NCBI GenBank assembly: GCA_964058805.1
Contig: CAXKVV010002168.1
Coordinates: 186,001 to 250,000, forward strand
DNA from: Schoenoplectus triqueter
Lineage: Eukaryota; Streptophyta; Magnoliopsida; Poales; Cyperaceae
Length of the DNA: 64,000 bases
Reading direction: 5' to 3'
Shown in pieces: positions 1 to 64,000 of the stretch. Both the position numbers and the translations under genes were made by a program. The notes under the pieces are model-generated. The model saw nothing but the letters and a program-made list of their open reading frames with translations. It was not told the origin of the DNA and ran no database searches. Within the stretch, counting starts at the first letter, position 1, and every line of letters starts with the position of its first letter.

Positions 1-2896
1 CGCAAAACATGAACACGAGACCCGACGCCCTCGGTACCGCCGAAAATGAGTCCGGGCACGCAAAACAAGAAAATGAGACACGACGCCCTCGGAACCGCCG
101 AAAATGGGACCTGACGCCTTCGAGACCGCCGAAAATGAGTCCGGGCGCGCAAAACATTAAAACGGGACCTGACACCCTCGGTATCGCCGAAAACGAGTCC
201 GGGCGTGCAAAACATGATAACGGGACCCGACGGCCTCGGTACCGCCGGAAATGAGTTTGGGCGCGCAAAACATGAAAACGATACCCGACGCCCTGGATAT
301 CGCCGAAAACGGGGCCCGACGCCCTCGAGACAGTCGAAAACGAGTCCGGGCGCGCAAAACATTAAAACGGGACCCGACGCCCTCGGTATCGCCGAAAACG
401 AGTCCGGGCGCGCAAAACATGAAAACGGGACCCGACGGCCTCGGTACCGCCGAAAATGAGTTAGGGCGTTCAAAACATGAAAACGATATCGGACGCCCTC
501 GATACCGCCGAAAACGGGACCCGACGCCCTTGAGACCGCCGAAAACGAGTCAGGGAGCGCAAAACATGAAAAAGGGAGCCGACGCCCTCGGGTGCGCCGA
601 AAATGAGTCGGGGCGCGCAAAACATGGAAACGGGAGCCGACGCCTTCGGCACGGCCGAAAACGAGTCTTGGCACGCAAAACATGAAAACGCGACCCGACA
701 CCCTCGTTACCGCCGAAAACGTGTCCGGGCACGCAAAATAAGAAAATGAGACGCGACGCCCTCCGAAAACGGGACCATCGAAAACGGGACCCGACGCATT
801 CGAGACCGCCGAAAACGAGTCCGGGCGCGCAAAACATTAAAACGGGACCCGACGCCCTCGGTATCGCCGAAAACGTGTCCGGGCGCGCAAAACATGAAAA
901 CGGGACCCGACGGCCTCTGTACCGCCGAAAATGAGTTCGGGCGCGCAAAACATGAAAACAATACCCGACGCCCTCGGTACCGCCGAAAATGAGTTCGGGC
1001 GCGCAAAACATGAAAACGATACCCGACGCCCTCGATACCGCCGAAAACGAGTCTGGGCGCGCAAAATAATAAAACGGGACCCGATGCCCTCGTTACCGCC
1101 CAAAACGATTCAGGGAGCGCAAAACATGAAAACGGGACCCGACGCCCTCGGTATCGCCGAAAAACGAGTCCGGGCGCGCAAAACATGAAAACGGGACCCG
1201 ACGCCCTCGGTACCGCCGAAAACGAGTCCGGGCGCGCAAAACATGAAAATGGGACACGACGCCCTCGGTACCACCGAAAATGAGTTCGGGCGCGCAAAAC
1301 ATGAAAACGGGACCCGACGCCCTCGGTACCGCCGAAAATGAGTTCGGGCGCGCAAAACATGGAAACGATAGCCGACGCCCTCGATATCGCCTAAAACAGG
1401 GCCCGACGCCCTCGAGACATCCGAAAACGTGTCCGGGCGCGCAAAACATTACCACGGTACCCGACGCCCTCGGTACCGCCGAAAATGAGTTCGGGCGCGC
1501 AAAACATGAAAACGATACCCGACGCCCTCGATACCGCCGAAAACGGGACCCGACGCCCTTGAGACCGCCGAATACGAGTCAGGGAGCGCAAAACATGAAA
1601 ACGGGAGCGGACGCCCTCGAGACCGCCGAAAATGAGTCGGGGCGCGCAAAACATGAAAACGGGACCCGACGGCCTCGGTACGGCCGAAAATGAGTCCGGG
1701 CGCGTAAAACATGAAAACGGGACCCGACGACCTCGGTACCGCCGAAAACGAGTCCGGGCGCCCAAAACATGAAAACGAGACCCGACGCCCTTGGTACCGC
1801 CGATAACGAGTCCGGGCGCGCAAAACATGAAAACGGGACCCGACGACCTCGGTACCGCCGAAAACGAGTCCGGGCGCCCAAAACATTAAAACGGGACCCG
1901 ACGCCCACGGTATCGCCGAAAACGAGTCCGGGCGCGCAAAACATGAAAACGGGACCCGACGGCCTCGGTACCGCCGAAAATGAGTTTGGGCGCGCAAAAC
2001 ATGAAAACGATACCCAACGCCCTTGATACCACCGAAAACGGGACCCGACGCCCTCGAGACCGCCGAAAATGAGTTCGGGTGCGCAAAACATGAAAATGAG
2101 ACCCGACGCCCTCGGTACCGCCGAAAACGAGTCCGGGCACGCAATACAAGAAAATGAGACACGACGCCCTCGGAACCGCCGAAAATGGGACCCGACGCCT
2201 TCGAGACCGCCGAAAACGAGTCCGGGCGCGCAAAACATTAAAACGGGACCTGACGCCCTCGGTATCGCCGAAAACGAGTCCGGGCGCGCAAAACATGACA
2301 ACGGGACCCGACGGCCTCGGTACCGCCGGAAATGAGTTTGGGCGCGCAAAACATAAAAACGATACCCGACGCCCTCGATATCGCCGAAAACGGGGCCCGA
2401 CGCCCTTGAGACAGTCGAAAAAGAGTCCGGGCGCGCAAAACATTAAAACGGGACCCGACGCCCTCGGTATCGCCGAAAACGAGTCCGGGCGCGCAAAACA
2501 TGAAAACGGGACCCGACGGCCTCGGTACCGTCGAAAATGAGTTCGGGCGTTCAAAACATGAAAACGATACCGGACGCCCTCGATACCGCCGAAAACGGGA
2601 CCCGACGCCCTTGAGACCGCCGAAAACGAGTCAGGGAGCGCAAAACATGAAAACGGGAGCCGACGCCATCGGGTGCGCCGAAAATGAGTCGGGGCGCGCA
2701 AAACATGGAAACGGGAGCCGACGCCCTCGGCACGGCCGAAAACGAGTCTGGGCACGCAAAACATGAAAACGCGACCCGACGCCCTCGTTACCGCCGAAAA
2801 CGTGTCCGGGCACGCAAAATAAGAAAATGTGAGACGACGCTCTCCGTACCACCGAAAACAGGACCCGACGCATTCGAGACCGCCGAAAACGAGTCC
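1..2896 (-). repeat. 58-bp satellite array, reverse orientation
   Basis: This is a tandem array of a roughly 58-bp monomer. Here it reads on the plus strand as GACCCGACGCCCTCGGTACC followed by GCCGAAAACGAGTCCGGGCG and CGCAAAACATGAAAACGG. The reverse complement is the orientation found in the rest of the window. Most monomers carry GGTACC and several CpG sites. Some units are only 31 bp. Variants alternate in the ordered way described for the 468-bp higher-order unit. No gene is supported: the overlapping open frames on both strands come from the stop-poor monomer. The array runs off the left edge. Confidence 0.95.
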
Positions 2897-2897
2897 G
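1..2897. repeat. 2,081-bp macro-repeat inside the left satellite array
   Basis: The block 1-816 recurs at 2082-2897 with the same order of variant monomers and only scattered differences. Open frames ending at 254, 420 and 652 have near-identical counterparts ending at 2335, 2501 and 2733, each exactly 2,081 bp further on. This is one extra level of repetition above the monomer and the 9-unit repeat. It probably arose by unequal exchange or segmental duplication within the array. The second copy ends at the inversion point. Confidence 0.8.
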
Positions 2898-5800
2898 AGG
2901 GCGTACCGAGGGCGTCGGGTCCCGTTTTAATGTTTTGGGCGCCCGGACTCGTTTTCGGCGGTACCGAGGTTGTCGGGTCCCGTTTTCATGTTTTGCGCGC
3001 CCGGACTCGTTATCGGTGGTACCGAGGGCGTCGGGTCTCGTTTTCATGTTTTGGGCGCCCGGACTCATTTTCGGCGGTACCGAGGTCGTCGGGTCCCGTT
3101 TTCATGTTTTGCGCGCCCGGACTCGTTTTCGGCCGTACCAAGGGCGTCAGCTCCCGTTTTCATGTTTTGCGCTCCCTGACTCGTTTTCGGCGGTCTCGAG
3201 GGCGTCGGGTCCCGTTTTCGGCGGTATCGAGGGCTTCGGGTATCGTTTTCATGTTTTGCGCGCCCGAACACATTTTCGGCGGTACCGAGGCCGTCGGGTC
3301 CCGTTTTCATGTTTTGCGCGCCCGGACTCGTTTTCGGCGATACCGAGGGCGTCGGGTCCCGTTTTAATGTTTTGCGCACCCGGACACGTTTTCGGCTGTC
3401 TCGAGGGCGTCGGGCCCCGTTTTAGGCGATATCGAGGGCGTCGGGTATCGTTTTCATGTTTTGCGCGTCCGAACTCATTTTCGGCGGTACCGAGGCCGTC
3501 GGGACCCGTTTTCATGTTTTGCGCGCCGGGACTCGTTTTCGGCGATACCGAGGGCGTCGGGTCCCGTTTTAAAGTTTTGCGTGCCCGGACTCGTTTTCGG
3601 CGGTCTCGATGGCGTCGGGTCCCGTTTTCGGCGGTACGGAGGGCGTCGTGTCACATTTTCTTATTTTGCGTGCCCGGACTCGTTTTCGGCGGTAACGAGG
3701 GCGTCGGGACGCGTTTTCATGTTTTACGTGCCCGGACTCGTTTTCGGCCGTACCGAGGGCGTCGGCTCCCGTTTCCATGTTTTGCGTAACCCGACTCGTT
3801 TTCAGCGCACCCAAGGGCGTCGGCACCCGTTTTCATGTTTTGCGCTCCCTGACTCGTTTTCGGCGGTCTCAAGGGCGTCGGGTATCGTTTTCATATTTTG
3901 CGCGCCCGAACTCATTTTCGGCGGTACCGAGGCCGTCGGGTCCCGTTTTCTTGTTTTGCGCGTCCGGACTCGTTTTCGGCGATACCGAGGGCGCGGGTCA
4001 CGTTTTAATGTTTTGCGCGCCCGAACTCGTTTTCGACTGTCTCGAGGGCGTCGGGCCCCGTTTTCGGCGATATCGAGGGCGTCGGGTATCGTTTTCATGT
4101 TTTGCGCGCCCGAACTCATTTTCGGCGGTACCGAGGCCGTCGGGTCCCGTTGTCATGTTTTGCGCGCCCGGACTCGTTTTCGGCGATACCGAGGGCGTCA
4201 GGTCCCGTTTTAATGTTTTGCGCGCCCGGACTCGTTTTCGGCGGTCTCGAAGGTGTCGGGTCCCATTTTCGGCGGTTCCGAGGGCGTCGTGTCTCATTTT
4301 CTTGTTTTGCGCACCTGGACTCGTTTTCGGCGGTACCGAGGGCGTCGGGTCCCGTTTTCATGTTTTGCGCGCCCGGACTCATTTTCGGCGGTACCGAGGG
4401 CGTCGGGTCCCGTTTTCATGTTTTGCGCGCCAGGACTCATTTTCGGCGGTACCTTGGGCGTCGGGTCCCGTTTTCATGTTTTGCGCGCCCGGACACGTTT
4501 TCGGCGATACCGAGGGCGTCGGGTCCCGTTTTCATGTTTTGTGCCCCCAGACTTATTTTCGCGGTCTCGAGGGCGTCGGGTCCCGTTTTCGGCGGTATCA
4601 AGGGCGTTGGGTATCGTTTTCATGTTTTGCGCGCCCGAACTCATTTTCGGCGGTACCGAGGCCGTTGGGTCTCGTTTTCATGTTTTGCGCGCCCGGACTC
4701 ATTTTCGGCGATACCGAGGGCGTCGGGTCCCGTTTTAATGTTTTGGGCGCCCGGACTCGTTTTCGACTGTACCGAGGTCGTCGGGTCCCGTTTTCATGTT
4801 TTGCGCGCCCGGACTCATTATCGGCGGTACCGAGGGCGTCGGGTCTCGTTTTCATGTTTTAGGCACCCGGACTCGTTTTCGGCGGTACCGAGGTTGTCGG
4901 GTCCCGTTTTCATGTTTTGCGCGCCCGGACTCGTTTTCGGCCGTACCGAGAACGTCGGCTCCCGTTTCCATGTTTTGCGCGCCCCGACTCGTTTTCGGCG
5001 GTCCCGAGGGCGTCAGCTCCCGTTTTCATGTTTTGCGCTCCCTGACTCGTTTTCGGCGGTCTCGAGGGCGTCGGGTCCCGTTTTCGGCGGTACGGAGTCC
5101 GTCGTGTCACATTTTCTTGTTTTGCGTGCCCGGACTCGTTTTCGGCGGTAACGAGGGCGTCGGGTTGCGTTTTCATGTTTTGCGTGCCCGGACTCGTTTT
5201 CGGCCGTACCGAGGGCGTCGGCTCCCGTTTCCATGTATTGCGCGCCCGGACTCGTTTTCGGCGCTCCCGAGGGCGTCGGCTCCCGCTTTCATGTTTTGCG
5301 CTCCCTGACTCGTTTTCAGCGGTCTCAAGGGCGTCGGGTCCCGTTTTCGGCGGTATCAAGTGCGTTGGGTATCGTTTTCATGTTTTGCGCGCCCGAACTC
5401 ATTTTCGGCGATACCGGGGCCGTTGGGTCTCGTTTTCATGTTTTGCGCGCCCGGACTCGTTTTCGGCGATACCGAGGGCGTCGGGTCCCGTTTTAATGTT
5501 TTGGGCGCCCGGACTCGTTTTTGACTGTACCGAGGTCGTCGGGTCCCGTTTTCATGTTTTGCGCGCCCGGACTCGTTATCGGCGGTACCGAGGGCGTCGG
5601 GTCTCGTTTTCATGTTTTGGGCGCCCGGACTCGTTTTCGGCGGTACCGAGGCCGTCGTGTCATATTTTCTTGTTTTGCGTGCCCGGACTCGTTTTCGGCG
5701 GTCCCGAGGGCGTCAGCTCCCGTTTTCATGTTTTGCGCTCCCTGACTCGTTTTCGGCGGTCTCGAGGGCGTCGGGTCCCGTTTTCGGCGGTATCGAGGGC

Positions 5801-6889
5801 GTCGGGTATCGTTTTCATGTTTTGCGCGCCCGAACTCATTTTTGGCGGTACCGAGGCCGTCGGGTCCCGTTTTCATGTTTTGCGCGCCCGGACTCGTTTT
5901 CGGCGATACCGAGGGCGTCGGGTCCCGTTTTAATGTTTTACGCGCCCGGACTCGTTTTCGGCGGTCTCGAAGGCGTAGGGTCCCGTTTTCGGCGGTACGG
6001 AGGCCGTCGTGTCACATTTTCTTGTTTTGCGTGCCCGGACTCGTTTTCGGCGGTAACGAGGGTGTCGGGTGGCGTTTTCATGTTTTGCGCGCCCGAACTC
6101 ATTTTCGGCGGTACCGAGGCCGTTGGGTCCCGTTTTCATGTTTTGCACGCCCGGACTCGTTTTCGGCGATACCGAGGGCGTCGGGTCCCGTTTTAATGTT
6201 TTGGGCGCTCGGACTCGTTTTCGACTGTACCGAGGTCGTCGGGTCCCGTTTTCATGTTTTGCGCGCCCGGACTCGTTATCGGCGGTACCGAGGGCGTCGG
6301 GTCTCGTTTTCATGTTTTGGGCGCCCGGACTCGTTTTCGACGGTACCGAGGCCATCGTGTCACATTTTCTTGTTTTGCGTGCCCGGACTCGTTTTCGGCA
6401 GTCCCGAGGGCGTCAGCTCCCATTTTCTTGTTTTGCGCTCCCTGACTCGTTTTCGGCGGTCTCGAGGGCGTCGGGTCCCGTTTTCGGCGGTATCGAGGGC
6501 GTCGGGTATCGTTTTCCAGTTTTGCGCGCCCGAACTCATTTTCGGCGGTACCGAGGCCGTCGGGTCCCGTTTTCATGTTTTGCGCGCCCGGACTCGTTTT
6601 CGGCGATACCGAGGGCGTCGGGTCCCGTTTTAATGTTTTGCGCGCCCGGACTCGTTTTCGGCGGTCTCGAAGGCGTCGGGTCCCATTTTCGGCGGTACGG
6701 AGGGCGTCGTGTCACATTTTCTTGTTTTGCGTGCCCGGACTCGTTTTCGGCGGTAACGAGGGCGTCGGGTTGCGTTTTCATGTTTTGCGTGCCCGGACTC
6801 ATTTTCGGCCGTACCGAGGGCGTCGGCTCCCGTTTCCATGTATTGCGCGCCCCGACTCGTTTTCGGCGCTCCCGAGGGCGTCGGCTCCC
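2897..6889 (+). repeat. 58-bp satellite array, forward orientation (left of the retrotransposon)
   Basis: This is the same 58-bp satellite in the opposite orientation to 1-2896. Units read GGCGGTACCGAGGGCGTCGG, then GTCCCGTTTTCATGTTTTGC, then GCGCCCGGACTCGTTTTC. The switch is at about 2897, within GAGTCCGAGGGCGTACC, and no spacer of other sequence is present. The array ends cleanly at 6889 where the LTR begins. The last 36 bp (6854-6889) match the first 36 bp to the right of the retrotransposon (39686-39721), so the monomer register is kept across the insertion. Confidence 0.95.
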
Positions 6890-7197
6890 TGTGCGACCCT
6901 TTTTCGCGCGCCACGCACCGCCGCTGGGCGATGGGTTACGGAAGAAGGACACGGAGATCCCTCCCGAGCGTGCATCTGCTAGGTGTCGGCTGATTCTGCC
7001 GTTTAGAGAGATTTGGATGCACATTCAGGGGGTTTTTTAGTGATTGTGAGTTCTTGTAGATTCCGGTGGGCGCAAGCCCCCACCGTTAATTACCCTGGGC
7101 TACTAACCTCGAGGCACCTCTGGATCTTTGAAAGGGAGAAGCAAATAATATAGTTAAAGGATGGTCAAGTGGTCGTCTGGGTTCACAAAAGGGGTCC

Positions 7198-7490
7198 ATG
7201 GAAGACGAACCTACTAACAGATCGGTTCAGTCTTTACCGCTTCAAGAGGTAACCTTACTACAGATCAGATTAATCTCTTTGAAGGGGTTCGAGGTGAGTC
7301 TACTACAGAACGACTCGACCTATTTAATCCTATGGAAGACGAACCTACTACAGATCGGTTCAGTCCATACTACCTCGAGAGATAACCTTACTACAGATCA
7401 GGTTAATCTCTTCAGAGAGGTTCGAGGTGAGTCTACTACAGAACGACTCAACCTCCGTTGATCTAGAAGATAAACCTACTACAGAACTGT
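7198..7490. repeat. 134-bp tandem repeat in the LTR end segment
   Basis: Two copies of a 134-bp unit start with ATGGAAGACGAACCTACTA at 7198 and ATGGAAGACGAACCTACTAC at 7332, followed by a partial third. Each contains several short CCTACTACAGA-type motifs. The same block lies in the other LTR at 26840-27132. An 87-codon open frame follows the repeat in both LTRs, but it has no recognisable domain and I do not call it a gene. Confidence 0.75.
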
Positions 7491-8118
7491 TCAATCTTAA
7501 CTAGTCAACAACCAATCGCATAAAATACAACTCGAAGCACTGAGCCGGTTGATCTTGAGGTTGGTGAATCAGGAGAAGGGTGGATATGGCCCACGTGTTT
7601 CTTCTCACCGATCTTCTAGATCATGAATTCGAAGCACTAAGCCGATTCATAAACCTAGGAAACACAGTTACACACAATGTCAAACCTGAAGCACTGAGCC
7701 AGCTTAACATTGAGGCATGTGTTAGTGAAGGAACCTACCTACAGAACGGTTCGCATTCACTGTTTTGTGGATGAATCTACTACAGAACGATTCAATCTCA
7801 CGATCTCGAGAGATGAACCAGAAGACAAACTCATCGACGGATGAGTTCAGTCTTGCTAGCTCAAATGGTCATGAATTACTTGTTCATGACACCGAGTCAT
7901 TAAGATGTCATTCTCATGTAGCTTTAGTCATTCTTCAGCGAGCGTCAAGATGTTCTTGTCCCGACTAATCATTCTATATGTTGCATTACTTGTGCAAAAC
8001 TACTATGTTGCCCTACACCCCTTGTGTGAGCGTATCTAATCATGAGTTACTTGCTCATGGTAATGAGTCATTAAGATGTCACCTCTCTCGGACATCGTAA
8101 TGTTCTTCTTCTTCAAGG

Positions 8119-8385
8119 TCGACATATTTCTTCATGTTGATGTCGCAGCCCTGGTTATTCTTCATCAAGCGTCAGGATGTTCTTGTCTCGACATATCTTC
8201 TCATGTTGCTGTCCAAGCCTTAGTCATTCTACGTCAAGATGTTCTTGTCTCGACATATCTTCTCATGTTGCTGTCCAAGCCTTAGTTATTCTACGTCAAG
8301 ATGTTCTTGTCTCAACATATCTTCTCATGTTGATGTTGCAACCTTGGTTATTTTTCGTCAAGATGTTCTTGTCCTGACTAATCGT
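8119..8385. repeat. 62-bp tandem repeat (VNTR) in the LTR, longer copy
   Basis: Units of about 62 bp are built around CGTCAAGATGTTCTTGTCTC and CATATCTTCTCATGTTGCTG, in roughly four to five tandem copies. The right-hand LTR has one unit fewer in the matching block (27761-27965). This accounts exactly for the 62-bp difference between the two LTRs: matching positions are 19,642 apart before the block and 19,580 apart after it. Confidence 0.85.
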
Positions 8386-8450
8386 TCTAAATGTTATATC
8401 ATGTGTGTAAAAATCCTCATGTTGCTCCACACCCCTTGTGTGAGTATTTT

Positions 8451-9660
8451 TGTTCATCTCAAAAATGTAAAAAGCTTATAATATCTTCCATTATTATCTC
8501 TATTATAAAGATGCATTTATTTATTATTTATTTATTATTATTTTTTATTTTTAAACTCTATTTATCTATGTAGAAAATTATTTACAAAAATAATAGGAAA
8601 TGGGTTAGCTATTAACTAGAATTTATTTATATTTTTGGGATTTTTATAATAGCTAAAATAGTAGAATTTTATTTTTATTATTTCTAAACTCTATTTACTT
8701 TGTAGAAAATCACTTACAAAATACTAGAAAAATAAAATGGCTATGATTTTTATTTGTATTTTTAAAATATTTATAATAGCCAAAGTAATAGAATTTCATT
8801 ATTATATTTCATTATGTTGGAACATTATTCATTATGTAAAAATTATTTACAAATCAAAAAGATGATTAGCTATATTATTTTTTACTTTTATTTTTGGGAT
8901 CTATAATAGCTAAAAAGAAATCATTATTAATATTCTATCCTATTTATTGTAGTTTTTCATTATATGTTCCTTTTTATTATTTCTATTTATTATCTATAGA
9001 AAAATATAAGATTTTTATTATTATCATCATTATTTGAAAATAGCCATAAGGGATAGAATTCATTATATTCTTTATTACAACTATTATTTTATTGCATTTT
9101 ATCCATCAAAAATATTTTTATTGTATATTTGTATAGAAATAACAAAAAGAAATACAATTCATTTTATTATAAAACCTTATTATTATTCTTTATTATAGAA
9201 GAAAATGCATTTAATATCTATTATTTTGTGCTATTTATTTTTATTATATTTTTTTTTACAGAAAATATCAACATAATCTCTATTATTTATTTATTTTTAT
9301 TTATCAAAGAATAGAGCTAATCTCATTATCTATTATGGCATATTACTATTGTCATTATTATTTCATGAAAAATCACTTGAAAAATCAATAAAATATATCT
9401 AGTTATTATTCGTGATTTTTATTTGAATTTTTGGAATTTTTATAGTATTTAAAATGACAAGTCAAAGCTAAGTCAAATATATCAATATATGTAATATCTT
9501 TTGCTTTTAAATTATTTCAACATGATTATATTTTTAAAACTGGAATATTATTATATAGAAAAATAGTATAAAAAATAAGGAAATTTTAGAAATAAATTTG
9601 AGTTAATTTGGAGTTCAGGAGCATTTTCAAATGATTTATTTACTATATATAATTAATGTT
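8451..9660. other. AT-rich segment of the LTR, no gene
   Basis: This 1.2-kb stretch is dominated by TATTTATTATT-type sequence, and phrases such as ATAATAGCTAAAA recur in degenerate form. Only short chance open frames occur. The matching block in the right LTR is about 28031-29240 and is almost unchanged. Nothing recognisable is encoded. It may be an old divergent tandem repeat or a spacer. Confidence 0.6.
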
Positions 9661-9685
9661 CTGTTATTAATTGATTAATGGGCTT

Positions 9686-9801
9686 AATCTGGGCCTTTGG
9701 ATCCATATCAAGATACCGACAACTCTTTATTTATCTTTCATATTCACTTGGGCCGCCAGATTGAATTAAGATTTACACTGTATGGATCAAAGGCCCAGAT
9801 T
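9686..9801. repeat. 22-bp inverted repeat (hairpin) in the LTR
   Basis: AATCTGGGCCTTTGG followed by ATCCATA at 9686-9707 pairs with TATGGATCAAAGGCCCAGAT at 9781-9801 with a single one-base bulge. The loop is about 73 bp. The copy in the right LTR lies at about 29266-29381. It could be a relic of a small inverted-repeat transposon or an RNA hairpin. No function can be assigned. Confidence 0.65.
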
Positions 9802-10279
9802 GATTCATACTTTAATTTTCTAAATATTCAATAGCCCAGATCCTTTGGATTCGTCCCAATATTTGTGCGGCCTTTCAAGATTAGTGCAAGAGATCCTTTC
9901 TCTGTCTCTCCTCTACCGTGCTTCAAGATGCGTGCCAGGAGGTTGATTCCGGTGCTCCGGCGATCTGATCGACGATCGGACACTACAGTCAGTGTCGCCT
10001 TGATGTGAGGAGTCGATTAACACATTCCGATCATGGATTAATACGACGTATCGCTGGCATTGACCCTCCTTTTTACTGGTCTCGTTCCGATCGGTACCAA
10101 TTGCATCTCCTTCTCAAATTGAGTCATTTTCATCTCAATTCCTTGTTCTTGTTAACTTATTTACATGATTCTAAGCCCTAACTATGTCTAGAAGTGACTC
10201 AATTATGACAATTACTCATATTATGGGGTTAATCGCGATTGAACAGTAACTGAAGTCGGTACCGATTATGAATTCAGTG

Positions 10280-10510
10280 TCAATCATTATATTTCCAAGC
10301 AATTGTTAAGATTTCTTTGATCATTAAGATGTATAGCTCATCGCCTATGCAATAGACACTAATCCAAGTGATTAACTTGATTGATTATAGCATTTGGATG
10401 TGCCATTGCTGTATCAGCTTGGATCACAGCGACAGACTTCAAGAATTCAACCCAATTACTTGATCCAAAGCTGTAATCTTGATACATTTGCTTGGAAATA
10501 TAATGATTGA
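10280..10510. repeat. 23-bp perfect inverted repeat within a longer imperfect one, LTR
   Basis: TCAATCATTATATTTCCAAG plus CAA at 10280-10302 is matched perfectly in reverse complement at 10488-10510. Similarity continues outward in a degraded form (AATCGCGATTG near 10211 against CAATTGCGATT near 10589), so the original structure was probably about 380 bp. The same pair lies at 29860-29882 and 30068-30090. It resembles an old foldback or MITE-like insertion, or a structured RNA region. Confidence 0.65.
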
Positions 10511-11295
10511 GAGGTTAGTGACCTTCGATCAATCAATTATCACAATTTGAGCTAGGAGATCACTCGGTCTTCGACTAGCTTTACTGACAATTGCGATTTT
10601 ATTGCCGTTTACTCGATTCAATCAAAGAAGAAGCAAGGAAACATCAAAGAAGTCATTCAAACAGCAAGGCGATGATGTAATGAAGTGATTTAGTCAAAGA
10701 AATCAAGAAATTCGACAAAACATGAAAAAAATTGCAGATAATGGATAACAGTACCAGATTTAACTGAAATTAATCGAAATTGGATGTAATTACATTTCAA
10801 GCTCTTGTCTCTATCAATTATACTCACCTATCCTCTGTCTCTGTAGCTCTACCTCTTTGAATTGATTGTTAATGGTGGAAGGGAGTGTGTATACCGAGCT
10901 CTCAACACTTGTTGAGTTCAATCGGTTAGTAAAGCTTCTAATTCGCTCTCTAGGTAGTTTCTTGAAGGGCTATGGATATTCTCTCTTTTTTTTCTGTCTC
11001 TAATTCTGAGGGTTTATATAAGCTAGGGGTATGTGTATTGCTAAATGGTGATTGGTTGGGTAATTAGTGCTTGGATTACGGTTCCAACTCAATCTCAATC
11101 CTTGGTTCAATCTAAATCAGTGGCTAGGATGCATTTGTGTTTTCTAATTACTCAATTGAGTCACCCTTTAGCAGTTAAGCCGTTTTGAGTTAGTTACACA
11201 CATTCTCTTATTTACCCCTTTGCCACTATTCGGCCTTCACACCCTTGCAAGCCTCTCTAGCCCTTTCTAGAACTTTCCAGGCCTTATACTATGCA

Positions 11296-11302
11296 TATAT
11301 AA
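11296..11302 (+). promoter_or_regulatory. Candidate TATA box of the antisense gene, left copy
   Basis: TATATAA lies in the context GCATATATAAGCTGCTAG, about 30 bp upstream of a leader that contains no ATG until the predicted start codon at 11815. A second TATA-like TTATATAA lies at 11014-11021. It is inferred to drive plus-strand transcription out of the LTR into the internal region, antisense to gag-pol. The copy serving the right-hand gene is at 30876-30882. Confidence 0.45.
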
Positions 11303-12221
11303 GCTGCTAGCATGCTCCCTTAGCTCCATTTTACAGAATTGATCTCAATTCACATCTTCTCCTCTATTATAAGCCATAATCAAGTTTCAAACTTTCATCT
11401 CGATTCCTTGCTTGTTTCTTCTGTCTCAAGGCTTCACCATCATCAATTCAGTGTCAGGCAACTCCTTGTGCTCTTACCTAGTCGATTTGTAAGCTCCATC
11501 ACAGTGCTTGATCAACTCACTTCTAGGCCGAGTTGTGAGTTGGTGCAACTCTTACATCCAGCATTCAACTCTTCTCAATTATCACTCTAACACCATCGCC
11601 TGAGGTCCTAGAAGCTCTCCCAGCCATCAATTGCAAGTTTTGATCTTCAATTGATAAGTTCAAGATTTTAATTCGAGGTAATTGCTTCTGTCCTATCTCT
11701 CTTTGTGTTGCATTATTTTAAAATCTAATATAATACACATGTTCTCCTTTGTGTAATGTAGCTAAGGCCAGGAGTGATCAACTTGAAACTCAGCCCTTTG
11801 TTCAATCTCCATTGATGGCGCCTTCCATGGTTTCGGCCGTCGAGAGGAAGAAGAAGAAGAGAAGGAGGGGAGAAGGGTCGGGTTCTTCTCTACCTGTGCC
11901 TGGCACACGTGAGCCAAAGCATAGAAGAAGAAGAGTGCAGAGGGAGGGTCCCCAGGCGCCAGGTGCATACACTCTCTTTCTTTTTATTTAAATTCCAATT
12001 AATGCTTCTGTGTGGACTTGGCTTGCCATCTATTCATGCATCATAGGTTCATAACCTGACAGTGGGCCCCATATGTAAGGTTACTGAGTCTAGGTTTATA
12101 GATATCATTAGTGGCTGATTAGTGCATGATTAGAGTTAATTGATATGATCTGGCACGATTTGATTGGCTTATTAGTTTAATCACCTTCCTTTTATCTCTG
12201 ATTATTCACTAACCGATGCTG

Positions 12222-12420
12222 AGGTGGCCTTGTGATATGGTGCCATGTGGCACAGAGCTGGGTGAGGTGGCCTCCTCTGGCCGTGCCATATGGCATAGGG
12301 TTGGGTGAAGTGGCCCTGTGGTGTAATGCCATGTGGCACTAGGGTGGTGAGGTGGCCCACTGGCTGTCTGCCACGTGGCACTGAGGTGGGGCCCACCTGT
12401 CAGTGACTCATACCAGGGTG
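12222..12420. repeat. Degenerate ~45-bp repeats in the LTR
   Basis: GTGAGGTGGCC and GTGAAGTGGCC phrases alternate with TGCCATGTGGCAC-like phrases at roughly 43-55 bp spacing, four to five times. The last unit carries a perfect G-box. The copy in the right LTR is at about 31802-32000. The block sits inside predicted intron 1 of the antisense gene. Confidence 0.6.
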
Positions 12421-12465
12421 GGGCCCACTTGCTGACATGGCCCAATGAGAGGCTGCCACGTGGCA
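12369..12465. promoter_or_regulatory. Two perfect G-boxes in the LTR
   Basis: TGCCACGTGGCA occurs at 12369-12380 and again at 12454-12465. It is a 12-bp palindrome with a CACGTG core, the typical binding site of plant bZIP and bHLH factors. The pair is kept in the right LTR at 31949-31960 and 32034-32045. Read on the minus strand they lie about 1.3 kb inside the LTR start. Read on the plus strand they are downstream of the antisense promoter. Role in stress or ABA-type response is inference. Confidence 0.5.
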
Positions 12466-13762
12466 CACTCTCTCTCTTCGCTTATTTTACACCTTCTGTG
12501 TTTCTTGCACCCAGTTTGTACCCAGAGCTGTTATTATCTCCAATTTGTACCCAGAGTTGCTCTGATTAAATCTCAGCCTTTGATTAATCCATTTATTCTG
12601 CTTTTATCTTCCCTGAATTTATTTTAATAGCTCCACTTATCCAAAAATCATGAAAATTTCACCAAAAATCCCTAAAATCATGATGATCACCCCTGTAATT
12701 TTTAATTCCATTTTTACCCTTGCCTCTCTGAATTAAAAATTCTTCTATCCATAAAACCTTATTTCTTCTTCAGAATTAATCCCAGATTTCATTTGTAGCT
12801 CAGTGTCTCTGCCAATTATCTCTCTCTTGCAGAAACCACCCTAACTAAATACCAATTAGACTTATATTGATATTCATTAGGGCTTGATCTGATCAACAGT
12901 TGATTACATGTCAACAGTTGATACAAATCTAGACTTGATCAGATGGTTGCTCCCAGCTTTGGCACCTGATCAGTCTTGTGAAATTGACTTTTAATCCCTT
13001 AACATGAGGGTGACTTGGTCAAAGAACTGACTACTTATCAGTAATTGACACAAATCAAAGCATGGTTAGGTGGTTGCTCACAGCTTTGGCACCAGGTCAG
13101 CCTTGAAAGCAAAATCACATTTGGAATTTCTCATGACTAGTTGCATCAAAATGCTAGCTTGGCATTGACATCATTTCATGTAGCATAGGGATTATACTGT
13201 TTCAGCTCCTTTCTAGGGTTAGCTCCAAGGGCAGATTTTTAGGGTTTAATTCTGACTCCTATAATAGGTCACTGAGGTGTGGGGTCCACCTGTCAGTGAA
13301 AATGGTCACATGGGTGACTCATCAGATAGGCTAGGTTTATGTTGTTAGATCCATCTACAAGGGACTGCCAGGTGGGTCCCATTTGTCAGAGAAAATGCAA
13401 TCAAATGGCTGACCCATCAGGAGATTTTCTCTCTCTGAAATCTCCCGAGGGTCAGCCACCTCGAATGAGTAGGAGGTGGTGGGGTATTTATATCCTCGTC
13501 TTTCACCCTAATATTTCATTGTGGGATTAATGGATTTGTTCCGGGGTTAAGCAGCGACCTCTTCTGATTAGTGGGCCATCTTTCATTGCTTTCTCTTCTT
13601 CCCTCTTCTCATGATTTATCATTAATCATCAATTTATTTTCATTTATTCATCTACTCATCCTTGAAATTTTTCAAGGGTAAACAAAGAGCCACCCACCAA
13701 AGCGGGTCCCGAAGATTTTAGAAAATTAAGGGGGCTGCTTTGGTGCACATATTCGTCGCACA

Positions 13763-13791
13763 TTTTTCTTTTCTATCTCCCTCCTTCCTTT
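13763..13791 (-). promoter_or_regulatory. Polypurine tract of the left element
   Basis: On the minus strand this is an almost unbroken run of A and G (one T) ending exactly at the TGTGCGAC start of the 3' LTR, as expected for the primer of plus-strand DNA synthesis. On the plus strand it reads as a pyrimidine tract about 30 bp upstream of the predicted splice acceptor TTATTCTAG at 13811-13819, so the same bases may help splicing of the antisense gene. The copy at 33343-33371 belongs to the truncated element. Confidence 0.8.
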
Positions 13792-16700
13792 GTTATTGAC
13801 TTTATCGCCTTTATTCTAGATTCGACCATCCCTCCATATGGCACGATTCCTAGACGTCCTCGGAGTCATTATCTCTCTTTCTGCGAAGATCCGGAGGACT
13901 GGATGCCCACCGTTAGGGTTACACGCGGCACCCCCATACATCTTCGAGCTGGTGGTTTGATTTTTCGCGACGAGCAGGCTCACGATATTACACCCCTACT
14001 GCCTCGATATCTTTCAGCCGTAGCACCTCCTGTTCATCTCCTTGGCAAGGAGATGATCGATGGAGAGGCCTCTCGCTGGGCTAGCATCGACTTCAGTCTT
14101 CCACTTAGATATCATGGGCACCAGTTAGACTGGATTCGCTACATCCTTACACAGGAGAGGGATGCTCTTTGTAGTTCAGGTGTGTACAGTTGTATTTTCT
14201 TGTCGATGTTTCGGTATCACATTGACACACCTTGGCTTTGTGCTTTCTGCGAGCGGTGGAGTTACTCCACCAACACTCTCTTTATTGATGATCGAGAGTT
14301 GACTCCCACATTATGGGAGATTCGTCAGCTGACCGGTCTACCCGTATTCGGTCATTATTATGACGAGTTCTTATTATCAGAGGATGACTTGAGGGACCCT
14401 TCCCTGCATCCAGCTTCTCTTCGGGAGGTGTACAGGATTTATGATCAGTTGAGAGGGCAGCACCTTTCTGTCCCCTTCAGATTCTGGATATCTTATTTCA
14501 CTGATCGGCTACATTCTCATACCGAGTGTTGTGCCTCTACTCGTGACCCTTTTGGTACCGGGCATCTCGGCCTTTTCAGTGACGTGGCTGCTCCCTCGCA
14601 GGACACTCTGTGCTCACATGAGATCGATCGTGAGACTTATTTGACAGCCTTTCTCTCCTGGTGGATTTGTTTCTTTCTACTCCCCAGTTCGGGGGCTCGT
14701 ACCATCCGTCCCTCGGCATTTGTGATGGCGAGTCAGATTGCTCGTGGTGAGAGAGTCTCATTGGCCGTACCCGTCTTGGCCAACATCTACAGGAGTTTGT
14801 GAGGTTTGACATCTTCACGTGATCCTTCTCACTGTAGGGAGTTGGTACCCTGGCATTTCATTAGTGGGTGGTTGCATATGTATTGGTCTGGCCTGTATCA
14901 CCCATCCTTATCATCAGATTTGAGGGCCCACTTACCCATCTTGGGTGACTTAGCCGGTACAGAGCCTGCCTCCTTGACCCCAGAGGATGCTTGTTTCAGA
15001 TTCTACCGTAGCCATGATCATCTGAGGCTAGCTCGCACCAGCTTAGCTACTCATCATCTGGCTGGGGCTACTTGCAGATCTCTAGTTGATGCGACATTTC
15101 ATTCTAGAGGTTCTTCTTCTTTCAGAGATCAGCCAGATATCTTAGACTATTTCATCAGTCTCCGCCACGGGTTCTTGCCACTCCGTATTGGCGATTATGC
15201 TTTCATAGAGCCTTATTCTCCACACAGATGTGCACATCAGTTTGGTTTAGACCAGGACGTGCCTCTCTTTCTCCTTCGTCCTGAGTCTTTAGCGATGGAC
15301 CTTGAGGGCCTCGGGTGGTGCTACTCACATCTATTTCGCTTAGGGACAGGTTCTCACTTTCAGACGGTACCTGCTTCCCGTACACCCACTTTCTCGAGAC
15401 GCTACATCTGGTGGTATTATAATGTCATTCGCTCGTACCAGTCATACACTCCTTCAGTGGTGGTACGCAGTACTTGCCCCAGAGGCAGTTCATCGTCTAG
15501 CCTCTCTTATGATGACTTCATCTCTTTCCCACTTCTTTCTTCAGTGCCAGTGGATTTTCAGGGGTTAGATAGCCGCTGTCTTCGTTCGTCTACTAGGACT
15601 CAGCTCACTGGTACACTCCAGATTCACCCCTTCCTTATTTTAAGCTTAGATTTCAAGCTAGATTTTGACAGATTTCTTTTTGATCAGATTCTGCGTATGA
15701 GTATGATGAGGCAGAGCCCGGCTTCTCAGTCCCTCGCCCGAGAGCTGTTGACATTTATTCTCATTCACCTACCGAGCCACTGGCTTCAGCCGCCGTGGGG
15801 AGTGATCGAGACGGCGCTTCTCGGCCGCCTTCCCCATCTTCTTTTCCTTCTCCCATTCCGGGTGATTTTCTTTACTGACTCGCCTATCCTTATTCGGGCG
15901 TACTTCATTTACATCTCTAATTAAGGTTTATTTTTCAGCTCGTGGGACATCTCCTTTAGAGGCTGCCCGAGATGACATCGTAGCAGATTCGTCGGCGCCG
16001 GCGAGCACTGCCCTCTCAGGGTTTTGCACTGACCTTACCGTCGCAGGTTCGTGTGCTTCATTTAATACTTAGTTGCCAGTATGCACTAGTATTTTCATTC
16101 TTACATGTAGATTTTACAGGCCCTGAGGCCGATGACATGGCATCTCCACACCGCTCGGAGTCCTTCTTCTACGACGGTCCTGCCTCACCGTCGATTTTAC
16201 TAGTACCCACCGGGGATGGTGACTCCTTTGATGTGGTTCTGGGGCCGGTGCTCACTCTTGTACGATCAGAGGAGGCTTCTTCAGAGCAGGGGAGTCCATT
16301 GGCTGTCGAGCCCGCAGGCGACGAGCCGCTCTTGATCGAGGGAGGGCCATCTCATGCCTCTTCATCTCCCGATGGGCAGCCTCTCATGACTATAGATGGT
16401 GGAGCCTCATCAGATAGTCGGGTGGAGGACTCGACTGAACAGGCTGCAGTCGATTATAGTTCAGAGCTGGATGAGAGTTGGCTGGTGGAGCAGCTATTCG
16501 ACAGCCCAGAGACGGAGGTCCTGGCTAGCGAGGGTCTCACTGAGCCTCATGCCTCTCCCGGTACCTTATATTTCCTTTGTTGTTTGCCCGTATTTTACTT
16601 TTCATGTACTTATGCTTCTTCATTTTATTTTGTAGCCGGGTCTGGTACACCTGCGGGTCCTCCTGAGGCGACCGACATCCCTATCCCTGACTCAGTCCCG

Positions 16701-17645
16701 CCTGTCTCAGGCGACGAGGCGATAGGTTAGATCTTCTCTACCTTCTATTTCTTCTTTGATTATAACAATTTGTTTAACCCATTTATTTTGTTTGCAGATG
16801 TTACATTGAGGGATGTGCAGCTCGCCTTGGCCGCGCTGGCGGATGCACTCCGAGACACCTTCTTCGGAGACTATTCGCTAGATTTTGAGATCCTGGACTC
16901 TCTGCCCGATGGCTTCTCCTTTGATTGGTATAGGCTGATGCGGGATACCATCGCGCCAGCTCTACTCATTGCACCTCGTCTTGAGAGTACCTTCATTTCT
17001 AGGAGGTGTGAGGAGCTACTCGGGGCTTACCAGGATGCGAGCTCTCTCGTATACCAGCACGAGTTGGAGATCCATGAGCTACGCAGGCATTTGGAGGCTG
17101 CTCGACTCCGCTATCTTCAGCGGCTCTCTTCTTGTGCCACTCTCTGTTCCATGGGAGTCAGTGGTGGGCCTGCTCGACTGCTCGTGCAGGAGCTAGAGGA
17201 CCACAGATTATCAGTGGAGGGCTTCTCCCGACATCTAGCGGGACGTCTCCCGGAGCTGCAGATTCACTCGAGTGCCCGGGATAGTGCCTTCTCTCAGTTC
17301 TTAGATTTCGAGGCGGCTTCGGAGGAGGATAGGCACTCCCTCCATGTTCATTTGGAGACCATTAGCACTGTGTTATTAGAGTTGGAGTCCCGCTTTTTGG
17401 GCCCGTAGACTATACTTTCCATTTCTTCTTTTCTCCTTTTCTTTTGTTATACTTGATATAGGATACCTTGACATTTGTCATTTTGAGCTCTTTGTTGTGG
17501 ATGATGCTTGCCTTTATTGTTATCCCTTCGTCGCTTCCTCTGCAGCGCGAGGAAGTATTTTATTCATCTCATGCTGTGCACCTCCAATCTTATTTGTAAA
17601 AGCGCCCGATTACAACTGCTTCATTCTTTCGCAGCGTCTAAACAT

Positions 17646-17651
17646 AATAAA
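17646..17651 (+). terminator. Candidate poly(A) signal of the antisense gene, left copy
   Basis: AATAAA lies about 240 bp after the stop codon of the last exon (17406-17408), in an A/T-rich context. It is the first canonical signal downstream. The matching site for the right-hand gene is 37226-37231. Assignment is by position only. Confidence 0.4.
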
Positions 17652-18005
17652 AGGAAAATCTTTACAACATCCTATTACATTCATTCTATGCATGTTCTTC
17701 CTTATTTATTACAATACAGAACTTAAGTAACCGTGGTATTTTACGGATACCGAACCTGTCTGTATTGACCTCTAGGCCGGGTACAGAATAAACCCGTTTA
17801 TCCCTTTATTACTGATGGATAAACTTACCAGTATCAATTGGATTATGGATGCAATTGATAACACCATTTTGTGGATGCTCCTTGTATATTTAGTTGACAT
17901 TTATTTGTGGAAGCTCACCCACTCTCCCCTCATTTGTGCACCGTTGCGTGCAGAAGTGGAAGCTCACATTCACTCATCTTCACTCAATTTGTTTGGTGGG
18001 GGTAC

Positions 18006-18485
18006 TACCCTCAAACATCCATCACGCATCCCTGCGAGATAGGCTTTCATCGGGTAGGTTCGCTCTCCATGACCCGAGTCACTTCTTTAAGCGAATTACT
18101 TTATTTGACACTGAATGTCGGGCAAAAGCATAAACCCTTAGTCTGACCCCTCCATGACCTATTTTGGGATTAGAAACAGATCACCTCCTTGGGCGTGTGG
18201 TACTTTTGCGGATGAATGTACCCAACCTGGTTTTTATATTTTGGCTACCCTCAAACATCCATCACGCATCCCTGCGAGACAGGCTTTCATCGGGTAGGTC
18301 CGCTCTCCATGACCTGAGTCACTTCTTTAAGCGAGCCGCTTTGTTTAACATGAAATGTCGGGTACAAGCATAAACCCTTGGTCTGACCCCTCCATGATGC
18401 GCCGTGGGATTATGACACGTCATTTCTTCAGGCGTGTGGTGCTTTTACGGATGAATGCACCCAACCTGGCTTTGTATAACACTCA
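18006..18485. repeat. 240-bp direct repeat between integrase end and antisense gene
   Basis: Two tandem copies begin with CTACCCTCAAACATCCATCA at 18006 and 18246. They share TCATCGGGTAGG, CACTTCTTTAAGCGA and AACCCT-rich phrases with about 85-90% identity by eye. The same pair lies at 37586-38065. The whole interval 17409-19152 has no convincing gene. The segment 18486-19152 contains only AT-rich and unremarkable sequence. Confidence 0.75.
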
Positions 18486-19152
18486 TGGTGTCGGGGACAA
18501 AGGTGGCAACCCCTTATTGAAAAGATTTTATTATATTTTTTTATTTTTTATCAATGTGTAAGGAAAATAGGTTTTTATTGTTTTATTTATATATCCTTTT
18601 ATTTTATTAGAAGAAGGCAGATTTTTGGTTATTAGTGATACATGTTACTAATAGTACGAGAGTTATTTATTTATATGCCCTCGGAAGCGACTATTTACTA
18701 GCCACCAATTTGCTCGACCTATCCCTTGGCTTGCGCCGCGGGCGACCAATATGAGCAACTTTCGTCATTTGGGCAACAGATAGTTTGAGGGACAAACTGC
18801 AAACCCTGCCCATTTTTGTGTTTATTCTGTATCAAATGGACAAACCCAGTGGTATTTGTATTGTGAGCCCAAACACCAAAGCTCTCGCCTTACATTCTCG
18901 CATGGTTTTGGCGTTGAATTCTCTTATTCTATATATATTTTTTTTATTTTTATTGTAGGGCTAAATGTGTTTGTGTGGTTTTGGATTTTTGGATGCATTC
19001 TATTTACAAATGCACAAGTAGGGTTTTTGGGATTTTTATGCAAAAGCGGAGGTTAGACATGGGTTTGTGTTTCGTACACGTGTGTGTAAGCGAACACTTA
19101 TTCCCTCCTTATTTATTTACAATAGATACTACTCGGTGGGCCCCGCTCCGGG

Positions 19153-21748
19153 CTATGTGTAGTACTTCTTCAGATATCGCCCATTAATCGGTGGCATGGG
19201 CCTTTCACCTTCATGGTCTATGAGTTGGTATGCGCCGCCCTCGTATACCTTCTCGATTACATATGGCCCTTCCCAATTTGGAGAGAATTTTGGACCGATG
19301 TGCCGGCCAATGATCGGCCCTCTTAAGGACAAGAACAAGCTCCCCTTGTTGAAACGCCCTGACTCGCGCCATTTTGTCATATGCCCTTGCCATTTTTGCC
19401 TGATATATTTCGAGGTTCTGCTGGGCTATCAGTCTTTCCTCGTCCAGGGCATCCAACTCATCCAATCTAAGTTGTTGGCATTCATCCATAGTCATATCGT
19501 TTTGCATAGCCACCCGCAATGATGGTAATTCCACCTCGAGAGGGAGAACGACTTCAACCCCAAAAGCCAGAGAGTACGGGGTAGCTTGCGTAGGCGTTCG
19601 GTACATAGTTCGATAGGCCCATAATGCCTCCTGTAGACGATTATCCCAGTCTCGTTGGTTGCCGTCCACGGTCTTTTTTATAATATTGATCAGGGTTTTG
19701 TTAAAGGCTTCGGCCAGGCCGTTGGCTCTCGGGTTATAAATGGACGAGAATCTCCAATCAATATTGAATTGCTCCGCCAGGGCATAGACTTTAGAGCTCT
19801 TGAAGGCCGTCCCGTTATCAGATATTATCCGTTGTGGGGTGCCGAATCGGTAAAGGATGTGTGTCTTAAAGAACTTGACCACATCGGATGCTTTAACTTC
19901 TTTGAGTGGGATGGCTTCGGCCCATTTTGTAAAGTAATCTGTCACCGCCAGGATGAACCGGTGACCTCTCGACGTAGGAGGGTCTATGGGTCCCACTATG
20001 TCTGTGCCCCACATATTAAATGGCCAGGACGCTACCGTGGGGTGCAATGGGTTTGGCGCTTGATGTATAAAAGGGCCATGTATCTGGCACATGCGGCACT
20101 TCTTTGCGTGCTCCTCACAATCAGCTACCATTGTGGGCCAATAATATCCCATTCGCTTGATCTTTAACTTCATTTTCGGCCCAGACTGATGTGCTCCACA
20201 TAGCCCGGAATGAACTTCTTTCATAACCTGCTCGGCTTCATGCCCTGATACACATCTCAGCCATAACTGATCATAAGACCTCCGGTATAGCGTATTGCCC
20301 ACATACGCATACCGTAGTACTCGCTTTCTTAGTTGATCAGCAATTCTTTTGTCTTTGGGGAGGGTACCATGCAGGAAATATTCGATAAACGGCTGTCTCC
20401 AATCATCATCTTCTCCAGTTATCATTGTTTCTTGGCATTCCATGCTTTTTGGTTCAATATTTTCATTATTCGCATTGTCTGTCGTCTGACACAATGATAA
20501 TGGCCTTCTATTGCGGACGATGATGTGGATTTCTGGCTCTGTTGGTTCACCCAGCTCCTTGGCGAGTTTGGCCAACGCATCTGCTTCACCGTTCACAGCC
20601 CTCGTGACCTTCTCAATGGACACGTACGGGATTTTCTTCATTAATTCCATGGCCTTCTGGTGATATTGTATTAGCTCCAGCTTTAGGACCTTGTATTCGC
20701 CAATTATTTGGTTTATTATCAACTGTGAATCCCCAAAGATGCGCACAGCCTTGATTTCCAGCTCCAGTGATAGCTCTAGTCCGGCGATGAGTGCCTCATA
20801 CTCTGCTTCATTATTTGTGCATGGTTCGGTTAAAGCCAGAGAATGTCGTATTATCCCGCCTTTCGGGGTTACGAAGACTAGTCCCGCGCCAGCTCGCACA
20901 GTTGGGACTCCCGGGCCCGCGATCGGCTTGATCGACGAGGCACCATCAAAGTACATCTCCCATATAGGACTTCCTTCTTCAACATGTAGAGTTTCCTCAT
21001 CGGGAAAGTCACATTTTAATGGGGAGTCATCTTGAATCGGGTGTGCAGCCAGAAAATCAGCCAGCGCCTGCCCCTTGATCGCTTTTTGCGGTGTGTATGT
21101 GATATCAAACTCGGTGAGAATGATCGCCCATTTGGCCAATCTACCCGTCAACATTGGCCGAGTCATCAGGTATTTGAGAGGATCTACCTTCGATATTAAA
21201 ATGATTTTGTGGGCTAGCATGTAGTGCCTCAATTTCTTCACCGCAAAGATTAGGGCTAAACAATGCTTTTCAATCGGCGAATACCCGTGTTCTGCCCCCA
21301 CCATCATGTGGCTTAAGTAATATAGCGCATTTTGGTTACCATCCTGGTTTTCTTGTGCCAACAGAGCTCCCAAGGATCCATCCAAGGCGGTTGTATATAG
21401 GATGAGTTCCTTCCCGGGTATGGGCGCCGCCAATACTGGAGGGTTGAGTAAATATGCCTTGATTTCTTCAAAGGCTCGCTGGCACTCGCCATCCCACTTA
21501 AACGGGATATTCTTCTTAGTTAGCCGGGTGAAGGGTTGGATTTTACCCGATAGGTTGGCTATGAACCGCCTAATGTACGCCAATTGCCCTTGCAAGGATC
21601 GCAATTATTTTAAATTCTTCGGCGGGGATAGTTCAGTGATTGCTTTGATCTTGCTCGGGTCTATCTCAATTCCCCTATGGCGTACCACAAACCCCAGAAA
21701 TTTACCGGATGATACCATGAATGCGCATTTCAACGGGTTTAATTTGAG
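19153..21748 (-). pseudogene. pol: RT remnant, dual RNase H and integrase, left copy
   Basis: Reading leftward, 21748-21605 encodes only the last part of reverse transcriptase (LKLNPLKCAFM, then KFLGFVV) and ends in an in-frame TAA at 21605-21607. The palm domain with its YxDD motif is absent. From 21604 a 797-codon frame follows: RT-linked RNase H (about 21530-21015), a second RNase H (about 20960-20570; YFDGASS, NNEAEYEAL, FGDSQLI, NGEADALAKL, so all acidic residues are present), integrase zinc finger (HSGLCGAH ... CRMC) and integrase core with D near 20001, D near 19819 and E near 19710. One extra C at 19318-19321, absent from the other copy, shifts the frame in the C-terminal domain; the true end (PPINGRYLKKYYT) is in another frame and stops at 19153. 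No chromodomain is seen. This copy cannot make reverse transcriptase. Confidence 0.88.
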
Positions 21749-22529
21749 CGCATGTCCCGGAACGGGGTTCGCTCGTCATTTCTTTGAGTAGCTCGGAGTT
21801 ATAGATTGCGGTTTGCAGGTTTTCAATCATTATCATGATTTCATTGTGTTGGGTCTTGATATCCTGCATTACTTCCCATTGTTCAGACACCTCTCTTCTA
21901 TTATTTTCAACTTGATGCCTTATTTCGTCGATCGCATTCCAGACACGACCTTCGAAATTTTCCCGCCATGAGCGTTCTTCATTCATAGGCCTCGGCCTAA
22001 CCGGGTTATCCCTTCCGCTACCGGGTCCCGTGTTGATCATATATGACTCCTCACTTTCATCATCTGTTTCGGGCCCTTTATATGGCTTCTTGAGGATGTG
22101 ATAGATGATTTCTTCGTCAGATTCCTCTTCCCAGGGTTGACGATCATGGTCAGACTCTTCTCCCGAGGTAATATCACCCGAGTCGTTGGAATCTTCGGAG
22201 TCTTCTCCCGAAGTTGCCTCTATGATCTGAATTTGAGGGGTGTTGGCAGGCTTAAAATTGAAAATGACCTCCTCTTCAGAATCACTTGAATTGATTTCGC
22301 TCGGTTTTGTCTGGGCTTTATATGTAGCCACCTGTTTGAAGCGGAAGGTCGCTTCCTCACCCGACTTTCTTCCGGGTCTTTGGGCTCGAGCACCTCGGGG
22401 CTTAATATTGAATTTAACCTCTTCTTCTTCTCCAGATGAGGTATCAAATTTAGGGCCTTTACTGAAGGGTTTCTGACTTGCTTTTGTTACTGGCCGGCTT
22501 GGCGCCACGGTAGATTTAGGCAGAAAATA
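21702..22529 (-). pseudogene. Acidic linker between protease and RT, left copy
   Basis: This region continues the gag-protease reading frame after the TAG at 22530-22532 and stays open for about 270 codons. It is rich in Ser, Glu and Asp (TSSGEEEE, SSDSEEEV, SGEDSEDSNDSGD) and then becomes helical (WNAIDEIRHQVENNRREV). It then runs into sequence that belongs to RT in another frame, which places the RT deletion breakpoint at about 21750-21790. Linkers like this between protease and RT are usual in Tat-group elements. No enzymatic motif is visible. Confidence 0.6.
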
Positions 22530-23873
22530 CTAGGCGTCATTGAATTTAATCTCATGCACCCCGAATGGTTTGACATCTCCATCAATTCTCTTTTGTCTAC
22601 CATTCTCAATATATTTCAGGCATTGGTGCAGAGTAGAGGGTATGACCTGATTACTGTGAAGCCACGGGCGACCCAGCAAAGCCCAATAAGAAGTTTCAGC
22701 GTCAATAACATAGAATTTAGTAGGCGCTTTTAGGCTTCCACATTGCAGGTTCAGAGTTATAGCTCCCAGGGCCTTTTGGGAGTTTTGATTGAAGCCATGG
22801 ATGATCACCTTTTCGTCAGATAGGTTCTTCACATCTAAGGTGATGGTCTTCAGGGTTTTGAGCGGCATAATATTGATTGAAGACCCTGCGTCGACCAGGA
22901 TGCGGCCAATCTTTTGCCCTCCACAATTTCCGGTGATGTACAACGGGCGGTTGTGGTCGACGGTGCCTATTAGGAGGTCGTCATCTGTGAAATTTATACA
23001 GGCGGCCCGCTTGGCGATGAATAGGGCTTCCTGCATGTTTTGCTCAACAAAGTATGATTTGTACTTCTCAGGATCTTGCAAAGCCTGGATTAGTACCTCC
23101 CTTAGGTCTTGTGACATCATCAATGCGTCAAATATGCTTAATAGCGCTGGAATCTTACGCAGATGTGCCAACACATTATATTCTTCGCCCGTCGATCGGG
23201 TCTTTTCTGGGTTCTTGCTTGGGTTCTCAGCCTCTTTACCTTTATTCTGGGCCTTGTCATTTCCCTTATCGGATTCTTTGGGAGCTTGTCTCTCAGGTTT
23301 ATAAGTCCCGGACCGGAGCACGGCTTTGCATTCTTCGTTCTTGGTCCCAGAGGTGCTTGCTTCCCCTTCGTCATTTGGGAAGAACATCTCCTCTAAAGTT
23401 GGCATATCTTCGTCGTGAGAAGAATATACCATGTTGCACGAAGCACCCCAGATCTCTTCGCTTTCTTCTTTATTTATTTCTTCATCTGCGTCTCCCTTCT
23501 TTTGACCTAAGGTTAGCTTCTCCCAGTCTTCTTTGGAGATGAAATGTTGGAGGGTGATCGCCTCGGGACTGCCCTGCTCGTACTCTTCAATTTTATTCTT
23601 TTTGGACTTGTTGCTTCTATGCTTCTTTCTCTTGTTAAGAACCTGGTCTTGGCTCTGGTCCACCTTATAATATACCATGGGCTTTGGTGGGACCACTGGC
23701 GTGATGTCGTCTTTCCATTTCATGCCAGGTTCTTTCTTAAGGGTTTTAAGCATTTTAATCGATTTCTTCGATAAGTGCGTAGTCCATTGCTCTTCTTGAT
23801 TTTCGCTTAACTGGCCCGGGACCTTCTCTTCTTCATGAGAGATCATATTGGCCTGTTCATGGGCTGATGGGCT
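22530..23873 (-). pseudogene. Retropepsin-type protease region, left copy
   Basis: An open frame of 438 codons in the same frame as gag, entered after the TAA at 23874-23876 and ended by TAG at 22530-22532. The C-terminal half carries the aspartic protease signature DAGSSINIMP (active Asp near 22890) and LLGRPWLH, the usual end of a plant Ty3/gypsy protease. The N-terminal half is charged (Lys/Glu) and looks like a spacer. The stops on either side are single in-frame codons, not frameshifts. Whether they are decay or part of an expression strategy cannot be told from one copy, because the second copy lacks this region. Confidence 0.8.
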
Positions 23874-26390
23874 TTACAAGAACCCTTTAGGTAAAGTAAT
23901 TTCACCGTTTTTGTATGCCTTCTCGACCCAATCTTTGAAGACCCAGCAATCTTCAATTGAGTGCCCTAGTACTCTGTGATATGGGCAAAAGTTGGGTTCG
24001 TCCGATTTATCGGCATCTTCCGGGCGTTTACTGGCCGGTAGGGATAGACCATTCTTCAGTGCCCCTCTGAAGATTTGGGCAACTTTATCTCTCCTGAAGG
24101 AGTACGGTTTAGATTTCTTTTGTTTGAGGGACTCAAAACTCCGTGAACTTCCTCCTGGATTGGGCCTGGGTCCCTTATTGTAATTATTGCCATTTGTGCC
24201 ACTGCTGCCGCTTTGGGTGTCTGCGTTGGCGACCATCTTATCTTTTAATGAGGTGAATGCCACTTTAGTCTCGGCTCGGGCCCCTCGTTGCGGCCTATTA
24301 TTCATAAAGTTTGGCACGGTGTGCGGTGACATCCTTTCCATATTGGATACCGATCTGAGCAAGTCTTTGAATGTGTTGACCTTTGTCACACCAAGAAGCA
24401 TGCCCATCCATCCGTCAATGTTTTTCATGATTAGGTTGACGGCCTCATCTTCGGTTAATGTGCGGTCGCATTTGATGCTGAGGTTCCGCCATCTATTGAT
24501 AAAATCTGTCATTGACTCCCATTTCTTGGGTTTAGTGCTTGCCAGATCGGCTATGTTTATTTTATCAGACACCATAACAAATCGTGCCCTGAACGAGTCT
24601 GCCATCTCGTCCCAGGTTCTGATGCTGTTGTTTACCAGCGAATAGTACCATTGGAAAGCGGTTCCCACCAAGCTTTGGGGGAATTATCTTAACAACAGTG
24701 CATCATTGCCGCCCGTGTTGCCGCACGAGGCTACAAAATGGGCCAGGTGTTGTTCGGAGTTCAGGTCTTTATTGCCTTCCCCTGAGAAGGTCCTGAAGCG
24801 GGGAATTACATACCCTTTAGGATATTCTTCCAAGTCGTATATGGCAGGGTATGGATGTCCACAGTTTTTAACGGGAGGGATAGCGTATCCACCTCCAGCT
24901 ATTTGCATTTGCTGGGCAATCATGGCTTGAATCTCTTTCCGGGATATTCCCGTTGGTTCAGCCTCCACTTCTATTGTTCTATGTGGATGGGGTTTAGAGT
25001 CGACAGGTTGTTTTCCCTTATGATTGCTTTTGGTACTGTGGACCCCTTCTTGACGGGAGCTACCAGCTTTGAAATTGGCGTCTTGTGGTTCTTGTAAGGA
25101 TTTGACCGCCTTAATCAATTCTTCATTCTGCTTCAGCATGGTAGCGATTAGCTCCCGTTGCCTAATCAGCTCTTCATCCCGTGCCTCGATGTGGCCTTTT
25201 AATATTTCAATTTCATCGATGGGCACTTCGGGATGTGTTTCAACATCATCTTCATTATCGAAGAAATCAGGGTTTTCATTGTGGTCTTCCCCTTCCCTGC
25301 TATTGCCCTCGGGGTTGACTCTCTTGGGGGGTCTCCCTTTTCTACCGTTATTTTTGTTGGTATTGGTGACGTGAGCTTGATTAGGCGGGGACTGGTCGTC
25401 CTGGACCATGTTCACCTCACCATCAGTGTCTGGATCAGTGTCGTAGCTTATACTGATGGTGTTGACTGAGAAGTGCTCTTCATAACGAGCGGTTCTTCTC
25501 TTCTTCTTCATTTGGTCAGGGGCAGTTATTTTCAAGTTGTTGAGTGGTATTCTCGAGCCTAATCGGCTGAATACACTCTTCTGACCCAAGCGGTTGAATA
25601 CGCTCTCGGACGGAGCGTTGGGTCTGCCGGCCTTGCTGGGCTGGGTTTGAGACTGGGGTTTTGTTGGCTGGGAACCCTTCGGGACCCACACCTGCTGGGT
25701 GCTAGGTGTTGCCTTTGGTGTAAACCTCCTTGGGTGTGGAGTGGAGACAATGGCTTGCGGCCGAGCCATATCTTGAGAGTGATCGGGACGGGAGACATGT
25801 TGTCTCAACCTAGCGTTCCTAACGCTTCTCCTCTGCTTGAGGGCCCTGTGAGCCTTGTAGATGGCTTCTGCAGGGGTTTGAGACTTGTCCTGGCGGCGCT
25901 GAGGCCTTTGAGTTGGGCGAGGTGTGGGCTTAGGCACCTCCCATGCCTGGCGGAGCTGGCCTGTGGCCGAGTTCTTGGCCACTATGCGGAGAGCTGTGAA
26001 TTTGTTAGAGACTGGGATAGCTGGCCTAGCCACCAGCTGGTTCTGGTATGCATCCATGGCCCTCTTCCTGGATGCTTGAGAGTTGCGGGCAGTTTGGGCT
26101 GCTGCCTTTGGGGCTGTCCTCTTGGACGGTCGCCTTCTCCTCTTTGGGGAGGTAGTAGGAGAGGCCATGACGTTATTGGAGATGCCCTTAGGAGTCAGGA
26201 TGATCGAGTCCTCCTCCTCGTCCGGGATGGAGATCCGGACGGTCGCGGGAGTGAAGGCGGCCACTGGAGCTGGGCCGTAGACAGTAAGTTCTTGCGGGAT
26301 GGTCCCGAAGAACATGAACAGTTTGCCCTCTGGGCTCTGTGCAGGAGTGACAGTGTAGGGAGCGAGGTTGAAGTTGCCGAAGTATGCCAT
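23874..26390 (-). pseudogene. gag with long N-terminal extension, left copy
   Basis: The likely start is ATG at 26390 (MAYFGNFNLAPYTV); the frame is open further upstream to 26450 but without a better start. The first 570 residues have a Pro/Arg/Lys-rich part (SPKRRRRPSKR), an acidic stretch and a coiled coil (IEARDEELIRQRELIATM). Capsid-type gag follows: EQHLAHFVA before and GTAFQWYYSLV after an in-frame TAA at 24684-24686, then a basic C-terminus ending with TAA at 23874-23876. No CCHC zinc knuckle is evident. A good splice acceptor (TTTTTGTTTTTGCAG) ends 4 bp upstream of the ATG on the minus strand, so the leader may be spliced. Ogre-type elements have an extra ORF before gag; here it appears fused to gag. 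Confidence 0.8.
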
Positions 26391-26438
26391 TTCCTGCAAA
26401 AACAAAAATACTTGAAAATCATTAGTCATTTTTAGCGC

Positions 26439-26823
26439 ATAGAAGACCACTTGTATCTCTTAACTATTCTATTTGCCTCTCTCTTTCAAAGATAAGAGGA
26501 GAATCTAGGTCCCACCGGGCGTGCCAGATCCTGTGCGACCCTTTTTCGCGCGCCACGCACCGCCGCTGGGCGATGGGTTGCGGAAGAAGGACACGGAGAT
26601 CCCTCCCGAGCGTGCATCTGCTAGGTGTCGGCTGATTCTGCCGTTTAGAGAGATTTGGATGCACATTCATGGGGTTTTTTAGTGATTGTGAGTTCTTGTA
26701 GATTCCGGTGGGCGCAAGCCCCCACCGTTAATTACCCTGGGCTACTAACCTCGAGGCACCTCTGGATCTTTAAAAGGGAGAAGCAAATAATATAGTTAAA
26801 GGATGGTCAAGTGGTCGTCTGGG
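26439..26823. repeat. Inverted repeat flanking the LTR/PBS junction
   Basis: The leader 26439-26493, read on the minus strand (ATCTTTGAAAGAGAGAGGCA ... CAAGTGGTCTTCT), resembles the plus strand of the LTR at 26765-26823 (ATCTTTAAAAGGGAGAAGCA ... CAAGTGGTCGTCT) at roughly 80% or more. The two arms are therefore inverted relative to each other with a loop of about 270 bp that contains the LTR end and the PBS. In the element's RNA this would form a long stem placing the primer site in the loop, similar in plan to the U5-leader stem of retroviruses. Confidence 0.7.
26508..26526 (-). promoter_or_regulatory. Primer binding site (PBS) of the left element
   Basis: Read on the minus strand, TGGCACGCCCGGTGGGACC begins 5 bp after the ...GCACA end of the 5' LTR. 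TGG plus an acceptor-stem-like ACGCCCG and a T-stem-like GTGGG is the expected layout for annealing to a tRNA 3' end. I could not match it with confidence to a particular plant tRNA. Position and form fix the element's orientation as minus. Confidence 0.75.
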
Positions 26824-27760
26824 TTCACAAAAGGGGTCCATGGAAGACGAACCTACTAACAAATCGGTTCAGTCTTTACCGCTTCAAGAGGTAACCTTAC
26901 TACAGATCAGATTAATCTCTTTGAAGGGGTTCGAGGTGAGTCTACTACAGAACGACTCGACCTACTTAATCCTATGGAAGACGAACCTACTACAGATCGG
27001 TTCAGTCCATACTACCTCAAGAGATAACCTTACTACAGATCAGGTTAATCTCTTCAGAGAGGTTCGAGGTGAGTCTACTACAGAACGACTCAACCTCCGT
27101 TGATCTAGAAGATAAACCTACTACAGAACGGTTCAATCTTAACTAGTCAACAACCAATCGCACAAAATACAACTCGAAGCACTGAGCCGGTTGATCTTGA
27201 GGTTGGTGAATCAGGAGAAGGGTGGATATGGCCCACGTGTTTCTTCTCACCGATCTTCTAGATCATGAATTCGAAGCACTAAGCCGATTCATAAACCTAG
27301 GAAACACAGTTACACACAATGTCAAACCTGAAGCACTGAGCCAGCTTAACATTGAGGCATGCGTTAGTGAAGGAACCTACCTACATAACGGTTCGCATTC
27401 ACTGTTTTGTGGATGAATCTACTACAGAACGATTCAATCTCACGATCTCGGGAGATGAACCAGAAGACAAACTCATCGACGGATGAGTTCAGTCTTGCTA
27501 GCTCAAATGGTCATGAATTACTTGTTCATGACACCGAGTCATTAAGATGTCATTCTCATGTAGCTTTAGTCATTCTTCAGCGAGCGTCAAGATGTTCTTG
27601 TCCCGACTAATCATTCTATATGTTGCATTACTTGTGCAAAACTACTATGTTGCCCTACACCCCTTGTGTGAGCGTATCTAATCATGAGTTACTTGCTCAT
27701 GGTAATGAGTCATTAAGATGTCACCTCTCTCGGACATCGTAATGTTCTTCTTCTTCAAGG

Positions 27761-27965
27761 TCGACATATTTCTTCATGTTGATGTCGCAGCCCTGGTTAT
27801 TCTTCATCAAGCGTCAAGATGTTCTTGTCTCGACATATCTTCTCATGTTGCTGTCCAAGCCTTAGTTATTCTACGTCAAGATGTTCTTGTCTCAACATAT
27901 CTTCTCATGTTGCTGTTGCAACCTTGGTTATTTTTCGTCAAGATGTTCTTGTCCTGACTAATCGT
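27761..27965. repeat. 62-bp tandem repeat (VNTR) in the LTR, shorter copy
   Basis: This is the counterpart of the block at 8119-8385 with one unit fewer. The core phrase ATGTTCTTGTCTC(A/G)ACATA recurs at about 62-bp spacing. The flanks on both sides are nearly identical between the two LTRs, which marks this as the only sizeable length change between them. Confidence 0.8.
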
Positions 27966-30875
27966 TCTAAATGTTATATCATGTGTGCAAAAATCCTCAT
28001 GTTGCTCCACACCCCTTGTGTGAGTATTTTTGTTCATCTCAAAAATGTAAAAAGCTTATAATATCTTCCATTATTATCTCTATTATAAAGATGCATTTAT
28101 TTATTATTTATTTATTATTATTTTTTATTTTTAAACTCTATTTATCTATGTAGAAAATTATTTACAAAAATAATAGGAAATTGGTTAGCTATTAACTAGA
28201 ATTTATTTATATTTTTGGGATTTTTATAATAGCTAAAATAGTAGAATTTTATTTTTATTATTTCTAAACTCTATTTACTTTGTAGAAAATCACTTACAAA
28301 ATACTAGAAAAATAAAATGGCTATGATTTTTATTTGTATTTTTAAAATATTTATAATAGCCAAAGTAATAGAATTTCATTATTATATTTCATTATGTTGG
28401 AACATTATTCATTATGTAAAAATTATTTATAAATCAAAAAGATGATTAGCTATATTATTTTTTACTTTTATTTTTGGGATCTATAATAGCTAAAAAGAAA
28501 TCATTATTAATATTCTATCCTATTTATTGTAGTTTTTCATTATATGTTCCTTTTTATTATTTCTATTTATTATCTATAGAAAAATATAAGATTTTTATTA
28601 TTATCATCATTATTTGAAAATAGCCATAAGGGATAGAATTCATTATATTCTTTATTACAACTATTATTTTATTGCATTTTATCCATCAAAAATATTTTTA
28701 TTGTATATTTGTATAGAAATAACAAAAAGAAATACAATTCATTTTATTATAAAACCTTATTATTATTCTTTATTATAGAAGAAAATGCATTTAATATCTA
28801 TTATTTTGTGCTATTTATTTTTATTATATTTTTTTTTACAGAAAATATCAACATAATCTCTATTATTTATTTATTTTTATTTATCAAAGAATAGAGCTAA
28901 TCTCATTATCTATTATGGCATATTACTATTGTCATTATTATTTCATGAAAAATCACTTGAAAAATCAATAAAATATATCTAGTTATTATTCGTGATTTTT
29001 ATTTGAATTTTTGGAATTTTTATAGTATTTAAAATGACAAGTCAAAGCTAAGTCAAATATATCAATATATGTAATATCTTTTGCTTTTAAATTATTTCAA
29101 CATGATTATATTTTTAAAACTGGAATATTATTATATAGAAAAATAGTATGAAAAATAAGGAAATTTTAGAAACAAATTTGAGTTAATTTGGAGTTCAGGA
29201 GCATTTTTAAATGATTTATTTACTATATATAATTAATGTTCTGTTATTAATTGATTAATGGGCTTAATCTGGGCCTTTGGATCCATATCAAGATTAGCAC
29301 AACTCTTTATTTATCTTTCATATTCACTTGGGCCGCCAGATTGAATTAAGATTTACACTGTATGGATCAAAGGCCCAGATTGATTCATACTTTAATTTTC
29401 TAAATATTCAATAGCCCAGATCCTTTGGATTCGTCCCAATATTTGTGCGGCCTTTCAAGATTAGTGCAAGAGATCCTTTCTCTGTCTCTCCTCTACCGTG
29501 CTTCAAGATGCGTGCCAGGAGGTTGATTCCAGTGCTCCGGCGATCTGATCGACGATCGGACACTACAGTCAGTGTCGCCTTGATGTGAGGAGTCGATTAA
29601 CACATTCCGATCATGGATTAATACGGCGTATCGCTGGCATTGACCCTCCTTTTTACTGGTCTCGTACCGATCGGTACCAATTGCATCTCCTTCTCAAATT
29701 GAGTCATTTTCATCTCAATTCCTTGTTCTTGTTAACTTATTTACATGATTCTAAGCCCTAACTATGTCTAGAAGTGACTCAATTATGACAATTACTCATA
29801 TTATGGGGTTAATCGCGATTGAACAGTAACTGAAGTCGGTACCGATTATGAATTCAGTGTCAATCATTATATTTCCAAGCAATTGTTAAGATTTCTTTGA
29901 TCATTAAGATGTATAGCTCATCGCCTATGCAATACACACTAATCCAAGTGATTAACTTGATTGATTATAGCATTTGGATGTGCCATTGCTGTATCAGCTT
30001 GGATCACAGCGACAGACTTCAAGAATTCAACCCAATTACTTGATCCAAAGCTGTAATCTTGATACATTTGCTTGGAAATATAATGATTGAGAGGTTAGTG
30101 ACCTTCGATCAATCAATTATCACAATTTGAGCTAGGAGATCACTCGGTCTTCGACTAGCTTTACTGACAATTGCGATTTTATTGCCGTTTACTCGATTCA
30201 ATCAAAGAAGAAGCAAGGAAACATCAAAGAAGTCATTCAAACAGCAAGGCGATGATGTAATGAAGTGATTTAGTCAAAGAAATCAAGAAATTCGATAAAA
30301 CATGAAAAAAATTGCAGATAATGGATAACAGTACCAGATTTAACTGAAATTAATCGAAATTGGATGTAATTACATTCCAAGCTCTTGTCTCTATCAATTA
30401 TACTCACCTATCCTCTGTCTCTGTAGCTCTATCTCTTTGAATTGATTGTTAATGGTGGAAGGGAGTGTGTATACCGAGCTCTCAACACTTGTTGAGTTCA
30501 ATCGGTTAGTAAAGCTTCTAATTCGCTCTCTAGGTAGTTTCTTGAAGGGCTATGGATATTCTCTCTTTTTTTTCTGTCTCTAATTCTGAGGGTTTATATA
30601 AGCTAGGGGTATGTGTATTGCTAAATGGTGATTGGTTGGGTAATTAGTGCTTGGATTATGGTTCCAACTCAATCTCAATCCTTGGTTCAATCTAAATCAG
30701 TGGCTAGGATGCATTTATGTTTTCTAATTACTCAATTGAGTCACCCTTTAGCAGTTAAGCCATTTTGAGTTAGTTACACACATTCTCTTTTTTACCCCTT
30801 TGCCACTATTCGGCCTTCACACCCTTACAAGCCTCTCTAGCCCTTTCTAGAACTTTCCAGGCCTTATACTATGCA

Positions 30876-30882
30876 TATATAA
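30876..30882 (+). promoter_or_regulatory. Candidate TATA box of the antisense gene, right copy
   Basis: TATATAA in GCATATATAAGCTGCTAG, identical to the site at 11296-11302. It stands about 520 bp upstream of the predicted start codon at 31395, and the intervening leader exon has no ATG. Confidence 0.45.
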
Positions 30883-31394
30883 GCTGCTAGCATGCTCCCT
30901 TAGCTCCATTTTACAGAATTGATCTCAATTCACATCTTCTCCTCTATTATAAGCCATAATCAAGTTTCAAACTTTCATCTCGATTCCTTGCTTGTTTCTT
31001 CTGTCTCAAGGCTTCACCATCATCAATTCAGTGTCAGGCAGCTCCTTGTGCTCTTACCTAGTCGATTTGTAAGCTCCATCGCAGTGCTTGATCAACTCAC
31101 TTCTAGGCCGAGTTGTGAGTTGGTGCAACTCTTACATCCAGCATTCAACTCTTCTCAATTATCACTCTAACACCATCGCCTGAGGTCCTAGAAGCTCTCC
31201 CAGCCATCAATTGCAAGTTTTGATCTTCAATTGATAAGTTCAAGATTTTAATTCGAGGTAATTGCTTCTGTCCTATCTCTCTTTGTGTTGCATTATTTTA
31301 AAATCTAATATAATACACATGTTCTCCTTTGTGTAATGTAGCTAAGGCCAGGAGTGATCAACTTGAAACTCAGCCCTTTGTTCAATCTCCATTG

Positions 31395-34300
31395 ATGACG
31401 CCTTCCATGATTTCGGCCGTCGAGAGGAAGAAGAAGAAGAGAAGGAGGGGAGAAGGGTCGGGTTCTTCTCTACCTGCGCCTGGCACACGTGAGCCAAAGC
31501 ATAGAAGAAGAAGAGTGCAGAGGGAGGGTCCCCAGGCGCCAGGTGCATACACTCTCTTTCTTTTTATTTAAATTCCAATTAATGCTTCTGTGTGGACTTG
31601 GCTTGCCATCTATTCATGCATCATAGGTTCATAACCTGACAGTGGGCCCCATATGTAAGGTTACTGAGTCTAGGTTTATAGATATCATTAGTGGCTGATT
31701 AGTGCATGATTAGAGTTAATTGATATGATCTGGCACGATTTGATTGGCTTATTAGTTTAATCACCTTCCTTTTATCTCTGATTATTCACTAACCGATGCT
31801 GAGCTGGCCTTGTGATATGGTGCCATGTGGCACAGAGCTGGGTGAGGTGGCCTCCTCTGGTCGTGCCATATGGCATAGGGTTGGGTGAAGTGGCCCTGTG
31901 GTGTAATGCCATGTGGCACTAGGGTGGTGAGGTGGCCCACTGGCTGTCTGCCACGTGGCACTGAGGTAGGGCCCACCTGTCAGTGACTCATACCAGGGTG
32001 GGGCTCACTTGCTGACATGGCCCAATGAGAGGCTGCCACGTGGCACACTCTCTCTCTTCGCTTATTTTACACCTTCTGTGTTTCTTGCACCCAGTTTGTA
32101 CCCAAAACTATTATTATCTCCAATTTGTACCCAGAGTTGCTCTGATTAAATCTCAGCCTTTGATTAATCCATTTATTCTGCTTTTATCTTCCCTGAATTT
32201 ATTTTAATAGCTCCACTTATCCAAAAATCATGAAAATTTCACCAAAAATCCCTAAAATCATGATGATCACCCCTGTAATTTTTAATTCCATTTTTACCCT
32301 TGCCTCTCTGAATTAAAAATTCTTCTATCCATAAAACCCTATTTCTTCTTCAGAATTAATCCCAGATTTCATTTGTAGCTCAGTGTCTCTGCCAATTATC
32401 TCTCTCTTGCAGAAACCACTATAACTAAATACCAATTAGACTTATATTGATATTCATTAGGGCTTGATCTGATCAACAGTTGATTACATATCAACAGTTG
32501 ATACAAATCTAGACTTGATCAGATGGTTGCTCCCAGCTTTGGCACCTGATCAGTCTTGTGAAATTGACTTTCAATCCCTTAACATGAGGGTGACTTGATC
32601 AAAGAACTGACTACTTATCAGTAATTGACACAAATCAAAGCATGGTTAGGTGGTTGCTCACAGCTTTGGCACCAGGTCAGCCTTGAAAGCAAAATCACAT
32701 TTGGAATTTCTCATGACTAGTTGCATCAAAATGCTAGCTTGGCATTGACATTATTTCATGTAGCATAAGGATTATACAGCTTCAGCTCCTTTCTAGGGTT
32801 AGCTCCAAGGACAGATTTTTAGGGTTTAATTCTGACTCCTATAATAGGTCACTGAGGTGTGGGGTCCACCTGTCAGTGAAAATGGTCACATGGGTGACTC
32901 ATCAGATAGGCTAGGTTTATATTGTTAGATCCATCTACAAGGGACTGCCAGGTGGGTCCCACTTGTCAGAGAAAATGCAATCAAATGGCTGACCCATCAG
33001 GAGATTTTCTCTCTCTGAAATCTCCCGAGGGTCAGCCACCTCGAATGAGTAGGAGGTGGTGGGGTATTTATATCCTCGTCTTTCACCCTAATATTTCATT
33101 GTGGGATTAATGGATTTGTTCCGGGGTTAAGCAGCGACCTCTTCTGATTAGTGGGCCATCTTTCATTGCTTTCTCTTCTTCCCTCTTCTCATGATTTATC
33201 ATTAATCATCAATTTATTTTCATTTATTCATCTACTCATCCTTGAAATTTTTCAAGGGTAAACAAAGAGCCACCCACCAAAGCGGGTCCCGAAGATTTTA
33301 GAAAATTAAGGGGGCTGCTTTGGTGCACATATTCGTCGCACATTTTTCTTTTCTATCTCCCTCCTTCCTTTGTTGTTGACTTTATCGCCTTTATTCTAGA
33401 TTCGACCATCCCTCCATATGGCACGATTCCTAGACGTCCTCGGAGTCATTATCTCTCTTTCTGCGAGGATCCGGAGGACTGGATGCCCACCGTTAGGGTT
33501 ACACGCGGCACCCCCATACATCTTCGAGCTGGTGGTTTGATTTTTCGCGACGAGCAGCCTCACGATATTACACCCCTACTGCCTCGAGATCTTTCAGCCG
33601 TAGCACCTCCTGTTCATCTCCTTGGCAAGGAGATGATCGATGGAGAGGCCTCTCGCTGGGCTAGCATCGACTTCAGTCTTCCACTTAGATATCATGGGCA
33701 CCAGTTAGACTGGATTCGCTACATCCTTACACAGGAGAGGGATGCTCTTTGTAGTTCAGGTGTGTACAGTTGTATTTTCTTGTCGATGTTTCGGTATCAC
33801 ATTGACACACCTTGGCTTTGTGCTTTCTGCGAGCGGTGGAGTTACTCCACCAACACTCTCTTTATTGATGATCGAGAGTTAACTCCCACATTATGGGAGA
33901 TTCGTCAGCTGACCGGTCTACCCGTATTCGGTCATTATTATGACGAGTTCTTATTATCAGAGGATGACTTGAGGGACCCTTCCCTGCATCCAGCTTCTCT
34001 TCGGGAGGTGTACAGGATTTATGATCAGTTGAGAGGGCAGCACCTTTCTGTCCCCTTCAGATTCTGGATATCTTATTTCACTGATCGGCTACATTCTCAT
34101 ACCGAGAGTTGTGCCTCTACTCGTGACCCTTTTGGTACCGGGCATCTCGGCCTTTTCAGTGACGTGGCTGCTCCCTCGCAGGACACTCTGTGCTCACATG
34201 AGATCGATCGTGAGACTTATTTGACAGCCTTTCTCTCCTGGTGGATTTGTTTCTTTCTACTCCCCAGTTCGGGGGCTCGTACCATCCGTCCCTCGGCATT

Positions 34301-36988
34301 TGTGATGGCGAGTCAGATTGCTCGTGGTGAGAGAGTCTCATTGGCCGTACCCGTCTTGGCCAACATCTACAGGAGTTTGCGAGGTTTGACATCTTCACGT
34401 GATCCTTCTCACTGTAGGGAGTTGGTACCCTGGCATTTCATTAGTGGGTGGTTGCATATGTATTGGTCTGGCCTGTATCACCCATCCTTATCATCAGATT
34501 TGAGGGCCCACTTACCCATCTTGGGTGACTTAGCCGGTACAGAGCCTGCCTCCTTGACCCCAGAGGATGCTCGTTTCAGATTCTACCGTAGCCATGATCA
34601 TCTGAGGCTAGCTCGCACCAGATTAGCTACTCATCATCTGGCTGGGGCCACTTGCAGATCTCTAGTTGATGCGACATTTCATTCTAGAGGTTCTTCTTCT
34701 TTCAGAGATCAGCCAGATATCTTAGACTATTTCATCAGTCTCCGCCACGGGTTCTTGCCACTCCGTATTGGCGATTATGCTTTCATAGAGCCTTATTCTC
34801 CACACAGATGTGCACATCAGTTTGGTTTAGACCAGGACGTGCCTCTCTTTCTCCTTCGTCCTGAGTCTTTAGCGATGGACCTTGAGGGCCTCGGGTGGTG
34901 CTACTCACATCTATTTCGCTTAGGGACAGGTTCTCACTTTCAGACGGTACCTGCTTCCCGTACACCCACTTTCTCGAGACGCTACATCTGGTGGTATTAT
35001 AATGTCATTCGCTCGTACCAGTCATACACTCCTTCAGTGGTGGTACGCAGTACTTGCCCCAGAGGCAGTTCATCGTCTAGCCTCTCTTATGATGACTTCA
35101 TCTCTTTCCCACTTCTTTCTTCAGTGCCAGTGGATTTTCAGGGGTTAGATAGCCGCTGTCTTCGTTCGTCTACTAGGACTCAGCTCACTAGTACACTCCA
35201 GATTCACCCCTTCCTTATTTTAAGCTTAGATTTCAGGCTAGATTTTGACAGATTTCTTTTTGATCAGATTCTGCGTATGAGTATGATGAGGCAGAGCCCG
35301 GCTTCTCAGTCCCTCGCCCGAGAGCTGTTGACATTTATTCTCATTCACCTACCGAGCCACTGGCTTCAGCCGCCGTGGGGAGTGATCGAGACGGCGCTTC
35401 TCGGCCGCCTTCCCCATCTTTTTTTCCTTCTCCCATTCCGGGTGATTTTCTTTACTGACTCGCCTATCCTTATTCGGGCGTACTTCATTTACATCTCTAA
35501 TTAAGGTTTATTTTTCAGCTCGTGGGACATCTCCTTTAGAGGCTGCCCGAGATGACATCGTAGCAGATTCGTCGGCGCCGGCGAGCACTGCCCTCTCAGG
35601 GTTTTGCACTGACCTTGCCGTCGCAGGTTCGTGTGCTTCATTTAATACTTAGTTACCAGTATGCACTAGTATTTTCATTCTTACTTGTAGATTTTACAGG
35701 CCCTGAGGCCGATGACATGGCATCTCCACACCGCTCGGAGTCCTTCTTCTACGACGGTCCTGCCTCACCGTCGATTTTACTAGTACCCACTGGGGATGGT
35801 GACTCCTTTGATGTGGTTCTGGGGCCGGTGCTCACTCTTGTACGATCAGAGGAGGCTTCTTCAGAGCAGGGGAGTCCATTGGCTGTCGAGCCCGCAGGCG
35901 ACGAGCCGCTCTTGATCGAGGGAGGGCCATCTCATGCCTCTTCATCTCCCGATGGGCAGCCTCTCATGACTATAGATGGTGGAGCCTCATCAGATAGTCG
36001 GGTGGAGGACTCGACTGAGCAGGCTGCAGTCGATTATAGTTCAGAGCTGGATGAGAGTTGGCTGGTGGAGCAGCTATTCGACAGCCCAGAGACGGAGGTC
36101 CTGGCTAGCGAGGGTCTCACTGAGCCTCATGCCTCTCCCGGTACCTTATATTTCCTTTGTTGTTTGCCCGTATTTTACTTTTCATGTACTTATGCTTCTT
36201 CATTTTATTTTGTAGCCGGGTCTGGTACACCTGCGGGTCCTCCTGAGGCAACCGACATCCCTATCCCTGACTCAGTCCCGCCTGTCTCAGGCGACGAGGC
36301 GATAGGTTAGATCTTCTCTACCTTCTATTTCTTCTTTGATTATAACAATTTGTTTAACCCATTTATTTTGTTTGCAGATGTTACATTGAGGGATGTGCAG
36401 CTCGCCTTGGCCGCGCTGGCGGATGCACTCCGAGACACCTTCTTCGGAGACTATTCGCTAGATTTTGAGATCCTGGACTCTCTGCCCGATGGCTTCTCCT
36501 TTGATTGGTATAGGCTGATGCGGGATACCATCGCGCCAGCTCTACTCATTGCACCTCGTCTTGAGAGTACCTTCATTTCTAGGAGGTGTGAGGAGCTACT
36601 CGGGGCTTACCAGGATGCGAGCTCTCTCGTATACCAGCACGAGTTGGAGATCCATGAGCTACGCAGGCATTTGGAGGCTGCTCGACTCCGCTATCTTCAG
36701 CGGCTCTCTTCTTGTGCCACTCTCCGTTCCATGGGAGTCAGTGGTGGGCCTGCTCGACTGCTCGTGCAGGAGCTAGAGGACAACAGATTATCAGTGGAGG
36801 GCTTCTCCCGACATCTAGCGGGACGTCTCCCGGAGCTGCAGATTCACTCGAGTGCCCGGGATAGTGCCTTCTCTCAGTTCTTAGATTTCGAGGCGGCTTC
36901 GGAGGAGGATAGGCACTCCCTCCATGTTCATTTGGAGACCATTAGCATTGTGTTATTAGAGTTGGAGTCCCGCTTTTTGGGCCCGTAG
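31395..36988 (+). CDS. Spliced antisense gene with plant mobile domain, right copy (intact as predicted)
   Basis: Exons are 31395-31542, 33400-35190, 35268-35441, 35519-35626, 35700-36140, 36216-36305 and 36378-36988, preceded by a noncoding leader exon ending at 31257. Joined they give 3,363 nt with no internal stop, about 1,120 residues. All six coding introns are GT-AG and phase 1. The site 35190/35191 reads ACTA|GTACAC, a weak donor. Domains: basic NLS-like N-terminus in exon 1, plant mobile domain in exon 2 (LTPTLWEIRQLTGLPV; a hydrophobic WWICFFLLP segment; PHRCAHQFGLDQDVP), a Ser/Pro-rich and acidic middle, and a helical C-terminus (HELEIHELRRHLEAARL). PMD proteins are known both as host nuclear proteins (MAIN/MAIL group) and in transposons. 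The intron loss test, expression and function are open; the exon model itself is inference from splice sites and phase. Confidence 0.72.
33065..33072 (-). promoter_or_regulatory. Candidate TATA box for gag-pol transcription
   Basis: On the minus strand this reads GAGGATATAAATACCCC, a strong TATA-like box (TATAAATA) about 270 bp inside the start of the 5' LTR. It would drive leftward transcription through the LTR into the PBS and gag. The same site in the 3' LTR is 13485-13492. Assignment rests on sequence and position only; the transcript start is not known. Confidence 0.45.
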
Positions 36989-37225
36989 ACTATACTTTCC
37001 ATTTCTTCTTTTCTCCTTTTCTTTTGTTATACTTGATATAGGATGCGTTGACATTTGTCATTTTGAGCTCTTTGTTGTGGATGATGCTTGCCTTTATTGT
37101 TATCCCTTCGTCGCTTCCTCTGCAGCGCGAGGAAGTATTTTATTCATCTCATGCTGTGCACCTCCAATCTTATTTGTAAAAGCGCCCGATTACAACTGCT
37201 TCATTCTTTCGCAGCGTCTAAACAT

Positions 37226-37231
37226 AATAAA
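37226..37231 (+). terminator. Candidate poly(A) signal of the antisense gene, right copy
   Basis: AATAAA at about 240 bp past the stop codon at 36986-36988, identical to the site at 17646-17651. Confidence 0.4.
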
Positions 37232-37585
37232 AGGAAAATCTTTACAACATCCTATTACATTCATTCTATGCATGTTCTTCCTTATTTATTACAATACAGA
37301 ACTTAAGTAACCGTGGTATTTTACGGATACCGAACCTGTCTGTATTGACCTCTAGGCCGGGTACAGAATAAACCCGTTTATCCCTTTATTACTGATGGAT
37401 AAACTTACCAGTATCAATTGGATTATGGATGCAATTGATAACACCATTTTATGGATGCTCCTTGTATATTTAGTTGACATTTATTTGTGGAAGCTCACCC
37501 ACTCTCCCCTCATTTGTGCACCGTTGCGTGTAGAAGTGGAAGCTCACATTCACTCATCTCCACTCAATTTGTTTTGTGGGGGTAC

Positions 37586-38065
37586 TACCCTCAAACATTC
37601 ATCACGCATCCCTGCGAGACAGGCTTTCATCGGGTAGGTTCGCTCTCCATGACCCGAGTCACTTCTTTAAGCGAATTACTTTATTTGACACTGAATGTCA
37701 GGCAAAAGCATAAACCCTTAGTCTGACCCCTCCATGACCTATTTTGGGATTAGAAACAGATCACCTCCTTGGGCGTGTGGTACTTTTGCGGATGAATGTA
37801 CCCAACCTGGTTTTTATATTTTGGCTACCCTCAAACATCCATCACGCATCCCTGCGAGACAGGCTTTCATCGGGTAGGTCCGCTCTCCATGACCTGAGTC
37901 ACTTCTTTAAGCGAGCCGCTTTGTTTAACATGAAATGTCGGGTACAAGCATAAACCCTTGGTCTGACCCCTCCATGATGCGCCGTGGGATTATGACACGT
38001 CATTTCTTCGGGCGTGTGGTGTTTTTACGGATGAATGCACCCAACCTGGCTTTGTATAACACTCA
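37586..38065. repeat. 240-bp direct repeat, right copy
   Basis: Counterpart of 18006-18485: two tandem units starting with CTACCCTCAAACAT. The rest of 36989-38730 has no convincing gene. Confidence 0.7.
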
Positions 38066-38730
38066 TGGTGTCGGGGACAAAGGTGGCAACCCCTTATTGA
38101 AAAGATTTTATTATATTTTTTTATTTTTTATCAATGAGTAAGGAAAATAGGTTTTTATTGTTTTATTTATATATCCTTTTATTTTATTAGAAGAAGGCAG
38201 ATTTTTGGTTATTAGTGATACATGTTACTAATAGTACGAGAGTTATTTATTTATATGCCCTCGGAAGCGACTATTTACTAGCCACCAATTTGCTCGACCT
38301 ATCCCTTGGCTTGCGCCGCGGGCGACCAATATGAGCAACTTTCGTCATTTGGGCAACAGATAGTTTGAGGGACAAACTGCAAACCCTGCCCATTTTTGTG
38401 TTTATTCTGTATCAAATGGACAAACCCAGTGGTATTTGTATTGTGAGCCCAAACACCAAAGCTCTCGCCTTACATTCTCGCGTGGTTTTGGCGTTGAATT
38501 CTCTTATTCTATATATTTTTTTTATTTTTATTGTAGGGCTAAATGTGTTTGTGTGGTTTTGGATTTTTGGATGCATTCTATTTACAAATGCACAAGTAGG
38601 GTTTTTGGGATTTTTATGCAAAAGCGGAGGTTAGACATGGGTTTGTGTTTCGTGCACGTGTGTGTAAGCGAACACTTATTCCCTCCTTATTTATTTACAA
38701 TAGATACTACTCGGTGGGCCCCGCTCCGGG

Positions 38731-39685
38731 CTATGTGTAGTACTTCTTCAGATATCGCCCATTAATCGGTGGCATGGGCCTTTCACCTTCATGGTCTATG
38801 AGTTGGTATGCGCCGCCCTCGTATACCTTCTCGATTATATATGGCCCTTCCCAATTTGGAGAGAATTTTGGACCGATGTGCCGGCCAATGATCGGCCTCT
38901 TAAGGACAAGAACAAGCTCCCCTTGTTGAAATGCCCTGACTCGCGCCATTTTGTCATATGCCCTTGCCATTTTTGCCTGATATATTTCGAGGTTCTGCTG
39001 GGCTATCAGTCTTTCCTCGTCCATGGCATCCAACTCATCCAATCTAAGTTGTTGGCATTCATCCATAGTCATATCGTTTTGCATAGCCACCCGCAATGAT
39101 GGTAATTCCACCTCGAGAGGGAGAACGGCTTCAACCCCAAAAGCCAGAGAGTACGGGGTAGCTTGCGTAGGCGTTCGGTACGTAGTTCGATAGGCCCATA
39201 ATGCCTCCTGTAGACGATTATCCCAGTCTCGTTGGTTGCCGTCCACGGTCTTTTTCATAATATTGATCAGGGTTTTGTTAAAGGCTTCGGCCAGGCCGTT
39301 GGCTCTCGGGTTATAAATGGACGAGAATCTCCAATCAATATTGAATTGCTCCGCCAGGGCATAGACTTTAGAGCTCTTGAAGGTCGTCCCGTTATCAGAT
39401 ATTATCCGTTGTGGGGTGCCGAATCGGTAAAGGATGTGTGTCTTAAAGAACTTGACCACATCGAATGCTTTAACTTCTTTGAGTGGGATGGCTTCGGCCC
39501 ATTTTGTAAAGTAATCTGTCACCGCCAGGATGAACCGGTGACCTCTCGACGTAGGAGGGTCTATGGGTCCCACTATGTCTGTGCCCCACATATTAAATGG
39601 CCAGGACGCTACCGTGGGGTGCAATGGGTTTGGCGCTTGATGTATAAAAGGGCCATGTATCTGGCACATGCGGCACTTCTTTGCG
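38731..39685 (-). pseudogene. Integrase, truncated right copy
   Basis: This keeps the integrase core with both Asp residues and the Glu in NGLAEAFNKT, and an unbroken C-terminal domain to the stop at 38731 (PPINGRYLKKYYT). It therefore lacks the 1-nt insertion found in the left copy. The N-terminal side is lost: only CRMC of the zinc finger remains. The open frame runs on by chance into the satellite to 40044, giving an artificial satellite-integrase fusion. Compared with the left copy only scattered substitutions are seen. Confidence 0.88.
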
Positions 39686-42600
39686 GACTCGTTTTCGGCG
39701 GTCCCTTGGGCGTCAGCTCCCGTTTTCATATTTTGCGCTCCCTGACTCGTTTTCGGCGGTCTCGAGGGCGTCGGGTCCCGTTTTCGGCGGTATCGAGGGC
39801 GTCGGGTATCGTTTTCATGTTTTGCGCGTCCGAACTCATTTTCGGCGGTACCGAGGCCGTCGGGTCCCGTTTTCATGTTTTGCGCGTCGGGACTCGTTTT
39901 CGGCGATACCGAGGGCGTCGGGTCCCGTTTTAATGTTTTGCGTGCCCGGACTCGTTTTCGGCGGTCTCGAAGGCGTCGGGTACCGTTTTCGGCGGTACCG
40001 AGGGCGTCGTGTCTCATTTTCTTATTTTGCGTGCCCGGACCCATTTTCGGCGGTACCGAGGGCGTCGGGTCCCGTTTTCACGTTTTGCGCGCCCTAACTC
40101 ATTTTCGGTGGTACCGAGGGCGTTGTGTCCCATTTTCATGTTTGCGCCCGGACTCATTTTCGGCGATACCGAGGACGTCGTGTCTCGTTTTCTTCTTTTG
40201 CGCGCCCGGACTAGTTTTCGGCGGTAACGAGGGCGTCAGGTCGCGTTTTCATGTTTTGCGCGCCCGGACTCGTTTTCGGCCGTACCGAGGGCGTCGGCTC
40301 GCGTTTCATGTTTTGCGCGCCCCGACTCGTTTTCGGCGGTCCCGAGGGCGTCGGCTCCTGTTTTCATGTTTTGCGCTCCCTAACTCGTTTTCGGCGGTCT
40401 CGAGGGCGTCGGGTCCCGTTTTCGGCGGTAGCGAGGGCGTCGGGTATCGTTTTCATGTTTTGCGCGCCCGAACTCATTTTCGGCGGTACCGAGGCCGTCG
40501 GGTCCCGTTTTCATGTTTTGCGCGCCCGGACTCGTTTTCGGCGATACCGAGGTTGTCAGGTCCCGTTTTCATGTTTTGCGCGCCCGGACTCGTTTTCGGC
40601 CGTACCGAGGGCGTCGGCTCCGGTTTCATGTTTTGCGCGCCCCGACTCGTTTTCGGGGTCCCGAGGGCGTCGGCTCCTGTTTTCATGTTTTGCGCTCCCT
40701 AACTCATTTTCGGCGGTCTCGAGGGCGTCGGGTCCCGTTTTCGGCGGTATCGAGGGCGTCGGGTATCGTTTTCTTGTTTTGCGCGCCCGAACTCATTTTC
40801 GGCAGTACCGAGGCCATCGGGTCCCGTTTTCACGTTTTGCGCGCCCGGACTCGTTTTCGGCGATACCGAGGGCGTCGGGTCCCGTTTTCATGTTTTGCGC
40901 GCCAGGACTCGTTTTCGGCGGTACCTTGGGCGTCGGGTCCCGTTTTCATGTTTTGCGCGCCCGGACTCGTTTTCGGCGATACCGAGGGCGTCGGCTCCCG
41001 TTTTCATGTTTTGCGTGCCCGTTCTCGTTTTCGACCGTACCGAGGGCGTCGGCTCCCGTTTCCATGTTTTGCGCGCCCCGACTCGTTTTCGACCGTACCG
41101 AGGGCGTCGGCTCCCGTTTCCATGTTTTGCGCGCCCCGACTCGTTTTCGGCGGTCCCGAGGGCGTCGGCTCCTGTTTTCATGTATTGCGCTCCCTAACTC
41201 GTTTTCGGCGGTCTCGAGGGCGTCGGGTGCCGTTTTCGGCGGTATCGAGGGCGTCGTGTCTTATTTTCTTATTTTGCGCGCCCGGACTCGTTTTCGGCGG
41301 TACCGAGGGCGTCGGGTCCCGTTTTCATGTTTTGCGCGCCCGGACTCGTTTTCGGCGGTACCGAGGGCGTCGGGTCCCGTTTTCATTTTTTGCGTGCCTG
41401 GACTCGTTTTCGGCGGTAACGAGGGCGTTGGGTCGCGTTTTCATGTTTTGCGTGCCCGGACTTGTTTCCGACCGTACCGAGGGCGTCGGCTCCCGTTTCC
41501 TTGTTTTGCGCGCCCCGACTCGTTTTCGGCGGTCCCGAGGGCGTCGGCTCCCGTTTTCATGTTTTGCGCTCCCAACCTCGTTTTCGACGGTCTCGAGGGC
41601 GTCGGGTCCCGTTTTCGGCGGTATCGAGGGCGTCGAGTATCGTTTTCATGTTTTGCGCGCCCGGACTCATTTTCCCGGTACCGAGGCCGTCGGGTCCCGT
41701 TTTAATGTTTTGCGCGCCCGGACTCGTTTTCGGCTGTCTCGAGGGCGTCAGGCCCCGTTTTCCGCGATATCGAGGGTGTCGGGTCCCGTTTTCGGCGGTA
41801 CGGAAGGCGTCGTGTCACATTTTCTTGTTTTGCGCGCCCGGACTCGTTTTCGGCGGTAACGAGGGCGTCGGGTCGCGTTTTCATGTTTTGCGTGCCCGGA
41901 CTTGTTTTTGGCCGTACCGAGGGCGTCGGCTCCCGTTTCCATGTTTTGCGCGCCCCGACCCGTTTTCGGCTGTCCCGAGGGCGTCGGCTCCCGTTTTCAT
42001 GTTTTGCGCTCCCTAACTCGTTTTCGGCGGTCTCGAGGGCGTCGGGTCCCGTTTTCAGCGGTATCGAGGGCGTCGGGTATCGTTTTCTTGTTTTGCGCGC
42101 CCGAACTCATTTTCGGCGGTACCGAGGCCGTCGGGTCCCGTTGACATGTTTTGCGCGCCCGGACTCGTTTTCGGCGATACCGAGGGCGTCGGGTCCCGTT
42201 TTCATGTTTTGCGCGCCCGGACACGTTTTCGGCGGTCTCGAAGGCGTCGGGTCCCGTTTTCGGCGGTACCGAGTGTGTCGTGTCTCATTTTCAGGTTTTG
42301 CGCGCCCGGACTCATTTTCGGCGGTACCGAGGGCGTCGGGTCCCGTTTTCATGTTTGGCGCGCCCGGACTCGTTTTCGGCGGTACCGAGGGCGTCGGGTC
42401 CCGTTTTCATGTTTTGCGCGCCAGGACTCGTTTTCGGCGGTACCTTGGGCGTCGGGTCCCGTTTTCATGTTTTGCGCGCCCGGACTCGTTTTCGGCGATA
42501 CCGAGGGCGTCGGGTCCCGTTTTCATGTTTTGCGCGACCGGACTCGTTATCGGCGGTACCGAGGTCGTCGGGTCCCGTTTTCAGGTTTTGCGCGCCCGGA

Positions 42601-42872
42601 CTCGGTATCGGCCGTACCGAGGGCGTCGGCTCCCGTTTCCAGGTTTTTGCGCGCCCCGACTCGTTTTCGGCGGTCCCGAGGGCGTCCGCTCCCGTTTTCA
42701 TGTTTTGCGCTCCCTGACTCGTTTTCGGCGGTCTCGAGGGCGTCGGGTCCCGTTTTCGGCGGTATCGAGGTCGTCGGGTATCGTTTTCATGTTTTGCGCG
42801 CCGAACTCATTTTCGGCGGTACCGAGGCCGTCGGGTCTCGTTTTCATGTTTTGCGCCCCCAGACTCGTTTTC

Positions 42873-43340
42873 GGCGGTAACGAGGGCGTCGGGTCGCGTT
42901 TTCATGTTTTGCGTGCCGGGACTCGTTTTCGGCCGTACCGAGGGCGTCGGCTCCCGTTTCCATGTTTTGCGCGCCCCGACTCGTTTTCGGCGGTCCCGAG
43001 GGCGTCGGCTCCCGTTTTCATGTTTTGCGCTCCCTGACTCGTTTTCGGCGGTCTCGAGGGCGTCGGGTCCCGTATTCGGCGGTATCGAGGGCGTCGGGTA
43101 TCGTTTTCATGTTTTACGCGCCCGAACTCATTTTCGGCGGTACCGAGGCCGTCGGGTCCCGTTTTCATGTTTTGCACGCCCGGACTCGTTTTCGGCGATA
43201 CCGAGGGCGTCGGGTCCCGTTTTAATGTTTTGCGCGCCCGGACTCGTTTTCGGCGGTCTCGAAGGCGTCGGGTCCCGTTTTCGGCGGTACGGAGGGCGTC
43301 GTGTCACATTTTCTTGTTTTGCGCGCCGGGACTCGTTTTC
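42873..43340 (+). repeat. Example of the 468-bp, nine-unit higher-order repeat
   Basis: Starting at GGCGGTAACG (42873) nine variant units follow in order until the next GG(C/A)GGTAACG at 43341: AACGAGG, CCGTACC, GGTCCC, a short TCTCGAGG unit, GGTATC, GAGGCC, GATACC with TTTTAATG, a short TCTCGAAGG unit, and TACGGAGG with CACATTTTC. Seven units of 58 bp and two of 31 bp add up to 468 bp, exactly the observed distance. The same order recurs, whole or partly rearranged, in all three satellite blocks. Confidence 0.8.
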
Positions 43341-46300
43341 GGAGGTAACGAGGGCGTCGGGTCGCGTTTTCATGTTTTGCGTGCCCGGACTCATTTTCGG
43401 CCGTACCGAGGGCGTCGGCTCCCGTTTCCATATTTTACGCGCCCCGACTCGTTTTCGGCGATCCCGAGGGCGTCGGGTATCGTTTTCATGTTTTACGTGC
43501 CCGGACACATTTTCGGCCGTACCGAGGGCGTCGGCTCCCGTTTCCATGTTTTGCGCGCCCCGACTCGTTTTCGGCGGTCCCGAGGGCGTCGGGTCCCGTT
43601 TTCATGTTTTGCGCACCCGAACTCATTTTCGGCGGTACCGAGGGCGTCGGGTATTGTTTTCATGTTTTGCGCGCCCGAACTCATTTTCGTCGGTACCGAG
43701 GCCGTCGGGTCCCGTTGACATGTTTTGCGCGCCCGGACTCGTTTTCGGCGATACCGAGGGCGTCGGGTCCCGTTTTAATGTTTTGCGCGCCCGGACTCGT
43801 TTTCGGCGGTCTCGAAGGCGTCGGGTCCCGTTTTCGGCGGTACCGAGTGCGTCGTGTCTCATTTTCTTGTTTTGCGCGCCCGGACTCGTTTTCGGCGGTA
43901 CCGTGGGCGTCGGGTCCCATTTTCATGTTTTGCGCGCCCGAACTCGTTTTCGGCGGTACCGAGGGCGTCGGGTCCCGTTTTCATGTTTTGCACACCAGGA
44001 CTCGTTTTCGGCGGTACCTTGGGCGTCGGGTCCCGTTTTCATGTTTTGCGCGCCCGGACTCGTTTTCGGCGGTACAGAGGGCGTCGGGTCCCGTTTTCAT
44101 GTTTTGCGCGCCCGGACTCGTTATCGGCGGTACCGAGGGCGTCGGGTCTCGTTTTCATGTTTTGGGCGCCCGGACTCGTTTTCGGCGGTACCGAGGTCGT
44201 CGGGTCCCGTTTTCATGTTTTGCGCGCCCGGACTCGTTTTCGGCCGTACCGAGGGTGTCGGCTCCCGTTTCCATGTTTTGCGCGCCCCGACTCGTTTTCG
44301 GCGGTCTCGAGGGCGTCCGCTCCCGTTTTCATGTTTTGCGCTCCCTGACTCGTTTTCGGCGGTCTCGAGGGCGTCGGGTCCCGTTTTCGGCGGTATCGAG
44401 GGCGTCGGGTATCGTTTTCATGTTTTGCGCGCCGAACTCATTTTCGGCGGTACCGAAGCCGTCGGGTCTCGTTTTCATGTTTTGCGCCCCCAGACTCGTT
44501 TTCGGCGGTACCGAGGGCGTCGTGTCACATTTTCTTGTTTCGCGCGCCCGGACTCGTTTTCGGCGGTATCGAGGGCGTCGGGTCGCGTTTTCATGTTTTG
44601 CGTGCCCGGACTCGTTTTCGGCCGTACCGAGGGCGTCGGCTCCCGTTTCCTTGTTTTGCGCGCCCGGACTCGTTTTCGGCGGTAACGAGGGCGTCGGGTC
44701 GCGTTTTCATGATTTGCGTGCCCGGACTCGTTTTCGGCCGTACCGAGGGCGTCGGCTCCCGTTTCCATGTTTTGCGCGCCCCGACTCGTTTTCGGCGGTC
44801 CCGAGGGCGTCGGCTCCCGTTTTCATGTTTTGCACTCCCTGACTCGTTTTCGGCGGTCTCGAGGGCGTCGGGTCCCGTATTCGGCGGTATCGAGGGGGTC
44901 GGGTATCGTTTTAATGTTTTGCGCGCCCGGACTCGTTTTCGGCCGTACCGAGGGCGTCGGCTCCCGTTTCCATGTTTTGCGCGCCCCGACTCGTTTACGG
45001 CGGTCCCGAGGGCGTCGGCTCCCGTTTTCATGTTTTGCGCTCCCTGGCTCGTTTTCGGCGGTCTGGAGGGCGTCGGGTCCCGTTTTCATGTTTTGCGCTC
45101 CCTGACTCGTTTTGGGCGGTAACGAGGGCGTCGGGTCCCGTTTTATTATTTTGCGCGCCCGGACTCGTTTTCGGCGGTACCGAGGGCGTCTGGTCCCGTT
45201 TTCGGCGCTATTGAGGGCGTCGGGTATCGTTTTCATGTTTTGCGCGCCCGAACTCATTTTTGGCGGTACCGAGGGCGTCGGGTATTGTTTTCATGTTTTG
45301 CGCACCCGAACTCATTTTCGGCGGTACCGAGGCCGTCGAGTCCCGTTTTCATGTTTTGCTCGCCCGGACTCGTTTTCGGCGATACCGAGGGCGTCGGGTC
45401 CCGTTTTAATGTTTTGCGCGCCCGGACTCGTTTTCGGCGGTCTCGAAGGCGTCGGGTCAAGTTTTCGGCGGTACGGTGGGCGTCGTGTCACATTTTCTTG
45501 TTTTGCGCGCCCAGACTCGTTTTCGGCGGTAACGAGGGCGTCGGGTCGCATTTTCATGTTTTGCGTGCCCGGACTCGTTTTCGGCGGTACCGAGGGCGTC
45601 GGCTCCCGTTTCCATGTTTTGCGCGCCCCGACTCGTTTTCGGCGGTCCCGATGGCGTCGGCTCCTGTTTTGATGTTTTGCGCTCCCTGACTCGTTTTCGG
45701 AGGTCTCGAGGGCGTCGGGTCCCGTTTTCGGCGGTATCGAGGGCGTCGGGTATCGTTTTCATGTTTTGCGCGTCCGAACTCATTTTCGGCGGTACCGAGG
45801 CCGTCGGGTCCCGTTTTCATGTTTTGCGCGCCCGGACTCATTTTCGGCGATACCGAGGGCGTCGGGTCCCGTTTTAATGTTTTGAGGGCCCGGACTCGTT
45901 TTCGGCGGTCTCGAAGGCGTCGGGTCCCGTTTTCGGCGGTACGGAGGGCGTCGGGTCCCGTTTTCGGCTGTACGAAGGGCGTCGTGTCACATTTTCTGGT
46001 TTTGCGTGCCCGGACTCGTTTTCGGCGGTAACAAGGGCGTCGGGTCGCGTTTTCATGTTTTGCGTGCCCGGACTCATTTTCGGGCGTACCGAGGGCGTCG
46101 GCTCCCGTTTTCATGTTTTGCGCGCACCGACTCGTTTTCGGCGCTCCCGAGGGCGTCGGCTCCCGTTTTCATGTTTTGCGCTCCCTGACTCGTTTTCGGC
46201 GGTCTCAAGGGCGTCGGGTCCCGTTTTCGGCGGTACCGAGGGCGTCGTGTCTCATTTTCTTGTTTTGCACGCCCGGACTCGTTTTCGGTGGTACCGAGGG

Positions 46301-48467
46301 CGTCGGGTCCCGTTTTCATGTTTTGCGCGCCCGGACTCGTTATCGGCGGTACCGAGGTCATCGGGTCCCGTTTTAATGTTTTGCGCGCCCGAACTCGTTA
46401 TCGGCGGTACCGAGGGCGTCGGGTCTCGTTTTCATGTTTTGGGTGCCCGGACTCCTTTTCGGCGGTACCGAGGGCGTCGTGTCACATTTTCTTGTTTTGC
46501 GCGGCCGAACTCGTTTTCGGCGGTAACGAGGGCGTCGGGTCGCGTTTTCATGTTTTGCGTGCCCGGACTCGTTTTCGGCCGTACCGTGGGCGTCGGCTCC
46601 CGTTTCCATGTTTTGCGCACCCGGACTCGTTTTCGGCGGTAACGAGGGCGTCGGGTCGCGTTTTCATGTTTTTCGTGCCCGGACTCGTTTTCGGCCGTAC
46701 CGAGGGCGTCGGCTCCTGTTTCCATGTTTTGCGCGCCCCGACTCGTTTTCGGCGGTCCCGAGGGCGTCGGCTCCCGTTTTCTTGTTTTGCGCTCCCTGAC
46801 TCGTTTTCGGCGGTCTCGAGGGCGTCGGGTCCCGTATTCGGCGGTATCGAGGGCGTCGGGTATCGTTTTCATGTTTTGCGCGCCCGAACTCATTTTCGGC
46901 GGTACCGAGGCCGTCGGGTCCCGTTTTCATGTTTTGCGCGCCCGAACTCGTTTTCGGCGATACCGAGGGCGTCGTGTCACATTTTCTTGTTTTGCGCGCC
47001 CGGACTCGTTTTCGGCGGTACCGAGGGCGTCGGGTCTCGTTTCAATGATTTGCGTGCCCGGACTCGTTTTCGACGGTACCGAGGGCCTCGGATCCAGTTT
47101 CCAAGTTTTGCGCGCCCGGACTCGTTTTCGGCGGTACCGAGGGCACCGTGTCTCGTTTTCTTTTTTTGCGCGCCCGGACTAGTTTTCGGCGGTAACGAGG
47201 GCGTCAGGTCGCGTTTTCATGTTTTGCGCGCCCGGAATCTTTTTCGGCGGTACCGAGGGCGTCGGCTCCCGTTTCCATGTTTTGCGGACCCCGACTCATT
47301 TTCGGCAGTACCGAGGGCGTCGGGTATTGTTTTCATGTTTTGCGCGTCCGAACTCATTTTCGGCGGTACCGAGGCCGTCGGGTCCCGTTTTCATGTTTTG
47401 CGCGCCCGGACTCGTTTTCGGCGATACCAAGGGCGTCGGGTCCCGTTTTAATGTTTTGAGCGCCTGGACTCGTTTTCGGCGGTCTCGAAGGCGTCGGGTC
47501 CCGTTTTCGGCGGTACGGAGGGCGTCGTGTCACATTTTCTTGTTTTGCGTGCCCGGACTCGTTTTCGGCGGTAACGAGGGCGTCGGGTCGCGTTTTCTTG
47601 TTTTGCGTGCCCAGACTCGTTTCCGGCCGTACCGAGGGCGTCGGCTCCCGTTTCCATGTTTTGCGCGCCCCGACTCGTTTTCGACGGTCCCGATGGCGTC
47701 GGCTCCTGTTTTCATGTTTTGCGCTCCCTGACTCGTTTTCGGCGGTCTCGAGGGCGTCGGGTCCCGTTTTCGCGCGGTATCGAGGAAGTCGTGTATCGTT
47801 TTCATGTTTTGCGCGCCCGAACTCGTTTTCGGCGGTACCGAGGGCGTCGGGTATTGTTTTCATGTTTTGCGCGTCCGAACTCATTTTCGGCGGTACCGAG
47901 GCCGTCGGGTCCCGTTTTCATGTTTTGCGCGCCCGAACTCGTTTTCGGCGGTACCGAGGGCGTCGAATCCCGTTTTAATGTTTTGAGCACCCGGACTCGT
48001 TTTCGGCGGTCTCGAAGGCGTCGGGTCCCGTTTTCGGCGGTACTGAGGGCGTCGTGTCACATTTTCTTGTTTTGCGTGCCCGGACTCGTTTTCGGCGGTA
48101 AAGAGGGCGTCGGGTGGCGTTTTCATGTTTTGCGTGCCCGGACTCATTTTCGGCCGTACCGCGGGCGTCGGCTCCCGTTTCCATGTTTTGCGCGCCCCGA
48201 CTCGTTTTCGGCGGTACCGAGGCCGTCGTGTCCCGTTGTCATGTTTTGCGCGCCCGGACTCGTTTTCACCGAAAGCATGGGCGTCGGGTCCCGTTTTAAT
48301 ATTTTGCGCGCCCGGACTCGCTTTCGGCGGTCTCGAAGGCGTCGGGTTCCGTTTTCGGCGATACCGAGGGCGTCGTGTCTCATTTTCTTGTTTTGCGCGC
48401 CCGGACTCGTTTTCGGCGGTACCGAGGTCGTCGGGTCCCGTTTTCATGTTTTGCGTGCCCGGACTCG

Positions 48468-51400
48468 TTATCGACGGTACCGAGGGCGTCGGGTCTCGTT
48501 TTCATGTTTTGGGCGCCCGGACTCATTTTCGGCGGTACCGAGGTCGTCGGGTCCCGTTTTCATGTTTTGCGCTCCCTGACTCGTTTTCGGCGGTCTCGAG
48601 GGCGTCTGGTCCCGTTTTCGGCGGTATCGAGGGCGTCGGGTATCGTTTTCATGTTTTGCGCGCCCGAACTCATTTTCGTCGGTACCGAGGCCGTCGGGTC
48701 TCGTTTTCATGTTTTTTGCGCCCAGACTCGTTTTCGGCGATACCGAGGGCGTCGGGTCTCGTTTTCATGCTTTGCGCGCCCGGACTCGTTATCGGCGGTA
48801 CCGAGGTCGTCGCGTCCCGTTTTCATGTTTTGCGCGCCCGGACTCGTTATCGGCGGTACCGAGGGCGTCGGCTCCCGTTTCCATGTTTTGCGCGCCCCGA
48901 CTCGTTTTCGGCGGTCCGAGGGCGTCAGCTCCCGTTTTCATGTTTTGCGCTCCCTGACTCGTTTTCGGCGGTCTCGAGGGCGTCGGGCACCGTTTTCGGC
49001 GATATCGAGGGCGTCGGGTATCGTTTTCATGTTTTGCGCGCCCGAACACATTTTCGGCGGTACCAAGGCCGTCGGGTCCCGTTTTCATGTTTTGCGCGCC
49101 CGGACTTGTTTTGGCGATACCGAGGGCGTCGGGTCCCGTTTTAACGTTTTGTGTGCCCGGACTCGTTTTCGGCGGTCTCGAAGGCGTCGGGTCCCATTTT
49201 CGGCGGTACCGAGGGCGTCGGGTCCCGTTTTCATGTTTTGCGCGCCCGAACTCATTTTCGGTGGTACCGAGGGCGTCGTGTCCCATTTTCATGTTTTGCG
49301 CGCCCGGACTCGTTTTCGGCGGTACCAAGGGCGTCGGGTCCTGTTTTCATGTTTTGCGCGCCCGGACTCGTTTTCGGCAATACCGAGGGCGTCGGGTCCC
49401 GTTTTCATGTTTTGCGCTCCGGGACTCGTTTTCGGCGGAACCGAGGGCGTCGGGTCCCGTTTTCATGTTTTGCGCGCCCGGTCTCGTTTTCGGCGGTACC
49501 GAGGGCTTCCGATCCCGTTTTCATGTTTTGCACGCCCGGACTCGTTTTCGGCGGTACCGAGGGCTTCCGATCCCGTTTTCATGTTTTGCACGCCCGGACT
49601 CGTTATCGGCGGTACCGAGGGCGTCTGGTCCCGTTTTCATGTTTTGCGCCCACTGACTCGTTTTCGGCGGTCTCGAGGGCTCGGGTCCCGTTTTCGGCGG
49701 TATCAAGGGCGTCGGGTATCGTTTTCATGTTTTGCGCGCCCGAACTCATTTTCGACGGTACCGAGACCGTCGGGTCCCGTTTTCATGTTTTGCGCGCCCG
49801 GACTCGTTTTCGGCGGTACCGAGGGCTTCAGATCCCGTTTTCATGTTTTGCACGCCCGGACTCGTTTTCGGCGGTACCGAGGTCGTCGGGTCCCGTTTTC
49901 ATGTTTTGCGCGCCCGGACTCGTTATCGGCGATACCGAGGGCGTCGGGTCCCGTTTTAATGTTTTGCGCGCCCGGACTCGTTTTCGGCTGTCTCGAGGGC
50001 GTCGGGCCCCCGTTTTCGGCGATATCGAGGGCGTCGGGTATCGTTTTCTTGTTTTGCGCGCCCGAACTCATTTTCGGCGGTACCGACGCCGTCGGGTCCC
50101 GTTGTCATGTTTTGCTCGCCCGGATTCGTTTTCGGCGATACCGAGGGCGTCGAGTCCCGTTTTAATGTTTTGCACGACCGGACTCATTTTCGGCAGTCTC
50201 GAAGGCGTCGGGTCCCGTTTTCGGCGGTACCGAGGGCGTCGTGTCTCATTTTCTTGTTTTGCGCGCCCGGACTCGTTTTCGACGGTACCGAGGGCGTTGG
50301 TCCCGTTTTAATGTTTTGCGTGCCCGGACTCGTTTTCGGCGGTCTCGAAGGCGTCGGGTCCCATTTTCGGCGGTACCGAGGGCGTCGTGTCTCATTTTCT
50401 TGTTTTGCGCGCCCCGACTCGTTTTCGGCGGTACCGAGGACGTCGGGTCCCGTTTTCATGTTTTGCGCGCCCGAACTCATTTTCGGTGGTACTGAGGGCG
50501 TCGTGTCCCATTTTCATGTTTTGCGCGCTCGGACTCGTTTTCGGCGGTACCGACGGCGTCGGGTCTTGTTTTCATGTTTTGCGCGCCCGGACTTGTTTTC
50601 GGCGATACCGAGGGCGTCGGGTCCCGTTTTCATGTTTTGCGCCCCCAGACTCGTTTTCGGTGGTACCGAGGGCGTCGGGTCCCGTTTTCATGTTTTGCGC
50701 CCCCAGACTCATTTTCGGCGGTAACGAGGGCGTCGGGTCGCGTTTTTATGTTTTGCGTGCCCGGACTCGTTATCGGCGGTACCGAGGGCGTCGGGTCTCG
50801 TTTTCATGTTTTGGGCGCCCGGACTCGTTTTCGGCGGTACCGAGGTCGTCGGGTTCCGTTTGCATGTTTTGCGCGCCCGGACTCGTTTTCGGCGGTACCG
50901 AGGGCGTCGGGTCTCGTTTCAATGATTTGCGTGTCCGGACTCGTTTTCCACGGTACCGAGGGCCTCGGATCCAGTTTCCAAGTTTTGCGCGCCCGGACTC
51001 GTTTTCGGCGGTACCGAGGGCGCCGTGTCTCGTTTTCTTCTTTTGCGCGCCCGGACTAGTTTTCGGCGGTAATGAGGGCGTCAGGTCGCGTTTTCATATT
51101 TTGCGCGCCCGGACTCGTTTTCGGCCGTACCAAGGGCGTCGGCTCCTGTTTCCATGTTTTGCGCGCCCCGACTCGTTTACGGCGGTCCCGAGGGCGTCGG
51201 CTCCCGTTTTCATGTTTTGTGCTCCTTGGCTCGTTTTCGGCGGTCTGGAGGGCGTCGGGTCCCGTTTTCATGTTTTGCGCTCCCTGACTCGTTTTGGGCG
51301 GTAACGAGGGCGTCGTGTCCCGTTTTATTATTTTGCGCGCCCGGACTCGTTTTCGGCGGTACCGAGTGCGTCTGGTCCCGTTTTCGGCGGTATCGAGGAA

Positions 51401-54400
51401 GTCGGGTATCGTTTTCATGTTTTGCGCGCCCGAACTCATTTTCGGCGGTACCGAGGGCGTCGGGTATTGTTTTCATGTTTTGCGCGTCCGAACTCATTTT
51501 CGGCGGTAACGAGGCCGTCGTGTCCCGTTTTCATGTTTTGCGCGCCCGAACTCGTTTTCGGCCATACCGAGGGCGTCGAGCCTCGTTTTAATGTTTTGAG
51601 CGCCCGGACTCGTTTTCAGCGGTCTCGAAGGCGTCGGGTCCCGTTTTCGGCGGTACGGAGGGCGTCGTGTCACATTTTCTTGTTTTGCGTGCCCGGACTC
51701 GTTTTCGGCAGTAACGAGGGCGTCGGGTCGCGTTTTCATGTTTTGCGTGCCCGGAATCGTTTTCGGCCGTACCGAGGGCGTCGGCTCCCGTTTCCACGTT
51801 TTGCGCGCCCCGACTCGTTTTCGGCCCTCTCGAGGGCGTCGGCTCCCGTTTTCATGTTTTGCGCTCCCTGACTCGTTTTCGGCGGTCTCAAGGGCGTCGG
51901 GTCCCGTTTTCGGCGGTACCGAGGGCGTCGGGTCTCATTTTCTTGTTTTGCGCGCCCGGACTCGTTTTCGGCTTTACCAAGGGCGTCGGGTCCCGTTTTC
52001 TTCTTTTGCGCGCCCGGACTCGTTTTCGGCGGTACCGAGGGTGTCGGGTCCCGTTTTCATGTTTTACGCGCCAGGACTCGTTTTCGGCGGTACCGAGGAC
52101 GTCGTGTCTCGTTTTCTTCTTTTGCGCGCCCGGACTAGTTTTCGGCGGTAACTAGGGCGTCAGGTCACGTTTTCATGTTTTGCGCGCCCAGACTCGTTTT
52201 CGGCCGTACCGAAGTCGTCGGCTCCCGTTTCCATGTTTTGCGCGCCCCGACTCGTTTTCGGCGCTCTCGAGGGCGTCGGCTCCCGTTTTCATGTTTTGCG
52301 CTCCCTGACTCGTTTTCGCCGGTCTCAAAGGCGTCGGGTCCCGTTTTCGGCGGTACGGAAGGCGTCGTGTGACATTTTCTTGTTTTGCGCGCCCGGACTC
52401 GTTTTCGGCCGTACCGAGGGCGTCGGCTCCCGTTTCCATGTTTTGCGCGCCCCGACTCGTTTTCGGCGGTCCCGAGGGCGTCGGCTCCTGTTTTCATGTT
52501 TTGCGCTCCCTGACTCGTTTTCGGCGATAACGAGGGCGTCGGGTCCCGTTTTAATATTTTGCGCGCCCGGACTCGTTTTCGGCGGTCTCGAAGGCGTCGG
52601 GTCCCATTTTCGGCGGTACCGAGGGCGTCGGGTCCCGTTTTCAAGTTTTGCGCGCCCGGACTCGTTTTCGGCGGTACCGAGGGTGTCGGGTCCCGTTTTA
52701 ATGTTTTGCGCGCCAGGACTCATTTTCGGCGGTACCTAAGGCGTTGGGTCCCGTTTTCATGTTTTGCGCGCCCGGACTCGTTTTCGGCGATAACGAGGGC
52801 GTCGGTTCCCGTTTTCATGTTTTGCGTCCCCAGACTCGTTATCGGCGGTACCGAGGGCGTCAGGTCCCGTTTTCATGTTTTCCGTGCCCGGACACGTTTT
52901 CGGCGGTACCGACGGTTTCGGGTCCCATTTTAATGTTTTGCGCGCCCGGACTCGTTTTCGGCGGTACCGAGGGTTTCGGGTCCCGTTTTAAAGTTTTGCG
53001 CGCCCAGACTCGTTTTCGGCTGTCTCGAAGGCGTCGGGCCCCGTTTTTGGCGATATCGAGGGCGTCGGGTATCGTTTTCATGTTTTGCGCGCCCAAACTC
53101 ATTTTCGGCGGTACCGAGGCCGTCGGGTCCCGTTGTCATGTTTTGCGCGCCCGGACTCGTTTTCAGCGATAGCAAGGGCGTCGGGTCCCGATTTAATGTT
53201 TTGCGCGCCCGGACTCGTTTTCGGCGGTCTCGAAGGCGTCGGGTCCCGTTTTCGGTGGTACCGAGGGCGTCGTGTCTAATTTTCTTGTTTTGTGCGCCCG
53301 GACTCGTTTTCGGCAGTACCGAGGGCGTCGGGTCCTGTTTTCATGTTTTGCGCGTCCGGACTCGTTTTCGGCGGTACCGAGGGCGTCGGGTCCCGTTTTC
53401 ATGTTTTGCGCGCCAGGACTCGTTTTCGGCGGTACCTTGGGCGTCGGGTCCCGTTTTCATGTTTTGCGCGCCCGGACTCGTTTTCGGCGCTACCGAGGGC
53501 GTCGGGTCCCGTTTTCATGTTTTGCGCCCCCCGACTCGTTTTCGGCGGTACCGAGGGCGTCGGGTCCCGTTTTCATGTTTTGCGCGCCCGGACTCGTTAT
53601 CGGCGGCACCGAGGGCGTCGGGTCTCGTTTTCATGTTTTGGGCACCCGGACTCATTTTCGGCGGTACCGAGGTCGTCGGGTCCCGTTTTCATGTTTTGCG
53701 CTCCCTGACTCGTTTTCGGCGGTCTCGAGGGCGTCGGGTCCCGTTTTCGGCGGTATCGAGGGCGTCGGGTATCGTTTTCATGTTTTGCGCGCCCGAACTC
53801 ATTTTCGGCGGTACCGAAGCCGTCGGGTCTCGTTTTCATGTTTTTTGCGCCCGGACTCGTTTTCGGCGATACCGAGGGCGTCGGGTCCCGTTTTCATGCT
53901 TTGCGCGCCCGGGCTCGTTATCAGCGGTACCGAGGTCGTCGGGTCCCGTTTTCATGTTTTGCGCGCCCGGACTCGTTATCGGCGGTACCGAGGGCGTCGG
54001 GTCTCGTTTTGATGTTTTGGGCGCCCGGACTTGTTTTCGGCGGTACCGAGGTCGTCGGGTCCCGTTTTCATGTTTTGCGCGCCCGGACTCGTTTTCGGCG
54101 GTACCGAGGGCGTCGGATCCCGTTTCCATGTTTTGCGCGCCCCGACTCCTTTTCGGCGGTCCCGAGGGCGTCCGCTCCCGTTTTCATGTTTTGCGCTCCC
54201 TGACTCGTTTTCGGCGGTCTCGAGGGCGTCGGACCCCGTTTTCGGCGATATCGAGGGCGTCGGGTATCGTTTTCATGTTTTGCGCGCCCGAACTCATTTT
54301 CGGCGGTACCAAGGCCGTCGGGTCCCGTTTTCATGTTTTGCGCGCCCGGACTCGTTTTGGCGATACCGAGGGCGTCGGGTCCCATTTTCGGCGGTATCGA

Positions 54401-55400
54401 GGGCGTCAAGTCTCATTTTCTTGTTTTCCGCGCCCCGGCTCGTTTTCGGCGGTACCGAGGGCGTCGGGTCCCGTTTTCATGTTTTGCGCGCCCGAACTCA
54501 TTTAAGGTGGTACCGAGGGCGTCGTGTCCCATTTTCATGTTTTGCGCGCCCGGACTAGTTTTCGGCGGTACCGAGGGCGTCGGGTCCTGTTTTCATGTTT
54601 TGCGCGCCCGGACTCGTTTTCGGCGGTACCGAGGGCGTCGGGTCCCGTTTTCATGTTTTACGCGCCCGGACTCGTTTTCGGCGGTACCGAGGGCTTCCGA
54701 TCCCGTTTTCATGTTTTGCACGCCCGGACTCGTTATCGGCGGTACCGAGGGCGTCGGGTCCCGTTTTCATGTTTTGCGCCCCCTGACTCGTTTTCGGCGA
54801 TACCGAGGGCGTCGGGTCCCGTTTTCGGCGGTATCAAGGGTGTCGGGTATCGTTTTCATGTTTTGCGCTCCCGAACTCGTTTTCGGCGGTACCGAGACCG
54901 TCGGGTCCCGTTTTCATGTTTTGCGCGCCCGGACTCATTTTCGGCGGTACCGAGGGCTTCAGATCCCGTTTTCATGTTTTGCACGCCCGGACTCGTTTTC
55001 GGCGGTACCGAGATCGTCGGGTCCCGTTTTCATGTTTTGCGCGCCCGGACTCGTTATCGGCGATACCGAGGGCGTCGGGTCCCGTTTAAATGTTTTGCGC
55101 GCCCGGACTCGTTTTCGGCTGTCTCGAGGGCGTCGGGCCCTCGTTTTCGGCGATATCGAGGGCGTCGGGTATCGTTTTCTTGTTTTGCGCGCCCGAACTC
55201 ATTTTCAGCGGTACCGAGGCCGTCGGGTCCCGTTGTCATGTTTTGCGCGCCCAGACTCGTTTTCGGCGATACCGAGGGCGTCGGGTCCCGTTTTAATGTT
55301 TTGCGCGCCCGGACTCGTTTTCGGCGGTCTCGAAGGCGTCGGGTCCCGTTTTCGGCGGTACCAAGGGCGTCGTGTCTCATTTTCTTGTTTTGCGCGCCCG
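48468..55400 (+). repeat. ~5.1-kb segmental duplication inside the right array
   Basis: The block starting near 48468 recurs near 53597 with the same unusual variants: open frames bounded at 48710 and 53839 and at 48709 and 53838 are both 5,129 bp apart. Rare marks such as TTTTTTGCGCCC, ATGCTTTGCGC and GGGCTTCAGATCCC appear in both. Further right the offset becomes about 5,246 bp (49087 against 54333), so some units were gained or lost after the duplication. Confidence 0.65.
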
Positions 55401-58096
55401 GACTCGTTTTCGACGATAACGAGGGCGTCGGGTCCCGTTTTCATGTTTTGCGCCCCCAGACTCGTTTTCGGCGGTACCGAGGGCGTCGGGTCCCGTTTTC
55501 AAGTTTTGCGCGACCGGACTCGTTTTCGGCGGTACCGAGGGTTTCGGGTCCCGTTTTAATGTTTTGCGCGCCCCGACTCGTTTTCGGCTGTCTCGAAGGC
55601 GTCGGGCCCCGTTTTTGGCGGTATCGAGGGCGTCGGGTATCGTTTTCATGTTTTGCGCGCCCGAACTCATTTTCGACTGTACCGAGGCCGTCGGGTCCCG
55701 TTGTCATGTTTTGCACGCCCGGACTCGTTTTCGGCGATAGCAAGGGCGTCGGGTCCCGTTTTAATGTTTTGCGCGCCCGGACTCGTTTTCGGCGGTCTCG
55801 AGGGCGTCGGGTCCCGTTTTCGGCGGTACCGAGGGCGTCGTGTCTCATTTTCTTGTTTTGCGCGCCCGGACTTGTTTTCGACGGTACCGAGGACGTCGGG
55901 TCCTGTTTTCATGTTTTTCGCGCCCCGGACTCATTTTCGGCGATACCGAGGGCGTCGGTTCCCGTTTTAATGTTTTGCGTGCCCGGTCTCGTTTTCGGCT
56001 GTCTCGAGGGTGTCGGGCCCCGTTTTCGGCGATATCGAGGGCGTCGGGTATCGTTTTCATGTTTTGCTCGCCCGAACTCATTTTCAACGATACCGAGGCC
56101 GTCGGGTCCCGTTGTCATGTTTTCCGCGCCCGGACTCGTTTTCGGCGATATCGAGGGCGTCGGGTCCCGTTTTAATGTTTTGCGCGCCAGGACTCTTTTT
56201 CGGCGGTCTCGAAGGCGTCGGGTCCCGTTTTTGGCGGTACCGAGGGCGTCGTGTCTCATTTTCTTGTTTTGCGCGCCCAGACTCGTTTTCGGCGGTACGG
56301 AGGGCGTCATGCCACATTTTCTTGTTTTGCGCGCCCGGACTCGTTTTCGGAGGTAACGAGGGCGTCGTGTCGCGTTTTCATGTTTTGTGTGCCCGGACTC
56401 GTTTTCGGCCGTATCGAGGGCGTCGGCTCCCGTTTCCATGTTTTGCAAGCCCCGACTCGTTTTCGGCGGTCCCGAGGGCGTCGGGTATCGTTTTCATGTT
56501 TTGCCTGCTCGGACTCGTTTTCGGCGGTACCGAGGGTGTCGGCTCCCGTTTCCATGTTTTGCGCGCCCCGACTCGTTTTCGGCGGTCCCGAGGGCGTCGG
56601 CTCCCGTTTTCATGTTTTGCGCTCCCTGACTCGTTTTCGGCGATCTCGAGGGCGTCGGGTCCCGTTTACGGCGGTATCGAGATCGTCGGGTATCGTTTTC
56701 ATGTTTTGCGCGCCCGAACTCATTTTCGGCGGTACCGAGGCCGTCGGGTCCCGTTTTCATGTTTTGCGCGCCCGGACTCGTTTTCGGCGATACCGAGGGC
56801 GTCGGGTCCCATTTTCATGTTTTGCGCGCCCGGACTCGTTTTCGGCTGTCTCGAGGGCGTCGGGCCCCGTTTTCGGCGATATCGAGGGCGTCGGGTATCG
56901 TTTTCATGTTTTGCACGCCCGAACTCATTTTCAACGATACCGAGGCCGTCGGGTCCCGTTGTCATGTTTTGCGCGCCCGGACTCGTTTTCGGCGATACCG
57001 AGGGCGTCGGGTCCCATTTTAATGTTTTGCGCGCCAGGACTCGTTTTCGGCGGTCTCGAAGGCGTCGGGTCCCGTTTTCGGCGGTTCCGAGGGCGTCGTG
57101 TCTCATTTTCTTGTTTTGCGCGCCCGGACTCGTTTTCGGCGGTACCGTGTGCGTCGGGTTCCGTTTTCATGTTTTGCGCGCCCGGACTCGTTTCCGGCGG
57201 TACCGAGGGCGTCGGGTCCCGTTTTCATGTTTTGCGCGCCAGGACTCGTTTTCGGCGGTACCTTGGGCGTCGGGTCCTGTTTTCATGTTTTGCGCGCCCG
57301 GACTCGTTTTCGGCGATACCGAGGGCGTCGCGTCCCGTTTTAATGTTTTGCGCGGCCGGACTCGTTATCGGCGGTACCGAGGGCGTCGGGTCTCGTTTTC
57401 ATGTTTTGGGCGCCCGGACTCGTTTTCGGCGATATCGAGGTCGTCGGGTCCCGTTATCATGTTTTGCGCGCCCGGACTCGTTTTCGGCGGTACCGAGGGT
57501 GTCAGGTCTCGTTTCAATGATTTGCGTGCCCGGACTCATTTTCGACGGTACCGAGGGCCTCGGATCCAGTTTCCAAGTTTTGCGCGCCCGGACTCGTTTT
57601 CGGCGGTACCGAGGGAGCCGTGTCTAGTTTTCTTCTTTTGCGCGCCCGGACTAGTTTTCGGCGGTAACGAGGGCGTCAGGTCGCGTTTTCATGTTTTGCT
57701 CGCCCGGACTCGTTTTCGACGGTACCGAGGGCGTCGGGTCCCGTTTTAATGTTTTGCGCGGCCGGACTCGTTATCGGCGGTACCGAGGGCGTCGGGTCTC
57801 GTTTTCATGTTTTGGGCGCCCGGACTCCTTTTTGGCGATATCGAGGTCGTCGGGTCCCGTTTTCATGTTTTGCGCGCCCGGACTCGTTTTCGGCGGTACC
57901 GAGGGCGTCAGGTCTCGTTTCAATGATTTGCGTGCCCGGACTCGTTTTCGACGGTACCGAGGGCCTCGGATCCAGTTTCCAAGTTTTGCGTGCCCGGACT
58001 CGTTTTCGGCGGTACCGAGGGAGCCGTGTCTAGTTTTCTTCTTTTGCGCGCCCGGACTAGTTTTCAGCGGTAACGAGGGCGTCATGTCGCGTTTTC

Positions 58097-59670
58097 ATGT
58101 TTTGCGCGCCCGGACTCGTTTTCGGCCGTACCGAGGGCGACGGCTCCCGTTTCCATGTTTTGCGCGCCCCGACTCGTTTTCGGCGGTCCCGAGGGCATCG
58201 GCTCCCGTTTTCATGTTTTGCGCTCCATGGCTCGTTTTCGGCGGAACTGACGGCGTCGGGTCCCGTTTTCATGTTTTGCGCGCCCGGACTCGTTTTCGGC
58301 GGTACCGAGGGCTTCCGATCCCGTTTTCATGTTTTGCACGCCCGGACTCATTTTCGGCGGTACCGAGGTCGTCGTTTCCCGTTTTCATGTTTTGCGCGCC
58401 CGGACTCGTTATCGGCTGTACCGAGGGCGTGGGGTACCGTTTTCATGTTTTGCTCCCCCTGACTCGTTTTCGGCGGTCTCGAGGGCGTCGGGTCCCGTTT
58501 TCGGCGGTATCAAGGGCGTCGGGTATCGTTTTCATGTTTTGCGCGCCCGAACTCATTTTCGGCGGTACCGAGGCCGTCGGGTCCCGTTTTCATGTTTTGC
58601 GCGCCCGGACTCGTTTTCGGCGATACCGAGGGCGTCGGGTCCCGTTTTAATGTTTTGCGCGCCCGTACTCGTTTTCGGCTGTCTCGAGGGCGTCGGGCCC
58701 CGTTTTCGGCGATATCGAGGGCGTCGGGTATCGTTTTCATCTTTTTTCGCCCGAACTCATTTTCAACGATAACGAGGCCGTCGGGTCCCGTTGTCATGTT
58801 TTGAACGCCCGGACTCGTTTTCGGCGATACCGAGGGCGTCGGGTCCCGTTTTAATGTTTTGCGCGCCAGGACTCGTTTTTGGCGGTACGAAGGGCGTCAT
58901 GTCACATTTTCTTGTTTTGCGCGCCCGGACTCGTTTTCGGCCGTACCGAGGGCGACGGCTCCCGTTTCCATGTTTTGCGCGCCCCGACTCATTTTCGGCG
59001 GTCCCGAGGGCATCGGCTCCCGTTTTCATGTTTTGCGCTCCATGGCTCGTTTTCGGCGGTACCGACGGCGTCGGGTCCCGTTTTCATGTTTTGCGCGCCC
59101 GGACTCGTTTTCGGCGGTACCGAGGGCTTCCGATCCCGTTTTCATGTTTTGCACGCCCGGACTCGTTTTCGGCGGTACCGAGGTCGTCGGGTCCCGTTTT
59201 CATGTTATGCGTGCCCGGACTCATTATCGGCTGTACCGAGGGCGTCGGGTCCCGTTTTCATGCTTTGCGCCCCCTGACTCGTTTTCGGCGGTCTCGAGGG
59301 CGTCGGGTCCCGTTTTCGGCGGTATCCAGGGCGTCGGGTATCGTTTTCATGTTTTGCGCGCCCGAACTCATTTTCGGCGGTACCGAGGTCGTCGGGTCCC
59401 GTTTTCATGTTTTGCGCGCCCGGACTCGTTTTCGGCGATACCGAGGGCGTCGGGTCCCGTTTTAATGTTTTGCGCGCCCGTACTCATTTTCGGCTGTCTC
59501 GAGGGCGTCGGGCCCCGTTTTCGGCGATATCGAGGGCGTCGGGTATCGTTTTCATGTTTTGCTCGCCCGAACTCATTTTCAATGATACCGAGGACGTCGG
59601 GTCCCGTTGTCATGTTTTGCGCGCCCGGACTCGTTTTCAGCGATACCGAGGGCGTCGGGTCCCGTTTTAA
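58097..59670 (+). repeat. 815-bp local duplication in the right array
   Basis: The stretch beginning at about 58097 (with GAGGGCGACGGCTCCC and the rare GCTCCATGGCTCG) recurs from about 58912. A second matching pair, 58592 and 59407, is also 815 bp apart. The two copies differ by scattered substitutions. It is a recent duplication by monomer-register exchange. Confidence 0.7.
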
Positions 59671-62497
59671 TGTTTTGCGCGCCAGGACTCGTTTTCGGCG
59701 GTCTCGAAGGCGTCGGGTCCCGTTTTCGGCGATACCGAGGGCGTCGTGTCTCATTTTCTTGTTTTGCGCGCCCGGACTCATTTTCGGCGGTACGAAGGGC
59801 GTCATGTCACATTTTCTTGTTTTGCGCGCCCGGACTCGTTTTCGGAGGTAACGAGGGCGTCGTGTCGCGTTTTCATGTTTTGCGTGCCCGGACTCGTTTT
59901 CGGCCGTACCGAGGGCGTCGGCTCCCGTTTCCATGTTTTGCGAGCCCCGACTCGTTTTCGGCGGTCCCGAGGTCGTCGGGTATCGTTTTCATGTTTTGCC
60001 TGCCCGGACTCGTTTGCGGCGGTACCGAGGGCGTCGGCTCCTGTTTCCATGTTTTGCGCGCCCCGACTCGTTTTCGGCGGTCCCGAGGGCGTCGGGTATC
60101 GTTTTCATGTTTTGCCTGCCCGGAATCGTTTTCGGCGGTACCGAGGGCGTCGGCTCCCGTTTCCATGTTTTGCGCGCCCCGACTCGTTTTCGGCGGTCCC
60201 GATGGCGTCGGCTCCCGTTTTCATGTTTTGCGCTCCCTGACTCGTTTTCGGCGATCACGAGGGCGTCGGGTCCCGTTTTCGGCGGTATCGAGGGCGTCGG
60301 GTATCGTTTTCTTGTTTTGCGCGCCCGAACTCATTTTCGGCGGTACTGAGGCCGTCGGGTCCCGTTTTCATGTTTTGCGCGCCCGGACTCGTTTTCGGCG
60401 GTACCGAGGGCGTCGGGTCCCGTTTTCATGTTTTGCGCTCCCGGACTCGTTATGGGCGGTACCGAGGTTGTCGGGTCCCGTTTTTATGTTTTGCGCGCCC
60501 GGACTCGTTATCGGCGGTCCCGAGGGCATCGGGTCTCGTTTTCATGTTTTGGGCGCCCGGACTCGTTTTCGGCGGTACCTAGGTCCTCGGGTCCCGTTTT
60601 CATGTTTTGCGCGCCCGGACTCCTTTTCGGCCGTACCGAGGGCGTCGGCTCCTGTTTCCATGTTTTGCGCGCCCCGACTCGTTTTCGGCGGTCCCGAGGG
60701 CGTCAGCTCCCGTTTCCATGTTTTTGCGCTCCCTGACTCGTTTTCGGCGGTCTCGAGGGCGTCGGGTCCCGTTTTCGTCGGTACCGAGGGCGTCGGGTAT
60801 CGTTTTCATGTTTTGCGCGCCAGAACTCATTTTCGGCGGTACCGAGGCCGTCGGGTCTCGTTTTCATGTTTTTCGCGCCCGGACTCGTTTTCGGCGATAC
60901 CGAGGGCGTTGGGTCCCGTTTTAATGTTTTGCGCGCCCGGACTCGTTTTCGGCTGTCTCGAGGGCGTCGGGCCCCGTTTTCGGTGATATCGAGGGCGTCG
61001 GGTATCGTTTTCATGTTTTGCTCGCCCGAACTCATTTTCAACGATACCGAGGCCGTCGGGTCCCGTTGTCATGTTTTGCGCGCCCGGACTCGTTTTCGGC
61101 GATACCGAGGGCGTCGGGTCCCGTTTTAATGTTTTGCGCGCCAGGACTCGTTTTCGGCGGTCTCGAAGGCGTCGGGTCTCGTTTTCGGCGGTACCGAGGG
61201 CGTCGTGTCTCATTTTCTTGTTTTGCGCGCCCAGACTCGTTTTCGGCGGTACGGAGGGCGTCATGTCACATTTTCTTGTTTTGCGCGCCCGGACTCGTTT
61301 TCGGAGGTAACGAGGGCGTCGTGTCACGTTTTCATGTTTTGAGTGCCCGGACTCGTTTTCGGCCGTATCGAGGGCGTCAGCTCCCGTTTCCATGTTTTGC
61401 GCGCCCCGAGTCGTTTTCGGCGGTCCCGAGGGCGTCGGGTATCGTTTTCATGTTTTGCCTACCCGGACTCGTTTTCGGCGGTACCGAGGGCGTCGGCTCC
61501 CGTTTCCATGTTTTGCGCGCCCCGACTCGTTTTCGGCGGTCCCGAGGGCGTCGGCTCCCGTTTTCATGTTTTGCGCTCCCTGACTCGTTTTCGGCGATCT
61601 TGAGGGCGTCGGGTCCCGTTTTCGGCGGTATCGAGAGCGTCGGGTATCGTTTTCACGTTTTGCGTGCCCGAACTCATTTTCGGCGGTACCGAGGCCGTCG
61701 GGTCCCGTTTTCATATTTTGTGCGCCCGGACTCGTTTTCGACGATACCGAGGGCGTCGGGTATCGTTTTCATGTTTTGCACGCCCGAACTTATTTTTAAC
61801 GATACCGAGGCCGTCGGGTCCCGTTGTCATGTTTTGTGCGCCCGGACTCGTTTTTGGCGATACCGAGGGCGTCGGGTCCCATTTTAATGTTTTGCGCGCC
61901 AGGACTCGTTTTCGGCGGTCTCGAAGGCGTCGGGCCCCGTTTTCGGCGGTACCGAGGGCGTCGTGTCTCATTTTCTTGTTTTGCGCGCCCGGACTCGTTT
62001 ACGGCGGTACCGAGGGCGTCGGGTTCCGTTTTCATGTTTTGCGCGCCCGGACTCGTTTCCGGCGGTATCGAGGGCGTCAGGTCCCGTTTTCATGTTTTGC
62101 GCGCCAGGACTCATTTTCGGCGGTACCTTGGGCGTCGGGTCCCGTTTTCTTGTTTTGCGCGCCCGGACTCGTTTTCGGCGATACCGAGGCCGTCGGGTCC
62201 CGTTTTAATGTTTTGCGCGGCCGGACTCGTTATCGGCGGTACCGAGGGCGTCGGGTCTCGTTTTCATGTTTTGGGCGCCCGGGCTCGTTTTCGGCGATAT
62301 CGAGGTCGTCGGGTCCCGTTTTCATGTTTTGCGCGCCCGAACTCGTTTTCGGCGGTACCGAGGGCGTCAGGTCTCGTTTCAATGATTTGCGTGCCCGGAC
62401 TCGTTTTCGGCGGTACCGAGGGAGCCGTGTCTAGTTTTCTTCTTTTGCGCGCCCGGACAAGTTTTCGGCGGTAACGAGGGCGTCAGGTCGCGTTTTC

Positions 62498-63480
62498 ATG
62501 TTTTGCGCGCCCGGACTCGTTTTCGGCCGTACCGAGGGCGACGGCTCCCGTTTCCATGTTTTGCGCGCCCCGACTCGTTTACGGCGGTCCCGAGGGCATC
62601 GGCTCCCGTTTTCATGTTTTGCGCTCCCTGGCTCGTTTTCGGCGGTCGGGAGGGCGTCGGGTCCCGTTTTCATGTTTTGCGCTCCCTGACTCGTTTTGGG
62701 CGGTAACGAGGGCGTCGGGTCCCGTTTTCGGCGGTAGCGAGGGCGTCGGGTATCGTTTTCATGTTTTGCGCGCTCGGACTCGTTTTCTGCGATATCGAGG
62801 TCGTCGGGTCCCGTTTTCATGTTTTGCGCGCACGGACTCGTTTTCAGCGGTACCGAGGGCGTCAGGTCTCGTTTCAATGATTTGCGTGCCCGGACTCGTT
62901 TTCGACGGTACCGAGGGCCTCGGATCTAGTTTCCAAGTTTTGCGCGCCCGTACTCGTTTTCGGCGGTACCGAGGGAGCCGTGTCTAGTTTTCTTCTTTTG
63001 CGCGCCCGGACTAGTTTTCGGCGGTAACGAGGGCGTCAGGTCGCGTTTTCATGTTTTGCGCGCCCGGACTCGTTTTCGACGGTACCGAGGGCGACGGCTC
63101 CCGTTTCCATGTTTTGCGCGCCCCGACTCGTTTACGGCGGTCCCGAGGGCATCGGCTCCCGTTTTCATGTTTTGCGCTCCCTGGCTCGTTTTCGGCGGTC
63201 TGGAGGGCGTCGGGTCCCGTTTTCATGTTTTGCGCTCCCTGACTCGTTTTCGGCGGTAACGAGGGCGTCGGGTCGCGTTTTCGGCGGTAGCGAGGGCGTC
63301 GGGTATCATTTTCATGTTTTGCGCGCCCGGACTCGTTTTCGGCGGTACGAAGGGCGTCATGTCACATTTTCTTGTTTTGCGCGCCCGGACTCGTTTTCGG
63401 AGGTAACGAGGGCGTCGTGTCGGATTTTCATGTTTTGCGTGCCCGGACTCGTTTTTGGCCGTACCTAGGGCGTCGGCTCC
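62498..63480 (+). repeat. 553-bp local duplication in the right array
   Basis: Matching open-frame starts at 62498/63051, 62503/63056 and 62556/63109 are all 553 bp apart. Both copies hold the same rare variants (GAGGGCGACGGCTCCC, GTTTACGGCGGTCCC, GCTCCCTGGCTCG). It is another recent tandem duplication. Confidence 0.7.
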
Positions 63481-64000
63481 CGTTTCCATGTTTTGCGCGC
63501 CCCGACTCGTTTTCGGCGGTTCCGAGGGCGTCGGGTATCGTTTTCATGTTTTGCCTGCCCGGACTCGTTTTCGGCGGTACCGAGGGCGTCGGCTCCCGTT
63601 TCCATGTTTTGCGCGCCCCGACTCGTTTTCGGCGGTCCCGAGGGCGTCGGCTCTCGTTTTCATGTTTTGCGCTCCCTGACTCGTTTTCGGCGATCACTAA
63701 GGCGTCGGGTCCCGTTTTCGGCGGTATCGAGGGCGTCGGGTATCGTTTTCATGTTTTGCGCGCCCGAACTTATTTTCGGCAGTACCGAGGCTGTCGGGTC
63801 CCATTTTCATGTTTTGCGCGCCCGGACTCGTTTTCGCCGGTACCGAGGGCGTCGGGTCCTGTTTTCATGTTTTGCGCGCCCGAACTCGTTTTCGGCGATA
63901 CCGAGGGCGTCGGGTCCCGTTTTCAGGTTTTGCGCTCCCGAACTCTTTTTCGGCGGTACCGACGGCGTCGGGTCCCGATTTCATGTTTTGCGCGCCCGGA

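Follow-up and report, generated by a model that had tools for sequence, protein, structure and literature searches.

A candidate spliced antisense gene whose first coding exon lies inside the LTR of a Tat-type retrotransposon in Schoenoplectus triqueter

Introduction

Retroelements can carry genes on the strand opposite gag-pol, and the closest analogue of the locus described here is, in its layout, the HBZ gene of HTLV-1. HBZ is expressed from an antisense RNA that arises in the 3′ LTR and is spliced, with the start codon in an LTR exon; its product is nuclear and regulates LTR transcription (as set out in the accessible portions of PMC3185765 and PMC10186651). In plants, antisense ORFs, some of them encoding a plant mobile domain (PMD), are documented for Tat elements in the available text of PMC7264820, PMC6317226 and PMC11963269, in agreement with the first-pass annotation of the present DNA. 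Maize Grande gene23 is antisense, has its own promoter, and yields a nuclear product (PMC7264820). Like the gene described below, gene23 and the other Tat aORF-3R (RIRE2, Retand) lie antisense between pol and the 3′ LTR; they are described as internal-region ORFs, and the accessible part of that review mentions neither introns nor an LTR start for them (PMC7264820). The PMD is reported in 57% of Ogre elements, in a survey that used getorf ORFs and that, in its accessible text, reports the domain and not a multi-exon antisense gene with an LTR first exon (PMC6317226). PMD-A1/A2 are described as encoded by Gypsy elements only (PMC5418596). The Arabidopsis PMD proteins MAIN/MAIL1, which are ascribed a part in silencing transposons (PMC5418596, PMC7156037), are host genes of the PMD-C clade, and their likeness to the element's gene is the PMD itself.

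It had also been suggested that a complete gene with promoter, leader, and first coding exon inside the LTR may be undescribed. The ingredients are known (antisense ORFs, PMDs encoded by Tat/Ogre elements, and in Grande an antisense gene under a promoter of its own), but their combination looks new; a literature search of open-licence papers, by title and start of abstract, returned no antisense gene of several exons that begins within a plant LTR. The accessory genes of plant retrotransposons have been reviewed, and in its accessible part that review treats the roles of antisense ORFs as unknown and urges a search for antisense and spliced transcripts (PMC7264820).

Results

The window (the whole stretch of DNA analysed, 64,000 nucleotides) contains two copies of the antisense gene, in two elements that have one LTR in common. 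Judged by its domain order, the host is a Tat-type Ty3/gypsy LTR retrotransposon, with the gene opposite the gag-pol strand. The 3′ LTR of the first element occupies 6890–13684 on the minus strand, which is the sense strand of the element, and is 6.8 kb long; its inner edge (13684/13685) is set by the copies C1095, C1175, and C621, and its outer edge (6890) by C1095 together with a satellite border within the window. An LTR end at 13763 was dropped, the other copies giving 13684. The LTR termini read TGTGCGACCC...GGGTAAACA, and C1095 is flanked by the 5-bp target duplication AGTAT. By Pfam matches, the internal region of the first element (13685–26531, minus strand) carries gag, protease, RNase H, aRNase H, and integrase on the minus strand and the antisense gene on the plus strand. 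A single frame holds RT_RNaseH (63–166), RVT_3 (236–348), Integrase_H2C2 (456–509), and rve (528–625), all by Pfam; an additional RNase H of the archaeal type separates RNase H from integrase, the arrangement by which Tat elements are recognised. A PBS-like stretch (26508–26526, minus strand), read directly from the sequence, lies 5 nt inside the LTR end. The LTR at 26532–33264 (minus strand), delimited by self-BLAST and the boundaries above, is both the 5′ LTR of the first element and the 3′ LTR of the second, whose truncated internal region (33265–39685, minus strand) carries the second copy of the gene (self-BLAST, 99.1% identity). The first element has no reverse transcriptase (RT) core in its internal region, and the two elements of the window both look defective.

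Two traits of the Ogre subclade are present, a PMD-encoding extra ORF (PF10536, 92.9 bits in exon 2 of the second copy against a cut-off of 34.9) and very long LTRs, a trait described as frequent, not universal, in Ogre elements (accessible text of PMC6317226). As to the Ogre trait of gag-protease and RT in two frames split by an intron, this genome holds many RT-bearing frames that are 3037–3144 aa long and free of stops, and the window copy is without the RT core. Wherever the PMD exon (exon 2, below) and RT could be paired, they lie on opposite strands, 6.0–6.3 kb apart (27/27 copies; 73 exon-2 places were set against 70 of 150 RT places, and 46 of the 73 have no RT partner among those listed).

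The first-pass annotation had joined seven plus-strand coding exons (11815–17408) through GT–AG introns, all in phase 1, and as a whole this multi-exon observation is confirmed: all six named junctions read GT...AG, and five introns of 72–77 nt are present downstream of the PMD exon. That the exons are open in the frame their neighbours demand holds for all but one spot, an in-frame TGA at 14800–14802 in exon 2 of the first copy; in the second, exons 1–7 are all open, with no in-frame stop. Exon 1 (11815–11962, 148 nt) is inside the LTR and encodes a K/R-rich N-terminus, and the intron that follows it (11963–13819, 1.86 kb) crosses the LTR edge at 13684. Exon 2 (13820–15610, 1791 nt) encodes the PMD; it is followed by a Ser/Pro-rich exon 3 (15688–15861, 174 nt), exon 4 (15939–16046, 108 nt), an acidic exon 5 (16120–16560, 441 nt), exon 6 (16636–16725, 90 nt), and exon 7 (16798–17408, 611 nt), which encodes a conserved C-terminal domain and ends in TAG (17406–17408). 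By arithmetic the coding total is 3363 nt, or about 1120 aa. A putative poly(A) signal, AATAAA, lies at 17646–17651 (plus strand); of the 27 aligned copies from outside the window, 21 keep it. The coding exons of the second copy, offset by +19580 on the plus strand, are at 31395–31542, 33400–35190, 35268–35441, 35519–35626, 35700–36140, 36216–36305, and 36378–36988.

Loss of the frames or splice sites in related elements had been named as grounds for giving up the model, and the comparison came out for the gene; it covered exons 3–7 in 28 non-window copies, exon 1 in 30 LTR loci (two of them in the window), and the exon-2 acceptor in 12 of 73 copies. For exons 3–7, counts derive from 30 loci (L009–L038) of 40 matches, with the window loci L009 and L011 removed and the near-identical L010 kept for splice-site counts and left out of rates. 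At the five short introns of these 28 copies GT is retained in 140/140 cases and AG in 137/140, and 19 of the copies are without a stop or frameshift from the end of exon 2 through exon 7. Exon lengths, whose comparison across the family had been proposed, are near-invariant, and introns vary: in all 29 copies exon 3 (with 171 nt of full codons) has the same length, as do exon 4 and exon 6, exon 5 has 438 nt of full codons in 20/29 and 414 nt in 9/29, and exon 7 has a single length in 28/29, the remaining copy being truncated, whereas for the five short introns these copies show 5, 5, 2, 7, and 4 different lengths. Exon indels are multiples of three in 36 of 37 cases, mostly representing two shared events. 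Exon 2 has 73 genomic matches at 63–100% identity, and 63 of them are free of stops. Together with the dN/dS values given below, the retention of splice sites and exon lengths exceeds chance, in counts that overstate independence because many copies are closely related.

It could be argued that there is no splicing, and that the region consists of several separate antisense ORFs of which the PMD ORF alone is used. Published surveys do give such regions as ORFs (accessible text of PMC11963269 and PMC6317226), and a read-through ORF at 16053–16730 is open in the window, with similar read-throughs in homologous proteins; but this reading has against it the kept GT/AG sites, a phase that does not change, frame-breaking differences in intron length, and selection on exons 3–7, and we consider it highly improbable.

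That selection is seen at the codon level. For exons 3 to 7, dN/dS is 0.59, 0.25, 0.23, 0.29, and 0.14, with an all-pairs median of 0.20 (350 pairs); the median for exon 1 is 0.40 (217 pairs), and the two shifted plus frames in the comparison of exons 3–7 give 0.95 and 1.32. These antisense exons are under purifying selection. Sense-strand coding was rejected as the cause of the codon pattern, since in exons 2, 5, and 7 each frame of the minus strand is broken by 4–39 stops; dN/dS in the minus frames is 0.97, 1.35, and 0.32, the last in a frame that has its third positions in common with the plus frame. The introns were likewise rejected as a neutral yardstick, because short introns 2–5 (7–9.5% divergence) change less than third codon positions in exons 3–7 (10–24% by exon), and intron 1, in its LTR part, likewise diverges less than exon 1. 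The pooled short-intron rate of 0.169 is driven by the first short intron (0.518), the other four being at 0.071–0.095.

With the 3′ LTR placed at 6890–13684 by other copies, the TATA box, leader, and coding exon 1 lie within it, as the first-pass annotation had proposed for a promoter whose function is here predicted. The putative antisense promoter box, TATATAA (11296–11302, plus strand), occurs in every LTR locus covered at this point (29 of 30; these and the following LTR counts comprise 30 of 40 matches, including the window's two, L039 and L042). Divergence drops directly after it, to 3–21% per 20-bp bin with one bin above 11%, in what would be the 5′ leader (11330–11677, plus strand, from a putative start site). 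A leader intron at 11678–11761 (plus strand) is a weak candidate, found in part of the LTR loci only: GT is absent in 9/30 and AG in 8/30, and since at least one of the two is gone in 16/30, this intron is doubtful outside the present subfamily. The earlier claim of a leader free of ATG holds only once the intron is removed, because an out-of-frame ATG (11739) sits inside it.

The ATG at 11815, said to open the right frame, is an ATG in 30/30 LTR loci, and the exon 1 donor is a phase-1 CAG|GT in 29/30, with 22 distinct exon 1 sequences among 29. Exon 1 lies in a fast-changing block, which diverges 20–27%, and is less conserved than the surrounding LTR; past 12140, the stretch of intron 1 that lies in the LTR diverges 1–17% per bin. 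Left unspliced, the LTR frame of exon 1 reaches a stop after 53–62 codons. The exon-2 acceptor AG is kept in all 12 copies fetched, among them six in which exon 2 has 64–66% protein identity, and LTR match and exon 2 are on the same strand, 1.4–2.1 kb apart, in 12/12 pairs (from 40 LTR places and 21 of 73 exon-2 places).

These data bear on a second alternative, in which the product comprises the PMD exon and downstream exons, expressed from an internal promoter and ATG of its own as in Grande gene23, and the LTR exon is optional or belongs to a separate transcript. The exon-2 frame does contain an in-frame ATG (13903), the gene23 promoter is described as sitting in that gene's own upstream region (PMC7264820), and the lower conservation of exon 1 relative to the LTR around it points the same way. 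Against it stand the start codon and phase-1 donor kept despite the divergence of their block, the dN/dS of exon 1, the retained exon-2 acceptor, and the short unspliced LTR frame, and we regard an internal start as unlikely.

Scanned with Pfam, exons 2, 5, and 7 of the second copy gave the PMD only, with no bZIP; NCBIfam gave no match, and a search of solved structures by sequence gave just two chance-level matches. Among 161 homologous proteins, none showed an exon join. In protein alignments of 16 of 28 matches (PMD homologues; another alignment took 19 of 45), the 15 homologues that reach the end of exon 2, at identities down to 33%, have a Gly near it, followed by mostly hydrophobic residues, which is what would be expected if a G|GT donor were read through. 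Exon 5 and exon 6 occur together in 54 homologous proteins, nearly all reading through short intron 4 (48 as 26 residues), in a search whose query was the intron-4 read-through frame itself. Retention of this intron is possible because it is 75 nt long and in frame in 14/29 copies. In five proteins (P0073, P0091, P0095, P0106, and P0127) pieces of exons meet at other places, as they would after deletions. Exon 7 has 45 homologues in public metagenome data.

Discussion

Overall, the interpretation offered by the first-pass annotation is supported. On the sequence evidence, the locus is very probably an accessory gene of Tat-type elements, in which an antisense promoter and first exon in the LTR would be spliced to the PMD exon and five more. 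We infer that the antisense strand is transcribed and spliced, and that its product is nuclear. The TATA promoter in the 3′ LTR would fire antisense, with RNA leader, start codon, and exon 1 all derived from the LTR; exon 1 would supply a basic N-terminus resembling a nuclear signal, the 1.86-kb intron over the LTR edge would connect it to the PMD exon, and removal of the five short introns would add the acidic and Ser/Pro-rich middle and then the conserved C-terminal domain. As the sense genomic RNA would go unspliced at these signals, introns on the antisense strand would be expected to persist through retrotransposition, which fits the data.

As in HBZ, the start codon lies in an exon within the 3′ LTR, here by sequence. 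The main HBZ form, however, is a 206-aa protein with a bZIP, whereas the plant gene would encode about 1120 aa in seven coding exons with a PMD; the likeness is one of layout, with no homology claimed, and the location and function of the plant product are presumed. By this analogy, the product may be a nuclear regulator made from integrated copies only and acting on LTR transcription or host silencing, a role that we put forward tentatively, with slightly less than even confidence. Evenly balanced, in our judgment, is the wider proposal that Tat elements with a PMD gene evolved a spliced antisense regulator independently of deltaretroviruses. The promoter, start codon, and nuclear-signal exon would reside in the LTR, and integrated DNA would be the protein's only source; where elements form arrays, the LTR of a neighbour could drive the gene, and each insertion would point a promoter and a coding exon at flanking host DNA.

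If the gene model is true, ORF-based surveys miss about half of the protein, its likely LTR-encoded nuclear signal included; a layout like that of HBZ has arisen beyond the animal retroviruses; and a retrotransposon could act on its own LTR or on the host's PMD-linked silencing. The exon map, with its conserved junctions, can be checked directly by RNA data.

It is also conceivable that the antisense transcript works as RNA only, through dsRNA, siRNA, or transcriptional interference, with no protein made. Antisense RNAs of other retrotransposons have been discussed in such terms (accessible part of PMC7264820), and the leader is better conserved than the first coding exon; but dN/dS of 0.14–0.59 in the six exons for which it was computed (1 and 3–7), and an exon 2 without stops in most of its matches, make the absence of a protein extremely improbable. 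Action at the RNA level may occur in addition to that of the protein.

Antisense gene model

The best-supported reading of this locus, and a very probable one, is that an antisense promoter within the 3′ LTR of the retrotransposon would drive a spliced accessory mRNA. The first-pass annotation had proposed seven coding exons on the + strand, joined through phase-1 GT–AG introns, and its junctions and frames are borne out: in copy 1 the exons (11815–11962, 13820–15610, 15688–15861, 15939–16046, 16120–16560, 16636–16725 and 16798–17408) join through GT–AG introns that are all in phase 1, ending in a TAG at 17408. Exon 2 of this copy carries one in-frame TGA (14800–14802); the exons of copy 2, offset by +19580, are open. 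Exon 2 matches the plant mobile domain (PMD; Pfam PF10536, 92.9 bits vs. a cut-off of 34.9), and exons 5 and 7 match no Pfam family. A TATA box (11296–11302), the putative leader (11330–11677) and exon 1 all lie within the LTR, with intron 1 (11963–13819) spanning its edge; the earlier placement of promoter box, leader and first coding exon in the LTR thus fits the 3′ LTR as delimited by other copies (6890–13684). An AATAAA at 17646 is retained in 21 of 27 aligned copies. Further downstream, in both elements, is a direct repeat of 234 bp (18005–18478), its two adjoining copies 85% identical.

Host elements and borders

The host is a Tat-type Ty3/gypsy LTR retrotransposon on the − strand, present twice in the window; self-comparison finds 6.9–20.1 kb repeated at about +19.6 kb with 98.6–99.1% identity. 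Pfam recognizes gag, protease (a match below the curated cut-off), RNase H, a second RNase H and integrase on the − strand. In the first element the second RNase H is placed between the first and integrase, as one published survey describes for Ogre and Retand elements (PMC6317226). Similarity between copies breaks at 13684/13685 in three other contigs of the genome (C1095, C1175 and C621); C1095 also shows a break at 6890. The LTR ends are TGTGCGACCC...GGGTAAACA, the sequence AGTAT is duplicated (5 bp) in the C1095 copy, and 5 nt separate a PBS-like stretch from the inner end of the 5′ LTR. These features together place the 3′ LTR of the first element at 6890–13684, its internal region at 13685–26531, and an LTR common to both elements at 26532–33264. 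The two elements (6890–39685) are head-to-tail with one LTR shared, the second being truncated and ending in satellite DNA near 39685. A similar array occurs on contig C1743, where exon 2 follows both LTRs. The first element is missing its reverse transcriptase core (21605–22529), where just a weak match to RVT_1 positions 180–204 (of 205) stands beside an unrelated frame; many other reverse transcriptase frames of the genome run 3037–3144 aa without a stop. Satellite DNA occupies both flanks (1–6889 and 39686–64000) and is a source of long spurious ORFs; its repeat unit, measured at 50000–56000 only, has a length of 58 bp, and multiples of it include 116, 174 and 263 bp.

Conservation of exons 2–7 and the short introns

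The annotation had reasoned that loss of exon frames or splice sites in related elements would tell against the gene. This test came out in favor of the gene. Thirty loci matching 15580–17420 were read, of which two belong to the window; across the remaining 28, GT is kept at 140/140 and AG at 137/140 sites of the five short introns between exons 2 and 7. The examined parts of exons 2–7 are free of stops and frameshifts in 19 of these 28. Across 29 copies the short introns fall into 5, 5, 2, 7 and 4 length classes; exons 3, 4 and 6 each have a single length, exon 5 has two (24 nt apart), and exon 7 has one except in a single truncated copy. In alignments with copy 2, indel length is divisible by three for 36 of 37 indels in exons but for none of 99 in introns. 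These counts depend on alignment and are not independent, since the exon indels are mostly two shared events, and in a few cases the net change in intron length is itself divisible by three (80 or 74 vs. 77 nt).

With 27 copies pooled and compared with copy 2, dN/dS is 0.59, 0.25, 0.23, 0.29 and 0.14 for exons 3–7; the median over all 350 pairs is 0.20. The two shifted + frames give 0.95 and 1.32, and the − frames 0.97, 1.35 and 0.32, the last sharing its third positions with the + frame. Coding on the − strand was rejected as the source of the codon pattern: all − frames of exons 2, 5 and 7 contain stops. Short introns 2–5 diverge by 7–9.5%, less than third codon positions. Between subfamilies (15480–15861), the end of exon 2 differs by 38–47%, the following intron by 49–57%, and exons 4–7 mostly by 3–18%, which suggests a recombination breakpoint near exon 3 and exchange of the PMD part.

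The LTR exon, leader and intron 1

Exon 1 was compared in 30 LTR loci, including two from the window. All 30 have its start ATG and encode a K/R-rich N-terminus; in 29 it ends in CAG|GT after 139, 142, 148 or 151 nt, always in phase 1, and in locus L067 the end is off by one base. Read without splicing, its frame meets a stop after 53–62 codons. Median dN/dS is 0.40 (217 pairs, 22 distinct sequences), and TATATAA is present in all 29 loci covered at that place. Of 26 related LTR loci, only 3 match the ~180–240 bp just upstream of this box (10940–11180). The exon 2 acceptor AG is found in 12/12 fetched copies, including six in which exon 2 is just 64–66% identical. In all 12 pairs found within 5 kb (two being the window's), the LTR match shares its strand with exon 2, at a distance of 1.4–2.1 kb, and the PMD exon and reverse transcriptase lie on opposite strands, 6.0–6.3 kb apart, in 27/27 pairable copies.

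The exon 1 block diverges by 20–27%, more than the LTR sequence beyond 12140 (part of intron 1) and the putative leader (11300–11640). This lower conservation slightly reduces our confidence in the main reading and slightly favors an antisense product begun inside the internal region, as for gene23 of the maize Tat element Grande, an alternative that we nonetheless consider improbable. For the LTR start, the annotation's ATG-free leader with a first ATG at 11815 holds only if the putative leader intron (11678–11761) is removed; if it is retained, the start is preceded by an ATG in another frame, at 11739. The intron lacks its GT in 9, its AG in 8, and one or both in 16 of the 30 loci.

Homologous proteins

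Exon 2 has at least 73 genomic matches, window included, 63 of 73 without a stop. Of the 28 homologous proteins found, 16 were aligned; the most distant of these, at 33% identity, has its annotation in Rhynchospora pubera. Fifteen of the 16 extend to where exon 2 ends, and all 15 have a Gly close to that position, mostly followed by hydrophobic residues, a pattern that read-through of a G|GT donor would give, as judged from protein ends rather than DNA. Exon 7 has 45 homologues in public metagenome data. None of 161 homologous proteins shows an exon join, whether sought by pattern (three junctions) or by position of exon matches. Exons 5 and 6 occur together in 54 of the 161, nearly all reading through intron 4 (as 26 residues in 48), although such matches were favored because one query was the read-through frame itself. 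In the window, intron 4 (16561–16635) is 75 nt and stop-free, giving a read-through ORF at 16053–16730. Its retention is possible, given that it is 75 nt and in frame in 14 of 29 genomic copies; the other 15 have other lengths (68–77 nt).

Novelty and possible role

Earlier work has established antisense ORFs, the presence of PMDs in Tat elements, and antisense transcription from a dedicated promoter. Published surveys relied on ORF finders (PMC11963269, PMC6317226), and a review urges that spliced antisense transcripts be sought (PMC7264820). The literature searched, in which primary papers were incompletely covered, yielded no description of an antisense gene with several exons that begins within a plant LTR; this combination of known ingredients looks new.

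Exon 1, being basic, suggests that the protein is nuclear. A comparable antisense product, GENE23 of Grande, is described as nuclear (PMC7264820). HBZ RNA of HTLV-1 is reported to start in the 3′ LTR, to be spliced, and to have its ATG in an LTR exon (PMC3185765), a layout to which we liken that of the gene modeled here; Arabidopsis PMD proteins have a reported role in transposon silencing (PMC5418596, PMC7156037). From these points, the most likely role of the protein, which we propose tentatively, is to regulate LTR activity or host silencing in the nucleus. The same putative promoter and exon face outward in the 5′ LTR and, in the window array, would serve the neighboring copy.
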